A stretch of 64,000 bases of DNA from positions 34,548,144-34,612,143 of the forward strand of contig OX485809.1 of NCBI GenBank assembly GCA_950295325.1, read 5' to 3'. This DNA comes from Polytrichum commune (taxonomy: Eukaryota; Streptophyta; Polytrichopsida; Polytrichales; Polytrichaceae). Numbering within the stretch: position 1 is the first letter of the stretch; each line of letters begins with the position of its first letter. Below, one piece after another: positions 1 to 64,000 of the stretch. A program made the position numbers and the translations under genes. Under the pieces are notes generated by a model, which was given only the letters and a program-made list of their open reading frames with translations, did no database searches and was not told the DNA's origin.

Positions 1-1090
1 GACTACAAGCCCTGCCATTTCATTTGAATATAGGCATCCAATTATGAAGATTAAGCACACATTAAGATGCCTACACCTTAATATATTTTCATGAAATGAA
101 TTCCTAGGGCCGACACTTCCCAAAAATTAGAAACTACATGTGGCCAAAGATAGATTTTTTTTGGATTGATGGTATCAAAATACTAAAGCTTTTTAAAATA
201 AAATAGGCCCCGCATTATTTGAGACTTTTAGTTAAAAAATGGATGTTGTTATATAATCGATGAAATAGTTTTGTATTATTTCTAAGATACCATGATATAA
301 ATCATATATCATCGGTCCATAGTTCCGCAATGAAAGCAATTCATGTGTGTTGTTGAATGAATACAATTTTGTGTATGTTTGTTTTGTATTGTGGATTTAC
401 GAAATTGCTTTGAGGCTAAATTATATTTTAATGAATTATTGGCTCTACAATTTGAGATGTTTAAATGAGCCAAAGTTTGGCATTGATTGGACAATCAACT
501 AATATTAGCCATGTGTGTAGGATAGACACATGGCATAGCACTTTTGTGACAAATTGCTTGTTGATTAAAATAAACATATAATACATGAAGATGATTCACC
601 CCAACCTTTTAAGGTAACTGAAAGGTACTTCAAAATATGCACAATTAGAAAACTACCTAATGGAATGGGTCATTTAATTGTTTATTGCCAAAATAATACC
701 CCCCAGACAATTTTACCCTTGATACACGTGGTTCTCGTAAGTCACACTAAATGTCAGCCCCGAGAATGAACTACTCAATGCACTATGTATTCAATCCTAT
801 CTTGGACGTGGACCCATTCATGTGAATTATAAGTTGGCAAAATTTGAAATGTAACCCTTAAAAGACCGATGTGTTATTTTGACAAGTAAGACAATCATAA
901 ATGAAAAGTTAAATTGCCTTTAAAAGAAAATCCTTGAAAATTAACATTGGTAGAAATGACCTAAAGATAACATCTGCACGGTTGGAAGTCTTATTAGCAA
1001 TTTTGATGTGGTGAAAACTACATTTATAATTTTGAAGTGTATATTTATTTGTATGATAGATTTAAATGATCAATATAGAGATCATCTCGA

Positions 1091-1091
<1 letters not shown>

Positions 1092-1131
<40 letters not shown>
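1092..1131. repeat. (TAGA)n microsatellite
   Basis: About ten uninterrupted copies of the tetranucleotide TAGA in AT-rich intergenic DNA. Confidence 0.95.
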
Positions 1132-2081
1132 GTTGGGCATTTCTTGAATATATCTATGCTTATTTTCAAGTTTAGTATTTTCTTATAACATCCTCTTATT
1201 CATAGGCCGGCCCATTCTATTACATATTTACGTACCTTTCAAAACTCGGGAGGATGGGTGGGACCAACCCTCATGACCATATCTCAGTATAACTATCTCC
1301 ATTCTTTTGCAACCTTCTCAACTCGGTATGTCTCTAAACAAGTTAACACCTAAGTCACTCAAACTATTAAGGTCTCATCCATTTAGTCCTTAAGTAAAGC
1401 ATTGCATTCCATATCCAAAGTTGGTAAAGTGAAGTTCAAAATATTATAAAAGACATGTTCATAAATACTTCAAGGTGCTATCACAAATCAAAATTGCTTT
1501 GTCTTCCAAACTATCTTGTAGGAAGTCAAAGCTACATGCACATATTATTTTTAAAAGAAAATGATATACAAAACCTAAGTGAGCCATCAATTTTGTGAAG
1601 GGTCTGCCTCACATGTGCCCATGCCACCAACCAAATCCAAAGAGAAGATTAGTAACGTACACGAGGTGAATAACAACAGAAGCCAATTGTTATCTATGTC
1701 ACACAATCATGTACGGCATAATCATACATTTTGTATCTTTGAATACCCATACAACCAATGAGTATTTTACATGTTCCTTAGCCATTTGAACCTCGTGTGA
1801 CCGAAGTTTGAGGCAGATTACATACACCTCCCACTAGTTCGCACCACTTTCACTAATCCTAGAAATTACTTAGGGTAAACCGCCGTTGCAGCTTAACCTT
1901 TGAAAGGAGGTTTGCTTGTCTCCTCCTTGTTAATATATGATTAGGTAACAATTCTTGGCCATAGATGCATAGAATCACATCTATGGTGGATATTTGTTAG
2001 GTGAAGCTTACCTAACCCAAAAGTAAAATTCCTTAGGGTTATATTTTTACTATGTTGATTTATTCCAACTAAGGCCAAAAC

Positions 2082-2083
<2 letters not shown>

Positions 2084-2117
<34 letters not shown>
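2084..2117. repeat. (GA)n microsatellite
   Basis: About 17 uninterrupted GA dinucleotides. The matching minus-strand reading frame is a poly-Leu-Ser artefact. Confidence 0.95.
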
Positions 2118-2120
<3 letters not shown>

Positions 2121-2883
2121 GCACATTAGGTTGTGAGAAGCAAAGGAGATTGTGGAAAGTACCGCATCGCGTCCCTTGTACAAATTTCTCTTGCTTAAGT
2201 ATGCACTTTGAACCGGAGCCGTTGGTGCACACTTAGTTGGTAGGTGTATACTTTACTCATATCGCCAGTGTTCCAAATTGGGCTAGTCGGAAAAAGGTAA
2301 CCATTTAATACCCATCTAGCTTACCCCTGAAGAATACACCTTAGGGTGCTCACAAAGCCGTTGGTTTTGTTCGATCTCCATCCTGTCGAGACTTGATGTT
2401 GATGGACAAGCTTCGACAACCTTCAAAGAAGAACCATCTATCGATGACGAAATCCAGCTCATCGAGACATTTGCTAAATATGAAAATGCTACTGACTCCA
2501 AAGGCTTTGAAGCACAACACTATCCTCGACATCGACGACCAATTGCTTTGCTATGATGTTCAAACGGAAGCTAGACATATGTATGATGAACTGCGAGGAT
2601 TGTTTGAGACGTTTCAACGAAACCTTAACAAACTGACATTGAATGTCAACGTGAAAAATCCATGCATTCACAACAAATGACTATGCATGATATGTTCAAA
2701 CAATAAAGTATATGAACCCTCGTTTTGTCAAAAAAAATTGTGCACTTAACCAGGATGCGTACTTAAATGGGTGCGTACTCAAGCGGGAAATTACTGTACT
2801 TAATAAGAACATGTAAAAACATAAAAGTGTCCTTGAGAGGTGGTCCATTCTCGGGGATCCTTGGGCATTTAACGGCTACATAT

Positions 2884-3107
2884 CAGTGATGAGGGAGATT
2901 TTTGGGCATAATCGGTTGAGATCCTAGTATTTGCAACTCCAACCGGTTACATGTTGACATCCTCCGTTTTTCTATATTAATTTGAGGTATATTCCTTAAA
3001 TTCTGAAAAATGATCGGTAAATTTCATGAAGTTTTGAACTTCAACCAATTATCTCTCAAACTCAACCGGTTCATATGTAACTAATTGTCGGTTCACTCCG
3101 ATCATTG
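2884..3107 (+). mobile_element. hAT-type MITE, AACCGGTT family, copy 1
   Basis: This 224-bp non-autonomous element starts CAGTGATGAGGGAG and ends CTCCGATCATTG, which are imperfect terminal inverted repeats. It is flanked by a perfect 8-bp target-site duplication, CTACATAT, at 2876-2883 and 3108-3115. An 8-bp duplication and CA..TG ends are typical of hAT transposons. The interior carries several AACCGGTT or one-mismatch palindromes within the context CTCAAACTCAACCGGTTCAT. It encodes no protein. Related copies lie at 14494, 29008, 30284 and 40344, and a related tandem block sits inside the element at 5368. Confidence 0.85.
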
Positions 3108-3177
3108 CTACATATATGTGAATCCCGTCTCAGAATGTTTCATATACATGTTAATCAAGATTGTCCATAAGATCCTC

Positions 3178-3868
3178 AGGAGGTGGACTCTTCATATCAC
3201 ATGTGAAATAATGTGAGTGTAAAAAGGGGTATTATTTGATGTATTAGTGTACGAGCATTCTATTTCATATGTTCTAATGCCCAAATATAGTTTTCACATG
3301 GGATACAAGTGGGTCTTAGTCATGTGAGCATGACATGTAGCAATACATGAAGAAAGAGGAATTCTTTTTTGTTGGAAGAGAAAGCCATGTACATTAGTAT
3401 ATATAAGGAAGAGGTATTTTTGACTCTAGTGTGTACAACTCAAGAAACTATCAAGAAACTTTGAAGTAAATGTAGATGTACAAAAGGGAGACCTAAGGTA
3501 TAGAATTATTTTTTGGCAATAAATGTGCTAGTTTCATCCAATTTACATTTTTTCATACAAATGACATGTTTGTTAGGGTCGGATTAATATGAATTGTATC
3601 CTATGGATAAAAACGTGTTCAATGACATTCTCATTGGAAAGTGAAAGTGGATTGTATGTGCAATTAATGCCTATTGATTCCATTATTTATGTTTTGTTTA
3701 TGTGGTGGAGGCATTTATTACATTAAATTGAAAATCTTAGTATAAATACATGAGTCCATTTTCTATATGTATATATGTATATATGTATCCTTTGTACATT
3801 TATCGCATACAGGGGGTTTTATTTCATAGTCTCCCACACATGTCATTTAGGTTTCCAATGAAAAGTCT
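3178..3868 (+). repeat. Dispersed repeat R1, copy 1 (no insertion)
   Basis: This ~690-bp segment is a diverged direct copy of 31302-31340 joined to 32411-33088. Shared blocks include GTAGATGTACAAAAGGGAG, GTGAAAGTGGATT and ACATGAGTCCATTTTCT in the same order. It carries a single TAA at 3209-3211 where the other copy holds a PIF/Harbinger-like insertion, so it serves as the empty site. A shorter related piece lies at 12075-12180. The class of the repeat is unknown; it has no reading frame. Confidence 0.75.
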
Positions 3869-5359
3869 ACCCCATGCATAAAATTAACCAAACTAAACTT
3901 CATTGAACCTCCTAAGGTTGCATCTAGCTCAAATTCCAGTTTGTTGGATGCGGCATGAGGCACCATTTTACACTACAAACATCGAGGGTCGAAGAAATAA
4001 GCCTTGTCATCAGTTGAGAGTCTTTTCCATGTCTTTGTCCACTCAAATCAACTTTATACTTGAGTTTTGAACTTGAGAGCTATAACCTTTTACATGGTTT
4101 TCAATAGTTAATGCACCACCGCAGTTGCTTGTTGACACTTTGAGTATGAAATATTAGTGTCGTTTTGAGGTGGGTGTTGCTTTAAAGCACACATGGCTTA
4201 GATTGTCTTGATGGATCTCATGTGCACTTGATTGCGACAAGCTTTCAGTCGTTTTCGACAAGTTATTGGTCAATTTCCTAAGGTTATCTCATAGAGGTTG
4301 CTTCTAGGAATGTTGACAGTTCAAGCTCTTGTCTTATGGGTCACAAGCCTTGAAGTTAGGGCTTTCAAACATTCCTTGGCTTGTGAATGAATTATCTTTT
4401 GCGTAAGGGTTGCATGCCTTAATCAAACACTAGTCTTACGCATATGCCTATATTTGAATGATATATGACAAGGTTTGTATTTTAAAATGGATATCCAAAA
4501 GATATGTGTTTCTATGAGATTGGAGTATGTGCTCAAAATAAAGGACACTAATCTAAGTTCAATAGTTAACACTATTGGGATGTGAAAATTCCAAAAAGAA
4601 AGAAGAATCCCCCTATGACCTCTTATAATTTTTGTATCTCAACTTCAATTCTGACACTTGAAAGGTCAATCTTTATGATCCACAATGGCCAACTGGATGA
4701 GATAATTTGCAATGACACCCGATGGCCAAAAGTGTATGTGGGGTTGGAAGTGTCAATCATAGGCTCCCAGACCATTGTACCATTCCTTCCTTGATATGTC
4801 ACTATGAACATAACCACTTTACACTTGCTTGAATAAATGAGAGTGTGAGATCGGTTGAAGCTCTCATAACACTAACATTGAGCTTTGGATGAAAGGTTGT
4901 CAACTTTGTGTAACAACTCTTGAGGATTGCAACTTCAAGCTCCCAATCTGAGCTCTTAGAATAAGCGGGCTTAGTACGGTTTCATATCTCAATTGAACAC
5001 ATGTATTTGAGTGGTGAATGATTAGGTGCAAATCTAAGAAATCACAACATGACAACACATATTTAAAATACATTGAACTATTTGCTCAAGATTTGTTAAC
5101 CATTCTAGACTCAATAATTACATAATACGAGGAACGAAACTCATGTGACCTTATCGCTAATTGTTAATGAACTTTGTTAATTCTTAGCAATTCGAGACTA
5201 GCTCCATCACTCTATGAGATTGATCGTGGCTGCTTCATATACATTTGTGGACGCATATAATTTCGACCTCACAAATAATGCAAGTATGTAGCAAACAATA
5301 AAAGTGGCTAATTAGGCCCATGCACCTTTAATAGTAAGAGCAAGTCTGAGCTGCTGATG
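3869..5359. other. Intergenic DNA containing dispersed repeat R2, copy 1 (about 4430-4740)
   Basis: The R2 repeat is recognised by order-preserved similarity to 23385-23700, 27910-28230, 30895-31190 and 56345-56502. Shared blocks are a TATATTTGA..GATATATGACAAGG block, a TATGTGCTCAAAATA block, a GTTCAATAGTTAACAC block and a CTATGACCTCTTATAA block. No reading frame is conserved among copies, so it is probably an old transposon fragment of unknown class. The remaining sequence shows nothing recognisable. Confidence 0.6.
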
Positions 5360-5440
5360 AGTGTTACCAGGGCTGTTGTTTCACAAAGTTTTTACCCGTC
5401 CACGTCCCAAAACCTCGAATTGAAAGGCAAAAAAAATTGC

Positions 5441-5566
5441 AACCCGTCCCAAAACCGGTAATTTCAAAACCAACCCGTCCATGGAAAGGTTGAAGAAAAA
5501 ACAACCCGTCCCAAAACCGGTAATTTCTAAACCAACCCGTCCATGAAAAGGTTAAGGAAAAAACAA
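5441..5566. repeat. 62-bp tandem repeat, two copies, inside the hAT-like element
   Basis: Two near-identical units start AACCCGTCCCAAAACCGGTA at 5441 and 5503, each also containing ACCAACCCGTCCATG. Diverged versions of the same words recur at the opposite end of the element (6361-6425). Confidence 0.85.
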
Positions 5567-5764
5567 ATCGATAAAGATAACCCGAAAGATGTCGGCATGT
5601 GATTGGTGCACTTGCCACTTGGAAACAATAGTATCTTGCTATCTTCGTTCATTTCTGCTTTTTCTATTATAATTACCAATTTGCCAGCCTGCCACTGCCC
5701 CATTTTGTCTGTTTGTCCACATACTAGTTCAAAGAAACTGAACTAGACTCAGTCACTCAAACTC

Positions 5765-5978
5765 AACCGGTTCATTTGAAACTAACTCGAATTCAAGAAG
5801 TTGGAGAGTGCCGCTGGAACAATCTCCTCCTACAATCTTGAACTTCAACAAGTGTTTTCTCAAACTCAACCGGTTCATTTGAAACTAACTCGAATTCAAG
5901 AAGTTGAAGAGTGCCGCTAGAACAATCTTCTCTTGCAATCTTGAACTTCAACATGTGTTTTCTCAAACTCAACCGGTT
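5765..5978. repeat. 103-bp tandem repeat with AACCGGTT at each register
   Basis: AACCGGTT occurs at 5765, 5868 and 5971, exactly 103 bp apart, each inside ACTCAACCGGTTCATTTGA. Units also share GAATTCAAGAAGTTG and ATCTTGAACTTCAACA. The unit is related to the right-hand end of the AACCGGTT MITE family, so the larger element seems to have captured and amplified part of one. Confidence 0.85.
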
Positions 5979-6993
5979 CATTTGACGACTGCAATCAAGT
6001 TATCTCTCACCGGTCTCTCAGTTGCTTTAGCTTTTAGTTGCATATGTTCGATTCATTAGCATCCTAAATCTTGAGAGTCTTATTCCTCTCTTTTGTTGTG
6101 GGTTGAGTGCAGATTCGAGGGCTGTGCAGGAAATTTCTGTCAATTCGAGTTAAACCCTAGCAAATTGCAAGGTTGAGCTTGTACGTTGTTGGGTCAATGT
6201 ATGAGTAGATATTTGAGCCTTACATGTGCCTAAGATGGTGGAAGCGTTGTCTTTGCAAGGATAGTGCAAGCGTTGTCTATTTATTAGTTGGATTGATTTT
6301 GCAGGTTCAAGTCTCAAGCCCCATCATGATTCCGATTAATTTTTAAAAATGTTATTTTTAGAACCCGTCCAAAGTGAATTTGACACGTCCCAAAACCGGT
6401 TCATTTTCTAAGAACCCGTCCACTGGAAATGTTTTTTTTTATGAACATGTCCCTAGACATGTTAGGGACCTTGTGAAAAAACACCCCTGAGTGTTACGTC
6501 AAACCTCACCAACAACAACATGTTTGTGGCACTCATTAAATGCAACCTAATCACAATCCGTTTTGTAAGGCATTTTTAGCAAAGACCAACATTATTTCAG
6601 TGTAAACGGGAAACTCAGACGCATCCTCAGAAGCATCTTCACACTCCAAGGCAAGGGACTGAGGCAGTAGGAATAATAAGCATAGAACAATCTAATCTCT
6701 AGTATGATTTGGTCTTGCCAATTTCCTGTGTTCACATTGCGGGAGGCAACTTACAAAGTTGCAGAATATGTCAGTTGCATAAGTGGTGATATGTAATGTT
6801 ATTTGAAGGTGTGCTTGCAGAAATGTAGAGTTAAATTCTCTCTCCTGGGAACTCACTCGTCTTCCGTGAGATGAGACAAGATTTGCATTGCAATCAGGGT
6901 GTAGGGTTTAGGGAGTCTATGTGTTGGCTGAGTAGCAGATAAACCCCATGCGAGGGGAACGCAATCAGAGAGTAAGAATCCACATACATACAA

Positions 6994-7029
<36 letters not shown>
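6994..7029. repeat. (CA)n(TA)n compound microsatellite
   Basis: Ten CA units run directly into eight TA units. It lies within the first copy of the PORR 5' duplication. Confidence 0.95.
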
Positions 7030-7582
7030 GCATAAAAAAAAAATCTCTTCTTTCCAATCAGGAGATGATTGAAAGCCCGGTTCTTGCAGAAACTTGCTTT
7101 TTAGCTGTTGGATAGGTTGGAGGCTGGCTAATCCAGTCGCTGACATTGTTCCAGGATATGTATGATGGACGACTTTCGTATCCATGAAACTCATTTGTTG
7201 GTGTAGCTCATTATCTCGGTGATCATAGTTGGGTCATCGAATGCTCTGTTTTGGATTTAAGATGATAGGTTTTTTGAAGCAGACGTAATTGATGCACTGC
7301 TTCATTTGCACATTTGGGCTACAACCGGTAATATATATATCAGCCATGGCAGCAGGGAGTTTCTTGATGCAGAAACTCGCTTTCTTCATATCTAAGTTTT
7401 GGGATATGTATGATGATGGACATTTCTTTCATATACATGAAACATGAGAGCTCATTTTTCTCGGTGATCACAGTTGGTTCACCGAGTCTTTGTTCTGGAC
7501 CACAGATGATATGTCTTCTGAAGCAGGCATAATTGATGCACTGCTTCATTCGCACATATGGGCTACAAATTGGTGAAATCCA

Positions 7583-7681
7583 ATGTCAGCTATGGCACCG
7601 GGGAGGTTGCGTATACGACATCCGACATGGTTTTCACGATGTATCCTCAGTATATCCACAGTGGCTGTGTTTAGAGTATAG
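7583..7681 (+). pseudogene. Truncated copy of the PORR exon 1 start
   Basis: Reading from the ATG at 7583 gives MSAMAPGRLRIR, which matches residues 9-20 of the real protein (MSAMAAGRLRIR) with one change. Homology then fails and a TAG follows at 7679. This is the 5' coding end carried in the middle copy of the upstream duplication. Whether it is transcribed as an upstream reading frame is unknown. Confidence 0.7.
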
Positions 7682-7888
7682 GGTTTAGGTTGAGGACGGG
7701 CTAATTCAGTCCCTAACAATGTTCCGGGGTATTTATGATGATGGACAATTCTGTTATATCCATGAAACTTCTTGGTGGAGCTCATTTTTTCGGTGATTAC
7801 ATTTGGTTCATCGAATGCTCTGTTTCTAGACTAAAGATGATAGGTCTTTTGAACCAGACCTAATTGATTCGCTACTTCGTCCGCACGT

Positions 7889-10641
7889 ATGGGCTACAAA
7901 TTGGTGATATCCATGTCAGCCATGGCAGCAGGGAGGTTGCGTATACGACAACCACGATACGTGCAATGGAGGCATCTAAGAACACAGGTGCATCCTCGAG
8001 ATGTTGACCGAGATTATGCCAAGAGGCCTCGACCATGGACAGAGCCAGGAGTCATGCGGTTTCCCGAACTCGAGTTTGATAAGGTGGCTGCCAAGCAACA
8101 TGCATTTCGGATGGTCATGCAAGTTCAGGAGCTTCTGGCCAGGCATCCAGAGAGGTTGTTAGACATCATAGAGCTTGAAACAAGAAACCCTAAGTTGGCT
8201 GCTGCCGTAAGAGCATACCCCGGGGTCTTCAAGGTTCTGGATTACTGGCAGGGGAAAAGATTGGTTTGCTTTACAGCAGAGGCTGAATCTCTGCACAAAC
8301 AAGAGGAAGGGTTGAAAGCAGAGATTGAGATGCGGTCTGTTGGTGTCCTCCAGAAATTGCTTATGCTGTCTGTTCAAAGGCAGCTTCCATTGAGAAGGAT
8401 AGAGATGTTGGCCATGGACCTTGGTCTGCCTGGTGACTTCCAGCAGGATTTGCTGGGGCGATTTGGACATGTTTTCAGGCTCTCTACAAAAAGTGATTAC
8501 ATCACTTGGTTAAGCCTCGTTGCGACGGATCCCGAGTTGGCAGTCAGCTGTGCTGAGCTTCAACACAAGCAACGAAGGCCTGGTATGTATAACTCAATTC
8601 TTTGTGTTTTGTGTTCTGTTTTGTGCATTTTATTTGGGTATCATTCCATCTCTAAGCGCCACTTTACACTATGACCATGAAATTGTGAGGGCCCTTGAAC
8701 CTCATTCAAAGGTGGTGCATGGAAATTGAAATTGGATATTGTGTGGGTATGGGTGTCCAAGTGTAGTGTAAAGATATATGAGACTGGGCTCTCAACTGAA
8801 TGCTATTTTATTACCATCTTATTCATTTGGGTCCTTCTACACAGTAAGTTTTAATAAATCAAGGGTTGTGAGATTTTGAATTGTCTTGATGATGCAAATT
8901 TGGTAGACGATGAAACATTCTCCAATTCATGCCATGGAGGACTTCATGTAGGTTTTCAATTCATTCAAACTTCCATGGTCCCTCAGGCCCTCAAGCTCTA
9001 GTGTAAAGTGGCCCTAGGTATATTCTGTGGCAGGGTGGATATTTGCACCAATCTGTTTGTTTGGACAAGGCAGTTGTGCATCAGAGACACTTTCTTGAGT
9101 AAAGTGTAGTTGGTCAAGCAGGTCATATACTGATGTATCTATTTCACATTAGCTTTTCCCTTCCCTAAATATCCGAAGTCGCTCAATCTGAAATGTGTTC
9201 TAGATTCGTGTTGTGATCTCACATACAATTTTCTTCCTAATCTGAAGCACCTTTGAGCAAATTCTTTGTGGAAAAGTAGGATTGTGGAGATCTGGCTTTC
9301 TCTTATATCCTAAGTGTCCTTCCTAAAGTCCACAAAGAATTTGTGATCTGCTTTTGACATGATACTTGTGTAATATCCACAGTTCTGATTGTAATATTAA
9401 TGACAGTTTTCCTTGACATTAATGACTGAAAGATTACCTGATGTTACAGGGGTCTCCTACTGAAACTGCTGACACTATCCCTCTCCAATTTCTTTTCTTC
9501 TGTGGGATGTCACTCTGCTCTCCACCCCTTCAAGCAATCGCAGGGAGTTGCTTACATAACAACCTTCCTACAATCATCGATTGGTGATTAGTAGTTGGCA
9601 TATAAAATTGAGGATTATCTAACATTGACATATCACATCTATTGTAGTATATTGAAGACTGTAGGCATATATGATAATCACAGCTAGTATGCTTTCCATA
9701 AAAACAATTTGGCAAAATCAACACAATCAAGCATAGATCATCAGTATTCTGAAAATATTCTGAAATGCTTTGAACAAAATGGAGTACATTTGAGGCTATG
9801 TACAGCTTTCTGACCTAAAACTTCTATTAGTAGAAGAGGACTGTTTCAGACTTTATTCGCATGCAGCCTACCATATTTGTTGAGGTCTTATTTTGTTGTT
9901 TCTGAATATGCTGCACTTCCTTTTATGACTTGATGAGGCGACTAAAAGTGGCTCATATTGTTATTGTTATGGATGTCGAGTTGGATTGTCTGATTGATTG
10001 ACTACAAGATCAGGCTTATGCTCATAACCTCTTCTCTTGATCATATTGGAGCATAACAAGAGTAGTTTGCATTTGGTACTTTTCAGATTGCTCATTAATC
10101 AAGCCGTTTGCCTCTCTTGCAAATCTAAAAAGATCTCTACTTCTCAACGAGGACTTTTTTTTATTGGAGGTTAACTTTGATGTGTACCTTGTGTGCTCCA
10201 GGAATGATGACTGAAATGGAAATGTGGATGCCTAAAGGGAACATTCTTTCAAAGAGGCATCGGAAGTTTCTAGCGCGCTTTCGAGAAGCCCCTTTTGTGT
10301 CACCATATGCAGACTCTCAGGGATTGAATTCGCTTGATATTAAACTGGAAAGACATGCTGTTGCAGGATTGCATGAGCTTTTGAATCTAACTTTGGAGAA
10401 GAGCCTCATGCTCGACACCCTGACAGGATTCAAAACTGAGTTTTCTTTTTCCCACAAACCATTGAATCTAGCCCTGCGGCACCCAGAACTCTTTTATGTA
10501 TCCGCAGTCAATAAACAGGATGTGGTGTTTTTACGGGCAGCCTATGACAGAGGCAAATTATTAGAGAAGAACTCACAAGTGTTGCTAAGGGAACAATTTG
10601 TCAAGCTACTAGAAACAGGACTAAATCAACAAGGAAGCTAA
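7889..10641 (+). CDS. PORR-domain organelle RNA-binding protein (two exons)
   Basis: Exon 1 is 7889-8582 and exon 2 is 10202-10641, joined through a GTATGT donor and a CTCCAG acceptor (phase 1). The product is about 377 aa ending LNQQGS. The first ~45 residues are rich in Arg with almost no acid, as in an organelle transit peptide. Three in-frame ATGs (7889, 7913, 7922) compete; 7913 or 7922 would remove the odd leader MGYKLVIS. From about residue 50 to 350 the protein matches the plant organelle RNA recognition domain (PORR, formerly DUF860), with the family-typical blocks LLARHPERLLDIIELETRNPK, YPGVFKV, LPGDFQ, FSFSHKPLNLALRHPELFYVS and YDRGKLLEKN. Known members bind and promote splicing of group II introns in mitochondria (WTF9) or chloroplasts (WTF1). 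Which organelle applies here is not determined. The 1.6-kb intron holds a MITE at 8656-9014. Confidence 0.92.
8656..9014. mobile_element. Inverted-repeat MITE inside the PORR intron (GGGCCACTT family)
   Basis: The ends are GCGCCACTTTACACTATGA at the left and the complement of GGGCCACTTTACACTAGAG at the right, about 359 bp apart. Flanking triplets are TAA on the left and TAG on the right, so a 3-bp duplication is possible but not proven. The interior shares blocks such as GGTTGTGAGATTTTG and CCATGGTCC..AGGCCCTCAAG with the larger elements at 18023 and 36541. It lies in intron 1, so it is expected to be spliced out. Confidence 0.8.
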
Positions 10642-13600
10642 GTTGGAAAATCCTGTGTAGAAATTGCGACCAAGTTTGGTGTGCTCTGCATCAGGAAGGT
10701 GCCTTTTCATACTTCTCTAGTACAAGAAAACAAGCTGGTAACTCCTGCATTAAATTCCAGAAAATGGTCAGAATGTCCCCACATATTAGCATATCTTCAA
10801 AGGTGATGTATTGCCTCCAACCATCACCTACAGGCAGGCAGTTGAAGAGCTCCAATTTGGCAAACGGTTTAGAAGTCTCATTTACTGTATGTACACAAAT
10901 AGTAATGGAACCGGTACGTTGGCAACCACCTGACAGTCATTCAGATGATCGAGAAGATGGACGTTCAGTATCTACCACCAGACTGCAGGCCTGAGAATAC
11001 TCTCATGGCAGGCTTTCCCATCTTTCAGGTGCGCCTGGGTCCAAGTTGGGGTTTGCTTACACTTGTGGTTATTTTTAAGGGAGGCTCATAAATCAATATA
11101 TAATGGTACATGAGTGTTGAGTAACAAGAAACTTGACGTAAAGGAGCTTGGGACCCAAGTTCTTCAAATAATTTTGTGCACTTGATAAAAATGGTGTTCT
11201 TGGTGATCATGATGTCTTGGACTGATTGTTCTCTTATGAGGATGATTTCCACAATCTTCATAAAAAAATGCGAGAGAAGAATTCGTTTTAGGTAAGCCCC
11301 AAGGTTGTGTACTTGATCCTAAAAGCAATCCTTTGGTTGACCTTACTGCAAGATAGGTATCAATCCCTACTTGTTGGGCATCCTACTGAATTACCTTGTG
11401 AATGCGAATAGATTCTATATTAAAGTTCGTGGAGTTTCTGTTGCCATTGTAGCAACTGTGTTAATAGTGATTAAAAATCAGTATAATGGTCAGGATGTAA
11501 GTTCCAGTCAGCAGAATAACATTCATTTAACTGCTTTGAGTAGTAATTCGGGGGTTTCAGGAATCAGATCTTACTGGCCTATGTAAAAATTTACTAGGGT
11601 TAGTTTCCATGTAGGCCACTCGCCCACCTTATTCTAGTGGAAATGTAGATTCTACTTGAAGAATCACAAGATCTACAACTCTGTAGTATGAACAGCTCGT
11701 CAGTATTTTCAGAACTTGTTTCTTTCTGTCCCCCACATGTTTGCACAATGAGGCACATGGGCTTGATCAGGCCCCCATGTAGTGGATCCCTGATGTCTGT
11801 CCTTGAATTACTGTAAAAGGTGCTTTATTTCAGCTTTACTACACTGATTATTATCCCAATTAGTGTGTATTATTTTTCGGAGTTATGCATTGCATAACAT
11901 CTTATTCAGGAGTTCGATTTTTACTAATGAAAGTTCATTAGGTTGTTTGGACATTATAGAACATAAATGACTTTTGCTTGGTAAAATATTCTCATTAAAT
12001 ATTTTTAGCACTGTATCTCCAAATAGAAACATGCACTACTTGGGATAATCAGTGTAGTGTCAGAATTGAGTTTACATCTGGGATTGAAGTGGGGTCTTAG
12101 CCAGGTAGGAATGACATGTGGAAAAGGTTGAGGGAAACGAATTTTCTGGTGGAATAGAGAGCCCTCTATGGTATCAGCTTCTCAGTTGTTCCCTCCCATT
12201 CCTTTAACGATTATTACGTAGAGAAGGCAATGTACACCCTGGATGCTTGTCAGCCCTTAAAACCAGGTACAACCGGTACACTAGTAACAAGGAACATAGA
12301 TAACAAGGACAACGAGTACTGCAAACACTGATTCACTCCAGAGAGGATCATTCAGAGACTTGGACAAATGTGCTTGATTCATGGAATTTCTGTGAAGATT
12401 ACCTAGTTGGAGATTAGAAAGAGATTATTCAGAAGAACTAGGTTCAGTTGTTGGAACGACTAGGTTCCAAACTAGAGCGGGTTAAGATTTCAAATCAATC
12501 AATTAGGTTGTGGAATAGAATCTAATTACTTTCGAGAACTGTGTCTCAGGTATGTCCAGAAAAGAAATTATGCCTAAAAATCTGAATTCTGAATCCAGGA
12601 TACACCCTAAACTGGGAGTATGCCCTTTCTTAATGCATAGGTGTGGTAATCTCAGATACGAGTCTTAGTAACACACCATATGCGTGTGCATCTTAGGCGA
12701 GATGACAATCACATGGACTATCACATGGACTGAAGATGTAAGTGTCAGTTTGAATGTTATGATGGAACATAAGTCGCTAAACACATTTCCAACATGACTG
12801 ATCCTCCTGGGTTTATATGATGCAGGAGCAGGAGGGATGAGTTATTTAAGATGTTTCTTTGTGAACATTTGTTTAGGGCCAGAAACTCTCACAGTAAGCA
12901 ATCTTTTATGAATCCTGTTATAGATAGAAAGGAATTGATTCAGCACGAGTGAGGGTGTGTATGTGTTCTTCATATAGAAAAAGAAAACAATAGGTACTCG
13001 ATCACATATTAGGGTTAGGAAAGGTTGTCCTTCACAAGAGTTCTGCCTTTTATCTACTGGAAGTGCATGATTGCAAAATAGTGAGCTCTCTCTAGGGCAT
13101 GATGCATGGCTCTCCCAACACATTCCTTCCTTCTCACTATCAACCTGACCTTTACTATCAATAGTTCAAAATATCATTGTGTAGCTCTTAATACACTTTG
13201 GTGGGAAAACAGCATATTATGTGCAAATATTCTTTTTTATGTTCATCCCTTATTGGAGAATGCGACTGCCCAGAGGATTTGTGTCTTCTGACTTAAGTAA
13301 ACCAAATAATTCAAGGAGTCATGCTGGTTGTTTTTCATGGTGGGGGCAGGACAGCAATACATCATATAGTGTACGAGGAGACATCTGGAACTTTCGGTGG
13401 CCTTTGGGTAGGCACAATCAAAGAGTCGATAGTGTCTTGAAATATCTTTGCCGTTGGGAGGCCTTAGACTTGGCAACCACATCAGATTCATCGTTTCAAT
13501 GTATGTGCCATAACCCTTCAATGCACGTCTCCTTCTGTTGACCAAGTTGCCATAGGATATAAGCACCCAATTTTTGTCCATACCTCTTGAATTTCATCGA

Positions 13601-14485
13601 CAGTCTTTGAGAGGTTTGACTTTATTCCCATGGGAGCCCCAAAATCCTCATTGTGAAGTTGATCATCAATCACTGGTTTCAGTTACTCTCATTTTGGATA
13701 ACTGCAATACCCAAATGCCCCAAATGCCCGGGGGTAATTTTGACTCATAGTACCTAGAAAAGAATTCACTTTTACTTACAAATGCTATCCAATGAGACTT
13801 ATTCTAATTGAGATATTTATAATTTCTTTATTAATGGAGTCTGTATGGTCAATGGTTGGCTGGATAAAGGTTTTGGAAATGAACTTTTGTCCCCATCAAC
13901 GTGCTGTTGCCGATGACTAGAAGTTGCTTCCGTTTTGATGGACCACATTTGACTTGAATGGGAACAGAATTTGGAGGTTTATATTCGACAATGTTCAACA
14001 TTTACAGGTGTAACCAAGGTTGAAGTATTCTATAGAGGTTGTAGGAGGGTTGGAGCCCTTTGAAGGTTTGTTACATAATCAGGTTAAAGTTGAAAGGCAG
14101 ATAACTTGTCTAAATTGGCATGTGCTAAGCTATGAATTCTCTGTACCTATTTACCTATATGGAAGCAAATGAGAGATGCACGTAGGTTATGAAACCCTAA
14201 AACAAAACGTCAAATGAGTACCTAATCTGCAAAATATATTTGAGCAGATCTTGTACTCATCACGTTTCTCCTAAACAGGGTGTTTGTACTCCATGTCAGG
14301 TGCACTTCAGTTTGGAAGAATTAATTGGAGAGATTAATAGGTAAGTCAGTCAACTTCACTTTTCCACTCCCTGAAGCTCCCGAATTTAACTGGGCAAAAA
14401 TGTCAATCCACAGCCCTATTGAGTGCAGGCTACTGTTCATTAAGGATTGGTGACTTATGTGTTATTTTGAACCAGCCTTTCCATG
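10642..14485. other. PORR gene 3' flank and intergenic DNA, with an R1 fragment at about 12075-12180
   Basis: The first few hundred bases are probably the 3' untranslated region; I see no clear AATAAA signal. At 12075-12180 the order of words TGGGATTGAAGTGGGGTCTT, AATGACATGT and GGAATAGAGAGCC parallels 3295-3400 in repeat R1. Reading frames at 13221-13581 on both strands are not conserved with anything I recognise. Confidence 0.55.
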
Positions 14486-14493
14486 ATCAAAAC

Positions 14494-14719
14494 CAGTGAT
14501 CGGGAAGTTTTTTGAGCATAACCAGTTGAGATCCTAGTGTTTGCAAGTCCAACCGGTTACATGTTGATATCCTCCGGTTTTCCTTTATTAAACTGGGGTA
14601 TATTCTATAAATTCCTCTAAAATGATCGGTAATTAGCCTGCGGTCTTGAACTTCAACCGGTTATTTCTCAAACTCAACCGGTTCATCTGTAACTAACTGG
14701 TGGTACTCCCCGATCATAG
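14494..14719 (+). mobile_element. hAT-type MITE, AACCGGTT family, copy 2
   Basis: This 226-bp element runs from CAGTGATCGGGAAGT to ACTCCCCGATCATAG. It is flanked by a perfect 8-bp duplication, ATCAAAAC, at 14486-14493 and 14720-14727. AACCGGTT occurs three times, two of them 23 bp apart in CTTCAACCGGTTATTTCTCA and CTCAACCGGTTCATC. It is the best-preserved copy in the window and has the same orientation as the copy at 2884. Confidence 0.9.
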
Positions 14720-14727
14720 ATCAAAAC

Positions 14728-17700
14728 ATCATCAACATTTAAGAGACGAGCATCCAATCTAGAAACAGATAAAGATCTCCTCTGTTGCCCATGACAGATA
14801 TTGCGATAGACTTGCCCTTTGGCCGCTTGTTGACTGGATTTTTTCGCCAATATCCTTATCACCAAAATCTTATCTTAGGCTATTTTGGCATGCATTATCA
14901 AAATTCGCAGAATGGACCGACCATCATGGTTTTTTCCCAGTTTTTCAGCGAACTGGATCAGAATGCAGGATGCCGCCTTAATGCAACGGCTACATACATG
15001 TAAGTTAGCTTAGCTCCTTTTCCATCCCACAAGCCGTGTAGGAGTTTTGGCCCACAAATTTGGAGCCAATGGAGTGATACCACCACAATGTGACACCTCA
15101 GCCACCCCAACCGCCATTCCGCAACAACTCTTTTTTATTCTTTTCTTATTTGGGGCACAAATGAAAGGATATTATTATTGCAAAGTGTCACATTTATAAC
15201 AACCAACCCAACGGACCTTCGCTTAAAATAACAATATTCAACTTAATCTCAAAAGTCCATGCTACCATGGGACTTTGTGGGGTTGGACGTTGTTTTTTCT
15301 CTCATGCACTAGTATGTAATTATGTCATAGTTGTAGGCACCTATCCAGTCCCATAGGTCCCCATGGAACTATGATAGTAGGTTTGAATAGTGTTATGAAC
15401 TTAGGACTAACAATGTGAGGCAATTGTGGTGAAATTTCAAGTGCATTGGTGGATATGGAATTGTTGCATGTAGGGGCCAAGTTGGCCAAAACCACTAAAT
15501 GGCTCTAACCCCCCTCCCCATCCACTTGGGAAGTTTGTTTGATTTTGGCATGCAAATGAGATCTGATGGTTGGAAATAGTTTGGGGAAGTTGAAGTTTAA
15601 GGAGGGCTAATGAGAAAGAATAAAAGTATAAAAGAATAAAATTTAAAAATAAACTTGGTTTGAGTGGAAAAAGAATCGATTTGCACAACTAGTGTGATTT
15701 TGAGGTTGTGGCAATTCAAGTCAAACCTTGTGTTCATGTATTTTGTTTATTCAAGCCATCCCCCAAAAGCTCTTTTTCAATTATCTAAAGTATTGAGGTA
15801 TTAAAATTCAATCATGTCCTCATGCAACACTCACTGGTGGATGAAAGGATGTCAATCACTTCCAATTTACATGTTTGACAACAATGTAAATCTACACTCT
15901 CTTGTTAAAGTCCTTTACTCAACATGAAAAGTGCATGGACAACAAAACATTGAAAAATCCCATCAAAATGTCGTCGAAATTGAATTTCTTCCATGAGAAT
16001 GGTTGGTGCACATAAGTCATGCCTAGCTTGGGTCCACTAAATAATGCATCATTAGTCCAAAGAATATGTACCATTACTCAACAAGGGTGCAACTCTCAAT
16101 GGGTTTGGGCATCTACAAGGCATTATGCCACCCATATTCAGGGGATTTTCCCTTTCCCCATATTATCAATATGACTAGCGAAGATAAGCAAGCTACTTTT
16201 TTACCAATGGTTGTTTGACACAATGCAATACCAACCAGGTGTGCCAAGAGAGATTCTTACTAGTAGTAGCAACACTACTCTAATCTTGTTGGGTACAATA
16301 ACAACATCAATAACACATCCGATATTGGAGATTGTTTGTTATCATTTGCCACTAGAACCCACACTCCAAGGGTAGAAGAGACTTCATTACTCTAAGTTAA
16401 CCAAGGGTACATCTCTACTATTATGAGTGATGTTATGTATGGTTCTCTAAAACACAATTGCAAAATCGACATAACCACAATCCAAAACAAGACAAAAACC
16501 TTGTTGGTAGGACCCTCTTCCTACTACTTACACATAGAAATGATTCGGGTTTTTGGAAGGTTTGCTCATGTGGGTCCAAGTATGTAAGGTAAGTTAGACC
16601 AATTCTTCCATGATGCATACGAGTTCCTCAAGAATGTCCAAAAACCATCCACCAAAGTCGAGTTGTTTGATGATGCCTTGTGGGCCATAGCTTCATTACA
16701 ACCACCAACGTCATCCAACGGTGAGGAGATGTTGTTCATTCATCCCAAAAAAATTGCCCACTATTTTCCTTCTGCCTCAAGTGATGAATTCCATCACTCC
16801 CAAAATTGACTTCTCATTTATATATATAAATTTCCCCAACAAGAGGGGATTGTTGAATACGAGCATTCATGCCATTCATCCGACCAAAAGTCTTGAATGT
16901 TTTGATAAAATATTTCTCATGAATAATTTGACATTGGAATGAGTTTCAAAAACTCTGAATTAGTCAAGTGAGTCACATTTGTAATAACAACCACAACCTT
17001 ATGGAGGACGTGTGTTCATATATACATGTGCAACAAGCCAGGACAACACATGTCCACGCTAATAGTATACATTCCATCTTGAGCATAATGATTTCTTAGG
17101 TCTATATTTTTGAACATTATATCATCGAAATTTGGATGAATGATGTTAGATTTCTAAATACCCTATTGCTTATGTAAAAATAAAATCAAACATGAATGAC
17201 ATAAATGGACATTAGTCTTAAGCTCAATTTTCAATCATTCTAGAAACGTGTTGAAAATTTTCAATCTTTTGCTTTTGCCTTATTCGAATCAATTAGCGGT
17301 GAAATAGCGTAGTCTAGTGTGAAGAACTCTCTTGTGTCCCCCTTGGCCTTGACATGGGTGATCAACCACTGACTTTTTCTACCAATAACTCACATCATAA
17401 CCTAGATGCACGTTGTACAATGTCAAAATACCATATACATGAGAGGCTAAAATCAGGCTTGAAAAGCATTGAGATGTTAAACAGGGATATATATTTGTGG
17501 AAGTGCGGAAAACAAAGTCTATTTCCGTGTTTTGCATGCTGATTAGATCAGCTAATGAATTAGTACTCACATGCATATGATTGATACGATCGTTCAACTA
17601 ACCTATGAGACGATAGAATTCACTAACAGGCTTTGCACGCAAACCCTAACTTATCAAATTCAATGTTCCAAATCACTCAATGCTAGTAAGGTAAGTGTGC

Positions 17701-18022
17701 CTAAAGTGGACACTTCCAACATTCCAACATATATATGTAGGGGTTTGACAATCCAAGAAGCACTTACGTGAACAAATTAGCAAATTCGAACGAGGAACAT
17801 AAGAGTTGGTCTTGTTATTTTTGGAATGAAAGTGAATATCTTATGAATTCTTGAAGTGGTGCTCATAGATCTTCTTAAATGGTTTTCTTTTAGATATGTA
17901 CGTTTTAGACTTGAACGTGTACTTATATGCTAGAAACCATTTAAGATCACATACCATTTTAGGACTACATACCTTATGTAAGTTACGCCTGCCACGACCT
18001 ACTTGTTGAAACTTTGCACGAA
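14728..18022. other. Intergenic DNA without recognisable genes
   Basis: The sequence is AT-rich. Reading frames are short and carry no recognised domain. No terminal inverted repeats or tandem arrays were found by eye. Confidence 0.5.
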
Positions 18023-18628
18023 AGGCCACTTCACACATGAGCCAAGAGCTATTACCATGAAATTGTGAGAGCCCAAAAGAAGTGTCCAAAGGCCGTCCCA
18101 AGACACTTCCAAAATCATGTGGTGTGGTCACGGGCCCTCAAGTATAGTGTGAAGTCATATGTGACCGTTCCTTCCCTATATATAATTCAAAACCCAAAGG
18201 CAATAATTGAGTGCATTATCATTTTTTTTGTGTGTTGGTCAACCTAAGCTGCAATATTACTGTAGGGGTTTGGGCCCTCAATTGATGCTATTTCAATGAA
18301 TTTCTCTTCATGTGAGGTCCTCACACATGGTAAACTATAATTAAACAATGGTTGTGAGATTTTGGAGCACCATAGTGTCTTGTGGTTATGTGTTAGGCCA
18401 ACCTCCAAGAGGTGGTTCATGAAAAATAATCCAAGTGACCATGGAACATGATCCATTTCATGCCATGTAGGAATCCATGTGGACTTTAAATCCATCTTGC
18501 ATTCACTTACTCCAATGGTCCATGAAATGTAGTGTGAAGCGTACTTGGACTAGCTCCACCTTTTCCACCAATGAGAGTGCTTGAAGTGCAATGGTCACAA
18601 GCCCTCTGTCTCATGTGTGAAGTGATTC
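18023..18628. mobile_element. GGGCCACTT-family MITE, ~605 bp
   Basis: The ends are AGGCCACTTCACACATGAG and the complement of GAATCACTTCACACATGAG. It is an inverted copy of 36541-37000: its right half, with TTTTCCACCAATGAGAGTGC and TTGAAGTGCAATGGTCA, matches the left half of that element in reverse complement. No protein is encoded. The flanking duplication is unclear. Confidence 0.75.
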
Positions 18629-18774
18629 GAAGGGTGGGTTTACAGTGGGGTCCAAGACCAAAGAAACTTCAAAAGGGAGTGATCCCATTTATTGGTCAAG
18701 AGCAAGCTTTTGGACCCATGGAGTTTATACTAGGGTCTAGGTCCAAGGCCTTTGGAAAAAATTAAGTGTTGTTA

Positions 18775-18905
18775 ATGTGACATCATTTTTTGCCAAATAT
18801 CGATGGTACCTCTCCCACTTTAAAAAACCAGTCCTCATACTTAAGTCTCAAAGTAAGATTCATTGAGGGTGATTGAACCCTAAGTTTCTTGACCCGGGAT
18901 CCTAA
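18775..18905 (+). repeat. Dispersed repeat R3, copy 1 (weak)
   Basis: Similar in order of words to 30570-30730: a GATGG..CTC(T)CCACT block, an AGGTTCATTG or AGATTCATTG block, and AGTTTCTTG followed by a CCTATG/CCTAATG block. Divergence is high and the boundaries are approximate. Confidence 0.4.
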
Positions 18906-20292
18906 TGTTTACCCACCCTAGACCAAACAATACTAAGACTTTTCATCACTTTAAGCTCTAAGCATATAAACTTTTGTTGTGTTTAAGCAAGTTCTTAACG
19001 ATTCTTGTTAGCAATTCACAGAGGATTCCTACTCACCAAAAGATGTCGTATCTGAATTGTGCATTGCTTTGACTGTAAACGACATCTAAGCATTGGAAAA
19101 AATTTCCCCTATGAAATCATCTCAATCTCCCCAAACATCACCCATTCTAGTACACCCACATTGGAAACAAACCCTCCAAATAATTCTTCCTCGTGAACAC
19201 GAGCTCTCTTACTTCATAATGCATTAGCACTCCAACCACCAAAGAAACGTGAGATTAAAATGGACTACCAATTGTAACGTGATGAGAATCTTCTAAAATG
19301 TACGACGTCTCTTCATTTCAGAATGCAAATCTAGAAGAGTTGTATGTTGATAGTTTAAGAAAAACGTGTGTCCGAGGCGGCACCTTATTAAGTACTAAAC
19401 CTTCACCTAGGGTTTCTTCCCAACAACTTCACAGGTTCGACCTTGTCTTCCACAAGGCTCCTCAACCTTTAGCCTGCACAAATACCCCCGAAACCAGCTG
19501 GCAGGGCCTCATGCTGATGTGTCTCGTATCCAACGTTCCGCCCAATGAGCACGATCCACATAGCTTTCCGGCCTTATCTCCATCCTCATTGCCCCATTTT
19601 GGGGGTACCGGTGGGACCCACCACCCACCCCCCATCTAGTTCTTCTACAAAGGACTTAGGTCACCGGGCCCTACAAAGCTACAATAATACCTCATGTGTA
19701 GTACTCTCCCCTCGGGCCGGCCTGTTCATGCCGTGGCTTCATGTATCTACTACTAAGTAAATATAAGGTAGACTCGACGGGCCCCATTTATGTGGGACCC
19801 CCCAACTCCACGGACAAGTTTGACCGTTAGATCGAATCGGAATTTGTCATCTCCACTTAGCGATTGCAAACCTCAAAGATTATCATTTCAAGGTTTTGAT
19901 ATCGGAATGGAGATGGTAAAAGCTATGAGAAGTAAGTCACGGCGACGAGTTCCTTACTCTTTTGTGATTGGTACTCTATATATAAGCACTCCTGTTGGTG
20001 ACGATGTTTCGTTATTAAAAACTAAAACGATGTCTATATTTTGAGCACGTTGTTCAATCTCGTCGTAAAAAATTGTTTGTTTGGTGTTTGGTGTTTGGTC
20101 TTCATTATAAACATGGCATAATCAATCCTCCATTGTTGGTTCATAACCTAAACGTAGCCAAGTCCGTTGTTTGCAAGAAAATATTAATACTAATAACTGT
20201 CATTATTTTCAAATTTGTGCGCTGTTGGGAGTGTCGTTTACAATAATCACATGTCCTCCTCATTCATTTTCGAAATTAGTCCAAACCTCGGC
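18906..20292. other. Intergenic DNA with a locally GC-rich stretch (19400-19850)
   Basis: GC content rises locally, with several GGGACC/GGTCCC-like words and two overlapping + reading frames of 71-113 codons. None resembles a known protein. It may be a relict promoter or gene fragment; no function can be assigned. Confidence 0.4.
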
Positions 20293-20719
20293 CACTACAC
20301 TTTAAACCCCGTAGTGTCACACCTGTGGCAACCAAAGTCCACGTCACATTACGGAGTTTTGTAGTTTTAACATGGATGCGTGATACTGTAGAATTAGTGT
20401 AGCATGTGACACTATGGAGCGTGGTCCACTCCCCTTGCCCTTCCCATAGGATGTGGCATATGCATGCACCAACATTCAACAAGTGGCAGAAGAAGAAGAA
20501 GAAGGCACTCCACATATTGACACATGGCGCAATGCGAGGGTGTGGGTTGACTTCTTTGATGGTTTGCATTCATGAGAAAATTTGTGATATAAGGGAGAGA
20601 AAGGCGACAACAATAAGGAGTGAGATTTGAACTACAAACATCCGTTCCCTAGGGTTTCATGATATAAGAGAGCGAGTGACATTATGGAGGTTGATATTAC
20701 AGAGTTTAAGGTGTATTTG
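20293..20719. mobile_element. Possible inverted-repeat element, ~427 bp
   Basis: TACACTTTAAACCCCGTAGT at the left and the complement of TACACCTTAAACTCTGTAAT at the right form a ~20-bp inverted repeat whose mismatches are all transitions. The left edge reads CACTACAC, hinting at a CACTA-type end, but no duplication is visible. Tentative. Confidence 0.4.
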
Positions 20720-21071
20720 AATCATATTATTGACTCGATGCAAGAGTATGCAGCAGGACCAGATGTTGGCCCCACCAAACTCAACCCCCCCATCTCATGC
20801 CCCGATCACACCAAACTTTCCATCCGGTTCCAGATATGAAATTGCTGGGGATTATGTTGAGAAATAGATATTGGCCCGCCACTTTTCACACTATTACAAC
20901 CGGAGATGTTGACGGATGGTGCTAGAAGTGATTGGTGTGATCAGCCCCTCACTCACCTAAAGAACGTGTTAAACCTTGCCATTTACCACTCAAATGTAGG
21001 TGTCCAAGTTTAGAAGAGTGAACACATATGGCCCATGTACCAAGTAACGGATGCAAGTGCTTTTAGTGTTA

Positions 21072-21107
21072 CTCTCTCTCTCTCTCCCTCCCTCCCTCCC
21101 TCCCTCC
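21072..21107. repeat. (CT)n(CCCT)n pyrimidine tract
   Basis: CT dinucleotides run into repeated CCCT/TCCC units. A second (CT)n tract follows at about 21287-21306. Confidence 0.9.
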
Positions 21108-21431
21108 AAACCCCACACGTATTGTATGTTATGTTATTCCACTTTCTTCGCCCAGTCACCATTCTCTTTTGTGGGAGGATCTTTTGACAACCGACTCCCA
21201 ATTGGGGCGGCCCTAGCCTGCCGCCCCCCCTCACCCTTCGCTCTAATTCTTCGCTTGTCTCCGCGAATCCGGGACCGGCCACATTGCCTCTCTCTCTCTC
21301 TCTCTAGAGCGTGCCCACTCTCTCACATACATATGCATGATGCATGGCTAAAGGCCGGTTCTAGACGACGGTGAAGAAGCGCACCAATCAAGAGGTTTAG
21401 GGGAATGGAGTAACATGATTGGCTACGAATT

Positions 21432-21735
21432 GGGTTTAACGTACGTACACTACAGCTAAGACTTCTCCAGGGAACAACTTCAAGAGTGGGTGAAAGAATG
21501 ATGTGGCTATCGACAGGGCGACACGTGGTGCTAGGGGAGTTCCAAGTTTAGTTTCTTGGGCAACCTCAAACCTCGGGCAAAAGACTCGGACTCTGGAGAA
21601 CTCCGACTTGAGGCGTTTTTTTATTGTATTTTTTTTCCATCTTCTCCACCACACCAATTGTTGCCTCAAACAACCTAGTCTTGGGTTGAATTTATTGATC
21701 GGCCATTGCACTTTTCACTGTAGTCTAAACCGGCC
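21432..21735 (-). mobile_element. ~305-bp MITE, family with CTCCAG-rich interior, copy 1
   Basis: In reverse complement this is a copy of 57719-58025. Shared words, in order, include AAAGTGCA, TAGGTT.TTTGAGGCAAC, CCTCAAGT.GGAGTTCTCCAG, GGTTTGAGGTTGCCCAAGAA and CTGGAGAAGTCT. The two are almost the same length, 304 and 307 bp. The outer ends GGCCGGTTTAGAC and GGGTTTAACG are weakly inverted. No coding capacity. Confidence 0.7.
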
Positions 21736-22544
21736 TTAAGTCGGAGCAAGTGAATTACTTATTTGGAGTTTGATTCATGATAGTTGTAATGTCTCTCGAA
21801 AAGGGAGGAAAAACAAGAGGCATGATCCACCCAACCTTGATCCTTATATACTTGTAAGAACTAAGAGTTAAAGCTCCCCTCAACTAGTCCTCAAGCATGT
21901 AGTTAACCCCCCTGCCTTTGGGGTGAATTAAGTGCTCTTCGCTAATGATCGTTACTCGTGAGGTGAGGACATTGTGTAACGCCACAATCCCAACTAGTGG
22001 GTAACTCCCCTTTACCTTTAAAAACTATTAGATCTCCCATGGCAAAGTCCTCTAGTCTTACAAATAGTAAAATCTAGTGGGAATTAGAATCCTCTAATCT
22101 TATATATAATAAAGTCTAGTGAAAATTAGAAATAGCAAAAATAACTAATAAATAGATACATGTTACAATCCCTACCAAGAAGGGTAAAAACTTATCTCTC
22201 CTAAGTTTGTTGTCATTCTAATTAGATCCCACGACGTTGTTTATTATATGTAATGTCACTTACTATCTATAATAACAGTGTGCATCTTATTCAAGAATGT
22301 AAGTTTCACCAAGCAAAGCTCGTAATGTTCTGAATTGTGAAAATTATAGCAAGAATCTTAGCATCGAGTTTTACCATTAATCTTAGCAAGCAGTGCTAAT
22401 TACCATACATAAACGGCCAAGACTGGACCGGGGCCAATTACATCAAAAACGAAATATCATTGGGCTACATGATATTTCTGTATGTTTCATCCTTCTGACG
22501 TGGCAAAAAAACATACCACAAGTTTACGACTAAACAAATTAGTC
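21736..22544. other. Intergenic DNA, nothing recognised
   Basis: AT-rich, with a short local repetition of AAATCTAGTG/AAGTCTAGTG near 22070-22120. No gene or element boundary seen. Confidence 0.5.
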
Positions 22545-23215
22545 TAGCATGGTCCAGTTGGAATGAATTGGCCCTCCATGTATATGGGCATGGCTCCACG
22601 ATAGGTGAGTTCACATAGACATCACGAAGCCCAAGCCCAAGAGCATAGGGGTGTCTACGTAAAGTCATCTTTTGGGAAGGTGGAACCACAAAGAAGCATT
22701 CTAAAGCCTGCAATTTTACACGTTTAGTTGGGTTTGACTTTCAAAATGGTATTAGAAATCTTGAGCTAAGTCTATTAGAGTCCATTTGGAATGAATCGGC
22801 CCTTCACCTATATGGGGTTGGTTCTATGATGGATAAGTTCACAAAGACAACACCAAGCCCAAGCCAACGATAGTCATGGTGTTTAGGTAAACTCGTCCAT
22901 TGGGGAGGTGAAACTGCAGTGACATAATCTACACCTTGTAATTTCTACTTGTCATTAATTTGACTCCACCTATTGCATCGGAGATCCAAACCTCCCCCAA
23001 AATTATTCAGTATGATCCAACTGGAATGAATCAACCCTTAACTTACATGGGTCTCAATCTTTCTTTTCTTTTCTTTTCTTACTACAATGCCTTAAATTGA
23101 CTGTGAATGGGATCACCTAGACTCCACAAAGCCCAAGGCAATGACGCATGCAATGACATCAACCATGTATGTAATATGTCCTATTCAATCTAAGCTTCAT
23201 GTTGCCAATAGTGTT
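22545..23215 (+). repeat. Three-copy tandem repeat, ~230-bp unit, diverged
   Basis: TGGAATGAATtGGCCCT-type words begin at 22559, 22787 and 23022, spacings 228 and 235 bp. Each is followed in order by TATATGGG or ACATGGG, a CACAAAGACA/CACATAGACAT block, AAGCCCAAGcC and GTCTACGTAAA or GTTTAGGTAAA. The third copy is the most diverged and is interrupted by a TTTTC repeat at 23061-23080. Confidence 0.75.
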
Positions 23216-23384
23216 CTTGAGCTCCTTATGGGGCCACCCATAGACGAGGAATCAAAAGTTATTGCAACAAGAATAATGAACCCATTCCGTATGCTTTAAG
23301 GATGAATCTAGGTTACTCAAGTTTCTCCTTACCCTAAATATGCTAGCTTGCCTCGAGTGTCTGTTTTGGAAAAGGCGTGAAGGT

Positions 23385-23700
23385 ATGTGGACCTTATGTG
23401 GTCACTCTATTTAATTGGACAACTATTTTCTAAGTGGGGTATGACAAGGCTTGTGGTCATACACAAACACCAAAAAATACACATGTTATATTGGAATTGG
23501 ATTATGTACTTGCAAATAAAGATACCGTTCTAGGTGCAATAGTGAACACATTTGGGAGGGGCTTTGTGACCACTTAAAGAGAAATAACAATTTATGTTGA
23601 CCTCCTATAAGTTATGCATCTCAACTCCGAATTCGAAACTTGAAATGGAAAATGTTGTGATTCACAAACGCTGAAGCAATGATACGATTCCCAATTGATC
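23385..23700 (+). repeat. Dispersed repeat R2, copy 2
   Basis: Contains TATGTGGACCTTATGTGGTC, GTATGACAAGGCTTGTGG, GATTATGTACTTGCAAATAA, CCGTTCTAGGTGCAATAG and GTTGACCTCCTATAA in the order shared with 4430, 27910 and 30895. No conserved reading frame. Confidence 0.65.
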
Positions 23701-24379
23701 GATCCAACATTCAAAATTGCTTGTGGAGTTGGAGGATCCCACAATAAGGACACACACATTAGCATAAGGTTCGTCACCCTGATGTTGCTAGCTAGTTTTG
23801 GGCCCCAAAGCAACAACAAGTGAGTGCGACGGTGCATCAAGAAAGCCGAAATGAAATGTGTTAGAATGATTTTGAGGAGATCGTTCACCTTCACAATAGC
23901 TAATCTACGATCCACCCACTGCACGAGGTGGTAAGAAGTGTTTCATAAAATGAATGTGAACGTTACCCTCACTCAATGAAAGACCCCTCACCCAAGATAA
24001 TAAGGCCGCTACTGCGGCGCTTCTCACCTAACAATTCAACAATAAAAAGCCTAGTAACCCTTGAAAACGACTTAGCCAATTGCATTTTTCTCTCTCTCTT
24101 TCTTTTCCTTGTTTTTAACCCACTGCATGCTCTTCACATTTATGCAGATTTATGAAAAAAAAATTTAAAAAAATGAACGTTTATGAGCTCTAGAACGTAC
24201 TAGAAAATGCCAGTGTCACTTCTAGGCACACATGCCTTACTGCCTGGGTCGAGACAACGATACATAGTATGCATGTGGTGCCCGAGAATCTTTCCCAGGT
24301 GACAGTAGATAACCAAAGCTGGCTGCAGAGTGTGCATAAGTTATTCTAATGATTCCTGTTAATGTATCTACACAAAACA

Positions 24380-24482
24380 TGATATTTAGTGTTTGATACA
24401 CTAAATACGAACACATACACTAAATATCAATAACCCTATGAAAGCAAGTAACATTAAATGTAAACTCAAACACTAAATATCA
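24380..24482. repeat. ACACTAAATATCA inverted and direct repeats
   Basis: TGATATTTAGTGT at 24380-24392 is a perfect inverted copy of ACACTAAATATCA at 24417-24429, with a direct copy at 24470-24482. Shorter ACTAAAT/ATTTAGT words occur at 24393-24406, 24516 and 24654. This may be the hairpin end of an undefined element. Similar TTTAGTGT and GACACTAAAT words recur near 37480-37550. Confidence 0.7.
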
Positions 24483-24690
24483 ACTATGATAATATATGAA
24501 AGTTACAAGTTTGAATTTAGTGTTAGTAAGGATATGAAAAAGAAAAAAGATATAATAAGGGAGGTGCCAGTAGGGAAAGTAGTGGCACATTTATGTCTAA
24601 CACTATTTGTCAAAAAATTAAAAATTAGTGCTGAGCATGGTAGGGTGGTAAGAACACTAAATAAAATCAAACACAAAATATAATATTTTG

Positions 24691-24800
24691 TGTAGTGTAG
24701 TGTAGTGTAGTTCTGACCCCAGACACCGGCCATATGCTCCCAGGTCTATGACTGATCCTTTCGGCTCCCGTACCTCCAAGGCAAGGCAAGGCAAGGCAAG
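24691..24800. repeat. Pentanucleotide repeats (TGTAG)4 and (GCAAG)4
   Basis: TGTAG repeats at 24691-24710 and GCAAG repeats at 24781-24800. Confidence 0.9.
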
Positions 24801-25092
24801 GGGCTGGTGGGGGCTTTGTCTACAGACCTGATCATCATGTGCTCGTGCTTGTATTCGAAAGCACAGCACAGCAAAGGGAATGCAACTGTACATTGTCATT
24901 TGTCGCCCGGGGGGAGGGGGGCACTTTTGTATGATAAAAGGCCCTGGCCCGGCCGCATCTCAACAAATCTCCAAAACTGTTGAATGTTTCAAGCTCGTGG
25001 TTCCTAGCGCTATGGCCCTGGGGTTCTGCACCCCCCCCCCCCCCCAAGCCTTTCCCTTGTACATTTCGAATAATGTGTGGCACGACAATCAT

Positions 25093-26075
25093 TGCGGGGT
25101 CCCTCCGAACAACACACGTAAATGGGAATATTGGAACTGTATTAGCTTGAACTACATAGTGAGGTGAGGTTAGGAAACATTAATTAACTTCTTTGAAAGC
25201 CGAGATGCATGTTTTTGTCTGGGTAGTCATCGTCACCTGACCACATTTACGCTAGGATCTTATGATTGGGGCATGTAGACGGGTGGAAACTTGCGGAGTC
25301 CCTCTGAACAACACACGTAAATGGGAATATTGGAAATGTATTAGCTTGAACTACATAGTGAGGTGAGGTTAGGGAACATTAATTAACTTCTTTGAAAGCC
25401 GAGATGGATGCTTTTGTCTAGGTAGTCATCGTCACTTGACCACATTTACGCTAGGATCTTATGATTGGGGCATGTAGATGGGTGGAAACTTGCGGAGTCC
25501 CTTCGAACAACACATGTAAATGGGAACATTGGAACTATATTAGCTTGAACTAGTGAGTAAGGTTAGGGAACAATAACTCTCCTCAAGGCACCGAGATGGA
25601 TGCTTTTGTCCAGGCAGTCATTGTCACTTGACCACATTTACACTATGATCTTATGATTGGGTAACGTAGACAGTTGGAAACTTGCGAGTCCCTCCGAACA
25701 ACACATGTAAATGAGAACATTGTAAATGTATTAGCTTGAACTAGTTAGTGAGGTTAGGGAACATTAACTCTCCTCAAGGCTGAGATGGATGCTTTTGTCC
25801 GGGCAGTCATCGTTACTTGACAACATTTACACTATGATCTTATGATTGGGGCATGTAGACGGTTGGAAACTTGCGGAGTCCCTCCGAACAACACATGTAA
25901 ATGGGAACATTGGAACTGTATTAGCTTGAACTAGTTAGTGAGGTTAGGGAACATTAACTCTTTTAAAGGGCCAAAATGGATGTTTTTATCTGGGCAGTCA
26001 TCGTTACCTCACAACATTTAGGTCATGGTCTTATGATTGGGGCATGTAGACAGTTGAAAACTTTGTGTGAACAAC
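25093..26075 (+). repeat. Five-copy tandem array, ~195-bp unit (satellite-like)
   Basis: The word TGCGG(A/G)GTCCCTCCGAACAA or a variant recurs at 25093, 25292, 25491, 25683 and 25872, with a decayed end at about 26062. Spacings are 199, 199, 192 and 189 bp. Each unit then carries CACGTAAATGGGAA, TTAGCTTGAACTA, GTGAGGTTAGG, ACATTAA, GATGGATGCTTTTGTC, AGTCATCGTCAC and ATCTTATGATTGGG. Copies 1 and 2 are nearly identical. The period is close to a nucleosome repeat. A 15-base C run lies just upstream at 25031-25045. Confidence 0.92.
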
Positions 26076-27909
26076 GCTAAGTCTATGAATCTTCCATTCA
26101 TACGGTCGGATCTATCACAAGACATATTGAGCTTCTTTAATGAGCTTATGAAGTGGATTGTATTGTTTTAGGTGAATTTGTGGCGATTTTGGTTTAGCCT
26201 TTAGGGGTTGATATGTCTCTTAACGCATTTGTGTTGATGAGTTTAGGTCACTATCTCTACTGTAAGGCATAAGGATGGCTACAATTGCAACTGAGCTATA
26301 AAGCTTCTCTCAATTCCTCAAACCTCACAAGTGGGGCAACCTACTAATACAAGCTACCTTGATGTACATAGCGCTCACGGTATTATAAAATCATTGGTGT
26401 GTTATGTCTTCATTGGAGACAAACACAAAACATATAGACTGTGACAAGTAGTCCTCATGACATGGTGAATACTACGCTAAATATCGTACACTCGTTGTCT
26501 TACTGCAGGTTATAGCATGGCTCCTTGTGTACCTACCTTGTTGATTTTGCGACTCAATAAATTGTTGCAAACCATAGTAGAGTTCCTCGCATATGTCCAT
26601 GCCAACTTTTGGCTTCAACAAATCACAATAGTTTCAATTTACGAAATAAAATTATTGAAAATGAGTTGTCCTCATATGTCTATCTTCCTACATGGGATAA
26701 TTTTGCACCGCCATATCCTTCTCCAGATATGGTGCCGAACCTCTTAAGTGATCGGTTACAGGTGCCTCGAACATAAGACATATAATTTAGATACATTTCT
26801 TCACTTGTCACTGCCAGGAGCCTGAATTGCACACGAAGCACAACGAATCTATGATGACAATAAATCAAGGAGAGCCGTTTTTGGGAACTTCTCCTTTGTA
26901 ATTAAGCAGCTTCGAATCTGAACAAATGACCTTTCATGGGGTAACTTACCTAGTCCTGCTGAGCCTTGGCAACCACGACCAAATTCGTCAGGGTTGTACT
27001 AGAGCTCTTTGAACAATTCTTGACCTGAGAACTCCGGACTATAAGTTACTTCTTTTGCATATCTGCATGTGGTGGACGTATCATCACATAACATTACTTC
27101 ACGTTCAACTCTCACTTTGTGGGTCTTTAGAATATGACAGTCGGATGTTCGAAAAGCTACACAAGGAGATCCCGACTGAGCTTCCAGCATCCCTCTATTA
27201 CATTCAGAGGGCCAACGTCATTGAGTAATGTTATGTAGAAGTGGGGAGAAAAATTTCATGAAGAGAAATAGAAATAAGAAGCTTTTTGTATTTTTCAAAA
27301 TGTTTTTCGCAAGAACCAAGTTACTATGGATCTTTTAAAGTGGGTGTTCTCTTCGGCGTATATTTCTGATATAGTTACCCTATTTCCGATCACCGATTGG
27401 TTCCTAAACCGAGAATGCTTGATTCTCATAATCGATAGTTGTGGTACCTACATATATTTGCAATATGAATAGTTGTCAACTTAGGCATTGATATTTGGCT
27501 AAGTTGGATTTCGAGCATGACATGTCAACAATGATCAAGTTTTGATGATGAGTTGCAAAGAATCAAGTTGGCTTAAGCTGTGAAAATGAGGTGATGGTTG
27601 AGAACGGGATGGCTACCTTACTAAAGTCTATGTGCACATAAGACATAATAATAAGGTGAGCATCGATATTTTACTTCAATCTCAAGAAACCCTTACAAGC
27701 TATATGCCACCTCGCCTGGGTTATCTAAGTCCACCTACATGTAGTAGCATCATCGCCCATATTCATTACATATTGCTAGTCAAATATAGCCACTGAAATG
27801 ATTATGACATGTGGCCAAATTTCTTCTTAGAAGTAATAATCTTGTGTCTAAATCAATCAAACAACACCATATCTATACGACTTTAGCAATGCGGCATTGG
27901 GGACGAGAT
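26076..27909. other. Intergenic DNA, nothing recognised
   Basis: Reading frames are at most 76 codons without recognisable motifs. No tandem or terminal inverted repeats seen. Confidence 0.45.
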
Positions 27910-28230
27910 AAAAGGTACATGGGCCTTATCCTCACTATGGTCACTATAGTCACTACTCTTGATATGACACCTACATTTGAGTAGTATATGGCAAGGTTTG
28001 TAGTGAAGAATGGAGGAGGGGGGGGGGGAAACTACATGTCCCAAGGTAATTGGACTATGTGCTTAAAATACACAAAGCATTCTAGGTTCAATTGTTAACA
28101 CAATTGAGGTCCTACAACATGAGAGAGAGAGAGAGAGTCTTCCTTTGACCTCTATAACGTTTCGATCTCGTCCTTGATTATAAAACTTGAAAAGAGCCAA
28201 CATGCGTGATTTGCAAATTACTAACCAAAG
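27910..28230 (+). repeat. Dispersed repeat R2, copy 3
   Basis: Contains ATGACACCTACATTTGAGTA, GGCAAGGTTTGTAG, GGACTATGTGCTTAAAATA, CATTCTAGGTTCAATTG and TTTGACCTCTATAACG in family order. It is interrupted by an 11-base G run near 28018 and a short (GA)n at 28121-28136. Confidence 0.7.
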
Positions 28231-29007
28231 GTACTAACCCCGATTTGATCAAAAGCCAAGATCGTCTAGGGTAACGTACCTTTAAGTCTTTGAGCTAAAG
28301 ATTCCATTGCAAGCATATGAGTCTTGGTTGATTATCATGCATGCATCAGTGAAAACCCCTTCTATCTCCCGTCGTGGTAGATTTGCATATTTCTTTCACC
28401 GACGCATGACAATTGTCTAGGACTCATATGTTGGTAGTGTCTACAGCTTGATACACACTTGGAATCATCTGAAGCCTAAAGACAAGTGTGTATAGGTATA
28501 ATGAGCTAGTTGTGATTCTCTCTCTTCACGACAGGACCCAACCCTACCCTCAGATATGTTGAGAGTTAGATGGCATCCTTGGCTCATTCGTTTGGATAGA
28601 ATTCCAAAACAAAGATACTGTATCGGAGCCCAAAATGAACCTGTTTCCGAAAACTAAACGGTTACCAGTGTATCCCTGTCCTAGATTTGTATTCTAGAAT
28701 GAATGTACGTGCTACATTTTAGACGATTCTAACCACTTTAACTATCGGTGTCCGGTTTAGGCTCGCTCACATACTACCTTACAATGAGGCCCTAGCTCGT
28801 CAACATAGTTTTGTACCTAGCTACTCCATGAGATTCAAAAAGGAACCTTGTACCCATCACTTCCATCATGAGCTTTTGCAGAAGAGGCCGGTGGCTGTTG
28901 TATTCATGCTAGAAACCACAAAAGGGTTTTATTATTGTTCCCGAAGGCAGCTTTGAAAGATTTAAAGATACTCTAAGCTAGATGAGTCCAATATATATGC
29001 AGGCGAG
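28231..29007. other. Intergenic DNA, nothing recognised
   Basis: No conserved reading frame and no defined repeat boundary. Confidence 0.45.
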
Positions 29008-29237
29008 CATGAACGTGGAGTCCGAACGCTAGTTACAGCTGAACCGATTTCAGTTTGTGGAAGGTATAACCAGTTGAAGTTCAAGGCTTCCGGAAAATTA
29101 TCCATCGTTTTAGAAGAATCTGGAGAATATACCTTTAATGAATGAAGAAAAATTGAAAGATGTCAACATGTAACCGATTGGATTTGGAAATACTAGAATC
29201 TTGACCGAATATGTCCAAAAAAACCCCCCGGACATTG
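29008..29237 (-). mobile_element. hAT-type MITE, AACCGGTT family, copy 3 (reverse, decayed)
   Basis: Reverse-complement copy of the family: it starts CATGAACGTGGAGTCCG, has TAGTTACAGCTGAACCG and AACCAGTTGAAGTTCAAG where others have AACCGGTT, and ends CGGACATTG. The length of 230 bp matches the family. No flanking duplication remains visible. It ends 22 bp before the hAT-like element at 29260. Confidence 0.75.
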
Positions 29238-29259
29238 GTTCACGAACTCATATTGGCTT

Positions 29260-29864
29260 CAGGGGTTGTTTACACCATGGACCATGAAGTCGTTCCAAGG
29301 TCTTGGAAAATATGTGATTGGATGTTGAGCTCGTCCTGTGATCACTTCGGTTTACACCGAGGGAAAAAATGTCAGAGTGATCATGGAGTTTCGAGGTCCA
29401 CAAAAGACATATTTTAAGGCCTACATTATCCACTGACATGGTCCAACGGGTTTTGCGGTGGGAGAGGCAAAAGAGGTGCTCAGGTAGAAAAAGGCAGAGA
29501 GGCCCATGGCAAAGACATGTTGTTGCAATGATTTTTCGATGAGATTTGTTTTGGGGAAGAGAAAACAAAGACAAAAGAAGACAAAAGAATGGTCAAACTT
29601 GAATTCCCCCAACCCCCCCCCCCCCCTCCCCTCAAAACTACCCTTTTTGGGCACATATAAAAAAATAAAAAAATAAAAAACAACACATTCACATTTGGGT
29701 GCACGATCATTCCTCTCGGTCAGTCCACATTCGGTTTACACCTAGTGAGGAGCCCAAAGACTTTATAAATTAATTTTTCTTTAGGGAATTGGGCCATGGA
29801 AGTCGGACCGTGGGAAAAAGGCCATCTTTCCATGGTCCATGGTGTAAATTAACAACCGGCCCTC
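29260..29864. mobile_element. hAT-like non-autonomous element, 605 bp
   Basis: The left end is CAGGGGTTGTTTACACCATG; the right end is the complement of GAGGGCCGGTTGTTAATTTAC, followed inward by ACCATGGACCATGG. Flanking octamers ATTGGCTT and ATCGGTCC differ only by four C/T transitions, as expected of a decayed 8-bp duplication. The terminal CAGGG.TGTT resembles the element at 5368. The interior holds a C run at 29608-29626 and no transposase. Confidence 0.72.
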
Positions 29865-29872
29865 ATCGGTCC

Positions 29873-30283
29873 CTTGCAATATGGTCGGCATAGTATTGTT
29901 TGGCCCTAGTATCAAAGAGAATGGGGTGGGGAGACTGAGTCCACCCCCACCCCGGCAGACCAGACAATAGAGTAGGGTATAAGTAACAAGTCTTTAGGTT
30001 GTTGTGCTTTCAATCCTTGGGTTGTAGTGGGAACTGTACGGAAAGATATGATGCATTTTTAAGGTGCGTTTGGGGTCACGGGTGGCCTGGACTGGACGAG
30101 AGTTTGTAGTATATATGTACCTATCATATATATCGCCTTTGTTTACTTAGTCACGACAAGGTTGCAGTAAAGTGGGGAGGCTATTGAATAAGTCCACCCC
30201 ACCTGCATTTTACTACGTACCTGCCATTCTTCTCAAAGGAATATGTGTCCTTACATGCATGGTAGTAGTACATTACTATGTAG
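29873..30283. other. Intergenic DNA, nothing recognised
   Basis: Short region without a supported feature. Confidence 0.45.
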
Positions 30284-30487
30284 GAGTGTTTAGGGAGATT
30301 TTGGGGCACAAGCACTCGAAATCCTAGTGTTTCCCAAGTCCAACTAGTTACATGTGATCCTTCGCTTTTCTTTGTTAATTTGAGGTCATTTCCATAAACC
30401 TCTCTAAAATGATCGGTGTTTTTCTTGAAATCTTGAACTTGAGCCGGTTCTTTCTCAAACTCAACCGGTTTCCTTCCCCGTTCATTG
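30284..30487 (+). mobile_element. hAT-type MITE, AACCGGTT family, copy 4 (shortened)
   Basis: Carries the family blocks AGGGAGATTTTGGGGCA, ATCCTAGTGTTT, AGTCCAACTAGTTACATGT, AAAATGATCGGTG, CTTGAACTTGAGCCGGTT and CTCAAACTCAACCGGTT, and ends CCCCGTTCATTG. About 20 bp shorter than full copies, losing the GTAACTAAC segment near the right end. No flanking duplication is visible. Confidence 0.75.
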
Positions 30488-30569
30488 ACCCTTTGAGTCG
30501 AGTGCAGCAATTTAGACCCCGAGTGCGGAATTTGTATTAGAGTTTGAACAAGTATGAAAAAAATTGAAG

Positions 30570-30730
30570 TGGTGTTGACGTGCTATCATTTTCCTGATGA
30601 ACGATGGCAGTCTCCACTCAAGAAAGCACTCCTCTTAGTTTGAGAAACCAATCATGAGTTCAAATATAAGGTTCATTGTTGGGTGTTTTGGACCCCGAGT
30701 TTCTTGTACCTGAAGCCCTATGTGAAGCTC
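30570..30730 (+). repeat. Dispersed repeat R3, copy 2 (weak)
   Basis: Partner of 18775-18905; see there for the shared words. Approximate boundaries. Confidence 0.4.
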
Positions 30731-30894
30731 ACATTTAGCATCTTTGCAAGAAATTAGACTTCATTTAGAGCTTGGGTTTGCGGGATTGATATTCATGAGA
30801 AATTCACTGCAAACATGAAGAACGCTTGCACTTTTCCCTTTGTATTTTGGGCTTTATTCATATTTACTATCTCAATATTCTAGTTTTGTGATGG

Positions 30895-31190
30895 TACATA
30901 AAGTATGTGGATCCAATGTGGACAATTTCCTTAACATGACACCTATATTTGAGTGATACATGACAAGCCTTGTAATATGTAATGAAAATACCCGTTATCA
31001 TCATCTTAGACTATGTACTCAAAATATATCAACCATCCAAGGTTGAATAATGAACAAAATTGGTAATGTGCTTGCTTAGAAAGAAAGACTTCTTTTTGCG
31101 CCTTGGTCTCTCACATAACTTTTGTATCTCATCTCCCATTGAAAAACTTCAAATGACCACCTCCATGATGTGCAGTTCCTAATTGGATGA
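30895..31190 (+). repeat. Dispersed repeat R2, copy 4
   Basis: Contains TATGTGGATCCAATGTGG, ATGACACCTATATTTGAGTG, CATGACAAGCCTTGTAA, GACTATGTACTCAAAATATA and AACTTTTGTATCTCATCTCC in family order. Repeat R1 copy 2 follows about 110 bp later. Confidence 0.7.
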
Positions 31191-31301
31191 GGCACTTGCC
31201 AATTGTTCCACTTGTCGAAATTGTCTATGGAGTTGGATGTGTCCACAACAAGGCCACATACCTTAGTGCATCATGCCATGAAGCCTTCAAATATGCATTG
31301 A

Positions 31302-33088
31302 AAGCATGGGGGTGGACGCTTCATACTACGTACAAACTAAGGCCAAGGTTCCATGTACCGGTCCCGGTCTGTTTTTTAAATGGATGAGAAATGGGTGACA
31401 TCATCCAAAAAATGGGTGATGTCACCCATTTTATGGAGGGGCACTTCTATGTGGGGTGCCGGTTTATTTCGATTTCCTACTTTCTAACTAAATTTGGTGA
31501 GTGATAAGACATGACACTTTATGAATGTCACCGGCAATGGAGGTCATCATCATTTAACTTTTCATATTTGATTTGCACATCAATTTCCATACATTTATTG
31601 AATGAATTCCAAATTATGTGTTGTTGATATGCGTAGGTTGGTACTACTGTCATCTATGGAAATATGTAAATATGTAAATATTTTTATATTTTTAATTGAC
31701 ATTGTCATTGTACATTGTTTATAAGTGATTTTTGATACTTTTTTTTATTAAACCGGACACGTAACATGGGCCATCATTAGTACATATTGACTAGAATTAA
31801 GATAACGGTAATCTAGAATGAATTTAAAGTAAAAGCACATAGTTCATTATTTTTGCGTTAATAAATTTGCAAAAATAACATGCATTTACATGGTTTAGGG
31901 TTTGTTACATGGTTTGTTACATGGTTTAGGGTTTGCCTCGTAAAAGAATTGAATTGTTACAGAGGAGAGATTCCTCATGTGATTGTCAATATATGGTTTA
32001 GCTTATTGACACAATCCATGAATATTTTGATTACTTTGGCCAAGATTGGGTAACAGGCTATAGCAGGACACCCTAATTAAAAATCATAGTTAATCTAACA
32101 ATGTCGACAATTTTGATTAATGTTGACTACATTGTAAATTTCAAGTTACACTAACTTCAATTTCAAGTTTCCTAGGTGACCGGCCGATCCGGTCACCGGA
32201 GCTTTCTAACTGGCACATGTCCTTCTTGTGACCGTTAGGACCGCCAATCCTTTGGCACTCGTTCTTGCACAACACAAAATATGGGACACCCATCCATGGG
32301 GGGTACCGATCCTTAGGTGAGAGGGATGGGCACATGGCACCACCCTCTTTTCACCGGCCCACCCTTTTTTTTTTTTAAAAGGACAGGGACCGGTACATGG
32401 AACCTTGCCCTAACATGAGCGTAAGAAGGGTTATTATTTGAGGCATTAGCGTACATAGTATACATAAGGGATATGTGTTGTTTTCCTTTAGTGTGTATAT
32501 TCAAAAAGGCTATTAAGAATCATGAAGTAAAGGTAGATGTACAAAAGGGAGCCCTCAGGTTTAGAGACTTTTTTGACAACATATGTGTTGGTTTCATAAA
32601 ATTCACATTTCATCCATTGTCGTCACATGGTAATAATCCTCAATGACTATCATGTCCATTCTTTGAATGACTTGCATTCAAGTTTAGGTTTTTGCAAACT
32701 GGAGGCTCTTGGAACACTCACAAACTCCCTTGAGATTGGCTCTCCAGATCGAGGTTAAGTTAAGTTATTGTGCATTGGTCTCTGTTTGGTTGATGTAGTC
32801 ATTGAGTTGCATGAAAAAAATGTCCAATGACTTTCTCATGGGAAAAAAGTGAAAGTGGATTCTATTTGTTCAACGAAGGCCTATTTAACTCATGATTTAC
32901 ATTTTGTACATATAGCAGAGGCGTTTATCACATTAAATCAACAAGATTAGTACAAACACATGAGTCCATTTTCTTACACGCCATCAGTACGAATACATTT
33001 GCTTTTCTTTATAAACCTCTCGTATACCACGGGGGGTTTATTCCCACCTGACCCACGCACGTCATTTAGACTTCCAATGAAGAGCTCA
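31302..33088 (+). repeat. Dispersed repeat R1, copy 2, split by a PIF/Harbinger-like insertion
   Basis: The left piece is 31302-31340 (GGTGGACGCTTCATACTACG) and the right piece 32411-33088. Together they align in order with 3178-3868. The insertion at 31341-32410 lies between, flanked by TAA on each side, while copy 1 has one TAA at the same point. Confidence 0.75.
31341..32410 (+). mobile_element. PIF/Harbinger-like non-autonomous element, 1070 bp, copy 1
   Basis: The ends are GGCCAAGGTTCCATGTACCG and the complement of GGGCAAGGTTCCATGTACCG, with a TAA duplication at 31338-31340 and 32411-32413. GGGC-type ends with TAA/TTA duplications are typical of PIF/Harbinger (Tourist-like) elements. 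Sub-terminal palindromes such as AATGGGTGATGTCACCCATT (31408-31427) lie near the left end, and two TTTAGGGTTTG words occur at 31896-31937. No transposase. The copy at 54337 is inverted and about 400 bp longer. Confidence 0.88.
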
Positions 33089-35311
33089 CCGTTGAGGTTG
33101 AAAGGCCCTCCTTATCTCATGGAATGCAAATGCCATATCTTTCTTCATGTGTGAACTAGAATCCCCTCTCCTCCCTCAAAAAATTCAAGAATGTTCACCA
33201 CCCAGGGCTCCCTATGGAGAATAAACCAACCGGTAGCCTAGACATGACATTTCATGACCTAAAGACACAATCGTGAGGTCATGGCGCACTTCGTAGGTCC
33301 TCGAATTTCGATCATGCATCCAAACAACGAGCTCATATATTTATTAGGTCGTAAAGTCTGAACACCGGTTTCAAAATAACCTCCAAGTGATTGAATCCAA
33401 ATCCGGGCGCTGAACTTATCACAAGGGACATATATATGGATCTGATAAGCTCAAAGGCATGCCATCTAAAATGGACATCGGCCGTAACGTGGTCGATAGT
33501 GTTTTAAAATTGTAGCATTTTAGAATGCAATAAAAGCTCGGCGAGGGTGTGCACATTGGCAACCGTATTATAAGCAAAACATCCGTCGTTTCGGGCTCAT
33601 ATCTTAGCTCTCGGCCAAGGTTCACGAGAAGTCGTCATGTGCTACATCCATTCTCGGTTTATATAATGTAGAAAGAAGTGGTAGTTGGAAACGAATGCTC
33701 CTTGAAAGTGTCGACGTTTTGTCATATTGAAGTTGGGTGTGTTGTGGGGTTCATGATACGTTATCTCGCACTCTTTTGTAAGCTACGATTAGTGTTATGA
33801 TCTCAAGGCCAATTGTCTTGATTGGCTACCTAAACACTACTTTGTTGTTGAGGATACTTGTGGATGAAAGGGACACGAACATACGTATGCAAATAGTGGT
33901 CACACAATCTGTTTTCAAAATGGGGTAAAGTTGGCCAAGGTAAAACGAGTTTTGACCTCGGCATGCGCCTAACATTGGGGAGGTTGGTCCCGAGGTTTGT
34001 TCTCTCTTTCTTTTTTTGTTGGGCTTAGAACCATCGATTTCAGTCGGAGTTGAACACTCCACCCAAAAAAAGAGGTGCGTGCCTTGAAACAAGCCCTTGA
34101 TAATTAGGCATGTGTTAAGGTCGATTTTTTTATTACATTGGCCATAGTACCTTGTTTTTGCACATGCGACCCCATGAATCAATATGTCTTTTTTTGTATG
34201 TGCTTCTAACCTTTGACTTGAATCCTTCAAAAACCTTCTAGTGATTCCCCAACAACTAACTTAGTAGTTGGCGACATGGTGACCAAGTAAAATACCATAA
34301 ACCACCAATTTGATTCAAGATATGACAAGATTATCTAGACAAAGCTTCCAAAATATGTGGCATCGACATTTTAATCAAGATAATATACATACCCCAACCA
34401 AGATATGACTATTGGTGTGTGAATGATGGGTTGATATCAATAAGAACCATGAGAACGCCCTTTTTTGGAGGGTTGACATGTAGCTCCGTGAACGGTAGAT
34501 AGGTCTATGAGAATCCCCTCCTTAAAAAGCCTAGTTCGCACTACAAGCATATTAGTCTTGGATATTAGACTCGGGTCATCAGAAAAAAAAATCTCTTGTA
34601 ACTTGAAAAAGTATGTAAATCTTCCACAATGGTAGCCTTATAGGTTTCTTTCATCAAGGCATGACGGTTGCTTGGGATTCATATACTAGTAGTGGAGGGT
34701 CACCAATCTATTCACCTTGTTAAACAAGGGAGCATTACCCCATGCCGTAATTGCTACATTGTCGTTCAACTATCACCAACACAACTATGCACCAACGTGA
34801 CACCATTCTTTTTAGCGACACTATAATGTGAAAGGTGGTGTATTGGATGGGGTATCCAATCTCCCATATATATATGCTTCATCACCAATCACTTAACAAC
34901 TATATTATGCACTTTCATCACCATGTTACATTGATTATTCCAATTAGTGAGGGATGGCTAATAATACGTGTGGGAAATTAGTGAAGGTGATACTAAATTT
35001 CTTTATGATATGAAAACACTGCTACCAAAAGATATAGGAAGCATTGTTCGTCTTGGCACTAACCATGGAAATACTATTCATAGCAACACTGGTCATTGAA
35101 ATACGGGCACTTTTCATCTTGACATTATTCACTGACGAACATGTGCTTGCATATTAAAAAAATCACTCTAGAAGCACCTTGGAACATGCACCGCTTTTCT
35201 TCAAATGTATGATAAATGAACATATATTTATAAGTTTAGTATCACTCAATAAAAATTCCAGCCCTCACCAATTTTGAAACTTGGCAAAATAGTGCATGTT
35301 TTGAGAATTAG
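33089..35311. other. Intergenic DNA, possible degenerate coding fragment at 33826-34230 (- strand)
   Basis: One minus-strand frame of 134 codons contains an HG...C....C pattern (DILIHGVACAKTRYYGQCNK) faintly like the start of a BED zinc finger in hAT transposases. The rest of the finger is missing, so this is only a hint. No other feature is supported. Confidence 0.25.
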
Positions 35312-36291
35312 TACTACACGCATTACCGTAGTTTACTAGCAGGTTCGGCAACTTGCTGCCTAATATTTAATTAAAGTTCAAAAAGTAGGTTCGGCACCTA
35401 AAAATAGTATATTCACATTTTCAGCAATTTTCTCTTTTAATTTTTAAAAATTTGGCTTCAATTCGTTTTTAATTTTCTATTTAAGCTTACATCTTGAACA
35501 TCTCTCTTGCATTAAATGACAAGTAAGATGTAAGTGAAGTGTTGAGAATGCTTTGTGCTTTATGCAAGTAGAGTGGAGTTGTGTTCAACAATGCATATGG
35601 GATATGTAAACTTTGAGGTGAAGCACCTAGTTAGACTTCATTTTTATAACACGCATAACTTTTGCATAGAGTCTTCAAATGACATAAAATTTGTTGGAGG
35701 TGAAAGATTACTTGATTTCTAAACTTTTCTTAGACCAACAAAATTCCAAAAAAGTTGATCTTCTATGCACAAATGAGCTCCGAAAAACTGTTATGAACGC
35801 ATTTTAATTTTTTGATCTTTACACGGCTGCAATGTTTTGTCCATATCTTTTGCATAAAGACTTATTTTGACACAAAACTTGTTGGAGGTAGAAGAAGGAT
35901 TGATTTCTCAACTTTTGTTAGTTGGACAAAATTTTGTAAAACTTCATCTTCTATGCTCAATTGGACTCCAAAAATTTGTGTACAACACATTTGAAAAGCC
36001 TCATCTAGAATCTTGCTACTTCTTAACCCATATTCTTTGTGGACTAATGTAAGTGAGCTTGATTACAAAAGGAGCACCTTCTCTCCTTCAAAATTCACAT
36101 ATGCTTCCACTGTAAGTAAAACTCTAGTGAGAAGTAAAAATTTCTTACTTTTCGGCAATTTTGAAAAATAATTAATTTTATATTGGACAAAAAATGCCAA
36201 TAATATTCCAAAATTTTAGGCATCTATTTTTAGAATTATTTTGTGCCTAACCTGCTATTTAACTACGGTAATTGGGATAATACATGTAGTG
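35312..36291. mobile_element. Inverted-repeat element, ~980 bp
   Basis: ATTACCGTAGTTTACTAGCA at the left is inverted at the right as ATTACCGTAGTTAAATAGCA; the match continues through AGGTTCGGCA and AGGTTAGGCA. Outside these, ACTACACGCATTA and the complement of ACTACATGTATTA extend the repeat, so the outermost bases resemble CACTA ends. No clear duplication. The interior contains a ~187-bp tandem duplication (35650-35995). Confidence 0.7.
35650..35995 (+). repeat. 187-bp tandem duplication, diverged
   Basis: CATAACTTTTGCATAGAG at 35654 corresponds to CATATCTTTTGCATAAAG at 35842, and TTGTTGGAGGT at 35691 to 35879. ATCTTCTATGC and a CTCCgAAAA/CTCCAAAAA block follow in both. The period is about 187 bp. 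Confidence 0.75.
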
Positions 36292-36540
36292 AAAACTTTG
36301 TGGGGTTTTTGTCGTCACCAGGCTTCAAGATTAGGATAGATCACTTTCATGATGTGAGCTTTGCTTTCGTTTGCAATTGCACTATCTTTGTTGATACGTC
36401 ATTGAACGTTGGGAATTGCTCCCCTTGTAAATGCCCAGAGCTTTATTTCATCCAATTGTAATGGCACATGTGTGCATAACCCTCTGTTCAGTTTCCTTTT
36501 TCTTTGGTTTTGTTTTGCTTTTTGTGTGGTTTGGCATCTA

Positions 36541-37000
36541 GGGCCACTTCACACATCAGACTGAGAGCCCATGACCATTACACTTCAAGCACTCTCATTG
36601 GTGGAAAAGGCGGAGCCGGTCCAAGTTCGCTTCACACTATGTTTGAGGGACCAACGGAGTATGTGAATACAAGATGGATGTAATGTCTACATGGCATTGA
36701 ACGGATCATGTTTCATGGTCACTTGGACTATTTTCAAAAACCACCTCTTAGAGGTAAGCATTCCAAACTCTCACAACTGTTGGTTTATTCTATTTTATCA
36801 TGTGTGAGTACTTGCTTCAATAGAAATTCATTAAAATAGCATTTGGTTGAGGGTCTAATCACATATGACTTCACACTACACTTGAGGGTCCGTGACCACA
36901 CTACAAGGTTTTGGGGTGTCTTGGGACGGCCTTGGGACACTTTCTTTCGGGCTCTCACAATCTCATGGTCACGGCTCTTGGCTCGTGTGTGAAGTGGCCC
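36541..37000. mobile_element. GGGCCACTT-family MITE, 460 bp
   Basis: The ends GGGCCACTTCACACATCAG and the complement of GGGCCACTTCACACACGAG form good terminal inverted repeats. It is an inverted relative of 18023-18628 and a more distant relative of 8656-9014 in the PORR intron. The flanking triplets CTA and TTG do not match. Confidence 0.78.
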
Positions 37001-40000
37001 TTGGCTTAATCCGGATACCTTTCTTAAAGGGATGGCTTATGTACACATCTATATTGCATGCATGTTTGAAAGGCTTTTCCAAGGACCGTGCCCGCAAGAT
37101 AAATAAGTTCGACATTGTTTTCCACGTGCTTTCCATCTTTTGCAGCACGGTCACTCAATCCTTGAATAAGAAAGTAACACAGGAATTTTCATGTTCCTTA
37201 AAGACACCCCATCGATGGACCCCATGATAGAGAATATCCAATTTGCAGGGCCTTCTTATGAATAAGTGAACAAATATTACCACGGATGATGGATGAGTAC
37301 GTCCATTGGCCAAAACCCTACCTTCTCTTGCCAGCAACTTGTGATGAAATATTGTCATGGTTGATTGAAATTTGGATGAAAAACCACTTGGTAAGTGACA
37401 GTAATTGCACCATTAGAAATATATAATCCTCCCCCAAAAAAAATTCCAAGGAAATGACAAATATTGTTGGGTTAACATTTAGTGTTGGTGACACTATACC
37501 ACAATTTACCATTGAGCAATACAGTTAGAAACGGTGACACTAAATCTCATATTTAGTCTAGTTATACAGAAAACCTGATGTTGGTATTTTAGAGTTTCAT
37601 GTGTCATCGAACTGAGAATGCGAGTAATAAACGCTTAAAGTACATTAACTATGATATTTGGTGTCACTTGCTATTTGGATTTACACAATGCTATTCCAAA
37701 TAGTAAGTGGTCATAATATGAAATGGGCAGCTAACAAAATATAATCATGGTCATAATACGTATTGTTCACGTTCATGACATAGGAGTATGCCTTGCTAAA
37801 ATTGCATCCCAACATCATGGCAACCAAGACCCCTCCTCCAATGTGGAAGTCCAACATTCGAAGTCTTGGTTGTTGTGTTGTTGTTGTTGTTGTCATTCGA
37901 TGTTTTTTTCCCCTATAAGTGCACAACCTTCATATATTTTCAGACGAGTGGTTTGTTCAAATATACTTTGATGATAGTTACCTCGGTGTTAACAATTGGG
38001 GTGACATTTATGATTACATAATTGTTGATTACTTACAATATGGTTAAAGCTTTGCAAGTGTTTGTTGAGGCCAAAAATTTGACTATCACTTGTGACAAAG
38101 TGACAACCGTCCACAATTAAAGCTTAAGGTCAATACGTGCTTATCATGTGACTAAGTTATTATGTGCAAGCAATGATATGTGAGACCACATGAAAAGGTA
38201 CAAAGCTCACAAATACAACCTTCAAAACAACGACCGAGGTAGATGGCAATGCTTGTTTGCAACGTCCAAGATGTCCTAGTTGAGACATTTGGGAGACATT
38301 TACAAGGTTGCCCATAAAAGTACCTCCCTTCCCCACCCCCCAAGTAAAGACATGCTTGACATCAACATGACACATATCATGTAATTGGGCACCACATTAA
38401 TTACAATACTATATGTACGTATTTCAACATGGGTTTTGTGCTAAAATGGAACAAGTAGGATGTGACGTAGTGACAAAAGTACCAACAAAAGAAGCTTCCT
38501 ACGCTATCATAGTACTGGGGCTAAAAATCGAATAAACGACATAGGACTAGGATGTGACATAGTGACAAATGACCAACAAGAGACACTCTATGTGAGATCT
38601 TACTACTAGGGTCACAACACTACATGAAAATTAACCAACTTCTGAATTTTACGTTGCATGAGAATACTTTTTGTTGTTAACAATTAAAAAAAAAATGTTA
38701 CTTTGAAAGTTATGCGATATGTATTACTGTCCAAATATTGCACCTCAATTTACTGTCTCATTTGTTGATACACAAGGGTGTTCACACCTCGTTCACACTA
38801 AGTCTCAATACATGATGCTTGTTGTTGTTGTTGTTGTTGTTGGGGTACCATGTGTATATATATTCCACTCTTTCCATGTCGAAATAGATTCTTAGTGTAA
38901 AAACAGTCGTTTGCTTTTGAAAAGACCAATGCAATCCAAAGTGGAATGATATGGGTTTATCCAAAAACCATGTCAATCAAATTTATGATCACATTTTTGC
39001 ATATGGGTTAGAATCGTTAAATATCATGCCTTGATTTCAAATGTACATAAGAATATATCTATATCTATACCTTCACACACACACACAAACTAGGAGCAAC
39101 TTACACTTTATATGTCCCTTCCCTTCTAAAGATGTGGTTGATTAATGCCAAGGTCCAATCAAATTCTTCAACATTGTTTTCACCTATTTGATGGTACCTT
39201 CCCGGACTATAGCTGGTCCGACCCATCATATTCCCACAAGTACAAGTCTACTTCATGGTTTGTAGGCTAAAAGGGAGTTATCTTAATGCATACGAATGTA
39301 CCTCTTATCCATCCAAACTAACTTTTAACCCATTTTTCTAGGTTTGTGGTTAGCAAGTCAATTCAATGGGATCCCACTAAACTACTTTGAAGGCTTTGAA
39401 AACTAAATTTATTGTTCATTCGAATTCCTAGCAATCAATGTTTCTCAACAATTTTTGCAATGAGGTTTGGTAGGCATGTCTTATTCAAACACATATATCT
39501 TGGGTGCAAAATGGTTCAATATTCTCCCAGTAGAACGCTTTAATATTACAATAGATCAATATGATAGTCGGGATACCCAAAACTCCAGTGATCAATACAT
39601 GTTTGACATTTGGTATCACATCTATACAAACACTTAAGTAACGGTATGTTATTCACTTTTTGAATGATTTGTCACGAATCAAGGTTTGTTCACCTTAATA
39701 TCGTTCTTATGGCATCGGAGTCAAAGAAGATTTACTATTTGATTGGGTTTCCCCCCTTGGATGTATTGCACCTCAAGAGAGGTAAATCTTCATGAACGTG
39801 TACTGTAATGTATTCATCTGCTCGTGATTGTTCACGACCCTACCGAAGGAGGGGGTGAACCGAGGGAAGGGAATGTGAAAATGCTAATGATTAGTGCATA
39901 GCACTAGGGTTGTTGTTTTTAGCAAAACTAAACCCATGTATTGGGACCAGTGACCTCGAAATAATCTAGTGAACTTGAATTGGTATAAAGCAACAAGAAA

Positions 40001-40335
40001 CCTGTGAAGTGTAGCATTTTACTATTCCCCCTTGGGTAGCTAGTATGAAACAAAACCCTTGAGGGTTTGGTTTATGTACTAGATATTATACGTGAGGAGC
40101 CATACTATGGAATGTAGCAAGACATCCTCGTGTTACCCTACTCCATGTAGCATGGTGAAACATGTACACGACATCGAATGTAGTGCTAACCATGTCGCAA
40201 GGACTGCTTGCTACGAACTATATTTGTCGTGCTTGTGTTCAATGAATTGCAACATGCCAATGAGATATGAGATCGTCAATGTTACACCAATTGAGGGGAG
40301 GGATTTGTGATGGCATCATTTACAAAGAAAAGTCA
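37001..40335. other. Intergenic DNA with microsatellites
   Basis: No recognisable coding sequence. (TTG)n tracts lie at about 37876-37892 and 38819-38843. A 93-bp tandem duplication is at 38456-38615. CA repeats are near 39074-39086. Reading frames here are short or repeat artefacts. Confidence 0.5.
38456..38615 (+). repeat. 93-bp tandem duplication, diverged
   Basis: TAGGATGTGACGTAGTGACA at 38456 recurs as TAGGATGTGACATAGTGACA at 38549. CCAACAA and a TACT(A/G)..GG(G)GC/GTC block follow in both. Confidence 0.7.
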
Positions 40336-40343
40336 GACTCATG

Positions 40344-40573
40344 CATTGAACAGGGAGAACTGACTGCTAGTTATAGATGAACCGGTTGAGTTTGAGAAAA
40401 TAATCGGTTGAAGTTCAAGACTTCAGTAAAAATTACTGATTGTTTTAGAGGAATCTATAGAATATGCCTCACTTCTATAAAGAAAAACCGAAAGATCACT
40501 TAACATGTAACTGGCTGGGCTTGGTAAGAGTAGGATTCTGACCGGTGATGCCCAAAATTCTCCTCGGGCACTG
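40344..40573 (-). mobile_element. hAT-type MITE, AACCGGTT family, copy 5 (reverse)
   Basis: Starts CATTGAACAGGGAG and ends TCCTCGGGCACTG, in reverse orientation to the copies at 2884 and 14494. Flanking octamers GACTCATG (40336-40343) and GACTCAAG (40574-40581) match at seven of eight positions. AACCGGTT is intact at 40380 and one-mismatch forms follow. It lies a few hundred bases upstream of the presumed VARICOSE promoter. Confidence 0.85.
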
Positions 40574-40652
40574 GACTCAAGTCTCTCATCAGTGTGAGAA
40601 AGGGATTCAGGTGTTTTGACCCTGTCTCGTCGAAGGATGAACAGATGTGGGC

Positions 40653-40833
40653 AAGTAACATCATCCATAAGTATCCATCCTCATTCATTCATCGTTGATT
40701 GGCTTTCCTTTCACTCGCTACCAAGGTTCGCTTAAGTAACTTCATCCGGAAATATTCATCCGTCCGTCCGTCCGTTCGTCCGTTGTTCGTTGTTCATTGG
40801 CTTTCCTTTCACTCGCTTCGAAGTTCGCTTTGC
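40653..40833 (+). repeat. Tandem duplication with (TCCG)n expansion upstream of VARICOSE
   Basis: AAGTAACATCATCC at 40653 recurs as AAGTAACTTCATCC at 40734, and ATTGGCTTTCCTTTCACTCG at 40698 recurs at 40797. The second copy is longer because a TCCG repeat (40759-40783) has expanded within it. Confidence 0.85.
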
Positions 40834-40928
40834 TCAATGCAACAGAGAAGTCTGCTGGGCCCGCGAAGTCGCTAGTCTTCGGGGCAGCAGGGCGATCTTC
40901 ATCGTTCCTGGAGCAATCCAGAATGGAC
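40834..40928 (+). promoter_or_regulatory. Candidate 5' non-coding exon of VARICOSE
   Basis: A GC-richer stretch ends at a near-perfect plant donor, GTAAGTAA (from 40929). No coding frame in it joins the VARICOSE start. It could be a leader exon spliced to sequence just upstream of 44816, or unrelated. Inferred only. Confidence 0.3.
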
Positions 40929-41039
40929 GTAAGTAACGCTCCGTGCATTCAGAGCTGCTCGCACGACCGGTGCGGAGCTGGAGACTCCCTCAATTCCACT
41001 TCTGGTGCTGTATGGCGCCTGGTTGAAGCCTACTTTGAA

Positions 41040-42290
41040 AGGTGCGGTGTATTTTCTTGGAATAGGAATAGCAATAGAAATAAGAAGAGGATTAAGAAGA
41101 GTCGGAGGAGTCGGGAGCAGACAGGAAACTCAGCGCAATGAGGAAATTCATTTGAGATTTATTTTTGGGTATCGGATCGCACTTGGTCTTTGCTACTGAG
41201 GTATTCATTGTAGCGTTCTTGGAATGATGAGAGGAGGAGGAGGAGGAGGAGGAGAAGGGGGGGAAAGAACCTCGGCGCGATCTGCGATTAGGTAAAAATT
41301 CTTTGTGCGCTTGGTTTGTTTTGGTGTGGTGTGAGATTTATTTGAGCGCATTGGAATGATCGCACTTTGGTATTTAGTTGAAGATCTTGTTCGTATTGCG
41401 ACGTAGTGTAGTTTTCTAGGAATAGGAACGGGAGTAAGAGGAGGAGGAGGAGGCAGGGGAGGACCTCGGCGCGGTCAAGTAATGGATGAGATAGATGCTT
41501 GCGAATAACTGAGTGAGTGTGAGCGTTTGAGGTGAAGTTGGGTTGAGAAACCATCGCACATGAGTCTTTCCATTGAGGTGTTCGTTGTGTAGCTATCTTA
41601 GGAATGGGAACAGGGGTAGGATGGCGGGGGAGGGGCTCAGCGCGATCATCAAGGGGCAGGTGGACTCTTGTGCGCGAGTGAAATTCGAATGCGCCTGTGA
41701 GGTGAGAGGGAATTTGAGTGATCACGATTTACACCTGCTTCTATAAGTGAAGGTGTTCGGTTACCAGTGAGGTAGTTTTCAAGGAAAGGGAGGTGGAGAG
41801 GGGACGAGGTCAGCGCGAGGAGCGAATAGGTATATTCTTGTGCGTGAGTAAGTGAGCGTTTGAGGTGAAATTAAGTTGAGGAAATATGAGTAATCACACC
41901 TGGTTTTGTAATTGGAGGTGTTCGTGTATTAAGGAAGTGCAGGTAGCTTTCTAGGAATGGGAGGAGGAGGAGACGAGGTCAGCACGAGCAACGAGTTCGT
42001 ATGCGCTTGTGCTTGAGTGACTGAGCGTCTGAGGTGGATATTCAGTTGAGTGATCGCATCCGAGATTTGAGTGATCGTACAGTGAGATATTGTAGCTTTC
42101 TAGGAATGGGAGGAAGAGGCGGAAGGAGGACCCCAGCAGCGCAATTAACGAATTGGTAGACTCTTCTGTGTAAGTACGTGAGCTCCTGAGATGGAATTCA
42201 GTGAGCTGAGGACGGTTGAGTGACATATATAGGAGTGATAGTAATACCAGTTTTTGTAATTTGAGATACTCAGGTGTAACTGAGGTTATG
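41040..42290 (+). repeat. Seven-copy ~175-bp tandem array upstream of VARICOSE
   Basis: TTGGAATAGGA or TAGGAATGGGA words occur at 41057, 41219, 41417, 41599, 41781, 41952 and 42101. Each is followed by a purine (GGA)n stretch and a core CTC(A/G)GCGCGAT or GTCAGCGCGAG, at about 41129, 41271, 41465, 41636, 41809, 41979 and 42133. Each unit then has CTTGTGCGTGAGTGAGTGAG-like words, GAGGTGAAATT, TTTGAGTGATC and GAGGTGTTCG. Core spacings are 142-194 bp. The long minus-strand frames across it (41288-41725, 41951-42376) are artefacts of the repetition. Confidence 0.88.
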
Positions 42291-44815
42291 ATGTTGAAGT
42301 GGAGTGGAATCTGTTGCTCCGAGCGTGATGGTAGCAGGATTGAGGAACAGTAGTATTCTGTAGAAGAATTAGTCAACCTCTTGGGTTAATTCCTCGGGAT
42401 AGAGATCCGAAGTGCAGTGTGACAGCTCGCGCTGTGTTGATAGGGAAGCATTGCTGATGGAACTAGTTCATCTCTCTGTTTGTCTCTCTGTTCCGGAACG
42501 TGTAGAAAGGCTAAACGTCTTTGAGCGCTTATGGTTGCGGAAAATTCCAGTTGTCACTTAGTTTACTTCCATGCACGTGCACTAGTATGTCCGGTTAAGA
42601 AATACGTCAAGGCTCGCGTAATGAAGGAATTTTCTTGAGTATGCTTTGTGCTTAAGCGAAATTTCTTTATCGCCTTTTCACTCATATTTGTGCTGTAACA
42701 GGCTCAAAAGGAAGTGGTGTAAGTCTACCTAAAGATCACACAACGCAAAATTATTTTTTGATTGCTAAGCACATGAGGCTTGCTAAGCTTGAATGTAGCG
42801 CTATTATTATTTTGATGAATCGACTTAGTCCGTGAACACAACCTCAACTGTCGAGGTTCCTTCAAAGCACAACTATACACAGTGAACCTCCATTTCGATA
42901 TGCACACCAACTCAAATTTCTGGAGAAAATTCTTGGTCATGGAAAATTGTAACACATCATGGCGCAAACAGAGACATGGGGAAGACAAAGCTAAGTCTCG
43001 TCTTAAGGGAATCTATTGTCCTGTAGAGTAGATTCTTTGTAGGTTCCAAACATAGTTTAGGTTGCATTTATTGCACGCGCTGCTCATTCCCATCAAGTTG
43101 CATTTTGTTGTTACATCTCTGTTGTAGTAAGTACTAAATTACGTTGAACGCAAGTACGCTCAATGTAGGTAGAGAGGGGAGTAGTTTGCAGTTAGAGATT
43201 TATATTTATTTCCCATGGAGAGTTAGTTTGCAGTTTGGCAGAGCCGATTGAGCTCATGCCGTGAATTTGTGATATATCACTACTGTTTAGAGTGTACTTT
43301 TTGCTTTTATTAATTGCAGATGCGACTCTCTCTTTATAAAACTCTGCATGCCGCCGTATTGACTCATGCCACGGCATTGATATCATGTTCCATTCTCGTT
43401 CAAGATTATACCAAAAGTATTTTATCCATATTGACTTGAGATAGACTTTTGAGAACAGGGTGGAGAGTGCTTCTTGCGCACATTGGAGGAACCGGAAACT
43501 ACGGTTACTCCGGGACATTACGTTGACAACGAGCTTTTGGAAACCAGCTCAGCACTTGGCCACAGGTGGATTCAATCGCCAACAATACAGCAACCAAAAC
43601 ATGCATCTCTAGCATAACTTTCTTGGGATTTGAAAGCTTACATTACTTTCCTGTAGCATGTATGAAGTCGGACGTCCCAACTATTCTACAGGACATGCAT
43701 CCAAAGTACAACGGGGGTAGGTTTGTCACTCTTTAACCCATACTTGATTGTGCTCTCTAGTGAATTTTTAGTTTAACTAAAGTAAGAACTACTTCATTCT
43801 GGTCTACCCAGTCTTTATTAATCATCCTTCTGCCTTCACCAAAACCAGAATTTTCTATCTCCTTCACTTTCTCTCCTCCGTCTGCACTCCGCTTTGCACC
43901 ATGTAGACACTTCAGGTGCGTGAGAAGATCGGCATCATTCTTTGTAGAACTGAACTAATATGGCAGAGAGATCCTTTGAGAGCAACTAATCTCTCAGATT
44001 GCTGAATATGTCAAGCCTCATTGAAGCCTCTAGCTAATATCGGCCTAATTCTAGTCTGTTAGTTCTCTCTTAGGGATAACTTGGTCTAGGTCATTCTTTG
44101 ACAAATTTGTCTCTTTGAATGCTAGTGTAGTTCTAACGGTCGTAGATTAAGACGTGAACGTGGGTGTTCAAATATTGTTCTGATTTTTGAAGGCTTCCTA
44201 TTGCTCGTTGATACACTACTGCTGTACATCCTCTGCTCAATTATCGTCGTAATTGCAGAAAGTGCTCCAGCTTTAGGCGTTGTGTGGCCGACGATCAGTT
44301 CTCCGTGGAGGTGGTACGACCTTGGATCCGTAATAGGTCAAGTATTCTGGAGATTAACTAAGAATGACCATGGATACCATCATTCCACTACACCATAACT
44401 GACAAATTAAATGTTTCTTTCATGTAGGTGCCAAAAATCCTTTTCAGATTTTCTGTGCGAGCAATATCTTTAGCACACGTTTCTAGTTGCAGCCTAATTT
44501 GAGGTAAGTAATGATTGAGTGCCCTCCATCAAAATCTAAGCTTTGACTTATCGAAGTAGGTTGGTGGTTTGTTCGAATTTTCTCTAGCATAAGCTTCGTG
44601 ACAGTGAGCACAGTGAACGGGAAGAAACGGGAGTAACAAAATCACCCAAATCCTCCAGATTATCCCTTTCATCAGTTGGTCTAAAGTATGCACTGCACTT
44701 GTGGCGTTCTCAGGACAATAAGATTACTCGGCCATTATTCATCTTGTGACTAATAAGCATTGTGCGGTGGTGTTCGCTGACCATCAGCTATGGATATGAA
44801 TGCAGAGGGTTGAAG
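42291..44815 (+). other. Probable promoter/leader region of VARICOSE
   Basis: There is no coding frame joining the gene. At 43850-43920 a pyrimidine-rich run precedes GCACC-ATG-TAG at about 43897 and a CTTCAG/GTGCGT donor-like site; it could be a leader exon with a start-stop codon pair. A minus-strand frame at 43192-43518 (108 codons) is not recognised. The transcription start cannot be placed from sequence alone. Confidence 0.35.
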
Positions 44816-47800
44816 ATGGGGGCTCCAGGTCCTCCAGGGCCATTTGATCTTCAAAAATTCTTCAGAGCGCCACCTCAGAGTCCCTACCAACCTCAATCAC
44901 CTGGCTATCAACCTTCGTCCCCTGGCAGCTCATTTCACCATCAACATTCATCCTACCCACCCGGAAACAGCGCTCCCAGCAACTATCAGCAAAGCACAAG
45001 TGGGTATTCCAACGTCCAGGGCTCAAACTACCCCTACAATACCACCACACCCCAGCAGTCGGGCTCCCCAGTCTACCATGGTACTCATGGTCCTCAGTAC
45101 ATGCATTATAATCCAGACCATGGACCTCGTCCAGTTCCTTATTCGGCTTCTCCTTTTAGTCAACAATCATCCCAATTCTCTCAACCTCCTTCGTCCCCTT
45201 CTCACTCCATCCAACCTCCACCTTCTCCCACGATGTCATCAATCCCTATGTCTTCGCAGCCGATGTTTTCTCAATCTAAATCATCCCAACCGCCGTCGCC
45301 CCTTCCTGCGTCCTCCTTACAACAAGGCAATGACAGGCCCAACACCGCCTCAAGCCAGCCATTGGATGGAGCTCGTCTCATTGCTCTCTTAACCACGCAA
45401 TCTGGAGGTGAAGCTGTTGATGATGATGAGGATACACTCCCTCTACCAGGACCCCCTCTAAACTCTCCAAGGCCCCCCCTCTCATCAAGACATACAGATG
45501 GTTCTCACAGCAGTGGAGGAGATGTAGGATGTCCTCCGCCACCCATGGCCTCATCTGGACCAGGTCGGCCACCGTCTAAGTATCCAAGGGGAAGACATCT
45601 TAGAGGAGATCACATAATTTATGATGTGGATGTGCGCAAACCTGGGGAACTCCAGCCCCAGTTGGAAGTTAGTCCTATCACCGTGTATGGTTCGGAGAAT
45701 GTCCTAGTATTAGGAAGGCAGATATCAGTGAACAAGAAATTTGTCTGCTATGGGTTGCGTGGTGGCCCTATACGAATTCTCAAAATCAACAGTGCACAAA
45801 AAGCCTTGCTTCGAGGCCATACACAAGTTAGTCTTCGGCCACTTATTTGCCTTCAAATTATGTGCTTCAATGAATTCAATGACCTTTTTGACCTTTTTCT
45901 TGATACTATTTTGCCATCATAGGACGAGCACTTGGAGAATATCACTCTAATTTTCTACTGTTGTGACAGAGGTTGAATGATATGTCCTTCTCAGAAAATG
46001 TGCATATGCTCGCAAGGTAAGCTAACATACTGCGACTCGGTGTTCAATACGTGGTAATTGGTTTTCAATTTGTAATCAGTTCAAAATGACAATGTTTTAG
46101 GGTTTTCACAATGAAGAACTTGACAATGCATTCATGCTCCATTTCAAATGCCTGTTTCCAGACTAGTAGCAAAGAGTTCGATATACTCAAAGGTTATGGG
46201 GATATATGATCAGAGCTGCTAATAAACATGAAGATCACATATACATGGTATTATTGGAACACCTGGCTTGTTGACAGGAAACTTTCAACTAAGAATCGTT
46301 ACTAATATCTTGGACTTTATGATTATTTGGTTATCTTGCAGTGCCAGTCAAGATGGGCGGATATATGTCCGTAAAATTTTGGAGGGGAATAGTGAGGATG
46401 GAAAGGTGCTAGAGCACATTCTTCTTGCTCTCCGATTAGTTGGTGATTGGGGAACATGCCATCCTCGCCTCTGCTGGCATTCGCACCTGCAGGTCTTTCC
46501 AATTTCTACTCCCTACTACCACTTTATCACCAGAAATGGGCCCTGCTATCGTAATTTATATAATTTCATACGCTACTTTACCTCCATAAGTTTTTGGTTA
46601 GAAATCTATATCCTATCTGATTCAGGGTTACTACGAGACTATGATGAAATTATACGTTGAAACTCTGGAAACTTCTTGATCCTGTGAATGGATGATGCCA
46701 AGCAATCTACTCTCCTCACTTATGAACTCTTTTGACATATGCAGGACACCTTGATTGTGGCAATTGGAAGATTTATTGTCGCAATTAATGTCAGCAAAGC
46801 AGGGCAAGGAGTAATACCAGGTGGATTTAATGGGGAACATCCTCTGGAATGTCGATTGGATTCTCCTGTGAAGGGGGTCTATGTGGTTGGAGAACATGAA
46901 GAGGAGGTCACAGCATTGGTCTATTCTCTGGCAGGTCCTCCTCGTCTAGCGTCAGCCTCTAAGGATGGCACGGTGAGTCCTTAGAGAATCTTTTCACTTG
47001 TAACGTCATTGGTGGAGCAGTCTAGTCAGTAGCCTTCTCGCATTGAATATTGGTGGTATTGAGCATTTAAGGTATGATTGGCCCCTGTTTTAGCTGCTGA
47101 ATCTATTATTTGGATTTGAATTGTTATATGAGGCAGTCGATGGTTCAACTTACACATGATTGTTGCCATGAATTTTATAAGGTCCGGATCTGGGGAGATA
47201 AGATGCAGTGCTTGTCAGAGATAAGAGGCGCACATGATGGTGGTTCAGTGGATGCCGTGGCTTACTTATCGACACCACGAAGTTTTGATCGGCACATCCT
47301 TCTCACTGCGGTACTTAAACTCATCTTTCCTACACCCATAACAAGTTGAGCATCTGTCTTGGGTGACGTATTCATAACATCCTTCTATGGTCGAGTTGCA
47401 TAAAGGACGACCAGAAAATTTAGGAGTACTCTTTAATTTGTACAATTGCATTTACTTTGCACTCCTGATTTGCACTGAACCTATAATGGAAAAATGAACC
47501 TAGAGTTCTATGAATTTGACTGCACACCAGCCCCTAAGCTCTGTGACTTGTTTGATCTTCTTATATTGTAAGTACCTTAGTTTTGAGGCTTTCTTCCAAC
47601 TCGAGTGGATACATTTTATATCACACTCGGGATTGTCTGAAATAGTCCGCTTGAGTAGACATTGATGCTCCATAGTGTGCTGCAGGGGCCCCTGAATAGA
47701 GAGTTAAAATTATGGATGTCTGAGGAGCTATCTTTCAAGTCCAGTCCAGGAGGTTGGCGGTGCATCCAGACACTGGAGTTTCAGAGTAGTAGCAAGCCAG

Positions 47801-50800
47801 AGACTGCATTTTTTAATCATGTTGTTGTGGCCCATCGAGCAGGTCTCATTTTGGTGGCTAATGCAAAACGAAATGCAATTTATGCAATTCGTGTTGATTT
47901 TGGACCTTCCTCTGCTGCTCCTCGTATGGAGTACTTGGCTGAATTCGCTGTAACAATGCCCATTCTAAGTGTAACGGTTGCAGATGATGCAATCTCTGAA
48001 AACGGGGAGGGCGTCCTCAAGATATACTGTGTGCAGACACATGCCATTCAGCAGTATACTCTTGACATGTCACAATGCTTACCCCCTGCGGACGACCTGC
48101 ATTCTGAAGGCTCTACTCCCAACACTCCCAAAAAAAGCTTGATAGTGCCACACACACCGGGGACACCCACTTCAACATCATTCTCAGCGCTGGACAAAAA
48201 TTATCCCAGTTTGATGACCATGACTAATCCAGGAGTAAGCGCATCAGCGATGAGCGCCAACACTGGCATTCCCCCACGGCCATCAGCGTTTGGGAGCTTG
48301 GTTGAGAGTCGAGGTCAACTGCACGTGACAACAGATGCTCATAAAAGTTCCGAGACCAAATTCTCCACCGTGCCATTGTTAAGAGATTCTAGAGATGGAC
48401 CAGGATCAAAGCCAACCACTCCGGGTGGACACGCAAATTCTGAAGCTGGAGTACAATCGAATAGCCGACTAAACACCCGGCCTGAGGCTTCAAGGGAGGG
48501 TCTGCCATCCTCAAATCTAACTAAGCCGCCCACGCCACCTCCGAGAAGACGCGCAAGATCAAGAAGTCCAGCGAAAGCTGATATTCAGTATAATCCTGTG
48601 TACCCTGTCCACTCCAGGCACAAAGTAGAGAAAGAAGTAAAAGACATCTGGATGGATCCAGAACCTGCCGCAGCAGTTGAGGCGTCTCTGTCCTCGTCTA
48701 GCAGCAGCTCCTTAGACGAATCATGTGACAAAGAGGACAGAGAGGGGGCGAACTCAGGCAACTTCCAGCATCAGAGTGGACCACAACTCATTACTCCTTC
48801 TGAAATTATGTCTCTCGCGGCCAGCGCCAAGAGGGATGGTCCCCAAATTCAAGGTGCGGGCCTCGATCCCATGGACGGTACGGATTGGCAAGAGGAGGAG
48901 AAATCTAGTATGTCAGGTGGTGGAAAACCTGGAATTAATGTCACAGATGATGTGCCTGGAGGTTCAGAATCGTTGCTGGAAGCTGCTGACGATTCCTCCA
49001 ACGGACATCATGCCACTGGCGTTGATTCAGTCGAGAAAGAGATGATGGCTCATAATGATGTCTGGTCTAGCCCGGGACTTAATGACGAGGTTCAAGATGG
49101 CGATAATACGGAGGACAGAGACGAGCCCAATCCGGATGATTTGCAAGAACAGCTTAAAGGAATGGCTTTGAAATTGGGTCAAGCAAATTCTAGTCTTCCT
49201 GTAATGCAATTCCAAACGTCTGCTACTCTGAAAGGAAGAAAAAGTAAGAACAAAAATGGTGACCGTGCTTCTGCAAACATACCTCTACCCACATCTTCGC
49301 AGTTGGCAACCATGCCTTCTGGAACAATGTCAGAAGGAGAGGCTGGCAATCCAACTCCAGCTCCAGTAGAAATCGGCTTGATTACCCAAGTGATTTCTAT
49401 GCAAGAATCTCTCAACCAGGTTCTGATCCATCATACCCATGTCTTTTCACGTACCCTTCCTGTAACTGACGGCGAAAGTAATATTCAGAGGATGGACTAA
49501 GTTTTCAATCCGCCCCATGATAGCAGCCAATTGCCTTACAATTTTGAAGGAACTGTATTGAAGATGACCAAGAAAATGAGTCAAGATATGTGGAGGCTAA
49601 TTGTTTTTATCAACTAGATTGAATCGATTCATTATTGCCTCATCTTTTTTATGTGTACCTTAATGGCCCATCTCATTGTGTTAAGATGTCCGTGGAACTC
49701 TGTTAATCAACAATTTGGACTTGATGTTATGTGATATAAAGAGATGTCATGTGATAAAAGTATGCTTGGCTCTCTCCAGTTGGTCACCGTACAGAAGGAG
49801 CTGCAGAAGCAAATTACGGTGATGGTCGCAGTTCCAGTCAGCAAGGAAGGAAAACGGTTGGAAGGTTGACCATATTCTTACACTCGTAGAGATGATTTCA
49901 TAGTAACATGTTGACAGGATCAAATAGAGATTATTCACAGCTTATGGTGACAGTCTAATTTATCTCAAAGAAAATTGTAGAGATGTGAATTTCCAACCTA
50001 TACCAACTGAAAACTGAATGTACTATCCAAATTTGCTATTAGGTGCACTGGGCCAACGCATGGAGAAAGTCCTGAAGGCCAATGTTGATGCTGTGTGGGC
50101 ACGGCTAGCTGAAGAAAGTGCCAAGAGAGAAAAGCAAGAACGTGAACGAATGCAGCAAGTTACCTCACTTCTTACTAATTTCATGAGTAAGGATATGCCA
50201 GTTGTCTTGGAGCGTGGGCTCAAGAAGGAAATTGCTGCAATTGGGCCTGCTGTTGCTCAGTCTATTGCAGCTCCTATTCAGAAATCAGTTTCTACAGCTG
50301 TTTCTGAAACTTTCCAGGTAGATTTTACATTGAATGCACATGTATACTTGATTAAATAAATAACAACGAAATAGGGGTTGCCAACTTGAGATGGTTTTTA
50401 AAAAGATGAATTAGCAACGGATATCTTTTAATAGATTGCTCACCTGTGTCAAAGCTCCAGCAACAAATATCTGACTGCAAAGTAACACAAAGTTTGGGTG
50501 GGTGGGCGGGGTGGCTGCACAGAAGAGTGTCGTTGAGAAAGTGTTACCCCAATTGGAGAAATCAACAATCTCTAAGCTGGAGGCAACAATGACCAAACAA
50601 CTTATGACTCAGTTTCAGACAACCGGGAGACAAGCACTGCAAGTAAGCTGGCAAGCACTTTTCAATTGAATGGACAATAATGCATTTGTTGTGGAAGGTC
50701 TAAGTATGGAAACCTTGGTGGATATTAGGAGGTCTAATTGCTAATTTTCAACCTTATTTAATTTGTCTGAGTTCGATCCAGACAACAGTAACTACTAGTA

Positions 50801-52264
50801 CCTCAATGACACTATATATATACATGTCTTTAATGTATCAAGGATCACAAGTTCTTCTTCGACTTAACAGTTTGTGTTGCTCCAACGTGCTTATAATGTG
50901 CCAGGAAGCACTCCGTTCAGGATTTGAAAACTTGGTCATCCCAGCATTTGAGCAGTCCTGTCGAAATATGTTTGAGCAAGTTGACTCTTCCTTCCAAATG
51001 GGAATGGCTGAGCACACGGCTAATACTCAGCAACAATTTGAATCATCGCATAATGCACTTGCAAGCAATCTTCAGGTTTGTTCCATCCTATTTCCTTCTG
51101 CTTCAAACTTCATGATGGGTAAATTGATCTGTTAGCAGACAAGGGGAATAATCTGGTTATATCTAAGAAATAAATGTCTTCCACCGTCGCCCAAAATAAT
51201 ATAGACTTCTTTCCAGTTATTCTTAGCAGTATCAATTCTGGATTAGGTGCTACCTGCAAGTTGCAACAAAATCAATTTTGAAAGGGGTTGTATCTGAACT
51301 GCGGGATGTGCAGCAAGCCATTGAAGGAGCGTCAACGCTAGCAAAGACTTTGAATAATGAGCTTTTGGATAGCACTGGAAAGTTGCTTGAAATGGTGGAG
51401 TTAGCTGGTGCGAACGTATCACGCAATGTGGCCGAGGTCAATCAGAGCAAAGGAACCCTGCCTGAAAAGGTAATTATATTCTGTCATCTTTCACTGGTGG
51501 TTGGTTGCCAGTTGGCTAGTCTACATACTTGAGGATCAGATGAGCAGATTGCTAGATACAATATTTTCTCTTAGCCCTGCAACCTTTGGCGCAAGTGAGT
51601 TCTGTTCGAGATCAATAATCATTCAACGTGTGCTCCAACTGAAAACAGGTGCACTCCTTACAACATGTGGAGGAGACATTGGACCCAACGATTGAGCTAC
51701 GAAGGCTTCTGCAGGAAGGAAAATGGGAGGAAGCCTTCAACAAAGCTCTAACCGTTAACGACCTGCAAGTTGTCTCTTGGCTATGTCATCAGGTTTGCTG
51801 CCTCCCTCAAATCATTCCTCATAGCCATGAATGAACCAAGCATGATTGGAGCTATTGTACTATCATTGTCTTATGATATCATCTTGCACCTGGTAAACCA
51901 AATACAAATATTGGTGAGTATTGTGGTTCTCATATTGTCTCGTATTTGCTTTCGCCAGGTCGAACCCAGTGCTATTCTTTCAGGAACGTCTCCTCGTGTC
52001 AGCCAAGGAGTTCTTCTCTCGCTAGTGCTGCAGCTGTCGTCCGAATTGACAAAGGACACAGGACACAAACTTCAATGGATCAAAGAGGCAGCTCTGGCTC
52101 TGAATCCCGATGACCCTCACCTCGGCAAATACATGCGACAATGTCTGGAGCAGGCTTACCAAAACTGTCATTGCTTGATGGGCGTCACCACAATTCCTTC
52201 CGAGCAAGCCAACCTGAGGCTGGTCATACATGTTATGAATTCCTTGATGAGTTCCTGCAAATGA
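44816..52264 (+). CDS. VCS: VARICOSE / EDC4-type mRNA-decapping scaffold (13 coding exons)
   Basis: Exons: 44816-45826, 45970-46016, 46342-46492, 46745-46972, 47182-47310, 47686-49419, 49780-49864, 50043-50317, 50523-50642, 50905-51075, 51227 (or 51230)-51469, 51649-51792, 51959-52264. All joins keep frame, giving about 1547 aa (1546 with the alternative exon 11 acceptor). Residues 1-260 are Pro/Ser/Gln-rich. From about 266 comes the EDC4 WD40 region: YDVDVRKPGELQPQLEVSPI, LLRGHTQ, LASASQDGRIYV, LASASKDGTVRIWG, GPLNRELKLWM, LILVANAKRNAIYAI and YCVQTHAIQQYTLDMSQCLP. A Ser/Pro/acidic linker follows (about 645-1080), then the helical C-terminal EDC4 domain with MVAVPVSKEGKRLE, FMSKDMP and SWLCHQ, ending VIHVMNSLMSSCK. 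Plant VARICOSE scaffolds DCP1 and DCP2 in cytoplasmic processing bodies for 5' mRNA decapping. It is longer than the ~1340 aa usual in angiosperms, mostly through the linker and N-terminus. ATG 44816 is the first in-frame ATG. Confidence 0.94.
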
Positions 52265-54333
52265 CAGGCCTCTCATGATCTGCCACACGTATCGCAGCAG
52301 AGTCACCAGATCTGGCTTCTTCACTCGATCTGCTAGAGAGATATCACGGATTAAGTATTCATGCGATTACTTGAAGTACATTATATTTTTACTTCATGCG
52401 CAGGACAATACTGGGAGAAGATCAGCCTTGTCTACTTAATTAGATTCCCACCGCAGGGAGATTGACGTGCAGAGGGCTGTAAACTGAACCATGCACACAT
52501 CTCACCTCCCCTTGCTAATTGCTGTGGTCCCATTATTATGATGATGCACCCTGCGACGCTAAGACAATTATTTTTTTATTAACCCCAAAATAGCTTGATC
52601 AGTGGTCAGTACGCAGAGCTCCTCCTGTGTGGTTCTATGCAAGAACCCTGTACAGGTATTGTTTTCCCACTTATCCATCAACCTTTTATGTACCATATAT
52701 TTTTGTTCCATTGTACTTATTAATGACAACAAGGCGTCCCTTGCCCACGCATGTGGCCTGGTTTAATTCCCATATTATCTCCATGTACTGATTTATTAAG
52801 TTGTCATGTCTGATAAGCAACTTGAATAGGTGGATCACTCACTAGTCTTGTTGTTTGTCATTCACTCTCCTCTCAATGGTTATCAAGTCCACAACCCATT
52901 TGGTTTCCCTCTGATTGTGGATATCAATGGATTAGAGTTAGGATGGGGAGAGTGAGGATTACCATCCATGGATTCAAGTTCTTGGTTGTAGCCTATGAGG
53001 GCCTACTAGGAGGCAAATGCTTAGAATGAGGACAAGGGAAACTTCTCATTCACCATCGATTTTATGCACTAATTCCTCAGTCAAAAATTGGAAAATTATG
53101 TGCACAAACCATTCAAATCCCATTCGAGTACTCAACAATGTGCACATGTAACACATTATGCATAGCTATCGTTTGTGGGGAATAACTTCATGACTCAATT
53201 TACTAACTTTATGGACTTACTTAAAAAAAAATGTCGTACTCAATTGAAACTATATTTTTTAGTTACTTCAATTCAATGGGAAGACGCCGCAAATCTCTCA
53301 AAACCCTTTGAATACATCTACATTTCATGGGAGATGTGTAAATTCTTAGTTGTTATTTGAACTTGGAAGGGGGGGGGGGGGGTGGGGCTAGTGAAAAACG
53401 TAGAAACTACGTGAGATAAAATATAGGGTCTCATATATTAATTATGGATATATTTTTGTAAATAATTACATATAATATAGGGTGCTTTAGGTGTGTGAAA
53501 CATGAGTATATGTAATATAAAATTTGACATAATATAATAAAATTACCTAAGTGGTACATATAAAATTCCATGGAGATAAAGGGCTCAATATGAAAAATCA
53601 TCTACCTTGCACTTCAATTGTGAAGAATTGATGAATAATTGTTGATTTTTATTTTATTTTATTGTGAAGAATCGAGGATGGAGGAAATCATTTGTGAAAT
53701 GTCTCCTAGGATTTCAAGGGGGTTGGGATGTAAGGAAGAAAGGAACTCTGCAAAGAGTGGGGTTAGGGTTAGGGTATCACACTGGACTCATCAATTGCCT
53801 CTCCTCTCCTCTCCTCTCCTCTCCTCTTCTTTGTTATGTTTGTTTTATATTTGATAAGTGTTCACTTGTCACACCTAAAGCTAATCACCTACATAGCTTT
53901 GTTATGTAATTCTTTGATATTGGGTTAAAGTTTTGCAATCAGGTAGTGTCAAGAGTACAGTAGTCCAGGTGAGACTCTTCAATTCTCTTTGCCCATGTGA
54001 CATTGCACTAGTGGGATTTGCCAACTTTAGCACCACATTTAGTAGCACTTTATGTTATAAGCTACATTATCTTGAATTGATATTGTGTCATTGTCAACAT
54101 TTTTTTTTGGGCTACGCGAGGGCATTTTGCTACACATCGTCATTTTGGAGCTAAATTATTTAGGGCATGCAAAAAAAATTATGCCAATGGGCAACTAGAA
54201 AGCTTTGTGGTCCTTGATAGCCTAGTAGCTGACACAAATGGGGGCATGGGTGACCACCATTTAGCGCCATTGAGGCCCTTGATGGGGCTCAAAAATCCAA
54301 TGGTGAGGGTCTGTGAGCCCATCTGCTCCCCCC
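52265..54333. other. VARICOSE 3' flank and intergenic DNA
   Basis: The first ~450 bp are probably 3' untranslated; no clean AATAAA was seen. A 14-base G run lies at 53369-53382 and (CTCCT)n at about 53800-53826. No gene recognised. Confidence 0.5.
53800..53826. repeat. (CTCCT)n microsatellite
   Basis: About five CTCCT pentamers in a pyrimidine tract. Confidence 0.9.
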
Positions 54334-54336
54334 TAA

Positions 54337-55815
54337 GGGCCAAGTTCCATGTGCCGGTCCCAGTCTGTTTTTTTCAAAATAAATGGGTGGGCCGGTGAAA
54401 AGAGGGTGGTGCCATGTGCCCATCCCTCTCACCCAAGGACCGGTTCCCCCCCATGGATGGGTGTCCCACATTTTGTGTTGTGCAAGAATGGGTGCCAAAA
54501 GACCGGCGGTCCTAATGGTCACAAGAAGGACATGTGTCGGTTAGAAAGCTCCGGTGACTGGATCGGCCGGTCACCTAGGGTACACTCTTGGATACTAAAG
54601 GCCACTTTGTTCTTCAAGTTCTTTCTTTTGAGGAGTACTCCTAGGGAACGTGTATTTTATGATGTTTTTAGAATCTAGATCTTAACTATATATATATATA
54701 TAAGGCAAACAAACCAAAGGAAACACTCATGAAATATTTAAAAGACTATTTTGGTATCATTTAGGTGTCATAGTTAAGTTTTATTAAAACAAACACATGA
54801 TTATTTCACTTTATGTAGTGGTTACATTGACAATTAGATTATCAATTAGGGGTATAAACTTAAAAAAATTTGTATGTATCAGTGCATGCAATGTTGACAG
54901 CCACTCGCCTCACTCTAATTACCCGAACAATAATCCGGTAGTGAGTAGGCAATTTACTTACCAAAACCGGGGGCACTTGGGTATAGTTCATACTCTTGCA
55001 TTTAAATTTAGAAAATTAGTGTAACTTGAAATTTACAATGTAGTCAACATTAATCAAAATTGTTGACATTCTTAGATTAATTATGATTTTGAATTAGGTT
55101 GTCCTGCTATAGCCTTTTACCCAATCTTGGCCAAAGTAATCAGATTATTCATGGATTGCGTCAATAAGCTAAACCACATATTGATAATCACACGAGGGAT
55201 CTCTCCTCTATTCAATTCTTCTACGAGGCACACCCTAAACCATGTAACAAACCATGTAGCAAACCCTAAACCATGTAAATGCATGTTATTTTTGCAAATC
55301 TATTAACGCAAAAATAATGAACTATGTGCTTTTACTTTAAATTCATCCTGGACTACCATTATCTTAATTCTAGTTAATATGTATTGATGATGGCTCATGT
55401 TACGTGTCGGGTTTAATAAAAAAAATGTATCAAAAATCACTTATAAACAATGTACAATGACAATTTCAACTAAAAAAATAATATGTATAAATATTTCCAT
55501 AGATGACAGCAGTACCAACCTACGCATATCAACAACATATAATTTGGAATTCATTTAATAAATGTATGGAAATTGATGTGCAAATCAAATATGAAAAGTT
55601 AAATGATGATGACCTCCATTGCCGGTGACCTTCGTAAAGTGTCATGTCTTATCACTCACCAAATTTAGTTAAAAAGTAAGAAATCGAAATAAACCGGCAC
55701 CCCACATAGAAGTACCCCTCCATAAAATGGGTGACATCACCCATTTTTTGGATGATGTGACCCGTTTCTCACCCATTTAAAACACGGACCGGGACCGGCA
55801 CATGGAACTTGGCCC
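54337..55815 (-). mobile_element. PIF/Harbinger-like non-autonomous element, 1479 bp, copy 2
   Basis: The ends GGGCCAAGTTCCATGTGCCG and its perfect complement at the right are flanked by TAA at 54334-54336 and 55816-55818. In reverse complement it aligns nearly end to end with 31341-32410. Between about 54590 and 55010 it has ~400 bp missing from the other copy, either an insertion here or a deletion there. The reading frame shared by the two (for example GHKKDMC.LESSGD) follows from DNA similarity and has no known domain. Confidence 0.9.
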
Positions 55816-55818
55816 TAA

Positions 55819-56344
55819 CCCTAGTTGGAGCTATCCCTTCTCCCTCAGTAGCCCTGAGCTAGCCGTTGAGTGGCTCCCTGGCCTCCCACCCCCTAGCCTC
55901 CTCGCTCCTCTTCCATTCCTTGCTCGTCAACTCCCCCGAGGTAGTCCTTCCCCTTGCAACTCCACTTGCCACACACGCTCCCCCGAGGTAGCTCTCCCCT
56001 TTGTAAATCCACCTGCCACACGCTCTTCCCCTCATTGTTCCTTGGGTTGTTGCACTCCTACTCACTGCTCACTGGTACCTCCTTGTGTTTTTTTCCCTAC
56101 CTTTGTTATTGGTGTCCTTTGTCAACCCTCATTCTTGGAAATGTTGGTATTCATCACCGCTCTTGTGCCTCCTCATTGCCACGTTGTTGTTCATTGCTTC
56201 CCTGCTACTCATCATCATCACATTCTTGTTCATCATCGACCTGTTGTTTGTTATGGTCACATGCCTTGTTGGGTTTCTTTATGGATCGGACCGATTAACA
56301 TAAACAGTTGAGTAAGGCATACAACCCCTATTTGGCTATTTTTT
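55819..56344. other. C/T-rich intergenic DNA
   Basis: Three overlapping + frames of 72-169 codons arise from low-complexity CTCCT/CATCAT-rich sequence. None resembles a protein family. Confidence 0.45.
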
Positions 56345-56502
56345 TAATTGGGACATCTATGTTTGAATGGTATGTGAATACATATACTTTTGAGAACAAA
56401 GTATATCTATAAAAAAAAAACATGTATTTACAAGAGGTTGGGCTACATGCTCAAAACACGATAACCATTCTAGGCTTAATAGTCAACATATTTGGGAAGA
56501 CC
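56345..56502 (+). repeat. Dispersed repeat R2, copy 5 (interrupted)
   Basis: Contains GGGACATCTATGTTTGAATG, GGGCTACATGCTCAAAACA and CCATTCTAGGCTTAATAGTC in family order. It is cut by the MITE at 56503; sequence from 56922 may continue it. Confidence 0.6.
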
Positions 56503-56913
56503 CACGGGTAGATCACTCCATTGTCAAGTTGAACACCACGTGCGACCAAAAAAAATATTCTTTTGGTAAGTTGCACCACCAAAATGGGTCAAAATTTTAT
56601 CAATTTTTTTTTTCATGAGTAGATATACACAGTACCTATGACATAGTCAAAAGTGGTAACTAAATTTGATGATTTGTTTTTTTCATAAAACATACCATTT
56701 CTAACTAGAATGACACAGAATTGAACTAAAACAATTACTAAAAAAATAAAGATGACTAAAAATTTCAAAAAAGTATACAAAATATACTATCAATGGTTAT
56801 GTATATGTAGAAAAAATATCATAAATTTTAAAATTATATATGGCATGTAATATAGGGGTAGCAAACTTTGTCCGCACGTGGTGTCAACTTGACAATGAAG
56901 TGACCTCCCCGTG
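56503..56913. mobile_element. Inverted-repeat MITE, 411 bp, 8-bp duplication
   Basis: CACGGGTAGATCACTCCATT at the left is inverted at the right as CACGGGGAGGTCACTTCATT, and the match continues through GTCAAGTTG..CACCACGTGCG for over 40 bp. A perfect 8-bp duplication, GGAAGACC, lies at 56495-56502 and 56914-56921. Eight bases suggests hAT, although the CACGG ends are atypical. The interior is AT-rich without coding capacity. It is inserted in an R2 repeat. Confidence 0.88.
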
Positions 56914-57161
56914 GGAAGACCTATATATCAATTTAATCTTCACTTTGATAATGAACATGATATGCATATGAGCTCCGAAAATTATGAGGAAAATGCCTAC
57001 GGCCTTGATTGGATTTGGCAACCATCTTGTACTATCACGTGTTTGATATCCTAAGAGAAGTGGGCTAATTGGAAAAATAACCATTTAAGGGATGTCTGCT
57101 CTCCTATTGCCATCCATTCTCCTCTAGATGGTTAACTAGTCCATGATAGTAAGTTAGTTAC

Positions 57162-57504
57162 CTCGGGGGGGGGGGGGCAGTGTGTTAAAAAGTTAAGGAT
57201 ATAGGTGCGAACAACCACTATTTTATAGGGGGGTATTACTTTCAATTCTCTTCTTTTTCACACATGCTATCATTATGTAAATTTCTACTTTGGGTTAATA
57301 GAAAAATGGCTTGCATTACTTATAATTCCAAATTACCTATTATTCCATACCCTATAGTACTTTAAAGATGTCCAGTGCCATTTTTGATACCCTATATTAC
57401 TCTTAAGCCCAATTATAATTTTTTGCTCCCATGTTTTTAAAATACCCTATCATTTGTTCGCACGTATATTGCTACTCCAACCAATGACTACCCCCCCCCC
57501 CCAA
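57162..57504. mobile_element. Inverted-repeat MITE with poly-G/poly-C ends, ~340 bp
   Basis: A 13-base G run at 57165-57177 and a 12-base C run at 57491-57502 sit at opposite ends, with GTGCGAACAA inverted just inside each. GTTAGTTAC is repeated outside at 57153-57161 and 57505-57513; the identity extends to AAGTTAGTTAC. A 9-bp duplication would suggest a Mutator-type element, but exact ends are uncertain because of the homopolymers. Confidence 0.7.
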
Positions 57505-57718
57505 GTTAGTTACATTGATATGTGCAATTAGGTTGCCTTCGCGAATGTGTTGCCTCTTTACCCATACAAATTACTTTGGGTCAAGATCACATCACAAAAA
57601 CTTATATAAAAATATGTATAGAAACCATAGTAAAAATATGTGTCTTGTATCTTTCTATTGTGGTATTAAATATTCAAAATACTATGGAATGTCAATAAAT
57701 TAGCGTGAGGCAACCTAA

Positions 57719-58025
57719 GGGCCAAGTTTGATTGCGGTGACAAAGTGCACCGATCGGTCAAGAGTTTCTACCTAAGATTAGGTTATTTGAGGCAACGGTT
57801 GGTATGTGGACAAGATGAAATAAAAATCATTTAAAAAATGCCTCAAGTTGGAGTTCTCCAGAGCTGAGTTTCTTGTATGAGGGTTTGAGGTTGCCCAAGA
57901 AACTTGACCTCCGGAGAACTCCCCTAAGAAAAAGAGTGTTGCCATGTTAATAGCAATGTCATTTTTTCATCCATGCTTTGAAATTCTCCACTGGAGAAGT
58001 CTCAACTGTAATGTAAACCTTGACC
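57719..58025 (+). mobile_element. ~305-bp MITE, family with CTCCAG-rich interior, copy 2
   Basis: Partner of the inverted copy at 21432-21735. It starts GGGCCAAGTTTG directly after a TAA and ends AACCTTGACC, a weak inverted repeat. The start resembles the PIF/Harbinger-like ends at 54337, but no second TAA is present. It lies about 900 bp upstream of the RRP1 start codon. Confidence 0.7.
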
Positions 58026-58939
58026 GGTGAAAACCCCATTTCATAGCCCAAATCAAATTACTCCATTTCCTAACAATCTTTCACTTCTTCGCCGTAGTCT
58101 GAGCCCTAACTGCATACACATATAAGTGTAGAGCACTAAATTTGAACGTTCCCTAACGGTCTGTCCAATTGGGAGCGGAGCGCCGGGTCGCCCCCCCAAT
58201 GCGAACCCCGGGATCGAACGTCCCTGAGCCAATAATCATGGGCCGGGTGGCCTCCAACTCGATCCCCGGGATTGGGTTACCCTTTCCCTTCCCCGTCTCG
58301 GCTGCCCTGGTTGGCTCTTTCATTGCAGGCTTGCTTGGCCGCCATAGCCATGCCACCACCGCCTTCCGCTCTCATCTGCTCCTCTTCTTCTCTAAACCTA
58401 GCGCCCTAACATCATCAACTCACCCTAGGTTACTTACTTATTAGTCCATCCATCAATTCGTGACTCCTCATTCTCGTCGCAATCATCGTACTCTTCACCG
58501 TGTTCCTTTTTTTAAGAGAGCCTCGTGAAGACTAGGCTTGCTTGCAGTACTTAGGTCACTTCTATCTGTGTTCTTTCTTTCTGGAGGTCAGGGAAAAAGA
58601 CAGGTCAACTTAACTTAGGTTACGGGGTTAGGTTTCTCGGGTTGTGCTGCTTTTGAGCTCCTGTTTTTGAGCTTGAGTCGCTGTTGTACTAGCAACGGGT
58701 GTCTGGTTGTTATTGTTCGGTTCGGTTTGTTTTGATTTGCTCTTGAGTATATGGGAATGGGGGTGTTAAGGGGATCAGTAACATGGTTGTTGCTGCATTG
58801 TTGATGGTTGGCGCTTAGTCGCCGGGTTGGTCGAGAGGCATTGTTGCGGAAGGGTACTGGTGAGGTAGAGGTGAGAAGAGTGGGATTTTGTTCATGTAAC
58901 GTGTCGACAAGGAGTAAGGCAGGCTATTAGGCAGGAAGG
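58026..58939 (+). promoter_or_regulatory. Probable promoter and leader of the RRP1 gene
   Basis: GC content rises at 58165-58330. TGGGCC at 58239-58244 resembles the site II element common in promoters of plant ribosome-biogenesis genes, and GCCCTAAC words lie at 58102 and 58401. Upstream ATGs exist, for example a 12-codon frame at 58783-58818 and ATG-TAA at about 58894. The transcription start is not defined. Confidence 0.4.
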
Positions 58940-61900
58940 ATGGAGGAAGATGGAGGAGCCTTAGCGCAAGCCAATAGCAGCTTCGCTCGTAAGCTGGGAT
59001 CCGCCGACAAGAAAACCCGGGACAAAGGTCTTGCGTTGCTTGTGCTATGGCTCTCCTGTCAGCAGGTAAGCTCCCTGGATCACTTCTTTCTCATCACTTA
59101 GGTTTCATGTACACATGAAGAAGGGAGTGCTTCTGTCATCATGAAATGAAACGAGTCTGCAAACACTCGCCATGTTTAACCGTGAATTATGTGCTAGTAA
59201 TTACATACCACGTGTTGGCAGCGCTGGTATGCTTGCATCGGTTTTGTCGTTTCTCACCATAACTAGGTTAAGGGAAGGTTGCAGTCTTCTTCCCGGTTGG
59301 TTATGTTAATCATTCTTATTTAGTGATGTGGTGTTTCTCGTACACACTCGCTTCTCCTTTCCAACTGAATCTGCACACAAGCTTGCCACTTTTGATTGTG
59401 AATTATGTGAAGAAGCGCAACTTCAAATCAATATAACTGGCATCAGCTGAGTCCTAGGAAGGTGGATGTTCTTTATTGGTTTCTCTTGTTCATCACCAAA
59501 AGGGAGGGTTGCATTCTTGCAGGAGGTAGAACCTTTTAATCATTTGAATGATCATCGCACGATTATCTATCCACATGATGGTTATTAGAGCTCTAGTTGT
59601 ATTTTCTGTTTGGACTATGTCCAGGCGAGTCAAGGTCATGTAGATATCTCTGTTTTGATGGGCTTGGATTGATATTTTTACGCGCTCACTGTGTGAGCTG
59701 CGTTGCTCTGCTGTGAAAGGGAGGGTTTACGAGGTTTTCGTTTGATGCATTTGGTTGGAGTAACTCCTAGGTCACTTTACAATGGCTTTCAAATTTTTTG
59801 GGTCAATGGGGTTAATGGTTCATGCTCATCCCACATATAAAGTCCATGCATGTTACAAATTGTTATTTCCCACCAATAGCCCTCGTTTCTGTCGACCCTT
59901 AGTTCTTTAGGTGGAAAGGGATTTAGAGGGTTGTGCCTCTTTTAATAATTGGTGGGTAATTAGGATGTGGGAAACATTTGGGATTTGTGGGTGGGATTAG
60001 CGTGTGGCCCTGCCCCCTTCAGCCTGTTATCGAGAGTATCATTTCTCAGAGACCATGGAAGACTGTTCTCAGTGTGTGTATTTATTTCATATCTTTGTGC
60101 CCATTATTAGTTATCGGTCTGTTAGTCTTAGGGTTTATTACTACTAACTTCGATCATGAATCGTTTTGTGGTTTGCCGCATGACAAATCATTTATTTCTG
60201 AATTTTAAAGATTCGAGCAAAAACCCTATATGTTTAGGAACAGTTTCGGGTTCTTAACCCTAATGTGATTTTAGTCTTGAACCTGGAGGTTGTATTTTTC
60301 AACCCTCCAATGGGTGCAAGTGAGGCTTAAGCATTCTGGATCGGTTAATGACGGAGTACCTGGTGCACTGCAAGCTGCAGCTGAGTAGGGTTTGCTGATC
60401 ATTCAGGATTACTTGCAAGATAAGCTTTAATGTACGAATTGAATTAGAATCTGAAACGTTAATAAGGAAACTTGAGAAAAAATTGTGGGCAATGCCATAA
60501 TGTGTCTGCGAGCTCATCTTCTATTTCCTGGAAGAAGTTAGCTGGATAGGCAGGATGTACTTCGAAAATCTTAAAGTTAGTAGGGCTAGCTAAATATTGC
60601 TTGATATTGGTTTTCTGAGGTATTGAAATGGTTTGCCACCTGAAATTCAACTGAGAACTCCAGCAGGTTTTTAGTAGCTTTAGTGTGGAATTTCACAATA
60701 ATACCTGCAATCTCCATGGCTGTTCAAGGCGGTCTCGTTGGCACCTTTCTCGAGTGGCGGTGTTTCTTTAATTCATACATTGCTTGAGGTTTACCTGAAC
60801 AGGCTAGTTTCTATGTACTTTGCTTGGTCCTTGGGAATGTCATATTTGGGAAAGTATCTGGCATTGGATGTGGAGAAGTAGTGCAATACCTGCTGCTATT
60901 CTCACAATTTATGAAATATCTGTATCAATCTAAATGGCTAGGCCATGCCAGACAGCCCTCTAATGAAGTGGAGGATATCTTTGCATAGAGGAAGTAACTC
61001 TTGCAGCACCTTTTCATTTTGTAGCCAATCAGTCACTGTTGATCAACACTCTAGGCAATTAGTTCACAGCGCTACCTTAATGTGATAGTAAGGACTCGAA
61101 GCTTGCTGTTTCTGTAGTCATGGATGTGAGGAGAAGCCTGCTTAGAGACATGAATTCGTGCCTTTCATCACCACTCTCAACTCCTGAGCCCTTCACGATC
61201 TTAGTGGTTTTGTACTTAAACTTCTGCAGGGTTTTAGTCCTGATATCTGTGTTTGTCGTCTTGTAGGATGTTGGGGAGGATGAACTTAAGAAGATTTGGA
61301 AGGGACTGTTTTATTGCTTGTGGCACTCTGACAAGGCCAATGTTCAAGGAGATCTCATCAACAAACTGGCAGGCATCCTGGAAAATCTTGACATTGATGT
61401 CTCCCTAGATTTCTACAAGGTTTTCTTGTCAACAATGCGCCGTGAGTGGGGTGGGATTGATAGGTTGAGACTTGACAAATTCTACCTCCTCTTGAGGCAA
61501 TTTTTTGTGAGAGTGCTGGTGATTCTACAAAAGAATAATTGGGATGAAGAACTTGTGGGAAAGTTCATGGACATTCTGGTGGAAAGGGCTCTTTTAGCCA
61601 AGGATGAGTATCCTGCTCTAGGCGTCAACCTACACCTCATGGATATCTTTCTTCCTGAAATCCGAAAAATGCAGCCTTTGTCTGCTGGTACCTTGAGGCT
61701 GATGCTGGAGCCATGTTATACAACATTGGCCAGGACAGCTGACAAAACCCTGTTGAAGAGGGTCAAGGATTGTGTGTTTGAACCTCTCCTGAAAGAAGCT
61801 CAGACTTTTGCTAAAAGTAATCAAGCTGGGGTTGCCTCTGAGGATGGCTCCTTTGGGCCGCATGTCATTTCACTGTTGGTTGGCCCTCGACTATTCGAGT

Positions 61901-63656
61901 TGGCTTCTGATGAAACTACGCCACAGGCAAACCGGAAGCTATTGTATGAGATCCATAATGAATTTGCTAAGTTGGACAAGCTTTTAAGTGTTGCAGGTAT
62001 TGATCCAAAAACCCTCAATGTTGGGGGTACTGATACTGAGATGGGAGAAGTCAACGGAAATGAGGGTGTTAGGCATTCTGCCAGACATGTTGGGAAAAAG
62101 GACAAGAGGGAGCAAGTGGCTATTGTCAGTTCCAAAGAGGGGAAGAAGAGAAAAGTGAAGTCTGTTCCTACTGTTGACAAAGAGGCCAAGGATTCACATG
62201 ATTTGGAAAACTTGGAGCCAGTTGCTTCAGAGGGGAAGACCAAGAAAAGCTTGAAACGGGAAACTGTTAAGCTACAGGACAAGCCCAAGAAGGTTAAGCA
62301 AACTGCTTTGAGGGATGAAGAGGATTCTAGGGAGGAAACTGGGGCGGAATTGGTTGACATGAGACAGAAAGAGAATAAGGCAGACAATGTGGTTGTAGAG
62401 AAAAAGAAGAAGCTGAAGAAAAAGGTTCTGACAGAGGTTGCCGATGGTCAAATAACAAAACAAAAGAAGAAAACAGGAAGTGTCGCAGTTGTGAAGAGTA
62501 GTCAAGTGAAAGCAGGTACGCGGAGATCTTCAGCGTAGTTTTAGGGCTGTGACGCTACTACACCCGTGTTCTTTCGTGGCTCATTGGCTGAAAGCTGAGG
62601 GCTGGCCTGTGAAAACATAAGTGGGAGGTTTAGTGTAGATGCAGTTTGATGTCAGCCCTTTTTAGAGTTCCGCACTAGACAAAAGAAGATGTTAACAAAT
62701 AGGAAGTGGCGAAACTTTTATGCCTAGAATTTTGATGTTTCTGTCGGCAAGTTTTATGGAGGATTGAATACCTGCATACCTGATGGTGCTCAGAGATGAA
62801 GCATCTGGCCTGACTGCCAGCCTTCAGAGCAACTGTTATAGCCCTGGTTGTCCTCAGTTGTCCCTGAACAATTGCTCTGCTCAATTTTCTTTGAAGACAC
62901 ATGGACTAATCTCAAATCTTTTATGAAGCAGTCCAACCCGGAGGCAAACTGGAGGTCACGGAACAGAAGGTAGTCATCACAGAGGTTGCGGTTGCAAGGG
63001 ATGGTGAACTTGTGACCAAATCCAGGTCTGCCAAAAAAAGCCCCATTCCACAGGTCACAGGGGCAGCGGGGGAGTTGTCTGAGAGGAGGGAGGCAGAATC
63101 TTTGATGGATGTAAGTGTCAATGATTCAGTGATTTCCAACCTGGAGGAGAAATTTGCTTCGATTGCAGAGTCTAGGTCTAGCGATTTGTTGTTAGGTGCG
63201 GTGTCCCCGATCAGGAAGAAGAGGAAACGAGGGGTTGTTGTGGAAGATAGTAGTGAGCCCTTGACAGAGAACACACCAAGCCCAGGTTTATTGCATTCCC
63301 CAATGCCAAAATCGAATGGAGTGGATCATACTCCTGGAAGCCACTCGTCGAAGAAGAAGAAAGTTAGGTTTGTACTGAAGAACAACATTGTGTGGAAGCC
63401 ACATAACCCTCTACCACCTCAGTCTATGCGGACACCTCCTTCGGCTACCCCAAGAGGCAGTGCACTTAAGAAGGGTGTGCCTGCTGGACCTATCCGTGTG
63501 ACGCCAGCACGAAAGGGACTGAGTTCAAATTCAAGGCGGCGTTCTCCTAGTCAAATATTGTCCATCTCAAAACAGAAGCCTTCCAGATCACCAAAGAGCC
63601 TCTCTAAGGGACCAAGGTTTACAAGGAGGGTTCGGAAATCACCAAGCTCACTTTAG
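58940..63656 (+). CDS. RRP1: RRP1 / Nop52-family nucleolar pre-60S processing protein (three exons)
   Basis: Exons are 58940-59065, 61267-62515 and 62932-63656, joined phase 0 and phase 1, giving about 699 aa. Donors are GTAAGC and GTACGC; acceptors are TTGTAG and AAGCAG. Residues 10-210 are the Nop52 domain: FARKLGSADKKTRDKGLALL, LKKIWKGLFYCLWHSDK, GGIDRLRLDKFY and GVNLHLMDIFLPEI. The middle (about 250-590) is Lys/Glu-rich with many KKKK and KRK runs, typical of nucleolar localisation. A plant-conserved C-terminal motif follows near residue 600: KKVRFVLKNNIVWKP, PLPPQSMRTPPSATPRGSAL. RRP1 proteins act in the nucleolus in maturation of 60S subunit rRNA. If intron 2 is retained, translation stops eight codons into it at 62538. 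Intron 1 is 2.2 kb and contains no recognised element. Confidence 0.93.
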
Positions 63657-64000
63657 TAGTAGCAGTAGTTAAGTGACTTTGAGCTGAGTTGGGGTATTTT
63701 CCAATCCAAATACAAACATTCTTTAGTTTGATGAGGGAACTACTAGGTAGCAGTCCTTTTTGACAGTTAACGGTTTGTTCACATGATTATTGCTTTAAAA
63801 CTCTTTAGCCACAAATGATACTCTTTTTATTGGTTATGTCAAATACGTGAATACCTGCTGCTGTGAGTTGTTGTCTTGTAAGAGTTGTTGTAAGAGTAGT
63901 TTGTTTGAAAGCGAGGTGTTTTCTGGCTTGTTACATGATAGAAGAGACGCACGTTTCACAACAGGATATGTTCATGGGTGCATTATGTACCCAATAATGT
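63657..64000 (+). other. RRP1 3' flank
   Basis: Probably 3' untranslated and downstream sequence. No AATAAA is evident. A GAGTTGTTGTCTTGTAAGAG-type local repetition is near 63865-63895. Confidence 0.5.

Follow-up and report, generated by a model that had tools for sequence, protein, structure and literature searches.

A predicted PORR gene starts in the last of three diverged tandem copies of its own 5′ end

A predicted PORR gene begins within the last of three diverged copies (A, B and C) of one sequence block, which lie head to tail, in direct orientation and in register (Table 1). They were found by self-comparison of positions 6000-9000 of the window, which is the whole 64-kb stretch of DNA analysed here, and are spaced 244-248 and 325-331 bp from start to start. 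We consider it likely that the array goes back to an old and largely neutral duplication, in tandem, of the PORR gene's 5′ end, with expression from the proximal copy C. This reading is supported by the tandem order and near-constant register of the copies, by their K2P distances and by the unclustered distribution of their identical columns, as well as by the closed frames of the upstream ATGs, the five other duplications in the window and the lack of an Rfam family. A block of ~280-330 bp, comprising the proximal upstream region and the first PORR codons, would have been tandemly duplicated twice, probably through unequal crossing-over or replication slippage. The upstream copies A and B would have diverged since then under near-neutrality. 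Transcription and translation would proceed from C alone, most likely from the ATG at 7922, and yield an ordinary PORR protein that is presumably targeted to an organelle.

Table 1. Positions of the proposed PORR gene, the copies in the upstream array and the other local tandem duplications in the window
Feature	Positions	Strand	Identity	Basis and details
PORR gene, proposed exon 1	7922..8582	+		Sequence and translation, Pfam PORR; ATG 7922
PORR gene, proposed intron	8583..10201	+		GTATGT ... CAG, read from sequence
PORR gene, proposed exon 2 with stop codon	10202..10641	+		Joined frame, Pfam PORR
Copy A (outer)	7081..7362	+		ATG 7346 (MAAG...), frame end 7447; TTG 7314 opposite ATG 7889 of C
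Copy B (middle)	7363..7623	+		ATG 7558 (frame end 7674), ATGs 7583 and 7592 (frame ends 7681)
Copy C (proximal)	7686..7953	+		Upstream region to first PORR gene codons
Local tandem duplication	5756-5985		95%	Self-comparison
Local tandem duplication	22541-23051		67%	Self-comparison
Local tandem duplication	25092-26063		82-89% between pieces	199-bp unit present five times, 87% matches (Tandem Repeats Finder)
Local tandem duplication	35654-35995		74%	Self-comparison
Local tandem duplication	41047-42221		59-62%	Direct repeats, offsets ~180, 360 and 540 bp

Judged by its sequence, the gene downstream of the array is an intact PORR gene. Genes of this family encode RNA-binding proteins of plant organelles, and its presence marks the window as plant DNA. 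The two proposed exons join into one open frame of 366 amino acids, whose product matches the PORR profile (PF11955) with 251.9 bits (E = 1e-74) over profile positions 5-324 of 326; the gathering cut-off of this family is 22.3 bits. Both the splice sites and the start codon are proposed from the sequence. By hand count, the 50 residues ahead of the PORR domain include 11 arginines. A comparison of the protein with viral contigs gave four pattern matches, none of which was confirmed by tblastn.

The similarity between the copies is well above chance in every pair. Gapped local alignment matched 7154-7362 of A with 7402-7608 of B (165 of 217 columns identical, score 104.0), 7113-7362 of A with 7686-7938 of C (202 of 257 columns, score 142.5) and 7389-7623 of B with 7714-7953 of C (195 of 242 columns, score 142.5). 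With 300 dinucleotide shuffles per pair, the highest scores were 22.5, 19.5 and 20.5, respectively, so that each real alignment exceeds the best shuffle of its pair by a factor of 4.6 to 7.3. The blocks at 7218, 7463 and 7791, for which a preliminary description of this DNA had claimed similarity, have the element TCGGTGAT in common and resemble each other above background. Its three diverged copies are thus borne out. Over aligned bases, identity among the copies is 82-84%, and an assembly artefact is an unlikely source of the copies because they differ at 16-18% of these bases. Head-to-tail copies whose similarity exceeds chance, one of them joined to the PORR gene, constitute a tandem duplication of the gene's 5′ end. 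The earlier wording that the gene start was "reached by" serial duplication holds for the duplication of the start region but overstates its direction, as copy C may be the original. A search with a profile of the three copies revealed no fourth copy in the 64-kb window (next best E = 0.98).

The array is shorter than first described. Instead of extending from 6865, homology between A and C begins at 7113, or at 7081 if a short match between A and B is included. This match joins the 5′ end of B (7361-7383) to 7081-7100, which lies 5′ of the aligned part of A, and was equalled by none of 1000 random window pairs; the A/B unit therefore begins near 7081. Just after this match, B lacks ~35 bp that are present in A and C. 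Between 6865 and 7080, the only similarity to the array is a 17-bp match (88%) of 6896-6912 to 7673-7689, the latter adjoining the 5′ end of C, and on its own it is not above chance (E = 0.41). At the other end, the match between B and C past 7612 stops at 7623, and its 12-bp end piece has P = 0.017 by shuffling and P = 0.052 by random window pairs. By the same two measures, there was no similarity beyond the aligned 5′ ends for A and C (P = 0.68 and 0.63) or for B and C (P = 1.0 and 0.998), and none to C beyond the 3′ end of A (P = 0.45 and 0.61). A CA and then TA microsatellite lies at 6993-7030, ~50 bp 5′ of the array.

Pairwise K2P distances are 0.30 for A and B, 0.25 for A and C and 0.19 for B and C. 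Among 216 ungapped columns, A carries 30 private changes, B 20 and C 14. In this count A differs from C (P = 0.02), whereas the differences between B and C (P = 0.39) and between A and B (P = 0.20) are not significant, and a faster decay common to the two upstream copies is not demonstrated. A may have split off earlier, or the copy in use may have changed more slowly; the pattern agrees with both. Columns identical in all three copies (150 of 216) showed no clustering in 5000 shuffles, neither by the longest run (P = 0.86) nor by window variance (P = 0.95), a comparison that has low power with three sequences. Gene conversion between the copies was considered and rejected, since neither the clustering of labels (P = 0.08) nor that of private changes (A 0.74, B 0.89, C 0.06) was significant. 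The hint that led to this test came from one block of 30 columns, in which A is closer to B (28 of 30) than to C (22 of 30), and from the next block, in which B and C are the closer pair (28 of 29).

The copies extend into the region that contains the start codon. Three ATGs (7889, 7913 and 7922) lie in the PORR frame, and only that at 7922 combines G at -3 with G at +4, which is a favourable context for a start codon. The start of the PORR gene is thus most likely ATG 7922 rather than 7889 or 7913, whose contexts are weaker, and the three in-frame ATGs of C could give rise to slightly different PORR N-termini. The preliminary description had placed the start at 7889 and set it against a TTG in the outer copy. 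TTG 7314 of A does align with ATG 7889 of C. However, this contrast probably does not mark the difference between the gene and its decayed copies, because the context of 7889 is the weaker one; at the position of the best-context ATG, all three copies have an ATG (7346, 7592 and 7922), each within the motif TCAGC[C/T]ATGG. In B, the frameshift described earlier is present as a 1-bp insertion 3′ of ATG 7558. The second ATG of this copy, at 7583, opens with MSAMAPGRLRIRHP, of which 12 of 14 residues are identical to the PORR gene. The nearly identical N-terminus that had been claimed for it therefore stands, but its frame runs for 32 residues, not 12, the last 18 having no detected homology, before the stop at 7681.

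These start codons pose the question whether the copies serve as alternative promoters, or contain upstream reading frames that tune PORR translation. We regard this as unlikely. The strong-context ATGs kept in A and B, which open frames of 33 and 29 codons, speak for it, and the presence of this ATG in all copies could reflect constraint; yet the copies agree at 150 of 216 columns in any case, and the conserved columns are not clustered, as far as three copies can tell. A second point in favour is the excess of ATGs, with 37 in 6865-7921 (two in the PORR frame) against 20.7 expected from composition; in the whole window there are 1553 against 1175.5. This excess argues against one long, efficiently translated leader. 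So many upstream ATGs should suppress translation from a long leader, which would place most of the array outside the mature leader. Positions 6860-7924 contain 38 ATGs. The frames of the 35 that precede 7889 are all closed by 7863, and the others are the three in the PORR frame. On an unspliced transcript, translation from any of these 35 ATGs (6860-7888) would therefore stop short of the PORR frame, and neither A nor B would supply an alternative targeting leader. The alternative transcription starts, upstream frames and choice of leaders proposed earlier thus find no result in their support. In a related scenario, A and B would be retained as decoy starts: in transcripts from A or B, reading frames would open at duplicates of the PORR start codon, and the choice of promoter would set the amount of PORR protein. 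We consider this highly improbable. If A or B were transcribed, the array would offer a natural test of start-codon decoys.

A high ATG count fits an intron or a promoter better than a leader, and the array could accordingly lie within an intron of the 5′ UTR, with a first exon 5′ of 7081 and the TCAG before ATG 7922 as acceptor. In all three copies TCAG is found two bases 5′ of the start ATG, and a donor-like CGTGAGA occurs at ~6865. This donor-like site is weak against the consensus, however, and no clear pyrimidine-rich tract precedes the TCAG. We rate an intron as unlikely. Such an intron would be compatible with neutral duplication, so that our confidence in the one overlaps with our confidence in the other.

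Searches for structured RNA gave no family at the gathering score of Rfam in the whole 64-kb window. A permissive scan of 6000-8700 produced four matches below the gathering score, the best being SCARNA7 (27.8 bits against 65 required, nominal E = 0.00048). All four fall in 6939-7110 of the minus strand, where they overlap the CA/TA microsatellite, and we dismissed them as artefacts of that simple repeat. A consensus fold of the three copies, in which 2 of 61 pairs are changed on both sides (covariation term +0.79), lends no support to a conserved RNA fold.

Partial tandem duplication of a gene's 5′ end is a general and known class of event. The array resembles this class in its diverged, head-to-tail units of upstream region and first codons beside one intact gene, and we found no feature that distinguishes it. 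It is a clear relic of repeated tandem duplication at the start of a gene, and illustrates fairly well how a start codon and the codons after it come to be copied upstream. In the R6 allele of apple MYB10, a specific promoter motif is reported to be present in more copies and to be bound by MYB10 itself, with stronger auto-activation (PMC5671642, PMC11321683). Both cases have repeated copies in the promoter of a plant gene. Unlike R6, the PORR array has a unit of ~280 bp with 16-18% divergence of aligned bases, which extends into codons, and it is not known to have an effect. Titles and the beginnings of abstracts on promoter duplication with a start codon contained no comparable case, and a literature search on partial gene duplication with an upstream reading frame found none.

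Tandem duplication is frequent in this window. Whole-window self-comparison, with low-complexity filtering and an E-value limit of 1e-6, revealed five further local tandem duplications in direct orientation within the 64 kb besides the PORR array, making an array over a gene start unsurprising. This count excludes two of the 14 local rows, 3034 paired with 5838 and 27958 paired with 30930, because almost 3 kb separates the partners, which have the appearance of dispersed repeats. Tandem Repeats Finder returned 19 rows in all, including further short arrays. The window also contains other, dispersed repeat families, and the unit itself could be a dispersed mobile or repeated element inserted 5′ of the PORR gene. 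This seems very unlikely, as the three-copy profile found the unit at no fourth place in 64 kb, and B and C have PORR codons in common.

Only three genes were recognised in the window. Besides the PORR gene, 44750-52264 is likely an EDC4 (VARICOSE-type) decapping enhancer gene, with its C-terminal domain (PF21289) in 51752-52264 (E = 1.3e-14). Pfam gave no match in 44750-45922 or 47659-49500, which from their position we take to be parts of the same gene, and part of 45500-45900, translated and compared with the PDB, had no match either. The repeat array at 41047-42221 lies ~2.5 kb 5′ of the open frame at 44750. The third is a Nop52/RRP1-like gene at 61267-63656, with PF05997 in 61267-62538 (E = 1.3e-53) and no Pfam match in its piece at 62910-63656. 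Finally, 31338-32411 and 54336-55817 form an inverted pair of long repeats ~22 kb apart, which align in two pieces with 92% and 89% identity and are possibly a fairly recent mobile element.
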